Shown: in pieces, positions 1-34,114 of the stretch
Position numbering within the stretch: the first letter of the stretch is position 1
How the letters are laid out: the number at the start of each line of letters is the position of its first letter
Virus record (IMG/VR): IMGVR_UViG_3300050821_000570
Coordinates: 1-34,114 of that record
Length of the DNA: 34,114 nucleotides
Direction: 5' to 3' (one strand)
Source: a virus
Notes under the pieces: model-generated
The model's input: only the letters and a program-made list of their open reading frames with translations
Database searches by the model: none
Told to the model about the DNA's origin: nothing
Translations under genes and position numbers: made by a program

Positions 1-177
1 CCCCGGAATCGGGTGCTGGTTGGCCCATTTAAGAAGTGATACTCCAGCGCTTCCGCCGAGCAGCACAAGTGATTTTTTCCAACCCAACCCCAGACCCAGC
101 CCTATTCCCGAACTGGTAAGTCCGCTAATAGCGGCATTGGCAGCCCCTATTAACCATGCTTTAGCCGTTGCATTCAT
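1..177 (-). CDS. Holin-like small membrane protein, 3' end off the window
   Basis: The reading frame opens with ATG at 177 and runs off the left edge, giving 59 residues beginning MNATAKAWLIGAANAAISG. It has an N-terminal amphipathic stretch, a Gly/Ala/Ser-rich hydrophobic segment (about residues 8-32), a WKK turn, a second hydrophobic segment (about 36-48), then WANQHPIP. Two short hydrophobic segments and a basic turn resemble small phage membrane proteins that end in a KQSPLP-like tail, often called holin-like. An AGGAG lies about 11 nt upstream of the start. It is the last visible gene of the late operon and sits directly beyond the reverse-strand HNH gene. A lysis role is inferred only from size, topology and position, and no endolysin is visible in the window. 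The first 12 codons resemble the remnant at 671-718. Confidence 0.6.
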   Translation of the reverse strand, partial: MNATAKAWLIGAANAAISGLTSSGIGLGLGLGWKKSLVLLGGSAGVSLLKWANQHPIPG

Positions 178-209
178 GCCGATAGACTCCTATATTTGAA
201 GTAGCCGAT

Positions 210-662
210 ATGCCAAACTTTAATAGACTCCAGTACTTCCGTGATGCAATCGCTAATCACAGCTCCGAATCGTGTCTCATATGGCCCTTCGCCTCCACCA
301 AGGGCTATGGTTGGTGTCGTTTTGATAACAAGCTGGTAACGGTTCACAGGTTGGCTTTCAGGGTTACGCATGGTCGCTGGCCATATCCCGTTGCTCGCCA
401 TACGTGTGATATCCCACTCTGCTTTAATCCGAAACACATAATTGAAGGCAGCCACAAGCAAAACACGGGAGACATGGTGAATCGCATGCGCCATGCTCAC
501 GGTGAGTCCGTTAACACCGTCAAACTTACGGCGGATGATGTTCGAGCTATCAGAGAACGCCGCCCTTATTATTCTCTGGCAACGCTGGGCGCCATTTATG
601 GCGTAACGGCAGCCAATATCTCTTCGATCGTTAGCCGGAAAACGTGGAAGCATGTGGATTAA
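210..662 (+). CDS. HNH endonuclease, probably homing type
   Basis: This 150-residue protein is the only convincing plus-strand gene in the window. An HNH_3-type core is visible: VHRLAF at 45-50, then RHTCDIPLCFNPKHIIEGSH with H64, the Cys pair C66/C71, N73 and H76, and N85 in the following helix. The C-terminal 45 residues (KLTADDVRAI, then GAIYGVTAANISSIVSRKTW) look like a helix-turn-helix DNA-binding unit of the kind found in free-standing phage homing endonucleases. By family it should nick or cut a specific phage site and spread into uncut relatives. It lies between two related holin-like gene starts, pointing against the operon. Its stop lies 9 nt from the stop of the truncated copy, and its start lies 32 nt from the intact copy. 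The ribosome site is weak (GAAG). Confidence 0.85.
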   Translation: MPNFNRLQYFRDAIANHSSESCLIWPFASTKGYGWCRFDNKLVTVHRLAFRVTHGRWPYPVARHTCDIPLCFNPKHIIEGSHKQNTGDMVNRMRHAHGESVNTVKLTADDVRAIRERRPYYSLATLGAIYGVTAANISSIVSRKTWKHVD

Positions 663-670
663 TATCCCCT

Positions 671-718
671 CTAGAAATCGATCGCCCCGATTAACCACTG
701 TTTGAAAGTTGCGCTCAT
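671..718 (-). pseudogene. Truncated duplicate start of the holin-like gene
   Basis: Starting at ATG 718 the frame reads MSATFKQWLIGAIDF and then stops (TAG at 673-671). The first twelve codons align with the intact gene at 177 (MNATAKAWLIGA), with 25 of 36 bases identical, and the similarity ends abruptly at codon 12. A strong purine ribosome site (GGGGGAAG) lies just upstream, and the start is 10 nt after the stop of the preceding operon gene, which is where a normal downstream gene would begin. The simplest reading is that the HNH gene inserted here and left the 5' end of the recipient gene behind, while a diverged copy continues on the far side. It may also be a tandem paralogue cut short. 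It is unlikely to encode a working product. Confidence 0.65.
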
Positions 719-728
719 AGCTTCCCCC

Positions 729-1166
729 TTATTGAGTTGTGCAGCCTGAAGTCGTGTTAGTGCAGGTTAGCTTGGTCGGTGCATTCACCAGATCGCTCGG
801 GTAGGTAATGAGCCCCGTATAATCCCCTGCTTTTGGCAGCACCGCACCCGTGCGCCCATTAAAACTTGTGACACCCGCAGCATTGTTAGGGAATGCGAAT
901 GTCGCACTCCCGTCAATCGCATAAGCCACTCCAGAGGTTGCTATGGTTCCCGTATCCACGGGGCAGGCCGCCAAAATGTGGATGCCGGTAGTTGGAATGT
1001 AAGTCGGCCATGCACACTGCGAGAGAGCCGAGACTCCGCCGAGCTGGAGATAGCCGACTGCGCTAGTTTGTGCCTGAACACTGCTGCGGGGCGAAACCAG
1101 TGATTCTGCAAACAACGCTAGCATCAAGGTAACCGCCAAAAGCCATATCGGAACTGGTCTGTTCAT
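729..1166 (-). CDS. Short secreted tail-fibre-like protein
   Basis: The 145-residue product starts at ATG 1166, chosen because it gives a full signal peptide (MNRPVP, a hydrophobic core of about 16 residues, cleavage near VQAQ) and has GAAGGGA at good spacing. A longer frame upstream is out of character and only overlaps the preceding gene. The mature part is Cys-, Thr- and Gly-rich and contains SFNGRTGAVLPKAGDYTG (about residues 101-118). That motif recurs in phage tail fibre and collar proteins at module boundaries. It is the last appendage gene before the holin-like region. Its first 104 nt overlap the 3' end of the beta-helix gene in another frame. A role as a fibre tip or small appendage is inferred. 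Confidence 0.7.
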   Translation of the reverse strand: MNRPVPIWLLAVTLMLALFAESLVSPRSSVQAQTSAVGYLQLGGVSALSQCAWPTYIPTTGIHILAACPVDTGTIATSGVAYAIDGSATFAFPNNAAGVTSFNGRTGAVLPKAGDYTGLITYPSDLVNAPTKLTCTNTTSGCTTQ

Positions 1167-3108
1167 AGTTTCCCTTCGACATAATGATTGATCCTGCAAA
1201 GAGTCTTGATGGGCCCGGATTCGATGGAGGCGGCCCTGTTCCCGCTGCAAATTCATAAGCGCCAATTGACGGCGGACTGGGCCTAACTACTCCGTCATGG
1301 TCGTAAGTTGGAATGAATGGCGGCCCTGTAGTGACCCCTGTGCCATTGGCAGGACTCCCCGCAGACGAGAGGTGCAGATTCGTCGCACACGAGGCTGGGC
1401 AGCCTGTCGTTGAAGTGCTGGTAAACAGCGGGTCGGTAGTGACTGAGTTTGTAACCTGTGCACTAGAGCACGGATTTGGTGAGCACGTCAGGCCGAATGT
1501 GAGATTCTTATTTCCGGTAAGGAACGAGGCTCCCGGTCCCGATAGCCAGTAAGGAATGCCGCCTGTGCAAGGCGAGGCTTTCGAGGTTTCAGAGACTACA
1601 TTGCTGTAGATTGTCCCGGTTTCTGCGGTCTGCGCGTTCGGAGTGCCGCCGCCAGGATCATCGTCTAGGGCAAGGCCTGTGACTCGCGTATTACATGAAG
1701 ATTCTCCCGTTCCGACGATGTTTCCCGTGGAATAAAGCGTGTTGAAGAATACTGCGAAGTTTCCTGATCCTGCTGGGCCCGCAACTCCAGGAGTGCCTTG
1801 ATAGCTCCCAAATTGATTTGTGCGGGCGATGAATATTCCCGTGAAGGTGCCGCCGCCTTCAAATGTTGGCGGCCCCTGCCCAACCAACCAAAGCACATTG
1901 TTGTAAATGCTAACCGCACCAAGCGAAGGGTCGGTTACGGAAGCAACGATGCCGTCGCAGGTCGTGCTCCAGATTGAATTGTCGTGGATTTTGTACAAGT
2001 ATTCGTTAAAATCGTTCGAGTAGACTTGCAGGCCTCTGCATCCCACTACATCTGAAATCTGACTCCAGCCCAACTCGTACCCAGAAGAATTATCCCCGTA
2101 ATACATGCCATGATACTGATCGTCAGGGCCGCCGGGTTGCGCGGCACCAATACGGTGCCAGTTCATGCCATAGAAGAAGTTGTCAATTAGTCCCGTAGTC
2201 GCATCTTCGCCGATATTTCCGGTATGCAGGCATGCGTCCGATCCGCTTCCAGATGGGCATGAGGCGTCAATTGCGACAAATCTCCAATGCTGCGAACCTT
2301 TCCCTGTTCTTGTATTGCAGTCAGAGTTAAAAGGCGGCTTGGTATGATCCTCTGAAATAGCATTGCCTTGAAGTCCGAGCGCGTCTGACGTTGCCCGCAG
2401 ATTGATTTCTGCGAGCGTGAAGAAGCCTTGTCCTGCTTGAGGCGTAGCGGTGCAATCCGTGTCTCGGAACGCTAGACCCGCTAATGATGTGGTGCCCGCC
2501 GTAACGGTCGCACCCGGATAAGCTGCAAGTACGGTATTAAATCCAGAACTGGTAGTGTTGCACCACTCAATCGAGCAGGAAATTGCTCCCCAGCCTCGCG
2601 CATCAATCGTGTCTTGGTGCACTCCATTTTCTGCGTAGCAAATGTGCCCATCAGGGGGGCTCTGCACAGAGGATATGCAAGCGAGCATCGTCAGATAGGG
2701 ACTGGCGAAGGTTCCCGCATTGCCATCATTCCCAGTTGTTGCGATGTAGCGGATATTTCCGGCCCGCACCGTGAAAGGGATGCCGTTGGACGTTCCTGCC
2801 GCCGTAGTAACGACGAAGTTTCCAGTCGCACAAGTCGTGCCGACTTTCACAACCATCCGCTCATACCACATCCAAGTGGCTGGATTGGAAACCACGGTCA
2901 GGCAGGAAGATCCATTCAAGGTTACAGAAGTAAAGCTGTCGAGGAAGTTGCCGTAAAGTGTGACGTACACTCCGCCCGTTGCAGAGAAAGTCGTATCCGA
3001 GTTGCCGGAGTTCGGCCCATCCGTCAAGTCAGTAAAGAACAGGACGGGCGCAGTCGTGGCAAATGCCGGAGCAACCAACAGCAGGAGTGCTAAAAGAATC
3101 TTTCTCAT
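1063..3108 (-). CDS. Secreted right-handed beta-helix appendage protein
   Basis: A 681-residue protein starting at ATG 3108, where ATGA overlaps the stop of the upstream gene. Residues 1-17 are a signal peptide (MRKILLALLLLVAPAFA). Residues about 20-115 look like an IPT/TIG Ig-like domain (GGVYVTLYGNFL, VVVKVGTT-type strands). From about 118 the pattern ATTGNDGNAGTFASPYLTM is the classical opening of a parallel beta-helix. The body is full of short Asn/Gly/Cys-rich rungs, and the domain closes with DHDGVVRPSPPSIGAYEF, a common beta-helix C-cap. Such folds in tailspikes bind or cleave surface polysaccharide, and no catalytic residues can be assigned here. The last 60 residues, after a Pro-rich linker, carry no recognised domain and overlap the next gene by 104 nt. 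Confidence 0.75.
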   Translation of the reverse strand: MRKILLALLLLVAPAFATTAPVLFFTDLTDGPNSGNSDTTFSATGGVYVTLYGNFLDSFTSVTLNGSSCLTVVSNPATWMWYERMVVKVGTTCATGNFVVTTAAGTSNGIPFTVRAGNIRYIATTGNDGNAGTFASPYLTMLACISSVQSPPDGHICYAENGVHQDTIDARGWGAISCSIEWCNTTSSGFNTVLAAYPGATVTAGTTSLAGLAFRDTDCTATPQAGQGFFTLAEINLRATSDALGLQGNAISEDHTKPPFNSDCNTRTGKGSQHWRFVAIDASCPSGSGSDACLHTGNIGEDATTGLIDNFFYGMNWHRIGAAQPGGPDDQYHGMYYGDNSSGYELGWSQISDVVGCRGLQVYSNDFNEYLYKIHDNSIWSTTCDGIVASVTDPSLGAVSIYNNVLWLVGQGPPTFEGGGTFTGIFIARTNQFGSYQGTPGVAGPAGSGNFAVFFNTLYSTGNIVGTGESSCNTRVTGLALDDDPGGGTPNAQTAETGTIYSNVVSETSKASPCTGGIPYWLSGPGASFLTGNKNLTFGLTCSPNPCSSAQVTNSVTTDPLFTSTSTTGCPASCATNLHLSSAGSPANGTGVTTGPPFIPTYDHDGVVRPSPPSIGAYEFAAGTGPPPSNPGPSRLFAGSIIMSKGNYEQTSSDMAFGGYLDASVVCRITGFAPQQCSGTN

Positions 3109-3542
3109 TTCAGTTCTTTTTTCCATTGATTGAATCGGTCGCAAATCATGTCAATCTGAGCTGCGGAATCTCCCGTCATGGGCTCGTCTAGTCCGGGCAT
3201 GGGGAACTTATGCACATCGCCAGTTGCTTGCTCAAGAGCGAGTCTTAAACGTTTGCCCCGCAGCCTAAAGTTTGTCGTGAACTGGTCGCTCAGTTCGTGA
3301 TGCGTTTTACGTTGTTCGTCCGAAACTTCCTTTACCTTGTGGAAGTCCTGATGTGCACGTACTGCCGCTTGTTTATTGGCGCGAAAGGTTGTCACGTCTT
3401 TCGCTATTGCCGCATCCAGAGCAGGCTTATAAATTGCGCGGTGCTTCTGCAAGTCCGCACAAAATGCATCTACTTGTGATTTAAGGTCTGCTTGTGCGAA
3501 TGCAGGGATGCAGCAGATAACAACTGCTAACAGAATCTTCAA
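3105..3542 (-). CDS. Small secreted helical protein of unknown function
   Basis: The 145-residue product starts at TTG 3542: GGAG sits 6 nt upstream, and TTGA overlaps the stop of the preceding gene. The N-terminus is a short signal peptide (KILLAVVICCIPAFA, then QAD). The mature part is predicted to be almost entirely helical and charged, with many Lys, Arg, His and Gln, plus three Cys (in DAFCADL, in MICDRF and in the signal). It looks quite unlike the beta-rich fibre proteins around it. No family was recognised. Because it is translationally coupled to two exported appendage genes, it could be a periplasmic chaperone or assembly factor for them, or a periplasmic effector. Both are guesses. 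Confidence 0.65.
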   Translation of the reverse strand: MKILLAVVICCIPAFAQADLKSQVDAFCADLQKHRAIYKPALDAAIAKDVTTFRANKQAAVRAHQDFHKVKEVSDEQRKTHHELSDQFTTNFRLRGKRLRLALEQATGDVHKFPMPGLDEPMTGDSAAQIDMICDRFNQWKKELK

Positions 3543-4333
3543 AATATCTCCGTCTTTGGGCGAAGGATTGTCTTTGGAAGAACGATCTCTCCAGCAGTGG
3601 CGACTACCGCATTAACTTTGTAGACTGCCGCCTGTGTGCCAATTTCGTCAGTGTTGGAAGCGAAGCCCCATGAGGCTGTCGTATTCGTTTGCGTAACCGT
3701 GTAAATCTGATAGGCGGTGCCGAATCCGATAGAGGCGCAGGTCGGAGTTGTCGCAAGAGTGAATCCACTCGTAGCACTCAACCCTCCCTGAATGCAGGAG
3801 GAATCGTCGCCGATGACTGCGAAGCCAATTTCCGGTGCGCCAACTGTGGAGTATGTGCCCGTGGCGAGGGTGGTAACGGGCACTGAGCCTGTCGATTCGC
3901 CCGTATTGCCAGTGTCGAACGAGCACCCGCTTGTGCCGGAGAATTGAACCTGCCCTGCTGCAATGTCGGCAGTTGCTCCAGTAGAAACGGCAATGGTGTA
4001 AGAGGCCGTCGAGGCCGTGACCTGAGCGCAGCACGTTCTAATCCCTACCCACTGGCCTCCAGACTTGCCGACGAAGTTAACTTGCGCCTGACAAGTGAAT
4101 GTCCCTAGCGAAGAACTAGGCACGCCGATCACCGCAGGAGTTGTATTGATGGCACCTGTTCCCGTCACAATCCCTACCCAAACAGAGTTGCCATTGGTAT
4201 AGGCCGTAGAGGGGATATTGCAGCCCGTGTTTCCTCCGCCGCAGTCAACTGGAGTGTCATTGACGTGCGCGATGACGGCAAAGGCCGGGGAGCAAAGTGC
4301 CAATAGCAGGAGCAGTCTCAGTTGTATTCGCAT
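3539..4333 (-). CDS. Secreted beta-sandwich appendage protein
   Basis: Start ATG 4333 is chosen because it opens directly with a signal peptide (MRIQLRLLLLLALCSPAFA). A GTG at 4357 is in frame but lacks a spaced ribosome site. The mature part of about 245 residues is rich in Thr, Ser, Gly and Ala and has about 12 Cys, including CGGGNTGC and TCCAQV. It shows repeated strands such as NSVWVGIVTG, ASYTIAVSTG and SWGFASNTDEIGTQAAVYKV, typical of a jelly-roll or concanavalin-like sandwich of unknown subfamily. It starts 4 nt after the long fibre gene and overlaps the next gene by TTGA, so the three appear co-translated. A receptor-binding role is inferred from position and composition. Confidence 0.65.
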   Translation of the reverse strand: MRIQLRLLLLLALCSPAFAVIAHVNDTPVDCGGGNTGCNIPSTAYTNGNSVWVGIVTGTGAINTTPAVIGVPSSSLGTFTCQAQVNFVGKSGGQWVGIRTCCAQVTASTASYTIAVSTGATADIAAGQVQFSGTSGCSFDTGNTGESTGSVPVTTLATGTYSTVGAPEIGFAVIGDDSSCIQGGLSATSGFTLATTPTCASIGFGTAYQIYTVTQTNTTASWGFASNTDEIGTQAAVYKVNAVVATAGEIVLPKTILRPKTEIF

Positions 4334-4337
4334 GGAG

Positions 4338-7217
4338 TTATTGACCAATGCAGTCACTTCCGGGCTCTATCGTGAGAGTTCCAGATCCGTTTGCCGCCGC
4401 TTGCAAAGTGACCGTTCCAGCGTTAACTCCGTTGTTCAGTCCCAAGGTAACTGTGGCTACTTGGTTTGTTGCGGTGGTCACAGTTCCGGAGTTCGCCATT
4501 GCGCTTGAGAATGCGGTCGCAGTGGCTTGAATTAAAGTTGTGGTGGTAACTGCACTCGTCATGCTTGATGCGAGCGTGGTCGGGGAGGCGGGGCCAGTCC
4601 ATTGGAATTTCGGCCCTGCGGTGTTCGCGGAAGCCTGCCAGATGATCGTGCAGGTTATAGCGTAAGAAGTGCTCGCATTTACAGGGATTGCCAACGTCGG
4701 CCCAGAACCTCCGACGACACTGCTGAACGTTGTCGTGGCATTGGTGTAGGCGGTTCCAGCCGTCACTAAAGCAACTGGGAGGTGCTGGGCGGTAGCGTTA
4801 TTGCTGTTCCAGTTCCAGACGTGAGTACCTGAATCTGGCCAGAGTTCTCCAACTGAAGCTACCCCAGTAGGTGCGGTGCCTTCATTCGCGCACAAGCCTC
4901 CAGCCGTTCCCGGCGTGCAGTTTGTGGCAGAACCAACCATCACATTCCCGGTGCCCTTGGCATTCAATTGCAGGTGAATGTTTGTATCGCTGCCTGTAGA
5001 GGCTACGGCTACAGTTGCAGGGTTTGCAGTTGCCGCATTCGTGACCGTGATTCCATCCACCGCTGAGGCTGTTGCAGAGGAGAGGATGAACGGGTTGCCA
5101 TTGGCATCATTGATCGTGGTTACTTTCGGAGTAACTAGCAGCGGCGAGGTGTTGAATACTGCCAAACTGGTGCCAGTCTCGTCAGACAGAACGCCCGCAA
5201 GCTGCGCCGAAGTCGTCGATGCAAATTGCTGCAAGCCCGTTCCCGTGACACCGCATGTCGCGCACGCAATTGTTCCGGTTGAGGTGATCGTGCCGCCCGT
5301 GATTGGTGAGGTTGTCGCGATGCTTGTTACAGTTCCTGATCCCGATCCGCCCGTGCGCACAATGGCGAAGTAATTTGTATTGTCTGAATAAATCCAAGCG
5401 CATTGCCCAGTGGTCAAGGCTAGAGTCGAAGCGCCTGCGGTATAAGCCGTTCCATTCGAGGAACTTATGGTGCCAGTGGTCGGGGTGATAGTCGCCGTTC
5501 CCGCACCAATGTCGCAGGCCACGAAAGCGAAGTTTGAAGCGAATCCCGTTGTTCCTGCTTGCGGCAGAGTTACTGCGATAGAGGCCGCATTGGAAAAGGT
5601 CACATAAGTTTCGCGGTCAGTCGCTAAGATCGTGTAGGTTGTGCCTGTCTGAGCATCTGCGGGCACACCGTTGGGCTGCCATGCCGGGGCAGTCGCCGCA
5701 CCAGCAGAAGGCGTAGAGGTCAGCACTTGGGGCACGCCATTTGTCGCCGTTGGCCCCGCCAATCTGGTAAATACTCCAGAAGCGCCGCCATAAATCTCAT
5801 CTCCCAGGGTGGTCATGGGATTGGTTACGGCGTTGGCTAATACGAAGGCATCCGTCGCAACTTTAGTCGTGTTGTCGCCGACTGTCTGGGTAGTGGCGGT
5901 CGCGCCATTCGCAAGCTGCGCCACGCCCGTGCCCTTGCCGGAAAGAGAAAGATTCACATTTGAATCAGAGCCGGAGCCCGCGATTGTGACCGTCGCAGGA
6001 TTACCAGTTGCGGAGTTCGTTACCGTGATCGAATCGACTGCGGAAGCCGTCGCCGAAGATGCGATGAAGGGATTTCCGTTCGCATCGTTAATGGTCGTGA
6101 CCTTGGGAGTAGTCAGTGCAGGGGTGTTGTTGCCGACAACCAATCCCGATCCGGTTTCATCAGTAATCGCAGCAAAAAAGTTGGCAGAGGAAGGTGTGGT
6201 TAAAAATGTCTGCACCCCAGAGCCGGGAGTGAAACTGCTGATTGCGCCCGTCGTGGTTGCAACGGTCACAATACCCGTAGAGAGCGCTCCGGGAAGAAAT
6301 AGTCCGCCGACTGCCGCAGCGTGCAGGTCGAGAATCCCCGAAGCTCCCGAAAGAATCGTGTGCGGAGTTGAGAAAGTGAAATCCGGGACGCAACCAAACG
6401 ATCCCGCACTGTTGAACTGGAGCGATAATGCAGTTGTGGTGCAAGGAGTCCCACCTCCGCCCGCAGGCGTGGCCCATGTTCCATCGCCACGCCAAAAGGT
6501 AGACGAACTTGCGGCAGTGCCCGAGTTCAGGTTATTGACTGAGAGGTTACCCGTTACATCGTTGGCGAGACTCACCGCGCCAAATGTAGGATTCCCTGCC
6601 GCATTGCCGTGCAGAACAGTAGTTGTCGTGCCCTGATTGGCAAATAGCGCACTCGTTAAACTAGGCGCGAAGTAAGAGGCGGGCCCAGTCGTGCCCAAAC
6701 TCCTGCCCCAAACAGTATTACCTGCGGCATTGGTCAGAGTCAGGGCTACGTTTCCGGTCGAACTGACGTTATTTACAAAGTTGCCATCTCCGGATACTGA
6801 ACTGACTGCCCCGCCTCCACCACCTCCGCCCCCGGAGATAAGCGCGGCATTCACATATGGCGAGGAGTTCATATTGATCGTTGCCGTATTGGTTACAGTG
6901 TTTCCGCAGGCTTGGAAGGTATCCAGTCCCGCCGTAGATACACTGTAGGCGCCATTCGCCGTGATCGTGCTCTGTGGGGTGGTTGACCCCTGCGGAGTTA
7001 CCGAAACGTTGAATGCGGCCTTGCCCTGAATAGAGCCTTGAGGCTGTATTGTGCCTGTCCAGGTTCCTGTAACCTGAATAACCACTGTGGCGCTATTGTT
7101 GGTATTGATTTGGGCGCATTGCGAGCCTGTGATATTGACTGGGCCCACAGAGGTCTGGGCGCGTGCGAGATGCCCGGAAAGTACCGCGAATAGCAGGACT
7201 GCCAGAGCTTGCTTCAT
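4338..7217 (-). CDS. Secreted long tail-fibre protein with internal duplication
   Basis: A 959-residue fibre starting at ATG 7217, which has an excellent AAGGAGC ribosome site. An upstream in-frame start would add only six residues. Residues 1-21 are a signal peptide ([21 protein letters not shown]). The body carries hallmark fibre modules: [19 protein letters not shown] followed by [15 protein letters not shown], a run of eight glycines near residue 135, [19 protein letters not shown], and two copies of an approximately 90-residue unit (SDETG...[15 protein letters not shown]...KGTG). The C-terminal 150 residues look like a beta-sandwich tip. Composition is Thr/Ser/Ala/Gly with very little charge. 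Such proteins form trimeric fibres that recognise the host, so the signal peptide is unexpected for a cytoplasmically assembled virion part. Confidence 0.85.
4937..5214 (-). repeat. Fibre internal repeat, copy 2
   Basis: Encodes the second copy of the fibre unit ([21 protein letters not shown], then [17 protein letters not shown], ending KGTGNVMVG). The protein match to copy 1 is high over the central 45 residues, but codon choice has drifted, which indicates an old duplication kept by selection on the protein. Boundaries are approximate. Confidence 0.75.
5915..6186 (-). repeat. Fibre internal repeat, copy 1
   Basis: First copy of the fibre unit ([21 protein letters not shown], then [17 protein letters not shown], ending KGTGVAQLA). 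It lies about 0.7 kb upstream of copy 2 in coding order, separated by unrelated fibre sequence including a [19 protein letters not shown] segment. Boundaries are approximate. Confidence 0.75.
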
Positions 7218-7231
7218 GTAAGCTCCTTTCT

Positions 7232-8824
7232 TCAATTTAATTGCTCCAAGAGAAATGTCTTGCCGGAACAGCTATTAACTGCCGCAGTTCCGAATGTGCA
7301 GAGAGTACCTACATTTACTGCGGCGGTTAGATCGATGGAGGTGAAGGTTTGATTGGGAAACGTGGCCGCCGTCACTCCCGCGCTTGTATAAGGAAGGGAG
7401 ACATAGGAGCAATTCAGGGCTCCCGAACTACCTGCCGTAACCACCGTGCATACTTCTGAAAACGATGCTTGCTGAAGTGTCGCGGACGTTCCCGACGCCA
7501 CGGTACTTAAAGATGATGGGGAGACATTCCAAATGCCCCAATTTAAACTCAGGGTATAACTTGCCGCCGGAGTCATCGTGAAGCCGGAGGTCAGCCGGAA
7601 ACTTTTGCCTAATACATTGAGAGCGCCAGCTTGAAATGTGCAGTTTTGCACAATAGATGGGGTATTAGTCGCCACTGCAACCGTATTTGGCTGCAGCGCA
7701 CAGTTCAGAGACGTGCCGCTACCGGGAGGAAACAGAAGGATCGGGTCGGTGCCCGTTGAGCCATTTGTGAATAGAACTCTTCCGATATTCTGCCCACTTG
7801 GCGCTAGTCCCGCATCATGGCAATTCCCAGCAGTGATTGAACTAATGGAAACGAAATCGCCCGCAGTGGTCGCGCCATCAAATGTGCAGTTCGTGGTGCC
7901 AGTCTGCTGAATTGTCGCGTTCCCAGAGGTACTGCAGTTCGCTACACAGATACCAACCACTCCGCTTGTATCCGTCGTTGCGGCGATGACCGCAGTAGAT
8001 GACGAGGAACCGTTCAGCTTCGTTAAGGTGAATAGCGATGTGCCCGTGGTGCCCGCATTCGCAATCGAAAAGAAAGTCGGGGAACTAGAGGCCGCAACTG
8101 CTCCCGAGACAGTCAGGCTTGTGCCGACAATTCCGCCTGCTGAAATATCTGGCCCCGGCCCATCAACTGCTGGCCCTAACGCAAATGCATTGGTGCCATT
8201 CCATACAAATTCCTGAGTCGTTATATTTCCGCCGCTAGTGCCGATCGGTGCGCCGCCGATTACATTCGTCGGCCATGTGAAAGTGTGGCCGCCTACTACA
8301 TCCTGAATGATTTGAAAGGTAATCAATCCCGGAGGGGTGACGCCCACAACATTCAATGGAAGCGCTGTCGCATTTCCGGTCAGAGTGAATTGAAATAATT
8401 GGTTCTGGCTGGTGACCGTGAATTGCGGTGCGGGGGTGAAGGGAACGGTAACCGCAAGAGTCGAGACGCCGCCGCCGATGCCATTGATCGTTGCGACGGT
8501 CACTCCAGAGGCGCAATTCAGACCACCGCTTCCCTTAATTCTTAGGCTGTAGCTGACTCCGCTCTGAATCCAAATATTCCCCTGCCCACCCCCTGAGAGG
8601 ATTACCGGATTGGCATTCTGTGTCGCACCCGTTGAATCCGTCCATGTTGGAATCGGATTGGTTGTTCCGGAAGCGTATGAAAACACACAGCCAAATGAGT
8701 TTGGGGTGCCGCTCTGCAGGAAGCTCTGGAATAGCGGAATGGGTGCAAGAATTACTGGCGTAGTCTGCCCAAAAGCGACCAAGGCACAGCACAGCACCGA
8801 GATTAAAATTGCAAGTTTTTTCAT
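7232..8824 (-). CDS. Secreted tail fibre with virion-binding N-domain
   Basis: A 530-residue protein starting at ATG 8824. Residues 1-20 form a signal peptide ([20 protein letters not shown]). Residues about 25-100 ([58 protein letters not shown]) match the head-binding N-domain of many short-tailed phage tailspikes, which docks the spike onto the tail hub. A middle part with [24 protein letters not shown] and [21 protein letters not shown] is a fibre or surface module common in soil bacteria and their phages. The C-terminal 140 residues are beta-rich. A docking domain placed behind a signal peptide is striking. No ribosome site precedes the start; an AGTATAAC sequence sits 10 nt upstream. 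It ends 14 nt before the next fibre gene. Confidence 0.8.
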
Positions 8825-8831
8825 GGGGAAC

Positions 8832-8841
8832 GCGTTATACT
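8832..8841 (-). promoter_or_regulatory. Possible -10 element before the second fibre block
   Basis: Minus-strand AAGTATAACG lies in the 66-nt gap between the last ejection gene and the fibre gene at 8824. The hexamer TATAAC is a fair -10 box and the AGTATAAC octamer recurs before the gene at 20723. No convincing -35 is seen. With no ribosome site before ATG 8824, a near-leaderless transcript is possible. Confidence 0.3.
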
Positions 8842-8890
8842 TTGGGGATGTGGATGGCTATGTTTCTTGTGGCGGCCTTCGCCCTAACCT

Positions 8891-10276
8891 TTAATTGGCT
8901 GGTTGATTTTTATGATCGGCGTTCTGCTGCCCGTTTGCAGCGTTTGCGAGCGCAGCGTAATAAGCATCAAGTCTCTGACTCACAGTCGAGAGCTCTCCCG
9001 GATTCCTCGCAGCCCGGTATAGAGCAATGGCAAGATTAGATTTGACGTTCGGGTTGTCCAGAATTGTCTTGAGTATTCCTGCACTTGTTGCAATCCCCGG
9101 ACTTCCCGTCAATGCTTCCGTTGCTCCGGCTGCGATTGGCCCGCTTATTCCAATTAAATTGTGATTGCCTACTCTCTGTACTGCTTTTTCCAGAACTGGC
9201 TGTAGATTTAGGAGTTTAGACTCGCTGGCATTGAGATTGGCCAATTCCGGAAATGCGTTATTTAGTTCTTCCTTTAGTCCGCGAGCTAGGGCCTTCTGTG
9301 ATTCGATGGTCGCGCTCTTCAGTTCCCCATACGACCGCCCCTTGAGTTGCTGATATGTGCCCTGCTTGAGAGCTTGCGCTTGTGCAGCAGGAATATCACC
9401 GGGTTGGCTCTCGGCGAATTCCTTCCCACTTTCATAAATAGAATTTAGATCTGCGGCGGGATTGACCTGAGTGGAAAATTTATCCACTACTGGATTTAGT
9501 CGTTGCAACACCTTCCCTGAACTAACCGGGCGATCCGGTTGCGCCTGAATCTCTGCTTTAATCTTGTCATTTAGGTCATCGACCAAATCAGTCAGCTTCT
9601 CGATTCCGGTATGGCTTACGGGAACGCCCTGTTCTAATCCGGTTTGTACAATTTGATCGATCTTGGGCGCAGGAATTCTCGTTGAGGGCTTCAATGCGCT
9701 TTGATATAGGGTTTCCGGTTTCGGCGCGATTGCCTTAATGCCTCGCATAGCTAATTCTGTCGCAGCCATTACCATAGGGACAGCAGCCGCGTGTCCCAAA
9801 ACTCCGCCTTTATCACCTTCCTTGGCAGACTGTTCTTCCCCTGCGACATTCACTCCCATCATTTCGTTCGCAGTTGCACCCAGGTCATAGAGGTGCCCGT
9901 GTTCCTGAACTCTCTGCGCGTTCTTGGCTAGCGCATCTTTATTTTGCTGTTGCGCGATCTGCCACTTGTCCTGATCTGATACTCGGGGATCGGCTAATGG
10001 GTCGGGTGCGGCCAATGCTTCTGGAATGGACGCAATATCGCTCCACGCTTTGTGCCAGAATCCCGCATGCTGAGTTTCTTGATCTTGGATAGGGACGATT
10101 GACCCGCCAGCCTTGACCGCATCTTGTGTGCGATCTGCTGGAATAACCCCCAGTGACCCATCGGGAGATTTAATCGTTACTCCGGGCTTGCCGCCCGCAG
10201 CTATGGCATCATGCATTCGCTCATAGGGAACATCGCCCAGCGTTCCGTCTGGTGCGAAGATTGGTACTGTACTCAT
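8891..10276 (-). CDS. Putative DNA-ejection (internal virion) protein
   Basis: 461 residues, starting at ATG 10276, which overlaps the upstream stop as ATGA. The N-terminus has two imperfect copies of a 28-residue unit: FAPDGTLGDVPYERMHDAIAAGG and KSPDGSLGVIPADRTQDAVKAGG. The rest is mostly helical, with a small hydrophobic patch (VLGHAAAVPMVMAATELAM, about 149-167), a coiled region (about 225-330) and a Gly/Ala segment near 375-400 (GISGPIAAGATEAL). It is third in a coupled set whose first member looks like a P22 gp7-type transfer protein, so by position it corresponds to gp16-type ejection proteins, which leave the capsid before the DNA and line the path through the envelope. Sequence alone does not prove this. 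Confidence 0.6.
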   Translation of the reverse strand: MSTVPIFAPDGTLGDVPYERMHDAIAAGGKPGVTIKSPDGSLGVIPADRTQDAVKAGGSIVPIQDQETQHAGFWHKAWSDIASIPEALAAPDPLADPRVSDQDKWQIAQQQNKDALAKNAQRVQEHGHLYDLGATANEMMGVNVAGEEQSAKEGDKGGVLGHAAAVPMVMAATELAMRGIKAIAPKPETLYQSALKPSTRIPAPKIDQIVQTGLEQGVPVSHTGIEKLTDLVDDLNDKIKAEIQAQPDRPVSSGKVLQRLNPVVDKFSTQVNPAADLNSIYESGKEFAESQPGDIPAAQAQALKQGTYQQLKGRSYGELKSATIESQKALARGLKEELNNAFPELANLNASESKLLNLQPVLEKAVQRVGNHNLIGISGPIAAGATEALTGSPGIATSAGILKTILDNPNVKSNLAIALYRAARNPGELSTVSQRLDAYYAALANAANGQQNADHKNQPAN

Positions 10277-11778
10277 CGCTTCTTGCCGCCGAAATTAGAG
10301 AAGAAGTCGCCGCCCTTGCTTTCTACATTCACAACACCATTCGCCTTATTGCCAGCACCAGCCTTGATGATCTTGTCCAGTTCATCGCGCTTGGAAGACA
10401 TCAGGTTCTTATATGCCTGCGCAACTCCCGCGATCTGTTCTGGGCTGGATTTATTTACATCTAGAACGCCATGACCTTGCGCGACTTCCGCATCGGTCAT
10501 GTGCCCCTTGGCAACTACCGATGTAACTTCATGGTTATAGGCATTGGCTATCGCTTGCGCTGTTGTTGCATCGGGTGAACCGAACTGAGTGGAGAAGTAG
10601 TTTTTGAGCTGATTCAACTTCTGCACATCGCCATTCTGTAACGCTTTCGAGGCTGTCAGCAGTTGATCCGCATGGTCAATTGCAGTGTTATAGGCAATCC
10701 GCGTATCTGCCCATGCGCCAGAGCGTGCTTTCTTGGCCGCATCGCTTTCAAGGCCAAACTCTGAGGTGTCGTAGTTCGGATTGATTTTGTAGACTTGCGC
10801 CATGATCGCGTTCTTGGTCGATTGCGGAGTGCGCGGGGAAACTGCCTCACTCCACTTCATGCGATTTTCAGCGAGCGCTTGCGCGATCTGCGAGGGGTTG
10901 CCATTGTTGTCCGCCGCCGCACCTGAGTTTTGCAGGTTGAAGTTGGCGACTGGAACCAACGTCTTATTTTTCTCGTATCCCTTCACAAATGCCGCATCGT
11001 CTGCGTTTAGCGCATGGCCCTGACTCTTGAGTGCTTGCAGGCGAATATACCGCGCCTCCATTAGGGCTGGCGTCAGCCCTTGCTGCATATTCTGTGTTTC
11101 TACCTGAGTTTTGGCAGTATTGGCTGCTGCCTCAATAGTCTTCTGCTGGGATTCGGCGGTTTGAGCTGCCGCGTGTTTGGTTTCTGCCTCAGTCTTAGCC
11201 TGTGCCGCAACCCCAGCTAAACCCTCATTCATCTTTGCGGACTGGTCAATCAGTTGCCGAAGTTGTGTCGGATCGGAAGTCGATAGAATCTTTTGCTGCA
11301 AGCCCTGAGCCTGCGCCGGGTCAAATATTCTCCGCTGCACCAACTGGTTCACGGTTTGCAGCGCTTGATCGTGCAACTGCTCGTCCGGAACGTCTTTTAA
11401 CTCTCCCAGCGTATCGCCGACAACTTTTCTATTGGCGATGAAGTTTTCGCGCTGGTCTTTATCGAGAGTAGACAAGGACTGCTTAACTTGCAGACCATGT
11501 TGCTGAATCGCAGTGGCCGCATTCGCAGAGCCGCCGTTATCCAGAACTGACTTGGCCAGCTTGTCATAATCTCCGCTGGATGGATCCCACTGATTCATTG
11601 CTGCAGTTGTGGCCTGCTGATCTTTAATCGCCTGCCCGCGAATCTGCATCTCTTGTTGCTGCGCTTGCTGTTGCTGAATCTGTGAACGCAACTGTGCTAC
11701 ACGCCCGAATTCCGCGAGGGGATCGGGCGGTGCGACTGTCGGTTTAACGTCTAGCGCGGGAAGAGGAAATCCACTCAT
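10273..11778 (-). CDS. Putative ejection protein, coiled-coil
   Basis: A 501-residue, Gln/Ala-rich helical protein starting at ATG 11778, 2 nt after the stop of the upstream gene and joined to the next by ATGA. Residues about 25-60 are a Gln-rich coiled coil (RSQIQQQQAQQQEMQ). Residues 170-235 are Ala/Gln/Thr coiled coil (AQTAESQQKTIEAAANTAKT). Residues 350-460 form a helical domain (AWADTRIAYNTAIDHADQLL, NYFSTQFGSP, HMTDAEVAQGHGVLDVNKSS). The tail is basic (GGDFFSNFGGKKR). No signal peptide or Cys is seen. Position between two ejection-like genes suggests a P22 gp20-type internal protein. Family membership is inferred from order and composition. Confidence 0.6.
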   Translation of the reverse strand: MSGFPLPALDVKPTVAPPDPLAEFGRVAQLRSQIQQQQAQQQEMQIRGQAIKDQQATTAAMNQWDPSSGDYDKLAKSVLDNGGSANAATAIQQHGLQVKQSLSTLDKDQRENFIANRKVVGDTLGELKDVPDEQLHDQALQTVNQLVQRRIFDPAQAQGLQQKILSTSDPTQLRQLIDQSAKMNEGLAGVAAQAKTEAETKHAAAQTAESQQKTIEAAANTAKTQVETQNMQQGLTPALMEARYIRLQALKSQGHALNADDAAFVKGYEKNKTLVPVANFNLQNSGAAADNNGNPSQIAQALAENRMKWSEAVSPRTPQSTKNAIMAQVYKINPNYDTSEFGLESDAAKKARSGAWADTRIAYNTAIDHADQLLTASKALQNGDVQKLNQLKNYFSTQFGSPDATTAQAIANAYNHEVTSVVAKGHMTDAEVAQGHGVLDVNKSSPEQIAGVAQAYKNLMSSKRDELDKIIKAGAGNKANGVVNVESKGGDFFSNFGGKKR

Positions 11779-11780
11779 GC

Positions 11781-12575
11781 CTAACGGCCATCCAGATCAG
11801 GATTGTAGGAACTTCGGTTCGCTTGCTGCTGTTGTGCAATCAATGAATACAGAGGGATTTCGGACGCGAGGCCGGACAGGCTATTTATGCCACCCGATAC
11901 GGCATTTGCGGCACCAACCGTTCCGCTAGCTTGCGCGGTAGCTTGCCCCACATCCAAGTTGCCTGTATTGCTCGCCGCCGCTTGCCCCTGAGAACCAAGA
12001 TTGGCTGCCGCATTCGATCCAATTCCGGCCAATCCTGCGAGGCGGTTGTATTCATTGGTCTGTCCTGAGTTCCAAACTCCATAGTTCGTCAGGTAGGTAT
12101 TCAGTGCTTGCCCGTAAAGATTGTTGTAGTCGGTCTGCGCTAATCCTTGCCCATAATCGGTGAGCGCCTTCCCCGTATTTCCGGAAAGCAAGTTCCCAGT
12201 TGCAGCGGCGTTCTGATTGATCGCATTCGTTCCTTGCTCCAATTGGAATTGATAGCCTGGAGCCTGTTCTGCCTGTTGCAGAGTCGGTGCGGTGAAGTTT
12301 CCGCCCGGATACTGCGAGAGAAGCCCTTGCCCCGGAGTCTTCAGTAATTCCGCTAGGCTATTGACTCCCTGCGTGCCCGCTTTTAGAAATGGCGCTTCAT
12401 TTTGCTGTTGCTGGTTCCATTCCTGCTCTTGAAAATCAAGGGCATTCTGTGCGCCCTTCGCCTGAGTGCTTGCGGCACTTTTGGCCGCACTCGCCCCTAT
12501 GGCTGAGGAGGCTACGCTCCCCGCCGCCGCCGCCCCAACTCCAATTGCAATCGCTGTTGTAGTGGCTACACTCAT
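11781..12575 (-). CDS. DNA transfer (ejection) protein, P22 gp7-like
   Basis: 264 residues starting at ATG 12575, chosen because ATGA overlaps the stop of the oxygenase gene. The N-terminus is an Ala/Gly/Ser hydrophobic segment (AIAIGVGAAAAGSVASSAIG) that could cross a membrane. It is followed by QEQEWNQQQQNEAPFLKAG and then the characteristic core APGYQFQLEQGTNAINQNAA, GNLLSGNTGKALTDYGQGL, DYNNLYGQALN, and EYNRLAGLAGIGSNAA. This pattern is shared by many podophage and siphophage proteins annotated as DNA transfer or internal virion protein. The role is to enter the cell envelope at infection and help DNA cross the periplasm. It lacks an N-terminal signal peptide, unlike the fibre genes. Confidence 0.8.
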   Translation of the reverse strand: MSVATTTAIAIGVGAAAAGSVASSAIGASAAKSAASTQAKGAQNALDFQEQEWNQQQQNEAPFLKAGTQGVNSLAELLKTPGQGLLSQYPGGNFTAPTLQQAEQAPGYQFQLEQGTNAINQNAAATGNLLSGNTGKALTDYGQGLAQTDYNNLYGQALNTYLTNYGVWNSGQTNEYNRLAGLAGIGSNAAANLGSQGQAAASNTGNLDVGQATAQASGTVGAANAVSGGINSLSGLASEIPLYSLIAQQQQANRSSYNPDLDGR

Positions 12576-13162
12576 GGGTTCACGTCGTAGAAACAAATCC
12601 AGATCAAGCGCCCATCTGCAGAACCGGAACCGAACGCTTCAAACGGGTAGCGAGAATGGAAAAAACAAGTCGGATATGTGATGAACCTGTTCCACTTCAT
12701 CGGCACCATATTGGTTTGCTGCCACGCATCTTTCTTTTTCCACTCCTGATTCATTATGGCGTAGTAGTTATCTGCATCATGCCCAGCTTTGGTAAGTTCT
12801 TCGCGGCCTAAAAGCCTGTCCACGCCCAGTTCTTTATGCCGCCAGAAAGCCGTACCGCCTTTACACTGCATGGGAAGATTGAGGTACAGAACGCTCGCAT
12901 ACTTCGCGCAAATATCGTCAGAATGCACCCATGAGTGAGGGTTTTCTCCCGCCAAGTTAAGGCGAAAGCAAGATAGCTTGGGGTTAATCTTTGACCCAAC
13001 CACTTTGCTTACTCGGTCATACCAGTGCGGTACTTCGTATTTCGAGATTCCCGTATAAACGGCGCTATCTGGCCCAATCTCGTCAGTGAACCCTTCTGCG
13101 ATGACTGCCCGCCTGATTAAATCCGCATCCGGTGCGAAGTTGTCGAAGATTAAAGGGTTCAT
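12572..13162 (-). CDS. 2OG-Fe(II) oxygenase-like protein (DUF6445-like)
   Basis: 196 residues starting at ATG 13162 (ATGA overlap with the GNAT stop). The double-stranded beta-helix signature of Fe(II)/2-oxoglutarate dioxygenases is visible: HSDD with H80-x-D82 as the first metal pair, strands ASVLYLNLP (89-97) and GGTAFWRHKELG (102-113), then TYPTCFFHSRYPFEAFG with the distal H169, and R185 in GRLIWICFYD as the probable 2-oxoglutarate anchor. All key residues are present, so it may be active. The substrate is unknown: protein prolyl/lysyl side chains, nucleic acid or a small molecule are all possible. It is translationally coupled on both sides, between a GNAT enzyme and the gp7-like ejection gene, suggesting modification of a virion or host protein late in infection. 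Confidence 0.75.
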   Translation of the reverse strand: MNPLIFDNFAPDADLIRRAVIAEGFTDEIGPDSAVYTGISKYEVPHWYDRVSKVVGSKINPKLSCFRLNLAGENPHSWVHSDDICAKYASVLYLNLPMQCKGGTAFWRHKELGVDRLLGREELTKAGHDADNYYAIMNQEWKKKDAWQQTNMVPMKWNRFITYPTCFFHSRYPFEAFGSGSADGRLIWICFYDVNP

Positions 13163-13584
13163 AATGTGCGGGAATAACTTGCTTCGACGAACTCATACTT
13201 CATGTGCTTGTAAACTCTCGCAACTTGATCTGTAGGTGCGACCATTTGAATCTGCTTTGCGCCCGCTTCTTTGGCGATGCGCTCAAATTCCTTCATCAGC
13301 TTCAGTCCATCGCCGCGCTTACCCGGTTCCTGCCACCAAAATACCTCGCCTGCAACTTTCTCGCCCGAGATGAAGTGGTCATAGATGAAGAATCCGAGCA
13401 TTCCGACCAGACTCCCATCCCTCTCGCTCACTAATAATGCTTGGCATTGAATGAGTTTCTCCGCGAGCTCTTTCATTTTCGACGGATTCTCCCGCAACAA
13501 CTTTTCGTAGGAAGTGGTGCCCCTGAAGTTAAGGCCCATTTCTACTAATCGCGGCACATCTTCAAGAGTTGCGAGGCGAATCAT
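13159..13584 (-). CDS. GNAT-family N-acetyltransferase
   Basis: 141 residues from ATG 13584 (ATGA overlap with the 934-aa gene; an upstream extension would enter that gene out of frame). GNAT features: an N-terminal MIRLATLEDVPRLVEM strand-helix, central strands LLVSERDGSLVGMLGFFIYD (50-69), the acetyl-CoA loop around WQEPGKRGDGLKLMKEFE (84-101) with RGDG in place of the more usual Q/RxxGxG/A, and a C-terminal VARVYKHMKYEFVEASYSR that matches the last strands of the fold. It should transfer an acetyl group from acetyl-CoA to an amine. Similar GNATs sit beside virion genes in many phages with no known target. It is coupled to the 2OG oxygenase. Confidence 0.8.
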   Translation of the reverse strand: MIRLATLEDVPRLVEMGLNFRGTTSYEKLLRENPSKMKELAEKLIQCQALLVSERDGSLVGMLGFFIYDHFISGEKVAGEVFWWQEPGKRGDGLKLMKEFERIAKEAGAKQIQMVAPTDQVARVYKHMKYEFVEASYSRTL

Positions 13585-16385
13585 TGTAAGATCGCTACAA
13601 ATACATCGCCGCGCGGCTGGCCGATGTTTGTCCAAGTGCAAGTGCCATCGGTTACCGTCAATCCTGCGGTTTGCGGGAAGGTCGGCTTCGATGCACCCGT
13701 CGTACAGTTGCCCGTCGCCTGGAAGATGTAGCCGGAGTTGTTATTGGTCTGCGGCCACAGTAGACCGTTCGCCAGCACGGTTCCGGATGCGCTCCAGTCG
13801 GCGGGCATGTATCCGGTTGCCGCGCCTATGTTCGTGCCTAGCGTCCCCATCCAGTCAGACGAGAACATCGCCCCTGTGCCGTCTAGCGACATGACCGCCA
13901 AGCCCTGTTGCGTATTGAAAAACGGCGAGTAACCTGAGTTGAACGTGTGGTATTCGCGGTAGTTCGGCCCATTCGGGTTCTGCGCGATCAGGAGTTGACC
14001 TTCCGAGTAGCAGCAGCCGGGGAATGCTTGAATGAAATAGTTTGTGGTTCCCGAAGGAGTTCCACCCGTGCAAGAGCCGAAAGTGATTTGCGTTGCCGAA
14101 GTAAATGCGGTTACCGTACAGGTCGCAGGGCCCAGCGCAATTGGCACATTCACCTCATTCGAGGTAAAGGAATTCCCAATCTGCAAAGTAGCTACAGAGC
14201 CAGAGATTGAAACCTCCCCCCAGCCTAGCGGGTACTTTAAGGCCGTATCTCCCTGCGGCGTTGTCATGTACATGATCGCGCCTGTATCGACTGACCCACC
14301 CGGCCCTGGATTTGTGCTCCAGTTGACATGCGAATCCATGATTGATCCGCCTGCGCGGCACGGCATATTGGAATATGGATACGAGGTACCGAGACAAATC
14401 TTTCCTGCCCACGGAGAGGGAAACCCGAGCAGGTTCGTCGAGGCCGCTGACGGAGTAGCGTAGGGATTGGAGCCATAGTTAAACATCTGGCCTGCGGGAG
14501 ACTTCTGCCCTACGAATAAGTCGATGCCCTCGACCTCGTGGCCCGTGCAACTGATGCAGGCGGCCACATTCGCGGTCGTGATCTGCCAGAAGTAGTAAGT
14601 CGCAGCGCAGGACGTGATGCAGCCAGAAGGCACACGAGTGACAGTGATGTAATTCCCGCCGTGATATTTGACGTTGTGAATTGTGAATCGGTCGGCGATG
14701 GATATGGTTCCTACTGTAGATTGCGTCCAGCTTCCGCCAGAGAACTGATACTTCAGGACTGCTCCGGTGCAGGTGTTGTAAGTCCAATATTGATTCGTGG
14801 TTGGCGTCGGATTCTGACCGTTCAGAAGCGTGTCGCCCACGATGCAGCCTGTATCCTGCCCTGCCGTAGTCGAGTAGCCTTCCGCCATGTGAAATGACAG
14901 GGAGTTAAGCGAGTCGTTATGATCCATCCCGCCCATTGAGTGCCAGCAGACTGGATCCGGCCCAATGCCGCCGCGCTGATAAGTGACGTTGGTTGCCGGA
15001 GTTACTGCGGGGGCAACTGTGATCTGCGTCGTCGAAATAAAAGATGCTACGTTGGTGTTCTGCCCATTGATAATCATGGGCGTTCCCACCCAAGCAGAAT
15101 TGAACTTCGTTACCGCTACCCAGTTGATCGTCGTTCCATCCGAAGTCGAGACGATGCCGCCGTTCGAGCCGCATTGGAATGGCGTTCCAGGTAAGGCGTT
15201 CGCGAAGTCGGCAACGGTCGTGGTCACCGGACCTGCAGCGGGATTCCCTACCGTCGGCGTCTGATAGTTCGTAACATCCGTGCGCGTGAACACTGTGCCT
15301 GATTGCGAGCCGTGGTCATAGAACCAGAAGTTGTTGTTGTAGCTCCACTCTCCGCAGCCAGCTACGAGGTAGTTAGCTTTAGTCTGCGCGACTCCGTTGA
15401 TTTGCGGATAGAGCGGGAAAGACTTGTGGTTGGTGAAGTCCAGACCGCGCAGGAAGTAAAACCCGCGATTGTCCCCGATCAGAATGAATGTTTTGTTGAC
15501 GCTGAACTGAAAATCATCCGCCGATCCGCCGCATTCCGTCACGTAAGTAACATTGGCGTTCGATCCAGTCTGGAAGTTTCCATCTGATGCGCGGAAGATT
15601 TTTGCGCCAGAGAGCGTCGAATCCGTGATGACTGCATTGGAGCTAATGAGTCCGCCAAGTGAAGGCGCTACCACCGCAGGGGCAATCTGCACGCCTTGAG
15701 TCGCGCACAGGTAATTCGGCGGCCCACATGCAGCGGCGGCATTAACCGTTAATTGCACCGAAAGCGGGGACGATACATTGCTTCCTGAATCCGTGCAGGT
15801 TACAGAAAACGTCGTGACGCCTGCGACTTCTGCATTAGTGCCTGAGAGAACTCCGCCCGAAGACAAAGTAAAAGCGCCCGGCAGTGATCCGGATGAAACT
15901 AACCAGGTATAGGGCCCGGTTCCGCCCGAACATCCGAAAGTAAATCCCGGATAGACCAACCCCTGTGTACCTTGAACGGGGATGGCGCAGGGTGGAACTC
16001 CGCACGCAGGATTGTTGACAAGGGGCGACGGTGCGACCGTTAATGTCGTGGTTCCGGTGCATGGCGATCCGCCGCACTCAAACCCTGAACCTACGGAGCA
16101 GGTTACAGTAGTAGCTCCCGATGATAGTGCCTTAAACGATTCATTGTTATTAGATGCGACGGTTGGGTTAGAACTTGTCCATTGGCACTGGTTTGTCACT
16201 AAAACGAGCGAGGGATTCAGAACCGCAGAAAATACCTGGCTGGTTAACACTGCAATAGTCGAGTTTGCCGGAAGCACCGTCACTCCGGTTGGCGGTGTTT
16301 GCGGCCCCGAGACAACGACGTTCTGCTGCCCGTAGGCGCGACCTGAAAGCATCAGTGCCAATGCGAAGATAGTTATAAGTTTCAT
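13581..16385 (-). CDS. Large secreted Ig-domain appendage protein, Cys-rich
   Basis: 934 residues from ATG 16385, 2 nt after the previous stop. A signal peptide (MKLITIFALALMLSGRAYGQ) leads into a BIG2-like Ig domain (about 30-115: VTVLPANSTIAVLTSQVF, WTSSNPTVASNN) and then a putative He_PIG or cadherin-like Ig domain (about 135-215: GTGPYTWLVSSGSLPGAFTL, GVLSGTNAEVAGVTTFSVTC). Residues about 230-780 are a long Trp/Tyr/Gly-rich beta region with blade-like repeats and SDD, WHSMGGMDHND and HNVKYHGG segments, perhaps a propeller. The C-terminus has a fibre motif (FPQTAGLTVTDGTCTWTNIG). It contains about 30 Cys, exceptional for a phage structural protein and typical of exported disulfide-bonded proteins. 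A receptor- or polysaccharide-binding role is inferred. Confidence 0.7.
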   Translation of the reverse strand: MKLITIFALALMLSGRAYGQQNVVVSGPQTPPTGVTVLPANSTIAVLTSQVFSAVLNPSLVLVTNQCQWTSSNPTVASNNNESFKALSSGATTVTCSVGSGFECGGSPCTGTTTLTVAPSPLVNNPACGVPPCAIPVQGTQGLVYPGFTFGCSGGTGPYTWLVSSGSLPGAFTLSSGGVLSGTNAEVAGVTTFSVTCTDSGSNVSSPLSVQLTVNAAAACGPPNYLCATQGVQIAPAVVAPSLGGLISSNAVITDSTLSGAKIFRASDGNFQTGSNANVTYVTECGGSADDFQFSVNKTFILIGDNRGFYFLRGLDFTNHKSFPLYPQINGVAQTKANYLVAGCGEWSYNNNFWFYDHGSQSGTVFTRTDVTNYQTPTVGNPAAGPVTTTVADFANALPGTPFQCGSNGGIVSTSDGTTINWVAVTKFNSAWVGTPMIINGQNTNVASFISTTQITVAPAVTPATNVTYQRGGIGPDPVCWHSMGGMDHNDSLNSLSFHMAEGYSTTAGQDTGCIVGDTLLNGQNPTPTTNQYWTYNTCTGAVLKYQFSGGSWTQSTVGTISIADRFTIHNVKYHGGNYITVTRVPSGCITSCAATYYFWQITTANVAACISCTGHEVEGIDLFVGQKSPAGQMFNYGSNPYATPSAASTNLLGFPSPWAGKICLGTSYPYSNMPCRAGGSIMDSHVNWSTNPGPGGSVDTGAIMYMTTPQGDTALKYPLGWGEVSISGSVATLQIGNSFTSNEVNVPIALGPATCTVTAFTSATQITFGSCTGGTPSGTTNYFIQAFPGCCYSEGQLLIAQNPNGPNYREYHTFNSGYSPFFNTQQGLAVMSLDGTGAMFSSDWMGTLGTNIGAATGYMPADWSASGTVLANGLLWPQTNNNSGYIFQATGNCTTGASKPTFPQTAGLTVTDGTCTWTNIGQPRGDVFVAILQ

Positions 16386-16387
16386 TT

Positions 16388-17176
16388 TTAGTTAATTCTC
16401 TGCGTGCACTTGGGGTGACTCGCCACGCCAGTTGTTCCCGTGAGAGTTACGGTTTGCAGTTTCCCAGCCGCATCTCCTTCAAAACTAGAACCAGATGTCC
16501 CATACATGGGCCAGTAACCTTGCAGGCCACTCGATCTGACATTGATTGGGCACGAGAAATACAGACTCTTCGCCTCTCCATCAGTCAGTGCCACGTTCCA
16601 TAAAGCTGTTTCTGCGATGAAGCCGGAGTAGTTAACCGTTGTGCAGACTCCCAGCGGAACCGCGCCAGTAGTTGCGTATCCGCCGAAACACCAATCAGGA
16701 TTGCCTGCGGCTTGCGTTTGTATCGTCCCGTTAAAGCTCGTGCCAGTTCCGCAAAGTACGCCATCTTCGTAGATGAAGAATTGCCCAGTCCCTCCACCAG
16801 CACTACCATTGCCGATGCCGACGACGTTGTGCCAAGAATTTGCGGTTACCGTTGTCGTGCAATCTACAAACAGATCGTGGTTTAAGGCTGTGCTTTGGTG
16901 GATATAGAAACTCAGGTGATTTGTGTGGCCGCTTCTCGACAAGCTGATGTAGTAAGTGCTCGTCCCATTTGCGGTGTTTCCCTTGCCGACTAAATCCGCT
17001 TCTGCACCCGGAACAGATGACACAAAGAACCAAGTGGACATGCTGATAAGCGCCCCGCCATAGAAGTCGAGGTTGGCTCCAGCAGCTGCCTGCGCTTTGT
17101 CCGTCGTGCCATTAAACGAACGTGCGCCATAAAGTGGGAGCGCATAAAGAATGGCGAGGGCAATCAGTTTCCTCAT
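16388..17176 (-). CDS. Secreted LamG/concanavalin-like lectin domain protein
   Basis: 262 residues from ATG 17176, which overlaps the upstream stop as ATGA. A signal peptide (MRKLIALAILYALPLYG) precedes a single LamG-like jelly roll: ARSFNGTTDKAQAAAGANLD, then ISMSTWFFVSS, YYISLSRSGHTNHLSFYIHQ, SWHNVVGIGNGS, GQFFIYEDGVLCG, IAETALWNVALTDGEAKSLY, and GLQGYWPMYGTSGS. The order F-G-T-D, W-T/W-F, W-H-x-V, I-x-x-D-G and A-E-x-A-x-W-N is classical for laminin-G/pentraxin-type lectins that bind glycans. It lies between two other signal-bearing appendage genes and is coupled to the tail fibre. Likely a carbohydrate-binding virion appendage or surface protein. Confidence 0.8.
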   Translation of the reverse strand: MRKLIALAILYALPLYGARSFNGTTDKAQAAAGANLDFYGGALISMSTWFFVSSVPGAEADLVGKGNTANGTSTYYISLSRSGHTNHLSFYIHQSTALNHDLFVDCTTTVTANSWHNVVGIGNGSAGGGTGQFFIYEDGVLCGTGTSFNGTIQTQAAGNPDWCFGGYATTGAVPLGVCTTVNYSGFIAETALWNVALTDGEAKSLYFSCPINVRSSGLQGYWPMYGTSGSSFEGDAAGKLQTVTLTGTTGVASHPKCTQRIN

Positions 17177-18747
17177 TGCCACTCCAGATAAAAGTTATTG
17201 ATGAGAGGATTGGCAACCATTCCACTCTGTGCTGTGGCTTTAATCTGCACGAAAATCAAAGTGTCAGCGGTCAGTGCCGATTGCACGTTGAAGGACAGGG
17301 TGCTCGGCGCATAGGCTGTAGTGGTGGTCGTATAATTCTGCGTCGATGCGCACGTAAAAGAAGGGACGTTGACAGTTGCCGCAGTATCTACGCTGGCATC
17401 GCAGGTTTGAAAAGTTGTAGTGTGCCCAGCTGTTGAATCGTTAGCGGCAATGTGATCGAGTACGATCTTTGCGGTGCCCGTTCCCGGAATCGTATGCGGC
17501 AGCTTAATTGTGCAAGTGGCCGTAATCGGTAGAGCGCTGGCAGTTACCGCTGATGGAATCGCATATTCCCAGTGCCCGTAGTGAAAGCTCGCTGCTGGAG
17601 TCAGGAAATCAGTCCAGACGATGAATCCCGTGGTCTGATCGCCCAAGCAATTTGTGAGCGGGAATGGCCCTTGGGTTGTCGCGCCGCCAGATCCATTAGC
17701 TGCGGCAGTCAATTGCCCTTGAGCGTTTACCGTAATGTTGGCGTTGGTGTACGAGCCCGCCGTAACTGCGGTATTTGCTATGGAAATTGTTCCTGTTGCA
17801 ATGATGGGATTCGGCGAAGAGCTCAGGCCCGTGCCCGGAGCAACACTCGTTACACTTCCACCTGTACCCGAACCGCAGCCTGAGAGATCGCCTAATACGA
17901 AAGTAGTGTTATTGCACCCACTTAGATTGGCGATTACTTCATTCGGCGGAATCGTCGCACCCGTAGGACAGTTACGCCCTAAATCAAATGTGCTCTCCTG
18001 GTTGCAGTAGAGAAACACTTCGCCATTGAGCGGGAACCCAAATTGCGGAGCGGCTAGCGGCGAACATTGCAGGAATGTGCCGTTGTTTAAGCACGCCTGC
18101 ATCATTCCGCCCTGCTGCAAGAGGCACCAGTTCCCGACTGCTGGCTGAGAAGGATCAGGATTCTGTGGAGCGGGCAAGCAAAGTGTGTCCGAGGTCAGCC
18201 AGATTCCGTTAGCTCCGCCCTGAAATGTTCCTGCACCATTGACCGTGATTGGGCCAGGGGTAATAATCGGGTTGGCTAAAGATGCAACTTGGGGATTAGC
18301 TGAAGTGACGTTGATCTGATTGGGCGTTCCCTGAACTAATCCGCCGCCTCCTCCCCCGGAGCCGCCCACGGTTATCGTGTAAGGCCCATAGCAGGTATTC
18401 TGCACACAAACTGTGTAGTCATAAGTGCCAGCGGGAATCCAGAATCCCAAGTTGCCCTGAGCATCGCCTGTCGGCTGGCATGCGGATGGCTGGGGTTGGG
18501 GAGTATCTTGAGCGCCGTTAGCACACGGAACTTCTGCAGAAGTGAAGGTTGTAACGTAGTTGGTGCATGGCAGAGCATTTGCGGGCGAGTGACACACCGC
18601 AAGTACCGGGGAATTCGGGGGGAGATTGGCCTGAAGGAACGGCGGCGACGTATTGCTAACACTGGGGAATGGAATGTCCACGCGCACGAGTTGCGCTTGG
18701 GCCGCACATCCGATCATCAGTATAGCTACAAGGAATAGTCTCTTCAT
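17173..18747 (-). CDS. Secreted tail fibre, first appendage block
   Basis: 524 residues from ATG 18747 (ATGA overlap with the 111-aa gene). A signal peptide (MKRLFLVAILMIGCAAQA) is followed by a compact Cys-rich N-domain (VLAVCHSPANALPCTNYVT, QPTGDAQGNLGFWIPAGTYDY, CYGPYTITVG), the kind of docking or collar module seen in fibres of soil phages. A run of six glycines comes next (near residue 137). LVQGTPNQINVTSANPQ, then VTSVAPGTGLSSSPNPI, TGTISIANTAVTAGSYTNAN and ITVNAQGQLTAAANGSGG are textbook tail-fibre shaft repeats. The C-terminal 150 residues are a beta-sandwich (GHWEYAIPSAVT, HTTTFQTCDASVD, NNFYLEW). It directly follows the tail-hub genes, so it is the best candidate for the main receptor-binding fibre. 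Confidence 0.82.
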   Translation of the reverse strand: MKRLFLVAILMIGCAAQAQLVRVDIPFPSVSNTSPPFLQANLPPNSPVLAVCHSPANALPCTNYVTTFTSAEVPCANGAQDTPQPQPSACQPTGDAQGNLGFWIPAGTYDYTVCVQNTCYGPYTITVGGSGGGGGGLVQGTPNQINVTSANPQVASLANPIITPGPITVNGAGTFQGGANGIWLTSDTLCLPAPQNPDPSQPAVGNWCLLQQGGMMQACLNNGTFLQCSPLAAPQFGFPLNGEVFLYCNQESTFDLGRNCPTGATIPPNEVIANLSGCNNTTFVLGDLSGCGSGTGGSVTSVAPGTGLSSSPNPIIATGTISIANTAVTAGSYTNANITVNAQGQLTAAANGSGGATTQGPFPLTNCLGDQTTGFIVWTDFLTPAASFHYGHWEYAIPSAVTASALPITATCTIKLPHTIPGTGTAKIVLDHIAANDSTAGHTTTFQTCDASVDTAATVNVPSFTCASTQNYTTTTTAYAPSTLSFNVQSALTADTLIFVQIKATAQSGMVANPLINNFYLEWQ

Positions 18748-19079
18748 CCAGTCTGCCACCACAACGTACCGTCTGACTTGATCTTGAAGAATTGCCCTTT
18801 CACCGCAAGCGTTAGCGGGCCGCCTTCTGCACCGTTTAAGGTGTAGGTATTTCCGTCGCCTGAGACTTTGACGAAGGTTATTTCCTGGTTCTGATTCGAG
18901 GTGCCTGTGGTGCTGTTCAATCCCGCAGGAGGTACTTCTTCCGAATATTGCCCCTGAGAGGTGTCCACTTCATTCAGTGGGTGCAGGTTCTGCAGAGTAA
19001 ACAGCCAGTTGATTAAAGTCTGCGGAAGATTCAGGCCGCGTATCGGCGGAGGAACTACTACCGTCTGCGTGGTGGGCAT
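18744..19079 (-). CDS. Small tail-associated protein, unknown
   Basis: 111 residues from ATG 19079; the start shares its A with the stop of the gp10-like gene (TAATG). The N-terminus is Pro-rich (VVVPPPIRGLNLPQ) followed by a short helix (TLINWLFTLQNLHPLNEV). The C-terminal half is beta-rich (ITFVKVSGDGNTYTLNG, GQFFKIKSDGTLWWQTG). No family was recognised. In P22 the slot after gp10 holds the tail needle gene, but no long coiled coil is present, so a needle assignment is not supported. Coupling on both sides to gp10-like and fibre genes suggests a small hub or fibre-adaptor component. Confidence 0.6.
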   Translation of the reverse strand: MPTTQTVVVPPPIRGLNLPQTLINWLFTLQNLHPLNEVDTSQGQYSEEVPPAGLNSTTGTSNQNQEITFVKVSGDGNTYTLNGAEGGPLTLAVKGQFFKIKSDGTLWWQTG

Positions 19080-20542
19080 TAGTTAATTGCCGCTTCCCCG
19101 TAGAGATATGCCCCAACAAACCGGATCGGCACAGGATCAGACCATGACACTTCCCAGATTCTTTTCCGTGCGCGTCCCAGCATCCTCTTGATAACCCGCT
19201 TGCTGTACTTTCCAGTTGCGCCCAAGCTAAGGATGTAGTCGTTTGACCATGTTTTCCCGCCATCATTCGACCAGCGCAGTATGATTTGCGGCGGCCTAGT
19301 TGCCCCTGTGCCATCATTCAGGGGAATATTTGGCCCTAGCCCTGTTTCAACATCGAACTCGATGGACTCGAAGTAAATCCACTTGTTGCTATCCGAAACT
19401 GTCGGGGTTCTGCGGAAGCCTCGAATCGGATTCCCGTTTTCCGTCAGAATGTTTGACGAAAGCTGATACACATTGCCCGATGCCCAATCTCCTACTAAGT
19501 TTAGGCCAAAGCAGAATGTGTGCGACATAGAGCGATCCGCAGAATAGGTTCCGCTCTGTTCATCCCAAGAGCCTCTTTGGTGCCAGTACTTCGTCGCAAC
19601 GTCGTAATCCCAAGTTGCGCCCTTGCCATTATTTGCGGAGGGAAAGAATAACTGCCAGAAGGTATGACCTTGTTCCTGATAAGCATAGCCGACTGCGTTT
19701 GAGACTGTCGGATACTGCTGCCATGCCAGTTCTACAGCGTGTGTGGAAACTCTTTCCCCTGCATATCCATTGGCCCTGAATGCGACCATGAATCCCCGCT
19801 CATCTTGTGCCAGCCAGAACAGAGAATTGTCTAATTGAACGGTTGCGAAGGCTGCAGCTGCACCTGTCTCAAGAAAGGCCCCCTGAATTGGGATGAATAC
19901 CGGAAAGCCCGCACCAGCGTTGTAATAGACTGCCGTTTTCTTGCCTGAGTACAACCACATTTCGCGGTGGTCGCACTTCATCGAAGTGATGTTGTCAGGG
20001 AACAGAGAAACAGTCGATATATTCAGCCCCGACCAGGTTGTCGCATCTTCCAAATTAGACTGCTGGAACGTATGCGAGTTCTGCAGTGTCGCCAGAATGT
20101 AGCCGTCTGAGAAATCAATCTGTGCAATTGGCCCATTGAACTGCCCCATATCCACGGCTTGGAAGGCGTTCGTGGCCAGCACCATCACGAACAAGTTCCC
20201 ATTGTTCAGAATGACTAACTGGGTCTCGTTTGCGGTTATCTGCGTCGGAGTTACTGGTGCTACACCTAAACTGCCGCGATTAAAGGCTCCGTCTGGAGTC
20301 AGCTCCCAGAGATTTGATGCGGCTGCAAAACACCGCCCATTGACCTCGAATAATCCCGGAACGGAGCTTTCATCTAAACCTGCGAATACCTTCTTGCCGG
20401 GAGTATGCAGTAATGCAATTTGGCTGCGAGTGCCAGGAACTTCTGCCCGTTCGCAGTAACAGTTGAACCCGATTTGATTGTCAAATGTGACGCCTTGTGT
20501 TTGATCCGAAGGGCCACAGAAGTCAAAGGGGATCTCAGGCAT
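19079..20542 (-). CDS. P22 gp10-like tail hub / DNA stabilisation protein
   Basis: 487 residues from ATG 20542, overlapping the upstream small ORF by 8 nt. It has beta-propeller-like WD-style blades with recurring hydrophobic-Gly-Asp turns, and the family pattern KKTAVYYNAGAGFPVFIPIQG, LDNSLFWLAQDERG, HAVELAWQQYPTVSNAVGYA, GHTFWQLFFPSANN, and WDYDVATKYWHQRGSW, ending ILRWSNDGGKTWSNDYI. This is the signature of packaged-DNA stabilisation protein gp10 of P22-like phages, which extends the portal/gp4 channel and closes it after packaging. The length is close to P22 gp10 (about 470). No signal peptide, unlike the fibres downstream. Confidence 0.88.
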   Translation of the reverse strand: MPEIPFDFCGPSDQTQGVTFDNQIGFNCYCERAEVPGTRSQIALLHTPGKKVFAGLDESSVPGLFEVNGRCFAAASNLWELTPDGAFNRGSLGVAPVTPTQITANETQLVILNNGNLFVMVLATNAFQAVDMGQFNGPIAQIDFSDGYILATLQNSHTFQQSNLEDATTWSGLNISTVSLFPDNITSMKCDHREMWLYSGKKTAVYYNAGAGFPVFIPIQGAFLETGAAAAFATVQLDNSLFWLAQDERGFMVAFRANGYAGERVSTHAVELAWQQYPTVSNAVGYAYQEQGHTFWQLFFPSANNGKGATWDYDVATKYWHQRGSWDEQSGTYSADRSMSHTFCFGLNLVGDWASGNVYQLSSNILTENGNPIRGFRRTPTVSDSNKWIYFESIEFDVETGLGPNIPLNDGTGATRPPQIILRWSNDGGKTWSNDYILSLGATGKYSKRVIKRMLGRARKRIWEVSWSDPVPIRFVGAYLYGEAAIN

Positions 20543-20723
20543 TGAATTTGGCGTTGGTTAACTGCGGCAGCATGTGCTTGATGTAATAGTCAAAGAACTG
20601 CTGCGTTTCCATAGAAAGGTGGTCTCTGTCTATCTGCGCGACAACCCATGATGCGGATTGCTTGTGGTCTTTCTTCTCTTTCGGATCGTGCAATCGAATT
20701 GTCAAAGTCAGTTTGTCAGCCAT
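20535..20723 (-). CDS. Small charged protein, unknown
   Basis: 62 residues from ATG 20723. It is charged and helical at the C-terminus (METQQFFDYYIKHMLPQL) with an N-terminal strand (KLTLTIRLHDPKEKK). It overlaps the gp10-like start by 8 nt. No family was recognised. It is the first gene after the 248-nt gap, and an AGTATAAC sequence lies 2 nt before its ATG; the ribosome site (AAGAG) is weak. Ordinary codon use and operon coupling support it being real. Confidence 0.55.
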   Translation of the reverse strand: MADKLTLTIRLHDPKEKKDHKQSASWVVAQIDRDHLSMETQQFFDYYIKHMLPQLTNAKFNA

Positions 20724-20731
20724 GTGTTATA

Positions 20732-20780
20732 CTCTTGCCCGAAGGCTGAGAGGTCGCGGGTTCGAATCCCGCCAGAATCC
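20732..20780 (+). other. tRNA 3'-half-like segment (perfect T arm)
   Basis: Plus-strand GCGGG-TTCGAAT-CCCGC (20756-20772) is a perfect five-pair T arm with a canonical seven-base loop, preceded by a normal variable-loop-like AGGTC. Upstream, GCC-CGAA-GGC inside CTCT/AGAG forms a hairpin where an anticodon arm would lie. No 5' acceptor pairs with the following CAGAATC, no D arm is present, and no CCA is encoded, so this is a fragment and not a complete tRNA gene. tRNA 3' halves are common phage attachment cores, but no integrase is near. Confidence 0.45.
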
Positions 20781-20836
20781 TAGAGGCGGAAATAAGACGG
20801 ACTGCACTTGTTAAAGGTAAGAAGGCTCGACATTCT

Positions 20837-20915
20837 TGCGTTGAGTATCCGGAGTGGCGAGACAAGTTCTTTAGCATTCCAGTCTGCAACGTGGGTGCAA
20901 GTCCCAACGCCGCAC
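20837..20915 (+). other. Degenerate tRNA-like element, 78 nt
   Basis: TGCGTTG (20837-20843) can pair with CGCCGCA (20908-20914) as an acceptor stem with five Watson-Crick pairs, one G-U and one mismatch. GTGGG-TGCAAGT-CCCAA (20891-20907) is a T-arm-like hairpin with four of five pairs and a loop one base from TTCAAGT. The 78-nt span fits a tRNA, and GGAGTGGCGA resembles a D loop. No regular anticodon arm folds: AGAC/GTCT gives an 18-nt loop. Probably a decayed or unusual tRNA; chance is possible. Confidence 0.3.
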
Positions 20916-20971
20916 ATCAATTTTGTGTATGGAATCTGAAGCTCGACATGGATCTGAGCACTCAGCCTTCA

Positions 20972-21781
20972 CTACTGCGAAGGCCCGCCCGTTACGCTTC
21001 CGTCAGTCCATCTGAAGTCTGCCCGCGTAGCACCGCTGCGCGGCATCCCTGAATCCCGCGTCGTGATTCGTGGCGGCTTTGCGTTATTCCCGATCATTGC
21101 CGCTCTCGCCACAGTGGCCGCCGCAGTCAATACTGGCGAAGGCACACGATTCGATCCTGACAGCAAAGACTCTGCAAGAGTCAGCTTTAATGCTGTGCGG
21201 TAAGCTGGAGGAAGAGTTCCCGGCCCGCTCGGTCCGCCTATTGGATCGGTAATTGTTACGAACTGCTCAACCGTTACCCAAGTCTGCAGCCTGACCTGAT
21301 CGCCTACATTGATGACTGGCCAGAAGAACAAACTCGCATCAGGCCATGTGTAGTCTGGATAAACATCTGTGGGCACATTGGTCTGAATGTTCTTAACTTG
21401 ATTCAGCGCCCACCAATCTTTGTCGCGGATGTCGATGGGCAGATCGACCTTAATGCCCTGATTAAGAATCAGCGCCGCGCTCTCAAGCCTCACAGGCCGT
21501 TGCGGAACTTTCCACACCGCTACCGGGCTAGGGCCCATCAGAACTGGGTTCACTCCCGCCTGAAACGTGAATACGGGAAAGGCATATGAATACACCTTGT
21601 TCCGCATCGCCTGCCAAACATCAATAACTTCGTTACATTTGCGGAATGCCCACTGCAACTCATCTGATCCAGGCTCTTCTCCCGGCGCTACTGCTCCAAT
21701 CTCAATGAGCGCATCGGTGCACAGATCGCCTACTGAGTACTGAATTGGAGGATTAGGAGGGACGGGCGGAGAGATCGGCAT
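20972..21781 (-). CDS. P22 gp4-like portal-proximal connector
   Basis: 269 residues from ATG 21781, abutting the previous stop (TAAATG). Pattern: a Pro-rich N-terminus, SVGDLCTDALIEIGAVAPGE, SDELQWAFRKCNEVIDVWQA, then the central PVFTFQAGVNPVLMGPSP, and PPAYRTALKLTLAESLLSG near residue 195. This is the layout of the P22 gp4 / tail accessory factor family, a helical ring that binds the underside of the portal after packaging and recruits gp10. P22 gp4 is shorter (about 166 residues); the longer form seen here is common in environmental podophages. A Ser/Gly/Thr-rich C-tail follows. P22 gp4 has been linked to peptidoglycan hydrolysis, but nothing here shows that. Confidence 0.8.
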   Translation of the reverse strand: MPISPPVPPNPPIQYSVGDLCTDALIEIGAVAPGEEPGSDELQWAFRKCNEVIDVWQAMRNKVYSYAFPVFTFQAGVNPVLMGPSPVAVWKVPQRPVRLESAALILNQGIKVDLPIDIRDKDWWALNQVKNIQTNVPTDVYPDYTWPDASLFFWPVINVGDQVRLQTWVTVEQFVTITDPIGGPSGPGTLPPAYRTALKLTLAESLLSGSNRVPSPVLTAAATVARAAMIGNNAKPPRITTRDSGMPRSGATRADFRWTDGSVTGGPSQ

Positions 21782-22303
21782 TTAGACCGCTACTGCAGCA
21801 CACTTGCCACGATGCGGCTTCTCGCCACAGCCGCGAGAGCACAGAGCTTCGCCATCAACATCTGCGAACTCGCTAGGATGCGGGGATTCAGCCGGAGGTT
21901 TCGACTGCCAACTCTGCTGAAGCGCGGCGGTTTCTTCCTCTTTACTGTTGACCATCTTGAATGCCGGAGTCACCGAGGGAAGGAGTTCCGGCTTTTCCGG
22001 ATGCAGGGAGTTATAGAGCGTGATCCGCTTGTGTTCTTTCAGCGTCACGGGGTCTTTCATGGTGGGGTGGTAGACCATCTTTGGATATTCCTGATGGCGG
22101 TAGGCTTCTTTTGCGGGCTTGTTCAAGTCGATTGACTGCCCGCTCACAAAGAAGTTGGTAGGTTGTCCTCGCATGGTTTCCTCTAATTCCTGCTTCTTTT
22201 TATTTCTAAGGTTGGTGTCTCGTGGCACTCCGCCTAAATCCAGTTCCAGCGGCCAGCGCTCACGAATATGCGCTGGCCGCGATTCTCTGAACTGCCGGGG
22301 CAT
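21782..22303 (-). CDS. Connector-adjacent protein with HQEYPK motif
   Basis: 173 residues from ATG 22303, where TAATG overlaps the upstream stop. An internal ATG at 22174 (MRGQPTNFF) has a better ribosome site (AGAGGA, 5 nt) and may be the true start, giving 130 residues. Core: AYRHQEYPKMVYHPTMKDPV, then MVNSKEEETAALQQSW. The same HQEYPK and SxEEEA elements occur in the small protein at 22596-22820, so the two are related. A C-terminal CSRGCGEKPHRGKC cluster may bind zinc. Proteins with a YPKMxYHP core lie near the connector genes of many environmental phages; function unknown. Confidence 0.6.
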   Translation of the reverse strand: MPRQFRESRPAHIRERWPLELDLGGVPRDTNLRNKKKQELEETMRGQPTNFFVSGQSIDLNKPAKEAYRHQEYPKMVYHPTMKDPVTLKEHKRITLYNSLHPEKPELLPSVTPAFKMVNSKEEETAALQQSWQSKPPAESPHPSEFADVDGEALCSRGCGEKPHRGKCAAVAV

Positions 22304-22476
22304 TAGCTGGCGGGGGCAGGAGTGGGGGGATTCACAACTGCATCAATGGCATCGACCGAGGCTTTCAGTGTCACAAGGTCGGCATCGGTTGCGCCGCCAG
22401 AGTTAGCGGTAATGAAAGCGTTGACATCGGTCGAAAGTTTCGAGACTGAGGCTTGCAGATCGGTCAATGCGGACAT
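22303..22476 (-). CDS. Short coiled-coil phage protein
   Basis: 57 residues from ATG 22476, chosen because CAGGAGAAAATT places a strong AGGAG at ideal spacing. It has heptad-like hydrophobics (LTDLQASVSKLSTDVNAFI, then ADLVTLKASVDAIDAVV) and a Pro/Ala-rich tail. The pattern of two short coiled helices around a Gly-rich hinge is common in small phage proteins near connector genes. The frame stays open upstream to a GTG at 22596 that overlaps the previous stop (TAGTG); the extra 40 residues (including LIRHFCSELLTDAKIIVKHE) look protein-like, so a longer form cannot be excluded. Confidence 0.65.
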   Translation of the reverse strand: MSALTDLQASVSKLSTDVNAFITANSGGATDADLVTLKASVDAIDAVVNPPTPAPAS

Positions 22477-22595
22477 AATTTTCTCCTGATTCTTGATGAC
22501 GGTAGTTTCGTGCTTGACAATGATTTTTGCGTCGGTCAGTAACTCCGAACAGAAGTGGCGGATTAGCTTAGACAGCGGCCAATGCTCGGGAAACA

Positions 22596-22820
22596 CTATT
22601 TGGCCCGCGATCCGCGCAGAATCCTGACTGCTTTCGGCGCGGTAACTTCAACAATCTGTTGCTCTTTGGCAACCGCATCTAAATCGGCTGCGCTCGGTAT
22701 AACTGGGGCTGCTACAGGTTTCGATTTATACCTTGCTTCCTCTTCGACGGATTTAACCGTCACTGGTTCGCCGTGCTGATCTTGAATAACTTTCGGGTAT
22801 TCCTGATGTACATATGCCAT
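22596..22820 (-). CDS. Small HQEYPK-motif protein
   Basis: 74 residues from ATG 22820 with GGAG 6-7 nt upstream. It opens MAYVHQEYPKVIQDQHG, then VKSVEEEARYKSKP, an Ala/Pro/Val linker and a basic tail (APKAVRILRGSRAK). The N-terminal half is a shortened relative of the gene at 21782-22303. It is the first gene after the terminator behind the coat cassette, so it is reached by read-through or its own promoter; the AT-rich GGTATTTTTATC upstream is part of the terminator U-tract. Function unknown. Confidence 0.65.
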   Translation of the reverse strand: MAYVHQEYPKVIQDQHGEPVTVKSVEEEARYKSKPVAAPVIPSAADLDAVAKEQQIVEVTAPKAVRILRGSRAK

Positions 22821-22831
22821 GAGCGCTCCAG

Positions 22832-22870
22832 AGATAAAAATACCGGGGCCAGCACGAAGGCCAGCCCCGG
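22832..22870 (-). terminator. Rho-independent terminator after the coat cassette
   Basis: Minus strand: an 11-pair stem CCGGGGCTGGC / GCTGGCCCCGG (two G-U pairs, loop CTTCGT) followed by TATTTTTATC. It sits 10 nt after the stop of the decoration-like gene and before the gene at 22820. The strong GC stem plus U-tract is a typical intrinsic terminator. It probably lowers expression of the connector genes relative to the abundant coat and decoration proteins. Confidence 0.85.
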
Positions 22871-22880
22871 AGGAGGAGGG

Positions 22881-23858
22881 TTAAAACACTGTGAGGTAAG
22901 GGCCCACTGCGGTCGTGAAGGTTGTCGGCACCGTGATGGTCGCGGGAATGGTTCCGAACGTTTGTCCGGTCACACCCTTGGTCAAATACGTGTCATTTAC
23001 GCCCGTCACTTCCATGCGCACCGTTGCCGTAGTTCCGTTGGTCTGCAAGCAGCCAAAGTACACTGCTGGCCCAACCAAGTAATACGACGTAGTGAAGGAA
23101 ATACCCTGATATACCGAAGGGGTGGCTGCTAGAACTCCAGCAGTTGCGCTATTGGTAACCAGATTTCCGGTCGCATCGTAGAGAACTACGAGGTGGTTGT
23201 CGGTTGTGGCCGTGCTGCCATTGAGAACCCCTAGTCCCGTAGCCAACTTGCTAGCGGGAAGGTCGATCTCGTTGCAGTACATCGTAGTTGCCGCAAGTGT
23301 AGTGCCAGCCGTGTTGATGGTTGACAGCGCCACCGCACCCGGATTAGGGGCTAGAACGCGGAACGGTGAGTTGTTCTGCGCCGCCAAGTTGCCCGCAACC
23401 CAAACTCCGCCGACGCAATCCGAAATCAGCGTAGGCGCACCGCCCAAGCCTACAGAGATAATCGGAAGATACGGTACAGAGGTACGAGTGCAGGAGCCTG
23501 TCGGGGCCACTGTATTCAATGCGCCAGGATACCCAGTATTCAGAGGAACGACAAATACTAAGGCTCCTGAAAGGTGCGGACGCGCTTTGCCGAGTGACTG
23601 ATAGCCGCGAGTGACGCTGATATTCGTGCCGTTGACGGCATTCACGAATACAGCTTCACCGATCAACCCATCCGCAATAAAGAGGATGGAGTTGGTCGCT
23701 GTAACGCCTGCGGCCGAAGTCAAAGGAATTACAGTCTGCGACGTGGTGGTCACTGCCGCCGAAAGCGTGGTATGGGTCAAAATGGTCTGCCCGAATGACA
23801 TCGAAGCCATCGAGAGCAACACCGCGAGAAACAGGGAAAGTTTAATCGTTTTGGTCAT
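22881..23858 (-). CDS. Putative secreted head-decoration protein
   Basis: 325 residues from ATG 23858, 5 nt after the coat stop, with GGGAG overlapping that stop. It opens with a signal peptide (MTKTIKLSLFLAVLLSMASMSFG). Next comes a beta domain of about 75 residues: TTLSAAVTTTSQTVIPLTSA, SILFIADGLIGEAVFVNAVN, NISVTRGYQSLGKARPHLSG. That order (hydrophobic strand, GEAV, ITVTRG, AHxxGA) is seen in small phage decoration and bacterial surface proteins. The rest is Thr/Ala/Val-rich with about six Cys. Directly following the coat gene and sharing its terminator suggests a stoichiometric capsid protein, yet the signal peptide predicts export. Function is inferred from position only. Confidence 0.6.
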   Translation of the reverse strand: MTKTIKLSLFLAVLLSMASMSFGQTILTHTTLSAAVTTTSQTVIPLTSAAGVTATNSILFIADGLIGEAVFVNAVNGTNISVTRGYQSLGKARPHLSGALVFVVPLNTGYPGALNTVAPTGSCTRTSVPYLPIISVGLGGAPTLISDCVGGVWVAGNLAAQNNSPFRVLAPNPGAVALSTINTAGTTLAATTMYCNEIDLPASKLATGLGVLNGSTATTDNHLVVLYDATGNLVTNSATAGVLAATPSVYQGISFTTSYYLVGPAVYFGCLQTNGTTATVRMEVTGVNDTYLTKGVTGQTFGTIPATITVPTTFTTAVGPYLTVF

Positions 23859-23862
23859 TGGA

Positions 23863-25092
23863 TTAGGCTCCCGCAATGACGACTGCGCCATTGTCCGTGT
23901 AGAGGTTGCCGAAGCCGATCACCATGTCGAAACGATGGATTTCCATGCTTCGTACCGGATCCCACGCCTTTACGAATCTGACCGCAAGGCCAGTCCGAGG
24001 ATCGCGTTTCTGCGAGCAAACTTCTACGGCTTTGGGGCTATAGAGTTTTGCGCCAGAAAGAGCGAAGGCGTATTTAGTGAGGGCCAGAGCAACCGTTCCC
24101 GTCTTGCCATTGGGAGAGGTCGTTCCGGGCCACAGGGTGAGTGCGGCACCATTGGCTGGCAAATTATCAACGTTCTGATACTGCGAGCCGGGGCCATAGA
24201 TTGCAGGCAGAAAGTTGATGGTGTCGCCCCCTGTGCCCACAATCGAGTTGGTGATGGTGAATTGCTGCGCCTGAAGCGGCCCAGCGGTGCGGCGGGTACG
24301 GGGGTTGACCGCATTCACGTTGGCGATAGAGAACTTGTCGCCAGCATTGAAAGTATCCGCAGCGGTGTCAGTGATAATCAGCGAAGTGCCTGACTGTCCT
24401 GCACCGTTGACCGTAACCGCATTCGCCCAAGTTCCGGCAGTGATCGAGTACAAAGACTGCTCTTCGTACCAGTCAAAGCCTTTGGCGCGACCGATTGCAC
24501 CCTCTTTGAACATCTCCGTTATTTCATCGACAGGCTGCAACAGCGTGGTAATGCTGGCACCCACCGAAACCATCATCGAGGATGAGATACAAAGAGCACG
24601 CTTGCCCGGAGGCGCGGCTTTCTGCAGCAAACGTGAACGGGCCTGATCGTAAGTGACCAAACTCGTCGGATCGGTTCCGAGAGAACCTACAACGTTATTG
24701 GCATAGGTCGTTGCCCAATTGGCGGCGCGGGAATCAACTTCTTGAGCCAACTGCACGCCCGCAGGCATGAGGTACTGCTGGCGGATTTCTTCTTCCGACC
24801 GCTCCGCCTTGACTGCATTTTCGTAATCGTCCCACTGAAAGTCGATGCCGAAAGGTTGGTCGAGATTTACGGTCGTGGAAATCCGGTCGATACCCTGCGG
24901 ATCGTATCCAAGACCATCTCGAATGGTGAACTGTTGCGGGAATTTGACTTGAACCTGCGCACCTACCGCAAATTCTTTATTGAAGTCACCTTCCCATTCC
25001 GTGTTGAAGTACTCGGATACCGTCAGAGAGTTCGTGAGGTTCCGCAACACGTCCATACTGATCCAATTCGTGTTGAGAAATAGGTTTGGCAC
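23863..25092 (-). CDS. Major coat protein, P22 gp5-like
   Basis: 409 residues from GTG 25092 with AAGGA about 9 nt upstream. Family pattern: the N-arm NTNWISMDVLRNLTNSLTVS, GDFNKEFAVGAQVQVKFPQQ, QPFGIDFQWDDYENAVKAER, then the spine helix and an inserted beta domain (about 215-345: ITAGTWANAVTVNGAGQSG to KTGTVALALTKYAFAL). It ends RDPRTGLAVRFVKAWDPVRSM and FGNLYTDNGAVV. This matches P22-type HK97-fold coat proteins (P22 gp5 is 430 residues with a telokin-like insertion domain). No signal peptide and only two Cys, in contrast with the gene after it. Confidence 0.88.
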   Translation of the reverse strand: MPNLFLNTNWISMDVLRNLTNSLTVSEYFNTEWEGDFNKEFAVGAQVQVKFPQQFTIRDGLGYDPQGIDRISTTVNLDQPFGIDFQWDDYENAVKAERSEEEIRQQYLMPAGVQLAQEVDSRAANWATTYANNVVGSLGTDPTSLVTYDQARSRLLQKAAPPGKRALCISSSMMVSVGASITTLLQPVDEITEMFKEGAIGRAKGFDWYEEQSLYSITAGTWANAVTVNGAGQSGTSLIITDTAADTFNAGDKFSIANVNAVNPRTRRTAGPLQAQQFTITNSIVGTGGDTINFLPAIYGPGSQYQNVDNLPANGAALTLWPGTTSPNGKTGTVALALTKYAFALSGAKLYSPKAVEVCSQKRDPRTGLAVRFVKAWDPVRSMEIHRFDMVIGFGNLYTDNGAVVIAGA

Positions 25093-25107
25093 TGATGTTT
25101 GTCCTTA

Positions 25108-26217
25108 TCATCGGCGTGCCGCCTTTCTCCGGGCGAGAATCTTTGCATTCTCTGCATCACGGAAAGCGGCGAAATCGCCTTCTTTGACTGCCTGCTCAAC
25201 CGGGTCGGATGCGGGGGCTTTCCCGCTAACCTGGTGCGGTGGAGGAGGAGCCTGGGTTACAGGTCTGGCAGTAGAAGGAGGTTTCGGTGCTGGTTTCTCA
25301 ACGGGGGTAAGCGCTTGTTCGATCTTGAACAGCTCACGCGCTTGAGCTAATGCACTTAATCCGGGGCCGATACGAGTGAAGTTACCTTGCGCATCGAGGT
25401 CGCCGATTAAACCAGTCAATCGCGTTACTTCTTCGGGGTGTTGGCCTAGGAAGTAAAGCACTTCAGCACCACGGTCAGAGTCCAGAATGTATGCCTCTAC
25501 TGTGGAACCTTTAACGACTGGCAAATCTTTCCTCAATGCAACTTGGTCAAAGTCCGCATGTTTCTGGCGAACTTCATTCACGCGTTTGCCAAAGAGTTCA
25601 GCAATGACCTTCTCGGCCTCGGCAGTCTCTTTTTCTTTCTGCGCTTTGGTCGAGTGCTCAGTCACCTTCTTGAACGTTTCCGACTCTAGCCAAGCATCCC
25701 GGTCATCGGAATACTTCTCTAGCGCCAATTCGTAGTCAGTGAAGGTCTTGAACAGCGGTTGCCCAGTTTTGGGGTCAACATCGGTCAGCTTCGGTCTAAC
25801 TGGCTTTCCGGTTTCAACTTTGGCGGCTTCAGGGGCAGGTTGCGATGTCTGCAGTGCGCTTGGGCCTGAGAGTTTCCGCGTAAGTTCCCGAATTAGTTCT
25901 TGATCTTTTTCCCGTTCCAGCCGCAACTTCTTTTGGTCGGCTAAGACCTCTTTGAGTCGGCTGGCAGCATCCTTCTTCTTCTGCGGTTGAGCGGTGGCCG
26001 AGTCCGCACTAGTGACGGCAGTTTCTTCTGTGGAAGGTGCCGATTCTTCCTCTTCTGACGACTGGGTTTCTTCTGTTGCGGGTACTTCGGGTTTCGGTGG
26101 TTCGTAAGTCTGAGGTTCTGTGGCCAGCTTTCCCGTTTTGCGCCATTCTTCATAGGCGGGCCCGAGTGCTGGAATTTCAAGCTCTGGTACCGAATCAGAG
26201 TCAGTCACGGTATTCAT
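25108..26217 (-). CDS. Scaffolding protein
   Basis: 369 residues from ATG 26217 (AAAGG 8 nt upstream). It is highly charged and mostly helical: an acidic, low-complexity N-third (EETQSSEEEESAPSTEETA), a coiled coil (about 85-115, RLKEVLADQKKLRLEREKD), a central helical domain (FTDYELALEKYSDDRDAWLE), a Pro-rich linker and a basic C-terminus (AKILARRKAARR). P22-type scaffolds bind coat protein through a short basic C-terminal helix-loop-helix, consistent with this tail. Position between portal and coat is the P22 order. It directs procapsid assembly and leaves before packaging. Sequence similarity to P22 gp8 is not visible; the call rests on order and composition. Confidence 0.75.
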   Translation of the reverse strand: MNTVTDSDSVPELEIPALGPAYEEWRKTGKLATEPQTYEPPKPEVPATEETQSSEEEESAPSTEETAVTSADSATAQPQKKKDAASRLKEVLADQKKLRLEREKDQELIRELTRKLSGPSALQTSQPAPEAAKVETGKPVRPKLTDVDPKTGQPLFKTFTDYELALEKYSDDRDAWLESETFKKVTEHSTKAQKEKETAEAEKVIAELFGKRVNEVRQKHADFDQVALRKDLPVVKGSTVEAYILDSDRGAEVLYFLGQHPEEVTRLTGLIGDLDAQGNFTRIGPGLSALAQARELFKIEQALTPVEKPAPKPPSTARPVTQAPPPPHQVSGKAPASDPVEQAVKEGDFAAFRDAENAKILARRKAARR

Positions 26218-26228
26218 TTATTGCCTTT

Positions 26229-26271
26229 CACTTTTTGTGCCAGTTTTACGCCGACTGGCGGCGCGAAAGTG
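26229..26271 (-). other. Nested inverted repeat before the scaffold gene
   Basis: In the 63-nt gap between portal and scaffold, GCCAGT/ACTGGC (6 pairs, 9-nt loop) is nested inside CACTTT/AAAGTG (6 pairs). No U-tract follows, so it is not a standard terminator. It lies just before the scaffold ribosome site and could tune scaffold translation. Confidence 0.35.
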
Positions 26272-26280
26272 CGAAAAGTC

Positions 26281-28548
26281 TTAATCTGATCCGGCAGGTG
26301 GTTGCTGCTGCGCCATCGTCTGCTGATGCACCTGATCAGAAGCCTGCTGAACCTGCTGATTAGTTGCTTGTTGCTGCGCTAACTCCATATTGCGGCCATG
26401 ATCTACTGCGCTTTGCGCAACTTCGTGCGCCTGTCCGCTTGCATGAAGTGTTGCGTCATGCCCAAATCCCAGCATCGCCAATTCCCTTTGCGCGTCATTC
26501 TGCGCCACGGTGGCATCTGCCTTAGACTTCGCAGCAAGTTCCGCTTTGATAACCTGGGTAATGAAGTCCATTGTGTTCTTATCCAGAACATCTTTAGACC
26601 GCATACTCGCTACTTGGATCTTGGTCTGCTGCTCAACTACCTTTGCGGCTCGATCTGCATGCAGTGCCGCATTCTCTTCCTGCAACTTCTGTAACTGTGC
26701 CTGCAGTTGAGAGATTGCCGCTTGCGCTTGTGGCGGCATATTGTTCGGGTCGGGAGGATTCAGTAACTCCTGAATGGCATCGCCAATAGGGCCGATATCC
26801 TTCAACTTGATTCCCAGCGCTAGAATCTTGTTTGCAATCGGCTCCGGAATGCCAAGCTGCTGCCAGTTCTCAATTAGATGATCGACGAACTCGGAAGCCT
26901 GCTCACGCTGCGACTGATAACTAGGCCCAGTAGATATTGTTACGTCAAACTCTCCCTTGCCTGTATGCAAGTGTTCGACTGGTTCAGGACTGTTTTCCTG
27001 CTGCGGAATACCTTGCACGTCATATGCCCCGTCATCACCAATCGGGTGCGAAGTGTTTCCCACGGCGTGCAGAGTCGCGTAGGTGCCATCCGCTTTCTCA
27101 ATCGGCAACTCGCGTTGCGTGTCATAAATCTCACTGATTAACTCATTGACCTGCCAGCCTAAGTTCTGCAATGCGCGATCAAAGTTATCCGTGAAGTGGA
27201 AGCTGCCAATGGACTCTTGTGTACTGATGCGCTCCAGCGCCACGCCAGACTTCTCAGAGTCTCTTTGCGCGGCAGTCGGCAATGGCGTAATGCCCATTGC
27301 AGCCTGAATCGAACGACGGATAGAATCTTTTGCCAGTTCGTAAACTTCAAAGTTCGGCGTCCACTGTGGCCTGCTGGGAGGCGGTAATGCCTGCTGGGTA
27401 GCGGAATCAAGCACAATGTCATACTCAACAAAAGAAAAGGGCTGCTTGTTAATCATCTCCCACGTTTCACGCGCCGATTCAAACTGACCCTTAGCGCCCA
27501 TAAATGGGGCTTTAGGAGTCATGCCTGCTTCTTCCGCCTCTTGCGTGCACATGTACGCAAATAACATCTGCGGATCGCGTGCGAGGCGAATCATTGACAG
27601 CAACTTACGCTTCGCCCCTGAGCCTTCATCGACCCAAAGCTCTTTACCAAAGCAGGAGATGATCGGGATGCGCGAACCTGCCCACGGAATCTCTTCCAGA
27701 ATCTCGATGCCGTTGGTCACGTACTCAACGACATTCTTAATCTCGACTGTGCGCTCTTTAATGACTTCTGACTTGTCAGGCTTGCGGTCGATTTCATCCG
27801 CCCATAGCGCCAAGGGGCCAGTCGGCGACTTCAGAAGAAGAAGTTTCTTCGGCTTCTTGTGAACCTTCCAGTATTCCGCAATCTGCAGGTCTTTTTCGCC
27901 AATCCAATCTTTGGCATCTTTCATATCCTGCGAACTGAAGCTCTGCTTGTCAGCGTGGGGATACTTCCGCCCAAAGTCTGACTTGCGAATGCGCTTAACT
28001 ACGAACCCGTCTTCTACGTCGGAGGCGTCCGCTTTTTGATATCCAGGGTTGAGGAGAATTGTGTCGGGGTTTGCTACCCGCTGAATGACAATCTTCTGCT
28101 CAAACATCGACTGGTCAGGATCGTCACTGTCTTTCCAGTCTCCCCTAAACTCTGTGCGGAGCAACAGATAGCCGTAGCTTCTGGATGCTGCATTCTCCGC
28201 CATCGTTACATAGGCTTCTTGGGCGTTTGATTCGTTCTCTATGCCGCGAATCAGGTTCTCGCGCCGCGTGGCGTCTTTATCGTCCGCCCCTGAGCCTTTC
28301 GGAATTACCTGAATGGCTCGCTTGTTCTGCCGAAGGGTGTTGTTGTACTGGTTAAGGTATTGATTTAACTCGTCAAGCGATATGCAGGGCCGCCCAGCAT
28401 CTTCACGCTGCGCCCGATCTGCCGGGTCCCAAGGATCTCCGCTAACGTAGCGCATATCCACATGCGCTTCTTCCTTAATTGGAGTCCATTCATCGTCATA
28501 GTCTGAATAGGCCTCGCGGATTTCTTCAGGCGTCGGGGCATTCGACAT
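26281..28548 (-). CDS. Portal protein, P22 gp1-like
   Basis: 755 residues from ATG 28548, abutting the upstream stop (TAAATG). Family pattern: EAYSDYDDEWTPIKEEAHVD, RPCISLDELNQYLNQYNNTL, NKRAIQVIPKGSGADDKDA, AAENAASRSYGYLLLRTEF-type segment, a long wing domain, then PLPTAAQRDSEKSGVALERI. The C-terminal 180 residues are a Gln/Ala-rich helix (AQLQKLQEENAALHADRAAK, ending in a QQ-rich tail) equivalent to the barrel of P22 portal (725 residues). The dodecameric ring at one capsid vertex passes DNA during packaging and ejection and docks gp4. It precedes the scaffold, as in P22. Confidence 0.9.
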   Translation of the reverse strand: MSNAPTPEEIREAYSDYDDEWTPIKEEAHVDMRYVSGDPWDPADRAQREDAGRPCISLDELNQYLNQYNNTLRQNKRAIQVIPKGSGADDKDATRRENLIRGIENESNAQEAYVTMAENAASRSYGYLLLRTEFRGDWKDSDDPDQSMFEQKIVIQRVANPDTILLNPGYQKADASDVEDGFVVKRIRKSDFGRKYPHADKQSFSSQDMKDAKDWIGEKDLQIAEYWKVHKKPKKLLLLKSPTGPLALWADEIDRKPDKSEVIKERTVEIKNVVEYVTNGIEILEEIPWAGSRIPIISCFGKELWVDEGSGAKRKLLSMIRLARDPQMLFAYMCTQEAEEAGMTPKAPFMGAKGQFESARETWEMINKQPFSFVEYDIVLDSATQQALPPPSRPQWTPNFEVYELAKDSIRRSIQAAMGITPLPTAAQRDSEKSGVALERISTQESIGSFHFTDNFDRALQNLGWQVNELISEIYDTQRELPIEKADGTYATLHAVGNTSHPIGDDGAYDVQGIPQQENSPEPVEHLHTGKGEFDVTISTGPSYQSQREQASEFVDHLIENWQQLGIPEPIANKILALGIKLKDIGPIGDAIQELLNPPDPNNMPPQAQAAISQLQAQLQKLQEENAALHADRAAKVVEQQTKIQVASMRSKDVLDKNTMDFITQVIKAELAAKSKADATVAQNDAQRELAMLGFGHDATLHASGQAHEVAQSAVDHGRNMELAQQQATNQQVQQASDQVHQQTMAQQQPPAGSD

Positions 28549-29097
28549 TTAATTGAGCTTGGGTTTGCAGTCGGGGCAGAAGGCCTGCAGATTGTCGATA
28601 AACCATCCAGCCTCTGCGGCAATCTTGAACAATGTTCTGCGCGTCTTCATGCGGAACTGCTTCACCTGGGTGCACTTGTGGCAAACTAATGTGTTCTGAA
28701 TCTTGGCTTGCTCTTCGCGTAAGTCGCGGTTGATCGATTCCTCCGCGATGCGCTCCAACTTAGGCTGGATCACCTCCTCGCGGCCTACATTTCTTGATCC
28801 CCACTCTTTGGCCTCTAGCGTAGAGGGGTTGTATTGCGGGAGTTGGTTCTTTTCTGCAAGGTATCTCGCTTCGATTTCGTAATCTTCCAATGATTTAGCC
28901 TTGAACCGCAGCTTTGGCGCGAGGCAGTCATAAGCCTCTTTGCGATCCGGCATTGGCATGTGCATCAATATGCCCCTGAAGTGTGCGTGGTCGCGCACCA
29001 AGTAGGCCATATTGGCTATTAGATTAGGGTCTTTTAAGTGGCCTAAGCCTAATCGCTGCAGTTCGCGGTTAACCTTGGCCTGCTCCAGGACGGCCAT
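28549..29097 (-). CDS. Zinc-ribbon-like protein before the portal
   Basis: 182 residues from ATG 29097 (TAATG overlap with the upstream stop). The N-terminal part is helical (NRELQRLGLGHLKDPNLIAN, YLVRDHAHFRGILMHMP). The C-terminal 45 residues carry two CxxC pairs, CHKC and CPDC, separated by about 34 residues, a zinc-ribbon-like spacing. No precise family was recognised. Coupled to the portal gene, it may act in packaging or head assembly; a nucleic-acid-binding role is only suggested by the Cys pairs. Confidence 0.65.
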   Translation of the reverse strand: MAVLEQAKVNRELQRLGLGHLKDPNLIANMAYLVRDHAHFRGILMHMPMPDRKEAYDCLAPKLRFKAKSLEDYEIEARYLAEKNQLPQYNPSTLEAKEWGSRNVGREEVIQPKLERIAEESINRDLREEQAKIQNTLVCHKCTQVKQFRMKTRRTLFKIAAEAGWFIDNLQAFCPDCKPKLN

Positions 29098-29366
29098 TAT
29101 CGGGTATGGGCTTTCTCTGGGATTCCCTGAATGGCGGGCGGGGCTGCACCCATCGCGCTTACGAAGGAAATATCGTGTGATGCCTCTAGGACTGACTCGC
29201 TAACAAACATCGAATCGGGAATGCGCTTGTCCCCCGCCTCGCCGTCCCATAGCATCTGTCCGGACTTGTAGAAATCCAAAGCAGCCGCCTGTGCCGATTC
29301 TTGGTCAGCCAATGGCGTGCCCAAAACGAAATAACGATCGCGGAGTTTGGCGATGACGAAATACAT
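29097..29366 (-). CDS. Small protein of unknown function
   Basis: 89 residues from ATG 29366, 2 nt after the preceding stop, with an AAGG about 10 nt upstream. An N-terminal beta hairpin (MYFVIAKLRDRYFVLGTPLA) is followed by a helix (ESAQAAALDFYKSGQMLWDG) and a mixed tail (SHDISFVSAMGAAPPAI). No family was recognised. Tight coupling on both sides supports it being expressed. Confidence 0.6.
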   Translation of the reverse strand: MYFVIAKLRDRYFVLGTPLADQESAQAAALDFYKSGQMLWDGEAGDKRIPDSMFVSESVLEASHDISFVSAMGAAPPAIQGIPEKAHTR

Positions 29367-29368
29367 GT

Positions 29369-29800
29369 CTAATAACCTTCGTCGCTTTCTTCTTCAGCGC
29401 CAGATTCGTGCGGCGGCTCATGTGCGGCAGGCTTCATTTCACCTTCATCTGTCTTTGGGGCAGCAGCGGCTCCGATGCCCAAGTGCTTCTTCAGGTGGGC
29501 CAGCATTTGCTCGCCTTCACCCTTGCCGAATACGTGTTTCGCTGGTTCGGAGTGCTCCATGAATGCGCCCGATCCGCCCTTCATCTTCGGCTTGAAGTGA
29601 TGCTCTACGACGTGTCCGCCGCCCTGCGCTGGTTCAATGTGCATGTGCGCGATTTTCATAGCGTGCTTTTTCTCCATTTCCTTACCTTTTTCGGTTTCTT
29701 TGTTTCCGTGCATCGCGCCAATAGCATTCATCGTTCCATAAATTGCGTGCGGATTATTGCCATACTCGGCGCGGAGTTTCTTTTCGAGAAATTCTGGCAT
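29369..29800 (-). CDS. His-rich small phage protein
   Basis: 143 residues from ATG 29800. The N-terminus (PEFLEKKLRAEYGNNPHAIY, then AIGAMHGNKETEKGKEMEKK) matches a small basic-helix protein frequent in phage head cassettes. The rest is rich in His, Glu and Gly (AHMHIEPAQGGGHVVEHHF, HEPPHESGAEEESDEGY) and ends very acidic. The His clusters could bind metal. Function unknown. Confidence 0.6.
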   Translation of the reverse strand: MPEFLEKKLRAEYGNNPHAIYGTMNAIGAMHGNKETEKGKEMEKKHAMKIAHMHIEPAQGGGHVVEHHFKPKMKGGSGAFMEHSEPAKHVFGKGEGEQMLAHLKKHLGIGAAAAPKTDEGEMKPAAHEPPHESGAEEESDEGY

Positions 29801-29992
29801 CTACTTGTCCTTCCATTTTCGGCACCAAGCGTTAATGAAAATGGGGCTGGCGACGTGCTTGCATCGCGGCGGCATTTGGGAGATGAAGTTGATGCAGTTG
29901 CCGCAGCGCTCCGAGGGATGGGTTGAAGGTCGCTCAAATTTAACTGCACGATGAGTTTCCTTCTCATGCACAGGCAGTTCCCCTTCAGCCAT
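29801..29992 (-). CDS. HiPIP-like four-cysteine protein
   Basis: 63 residues from ATG 29992. The spacing C30-x2-C33-x10-C44-x12-C57 with CGNCINF, PPRC and NAWCRKW matches small phage proteins often labelled high-potential iron-sulfur protein. These keep the HiPIP Cys spacing but lack most of that domain. A 4Fe-4S cluster or zinc is possible. It overlaps the 38-aa membrane ORF by 8 nt and abuts the His-rich gene. The role in phages is unknown. Confidence 0.65.
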   Translation of the reverse strand: MAEGELPVHEKETHRAVKFERPSTHPSERCGNCINFISQMPPRCKHVASPIFINAWCRKWKDK

Positions 29993-30101
29993 TAGCGAAA
30001 CTCACCCACATCAGCAAGAGAATCAGCGCGATTATGCCTCCAGCCAGAAATACAAATAGCCAGAGCCAAAACGACGATGCATATTGAGAGAATCGAGACA
30101 T
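29985..30101 (-). CDS. Single-span membrane peptide, 38 aa
   Basis: ATG 30101 opens a 38-codon frame: MSRFSQYASS, then a clean transmembrane segment (FWLWLFVFLAGGIIALILLL), then MWVSFANG and TGA. Its stop overlaps the next start (ATGGCTGA), a common coupling geometry. No purine-rich ribosome site is seen, which lowers confidence. Short single-span phage peptides include pinholins, spanin parts and superinfection factors; nothing decides among these. Confidence 0.5.
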   Translation of the reverse strand: MSRFSQYASSFWLWLFVFLAGGIIALILLLMWVSFANG

Positions 30102-30208
30102 ATTTAATTTAAGGGGGGCCAGATAGGGCCGCGCGAAGGTTTGCCTACCTGAGTTACCGACTCGCCAAGCTCAAGACGAATCCCCGCCCCACAAAAACCT
30201 TTGAATTT

Positions 30209-30271
30209 AATGGGCCAGAACACGGTTCAAGAAACCGAGGTGTACTTGAACCGCTCTCCCGCTGGCCCATT
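30209..30271. repeat. Two-tier perfect inverted repeat
   Basis: Outer arms AATGGGCCAG (30209-30218) and CTGGCCCATT (30262-30271) pair perfectly over 10 bp. Inside, CGGTTCAAG (30223-30231) and CTTGAACCG (30245-30253) pair over 9 bp. A smaller hairpin TGCGC-AAAG-GCGCA follows at 30277-30290. The set fills the 209-nt gap between the head-fibre-like gene and the membrane ORF. On the minus strand a T5 tract comes 12 nt later, too far for a standard terminator. It could be a processed RNA, a protein-binding site or a weak terminator. Confidence 0.7.
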
Positions 30272-30310
30272 TGCATTGCGCAAAGGCGCACGCACTGGTT
30301 GGGAGAAAAA

Positions 30311-30688
30311 TTAACTCATTGTGACGTTTTGGGTGCCCAATACATACCACTTGCCCTGATAGGCCTGGATCGAGAAACTGGCACCAATATTCGCTGCAAA
30401 GGTTGCGAGGTTGACGTGCCCTGCGCCGTCCACAAACAGGCCCGTGGCTGTGACTGTATGGGCCTGCGCCGTGCTCGACATGATGAAAATAACCACGCCA
30501 TCATCAACACCCGCGGTCGGTGCGCCAAGCGTCATCGCCGCAACGCCTGCCTTGGTCAGCACGTAGTTAGCGGAACTGTGCGGATTGAGTGCACCACTTG
30601 CCCCAATCGGCGTGAAGGGTGCGCCCCCCAAGTTATTCACTGCTTGCTGCCCGAGACTCCCCTCTGGAATCAGTCCACCTGCGCCCAT
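30311..30688 (-). CDS. Head-fibre/decoration-like small beta protein
   Basis: 125 residues from ATG 30688 with AGGAG at good spacing. N-terminal IPEGSLGQQAVNNLGGAPFT, then the beta domain VLTKAGVAAMTLGAPTAGVD, DGVVIFIMSSTAQAHTVTAT and SFSIQAYQGKWYVLGTQN. The TAG-x-DDG, AQAHTVTA and YQGKWYV order recurs in small phage structural proteins annotated as head fibre or head decoration. No signal peptide. Followed by the two-tier inverted repeat. Confidence 0.6.
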   Translation of the reverse strand: MGAGGLIPEGSLGQQAVNNLGGAPFTPIGASGALNPHSSANYVLTKAGVAAMTLGAPTAGVDDGVVIFIMSSTAQAHTVTATGLFVDGAGHVNLATFAANIGASFSIQAYQGKWYVLGTQNVTMS

Positions 30689-30698
30689 AAATATTCTC

Positions 30699-30902
30699 CT
30701 ATTTTCCTAAAACTTTATTGGCTTTCGCCTTGATCTTTGCCGCAGTTGACGGCGATAACTTGCCCTTCTTCACCATTTGCGTGGCACGCGCTTTAGCATT
30801 GGCTGCATGCGAGCGGTCTGTAATCGGATACTTACGCTCTGATGGGATGCCGAATACTCGGTCGCTTAGGGCGTTACGCTGCTTCGCGTGAAGTACCGCC
30901 AT
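30699..30902 (-). CDS. Small basic protein with IPSERKYP motif
   Basis: 67 residues from ATG 30902, 1 nt after the preceding stop (a GTG at 30914 is possible). MAVLHAKQRNALSDRVFGIP then SERKYPITDRSHAANAKARA and a Lys-rich tail. The RNALxxxxFxIPxERKYPIxDxxHAxxA pattern is a widespread small phage/prophage protein of unknown role, usually near head genes and sometimes fused to larger virion proteins. Likely nucleic-acid binding by its charge. Confidence 0.7.
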   Translation of the reverse strand: MAVLHAKQRNALSDRVFGIPSERKYPITDRSHAANAKARATQMVKKGKLSPSTAAKIKAKANKVLGK

Positions 30903-30903
30903 C

Positions 30904-31254
30904 TCAGTAGCCACCCCCCTGATTCATCATCAAACGTTGCCGCAGAATGTTCTGCACGATCGGGTTAGCTAATGTGCCTGATTGGCTTGGAAGCTGCCCA
31001 TTTGCACCTAGCATCGGTCGGTAAGGTTGCGGGCCGCCTTGCGCCGGAGGATTGCCATAGATCGGTTGCATTGGAGCAGGCCCGACCGGATTCGGATGGC
31101 CCCATATCGGCTGGGAAGGGGCGGGGCCAATTGGCTGTGCTGGCATCGTACCGATAGGCTGGTACGGAGCTGGTCCGCCTATGGGCTGCATAGTCTGCGG
31201 AGGTCCGCCTATTCCTAGCCTGTCAGCAAATGCGTTTTGTTGTGGCATCATCAT
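30904..31254 (-). CDS. Pro/Gly/Gln-rich repeat protein
   Basis: 116 residues from ATG 31254, where AAGGG sits 5-6 nt upstream and ATGA overlaps the preceding stop (two further in-frame ATGs follow). The body is repeats of AP-x-QPIG and variants (GPAPYQPIG, MPAQPIG, PAPSQPIW, PAPMQPIYG), then PYRPMLGANGQLPSQSG and LANPIVQNILRQRLMM. Such Pro-rich disordered repeats may be a flexible virion linker. No family was recognised. Confidence 0.6.
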   Translation of the reverse strand: MMMPQQNAFADRLGIGGPPQTMQPIGGPAPYQPIGTMPAQPIGPAPSQPIWGHPNPVGPAPMQPIYGNPPAQGGPQPYRPMLGANGQLPSQSGTLANPIVQNILRQRLMMNQGGGY

Positions 31255-31523
31255 ATAGCCCTTGGCGTCAACTCCATTTCCTCGACGGTGACCTCTAGTC
31301 TCCCTAAACACACGGGACATGCGCAGCTGTCGCCATGAGCCTTATATGCCGCATGTTGCCGCAATTGGCGGATGGCCGGGACTATGTACATGGCCCAGAA
31401 GTGCGGGTGTTTTCGGTTATCCCACCAGTCACTGGGCCACGTACTGACTATGCCAAAGGTATCGTTGGTCGAATCACCCTGCTCGTCGGTATTTACGGAC
31501 AACTTAACGCGAATTGATTCCAT
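31251..31523 (-). CDS. Small Cys-cluster protein after terminase
   Basis: 90 residues from ATG 31523, abutting the terminase stop (TAAATG). An N-terminal beta strand region, then WPSDWWDNRKHPHFWAMYIV and a Cys cluster SCACPVC near residue 68, which with the nearby His residues may bind zinc. The end is LEVTVEEMELTPRAI. No family was recognised; the tight junction with terminase supports expression. Confidence 0.6.
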   Translation of the reverse strand: MESIRVKLSVNTDEQGDSTNDTFGIVSTWPSDWWDNRKHPHFWAMYIVPAIRQLRQHAAYKAHGDSCACPVCLGRLEVTVEEMELTPRAI

Positions 31524-33029
31524 TTATCCCCACGCCGATTTAATAACTCTGCGTTGCGCAACCTGCTTCTTTGGCGGCGCTACGGGTTGCGCCCATGTCA
31601 GCACAAACGCATCCGCATCATCCGGACTTGCTTCTCCGCGTGCCTGAATGTCCGCTTTTGACTCAATGACCAACTTGCCGGAATTGTTGATGTGATAACC
31701 GGGCAAACTTAACTGCGTGCTGAGTCTTTGAATCTCTGGCAGGTGCTCGTCTTTGGGAATCGCCCCGTACATGAGCCAGTCTTTGCATTTGCCCCACATA
31801 TAGGCCCGCATATTCAAGTAGTGCGGGTCGGGACTGGCTGCGCCAAAGTTCACTTCAAAGACGTTCGTAAAGCCTAACTGCCTAAGTCTGGATACAATCA
31901 CCGCCCCAAAGGCGGAATCGACGAACATTGCCGCTACCTTGCGGTGCGGACGCTGATCCCTAAGGAGTTCCGCACAAATACCAACGCGCTGCGACCTGTC
32001 CGGATCTGACTCTCCTGGTATCCTAATGGGCGCAAATTCCGAAGGATTGCCATCTAATCCCCGCCGCGCCCTGATGACATTCCATGCCTTGCCGCCGCCT
32101 GATACGTCAAAGCCTAAGATTAGCGGTTCATCGGGCAGCGCTACCTGCTTGCGCTGCATTGCCGAATCTACTCGGGCTTTATCGATGTACTGCAGCTCAG
32201 ATGCGGATGGCGGATAACCTAAAACTCGCACCTTAAACGTGTCACTATCCACGCCGTAATCTTTTTCAATTTGCTCGATGTAGGCTTTGTTCGTGAAACG
32301 AGACGTTCTGGAATCTACTCTGCGATGATTCCAGCGCTCTGCGAGGTTGCCGAAGTTGATGCGGTAGAATTCTCCGGTATTTCTGACCATCTGGCCCCAT
32401 ACAAGCATCATGGGCTCGCCATCAGTCAAACCGCCATATGCGGTCTCAAAAATCTTATCGGGAACTTCTGACGCCTCATCGAACAGATACCAGCTCGTAG
32501 AGGTTCGGGCATGCTGCCCCGCAAAACTCTGTGCATTCTGCTCTTTGCACGTCTGCGGCATCACCTTCCAGCTATCGGGAAAGGCCTTATGGAAGATGCC
32601 AGAGGCTTGAATATCGAACCAATGGGCCGTAATCGATAGCTTTTTCCAGAAGCATATCGCCGCCCAGGTTCTGCTCTCTAACTGGATGTAGGTACCAGCG
32701 GTGACTGTGCCGATACTGTGCGGGCGCGTATCTAATATCCAGCTAGCGATCCATCCGCCCATTGCACTCTTGCCAGTACCGTGGCCGCTCGATTCGGTCA
32801 TACGGATGGGCATCACCGGGGTCTGCCCATCAAAGCCGCGAGCTTTAACTTCTTCGCCTAGGGAGATTAGGAACTCTTTTTGATTATCGTCGGGCCCCGA
32901 CTCGTGCTCTAACGCGGTTCCCGGCTCTCCCCAAGGCCATGCCAGCATCACGTAGCCTAGCGGGTCGGCATAGCATTCGGCTATCGCATCTGCCAGCTCT
33001 AGGTCGGCTGGCGCAATACTAACTGGCAT
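31524..33029 (-). CDS. terL: Terminase large subunit
   Basis: 501 residues from ATG 33029, overlapping the small subunit by 11 nt. ATPase domain: Walker A GHGTGKS (82-88), Walker B WYLFDEA (180-186, with E185 as the catalytic base), then a coupling region LVWGQMVRNTG. Nuclease domain (RNase H fold): D308 in LGFDVSGGG, D371 in FVDSAFG, and D470/D471/D473 in SPDDADAFVL as the metal-binding aspartates. It cuts concatemeric DNA and pumps it into the procapsid through the portal. The length is normal for the family and all key residues are present. Confidence 0.92.
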   Translation of the reverse strand: MPVSIAPADLELADAIAECYADPLGYVMLAWPWGEPGTALEHESGPDDNQKEFLISLGEEVKARGFDGQTPVMPIRMTESSGHGTGKSAMGGWIASWILDTRPHSIGTVTAGTYIQLESRTWAAICFWKKLSITAHWFDIQASGIFHKAFPDSWKVMPQTCKEQNAQSFAGQHARTSTSWYLFDEASEVPDKIFETAYGGLTDGEPMMLVWGQMVRNTGEFYRINFGNLAERWNHRRVDSRTSRFTNKAYIEQIEKDYGVDSDTFKVRVLGYPPSASELQYIDKARVDSAMQRKQVALPDEPLILGFDVSGGGKAWNVIRARRGLDGNPSEFAPIRIPGESDPDRSQRVGICAELLRDQRPHRKVAAMFVDSAFGAVIVSRLRQLGFTNVFEVNFGAASPDPHYLNMRAYMWGKCKDWLMYGAIPKDEHLPEIQRLSTQLSLPGYHINNSGKLVIESKADIQARGEASPDDADAFVLTWAQPVAPPKKQVAQRRVIKSAWG

Positions 33030-33573
33030 TATTCTTTAAGGCTGATACCCTCTTGCGCCCACCCGTGAGCCGCGCCAAGACTTCATCCATGCCGCTATAT
33101 TCAACTTTGTCAGTGAGCATCTTCAGGCATCGCGCCGCAGTCTCCAGCGCCTTATTCTTGTCTGCCAGCTTGAACTTCTTCACATATCCGACTAATCCGC
33201 GCTCTTCCCCATTGCCCTCAAACAGTTCCGCATTCTCAAAGCCGACGATGGCTCGCCGCGCATTCTCGTCAATATCATGGATAGGCTTAGTGGAACCGTC
33301 TTTGTTCCAATAGGCTGCCGGATCATAAAAAGCGAGTCGCGCAATCTCTTGCTTGATGCGATCTACAGTTAAGTCTAGTCTTTTGTTAGCGCTATCGTTC
33401 TCTTCGTCAATCTTCGCCCGCACTTCAGCATTTTTTAACAGCCTTGAGCCTTGTGCATGGGCTGATCTTTCACTGAACCCCGCTGCGATTGCGGCTCTTG
33501 TAGCGTTCTGATCGAGGAGGTATTCCTTGATGAACCGGGTGCGCCGCTGCTTAACTCCGCCGATCTTCGCCAT
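33019..33573 (-). CDS. terS: Terminase small subunit (Terminase_2)
   Basis: 184 residues from ATG 33573. An N-terminal helix-turn-helix of the Terminase_2 type: RRTRFIKEYLLDQNATRAAI, then AAGFSERSAHAQGSRLLKNA (about 12-48). After this come LTVDRIKQEIARLAFYDPAA and a C-terminal helical region (NKALETAARCLKMLTDKVEY) ending in a basic tail. It recognises the packaging start site and loads the large subunit. It overlaps the upstream 68-aa ORF by 23 nt and terL by 11 nt. Confidence 0.9.
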   Translation of the reverse strand: MAKIGGVKQRRTRFIKEYLLDQNATRAAIAAGFSERSAHAQGSRLLKNAEVRAKIDEENDSANKRLDLTVDRIKQEIARLAFYDPAAYWNKDGSTKPIHDIDENARRAIVGFENAELFEGNGEERGLVGYVKKFKLADKNKALETAARCLKMLTDKVEYSGMDEVLARLTGGRKRVSALKNNAS

Positions 33574-33757
33574 ACTGCGCTACCATTTCACTTTCTACGT
33601 CTGCACCAGCATTTATCTGCTCGATAATTTGCGGATTTCCAGATAGCGGCTGGAGTTCAATGGAATCACCGCCAGAAATGCTTGACTTAAAGCCGATGGC
33701 GATATATTCAGCACCCATGAAACTTAAGGTTTCCCCGATTTCGAGCGTCTTAGTCAG
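33551..33757 (-). CDS. Small ORF upstream of terS, probable CTG start
   Basis: The frame runs from CTG 33757 to TAA 33551 (68 residues), or 55 residues from the first ATG at 33718. The CTG overlaps the upstream stop as CTGA, and GAGG lies 8 nt before it. The first ATG has only a distant GGGGAA. The sequence is ordered-looking: TKTLEIGETLSFMGAEYIAI, GFKSSISGGDSIELQPLSGN, then AGADVESEMVAQYGEDRRS. No family was recognised. The end overlaps the terS start by 23 nt. Confidence 0.55.
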   Translation of the reverse strand: MTKTLEIGETLSFMGAEYIAIGFKSSISGGDSIELQPLSGNPQIIEQINAGADVESEMVAQYGEDRRS

Positions 33758-33933
33758 GCTGCGAACCTCAGGATCTTCCCGCTCGGAAGCGTGTATTCAA
33801 CTCCCTCGCGCTCTTCGTGAACCTTAATCACGTCTTCCGGATTTATATCGCCGTACAGTCCGCGCAATCTCTCGGGCGGGTATATAGTCAGCAATTCCCA
33901 GCCCATAATCTTGGCATCTCCTGGATACTTCAT
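33754..33933 (-). CDS. Small ORF, unknown
   Basis: 59 residues from ATG 33933, overlapping the upstream stop as ATGA. It reads MKYPGDAKIMGWELLTIYPP, ERLRGLYGDINPEDVIKVHE, EREGVEYTLPSGKILRFAA: a compact mixed alpha/beta protein with balanced charge. No family was recognised. A frame-shifted overlap on the same strand (33824-34018) is only its shadow. Confidence 0.6.
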   Translation of the reverse strand: MKYPGDAKIMGWELLTIYPPERLRGLYGDINPEDVIKVHEEREGVEYTLPSGKILRFAA

Positions 33934-34114
33934 TGTCCCGAATCCCCCTGCAGCACAATTCTCTCGTGCCGGGAAATGTATTGCGTGCGCGGCACATTTG
34001 AATCTGTATATTTGCCAAGTTTAAAGGTTATTCCCGGCAACTCTGGGCTGGGCATCTGCTCAGGTATGTACGTTTGCGGCTTGGGCCTGAACGCGGTCGG
34101 GTTCAACACATTGA
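33930..34114 (-). CDS. Partial gene, 5' end off the window
   Basis: The frame is open from the right edge and stops at TGA 33930, overlapping the next start as ATGA. The visible 60 residues include NPTAFRPKPQTYIPEQMPSP, then KLGKYTDSNVPRTQYISRHE and RIVLQGDSGQ. No family is recognised from this fragment. The overlap chain into terS shows it belongs to the same operon. Confidence 0.6.
   Translation of the reverse strand, partial: NVLNPTAFRPKPQTYIPEQMPSPELPGITFKLGKYTDSNVPRTQYISRHERIVLQGDSGQ

Follow-up and report, generated by a model that had tools for sequence, protein, structure and literature searches.

The fibre gene at 7232-8824 raises the question of how a protein that appears to be exported could also be a part of the virion. 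A preliminary description of this locus placed a tailspike head-binding domain at residues 25-100, directly behind a signal peptide, and pointed out that such a domain would have to meet a tail hub in the cytoplasm. To our knowledge, virion assembly in tailed phages is regarded as a wholly cytoplasmic process. The window, i.e., the whole stretch of DNA analysed here, is a virus record of 34,114 bases with a P22-type late region on the minus strand, in which the genes follow the order small and large terminase, P22 portal, scaffold, P22 coat, adaptor, Hc3/gp10-type hub and ejection proteins, and appendage genes flank the ejection genes on both sides. By the sequences of its portal, coat, hub and ejection proteins, the phage as a whole is classified as a P22-like podovirus. 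The main features of this late region are given below.

26281-28548, minus strand: P22-type portal (Pfam P22_portal, E 8.5e-98)
23863-25092, minus strand: P22-type major capsid protein (Pfam P22_CoatProtein, E 2.4e-23)
19079-20542, minus strand: tail hub or head closure protein Hc3 (gp10-type), without signal peptide (PHROG 578, E 5e-83); expected to be the cytoplasmic docking partner
8891-12596, minus strand: three ejection-type proteins with 0 Cys, directly upstream of the docking fibre; 11781-12596 matches PHROG 598 'DNA ejection' (E 3e-37)

Relatives were found via the capsid protein and 36 capsid-related viral contigs were searched, while a direct search of viral contigs with the whole docking-fibre protein gave no match. 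The open reading frame of the docking fibre (7232-8824) lies on the minus strand, the plus-strand translation being full of stops, and could be divided as follows.

8768-8824, minus strand: signal peptide, residues 1-19 (from the sequence, and in 23 of 23 homologues in capsid-related phages)
8465-8767, minus strand: virion-docking (tailspike head-binding-like) domain, residues 20-120 (tblastn, phmmer and Foldseek)
8687-8689 and 8513-8515, minus strand: codons of the docking-domain cysteines Cys46 and Cys104, respectively
7232-8464, minus strand: shaft/receptor part, residues 121-530, where conservation is lower than in the docking domain

Signals were called by a simple rule of our own making (not SignalP), which was checked only against four named control phages, where 1 of 61 late genes was called signal-bearing. 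By this rule, the docking fibre has a positive n-region (KK), a hydrophobic core and a small-X-small cleavage site, AFG|Q, of the Sec/SPI type, with no lipobox there. The docking domain is present in 23 of the 36 capsid-related contigs, and in all 23 a charged and then hydrophobic leader stands directly before it. These leaders end in a small-X-small site that is nearly always followed by Gln (+1 Gln after A, G, S or C in 22 of 24 signal-bearing rows). The letters of the leaders are strongly divergent among the homologues and the layout is constant; since the signal is kept in all 23 in spite of this divergence, it is not a chance feature. The signal peptide proposed ahead of the docking domain was thus borne out, and the docking fibre is predicted to be exported and cleaved as a Sec/SPI protein, with the cysteine signature presented below as indirect support. 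It has the n-, h- and c-regions and the small-X-small site in common with other Sec/SPI exported proteins, but the signals here are on presumed virion appendage proteins of a tailed phage and some of them have long n-regions. In about 11 of 25 docking-fibre signals the n-region is 14-20 residues long, that of the window itself being short, and several of the long ones carry a QWH..SVT-like motif. Extended signals with a long n-region are known from autotransporters, and the long signals of these relatives resemble them.

Homology and fold matches both indicated a docking fold behind the signal, although over about residues 20-118 rather than 25-100 as first described. In tblastn, the docking domain matched the tailspike of Xanthomonas phage PBR31 (7e-11) and, altogether, annotated tailspike or fibre N-termini in 32 phage records, and phmmer matched it to the solved Pan3 tail spike (9vyg, E 6e-4). 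The AlphaFold2 model, built from 21 homologues, was of modest confidence (pLDDT 69.5, core blocks up to 93). In the comparison with the P22 tailspike N-domain that had been suggested as a check, the P22 entries 2vky and 2xc1 were among the best Foldseek matches in the PDB (9vyg 9e-4, 2vky 2.8e-3, 2xc1 3.5e-3, 7eeq 1.7e-2, probability 1.00), and the top eight were all tailspike or P22/Sf6-type tail entries (probability 0.99-1.00), with an Sf6 tail entry eighth. The TM-scores (0.43-0.53) were near 0.5, and the match is therefore one at the level of the fold, with modest geometry. Neither Pfam nor PHROGs had a useful hit to the docking fibre; for Pfam this carries little weight, as the signal-less homologues lay outside that scan. 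The sequence searches and the model thus support homology of this domain to tailspike virion-docking domains.

The tailspikes of P22 (gp9; 2vky, 2xc1) and of the cyanophages Pan3/Pam1 (9vyg, 7eeq) are like the window fibre in fold, N-terminal placement, late-gene position and variable C-terminal part. However, they are cytoplasmic, have neither a signal peptide nor the cysteine pair, and share only about 20-25% identity with it. The closest named docking domain is that of the PBR31 tailspike (orf034, 34% identity), the N-terminal part of which was read by its authors as a virion-binding domain (PMC10975493). The gene order in PBR31 is like that of the window, with internal proteins A-C followed by the tailspike, and the docking fibre, directly after its three Cys-free ejection-type proteins, is in the same position. 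Unlike the window fibre, the PBR31 tailspike starts with MAVQIAPLP and has no signal and no cysteine pair. Next to this signal-less tailspike gene in PBR31 comes orf035 (24674-25483 of that phage), annotated as a 'putative structural protein', whose N-terminus resembles a signal, MKKLIALFSLFCTSA|F.

Whether other homologues of the docking domain lack the signal was examined by a profile search, which gave 80 loci (24 signal-bearing and 56 signal-less domains); most of them do lack it and have the domain's own Met as their start. The 11 named homologues of this kind were all without a signal, and their start Met was only a few residues away from where the domain begins. The two groups are in register, with signal-less starts at profile positions 1-3 and mature signal-bearing starts at 0-1, and the signal-less start Met is 0-2 residues from the mature end of the window fibre. 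These matching registers suggest that the signal was fused precisely to a pre-existing N-terminus. The signal-bearing rows formed one side of a branch in the tree (99/88, 100% of bootstraps) and, with the cysteines masked, still formed one group, though with a lower support of 77, which points to a single origin of the signal on the docking domain in this phage clade, whose members are uncultured and P22-like. As the signal is carried by the window fibre and by every homologue in the capsid-related phages, this fibre is a variant, and not an ordinary member, of a docking-domain family that is normally signal-less.

Exactly two cysteines were present in 24 of 24 signal-bearing docking domains and none or one in 56 of 56 signal-less domains. 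Given the common origin of the signal-bearing rows, the pair should be counted as a co-gain with long retention, and not as 24 independent events. Cys46 and Cys104 would presumably form a disulfide in the periplasm. In the window and 16 relatives, mature signal-bearing proteins had 2.03 Cys per 100 residues, compared with 0.48 in signal-less late proteins. The number of cysteines was even in all 10 signal-bearing proteins of the window (4, 20, 2, 8, 12, 12, 28, 6 and 18, and 4 in the capsid-adjacent protein), and even counts were found in 38 of 42 members of the three main signal-bearing families versus 45 of 91 signal-less late proteins, all of these statistics being drawn from related, and not independent, sequences. 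The paired cysteines and the even counts suggest that the proteins really reach an oxidising compartment. The cysteine pair, the cysteine density and the even counts, together with signals throughout the module, make export look real and selected. The other signal-bearing genes of the window are the following.

22881-23858, minus strand: protein adjoining the major capsid protein, 4 Cys; signal in 14 of 15 relatives, in the 15th at a downstream Met
18694-18747, minus strand: signal peptide of the second fibre, residues 1-18, MKRLFLVAILMIGCAAQA|Q (from the sequence; signal or hydrophobic leader in homologues), start ATG at 18747
18358-18693, minus strand: N-domain of the second fibre with six cysteines, residues 19-130, conserved (relatives about 71% identical)
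17173-18357, minus strand: swapped C-terminal part of the second fibre, 26% identity
16388-17176, minus strand: LamG/ConA-like lectin, 6 Cys in the mature part (Pfam PF13385, E 2.3e-10), between the genes of the second fibre and the 934-aa protein
13581-16385, minus strand: 934-aa protein with a Big_2-like domain, 28 Cys in the mature part
4338-7220, minus strand: fibre-like protein, 12 Cys, grouped by blastp with the second fibre family
3539-4333, minus strand: protein with 8 Cys
3105-3542, minus strand: protein with 2 Cys in the mature part
1063-3111, minus strand: protein with 20 Cys
729-1172, minus strand: small protein with 4 Cys

Signals were found in 13 of 13 members of the docking fibre family, 17 of 19 of the second fibre family and 14 of 15 of the post-capsid family, but in 0 of 18 hubs, 0 of 17 portals, 0 of 15 coat proteins, 0 of 21 scaffolds and 0 of 17, 1 of 16 and 2 of 15 members of the ejection families. 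The exported set would presumably be the exterior of the particle, and the packaging-related or internal proteins would remain cytoplasmic. The protein at 22881-23858 may be an exported head-decoration protein.

The claim that the fibre at 17173-18747 has the same arrangement could be supported only in part. It has a signal peptide and a conserved N-domain (71% identity versus 26% in the rest, which is about the shuffled level), with six cysteines in 14 of 15 sequences, one distant sequence being without the last two together. However, no relation of this N-domain to the first docking domain was detectable by hhalign (probability 0.4%), its model was unreliable (pLDDT 50), the N-domain itself had no match in 50,697 phage records, and the second fibre had no useful hit in Pfam or PHROGs.

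The compartment mismatch noted in the preliminary description is real, as the hub at 19079-20542 has no signal in any of the 18 members of its family, but a conflict between export and docking need not follow. Israel, Anderson and Levine reportedly joined P22 heads and base-plate parts in vitro in 1967. Since tail parts and heads of P22 can be joined in vitro, docking at a late stage is reasonable on chemical grounds, and the conflict becomes a question of timing. Among the three escapes offered earlier, the best fit is an assembly that finishes once the inner membrane has opened; the conserved cleavage sites speak against a retained signal, and a slow signal could still apply to the relatives with n-regions of 14-20 residues, the window's own being short.

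It is rather probable that assembly occurs in two compartments, with a Sec-exported fibre that carries a P22-type docking domain and docks at lysis. The signal peptide would have been fused once in this clade, exactly at what had been the N-terminus of a docking domain in the cytoplasm, the two cysteines arising together with it and presumably forming a periplasmic disulfide. The same route would have been taken by the appendage genes nearby, i.e., those of the second fibre, the lectin, the large Ig-like protein and the capsid-adjacent protein. Heads would be filled with DNA and given their hub in the cytoplasm, and the appendages would pass through Sec, be cut before Gln, and be folded and oxidised in the periplasm. 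When the inner membrane fails at lysis, the mature fibre would dock on the hub of the released particles, as P22 tail parts do in vitro. At the sequence level, the signal, the docking homology, the single origin, the co-gain of cysteines, the module-wide pattern and the signal-less hub all support this assembly, and from them we infer every step from export onward, i.e., cleavage, disulfide pairing and in vivo docking at lysis. With the signal directly before the docking domain, the disulfide marks on the exported proteins also indicate that the outer parts probably mature outside the cytoplasm and are attached only when the cell bursts. The chances seem evenly balanced that a clade of tailed phages builds its virions in this way, with DNA-filled heads and hub in the cytoplasm, a whole set of fibres and lectin with disulfide bonds (and perhaps the head decoration too) in the periplasm, and the two joined only at lysis.

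The exported proteins could instead be secreted or surface factors (receptor blockers, decoys or enzymes) that reuse a tailspike N-domain and have lost docking. Signals and cysteines would suit any secreted protein, and ten such genes are many for a podovirus tail. On the other hand, the N-domain is the best conserved part of both fibres (median identity of 54% versus 37% for the rest in the docking fibre, and 71% versus 26% in the second), and a conserved N-domain with a variable rest argues for a fixed partner, most simply the hub, although this layout falls short of proof of attachment to the virion. In P22-like tailspikes, head-binding residues 1-115 are alike and the C-parts occur in unrelated forms (PMC2629481), and this layout of a conserved N-domain and a swapped C-part is common to both fibre families here. 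Moreover, the docking-fibre gene follows the ejection genes, where a tailspike gene would be located, and the capsid-related genomes had one docking-domain match each, with no signal-less copy seen, so that without the exported fibre they would have no docked fibre of that type. Loss of docking is therefore considered unlikely.

Slow or leaky export, by which some of the fibre would fold and dock in the cytoplasm before translocation and the remainder would be exported for a second use, could explain the 14-20-residue n-regions of about 11 of the 25 docking-fibre signals and the QWH..SVT motif that recurs in some. It is quite improbable, as the signal of the window is short and the fixed cysteine pair inside the docking domain suggests that the oxidised form is the functional one. 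Start codons and the signal are predictions, and the hydrophobic N-terminus could thus be no working export signal at all, either because the start codon was misassigned or because the hydrophobic tip is retained. However, the layout of charge, hydrophobic core and small-X-small site before Gln is kept over diverging letters and recurs, together with the cysteine signature, in several unrelated families of one module, which makes this explanation very improbable.

If assembly in two compartments is true, the module-wide export of appendages would break the rule of all-cytoplasmic assembly for tailed phages, and these phages would gain disulfide chemistry for their receptor-binding proteins. 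Searches of the open-access literature found no report of docking-domain fibres with a signal peptide. One paper takes the absence of a signal peptide as support for a receptor protein being of phage origin (PMC6199706). Filters used in annotation that class proteins with a signal as bacterial would then miss phage receptor proteins.

The only relative of the capsid protein in a genome collection was 69% identical and located on a contig of 29 kb in a MAG that bears the name Betaproteobacteria; as a pointer to the host this is doubtful, and the contig may be misbinned. Between the appendage block and the ejection genes, 12572-13162 and 13159-13641 (minus strand) looked by eye like 2-oxoglutarate/Fe(II) oxygenase and acetyltransferase genes, and an acetyltransferase gene is similarly placed in PBR31.
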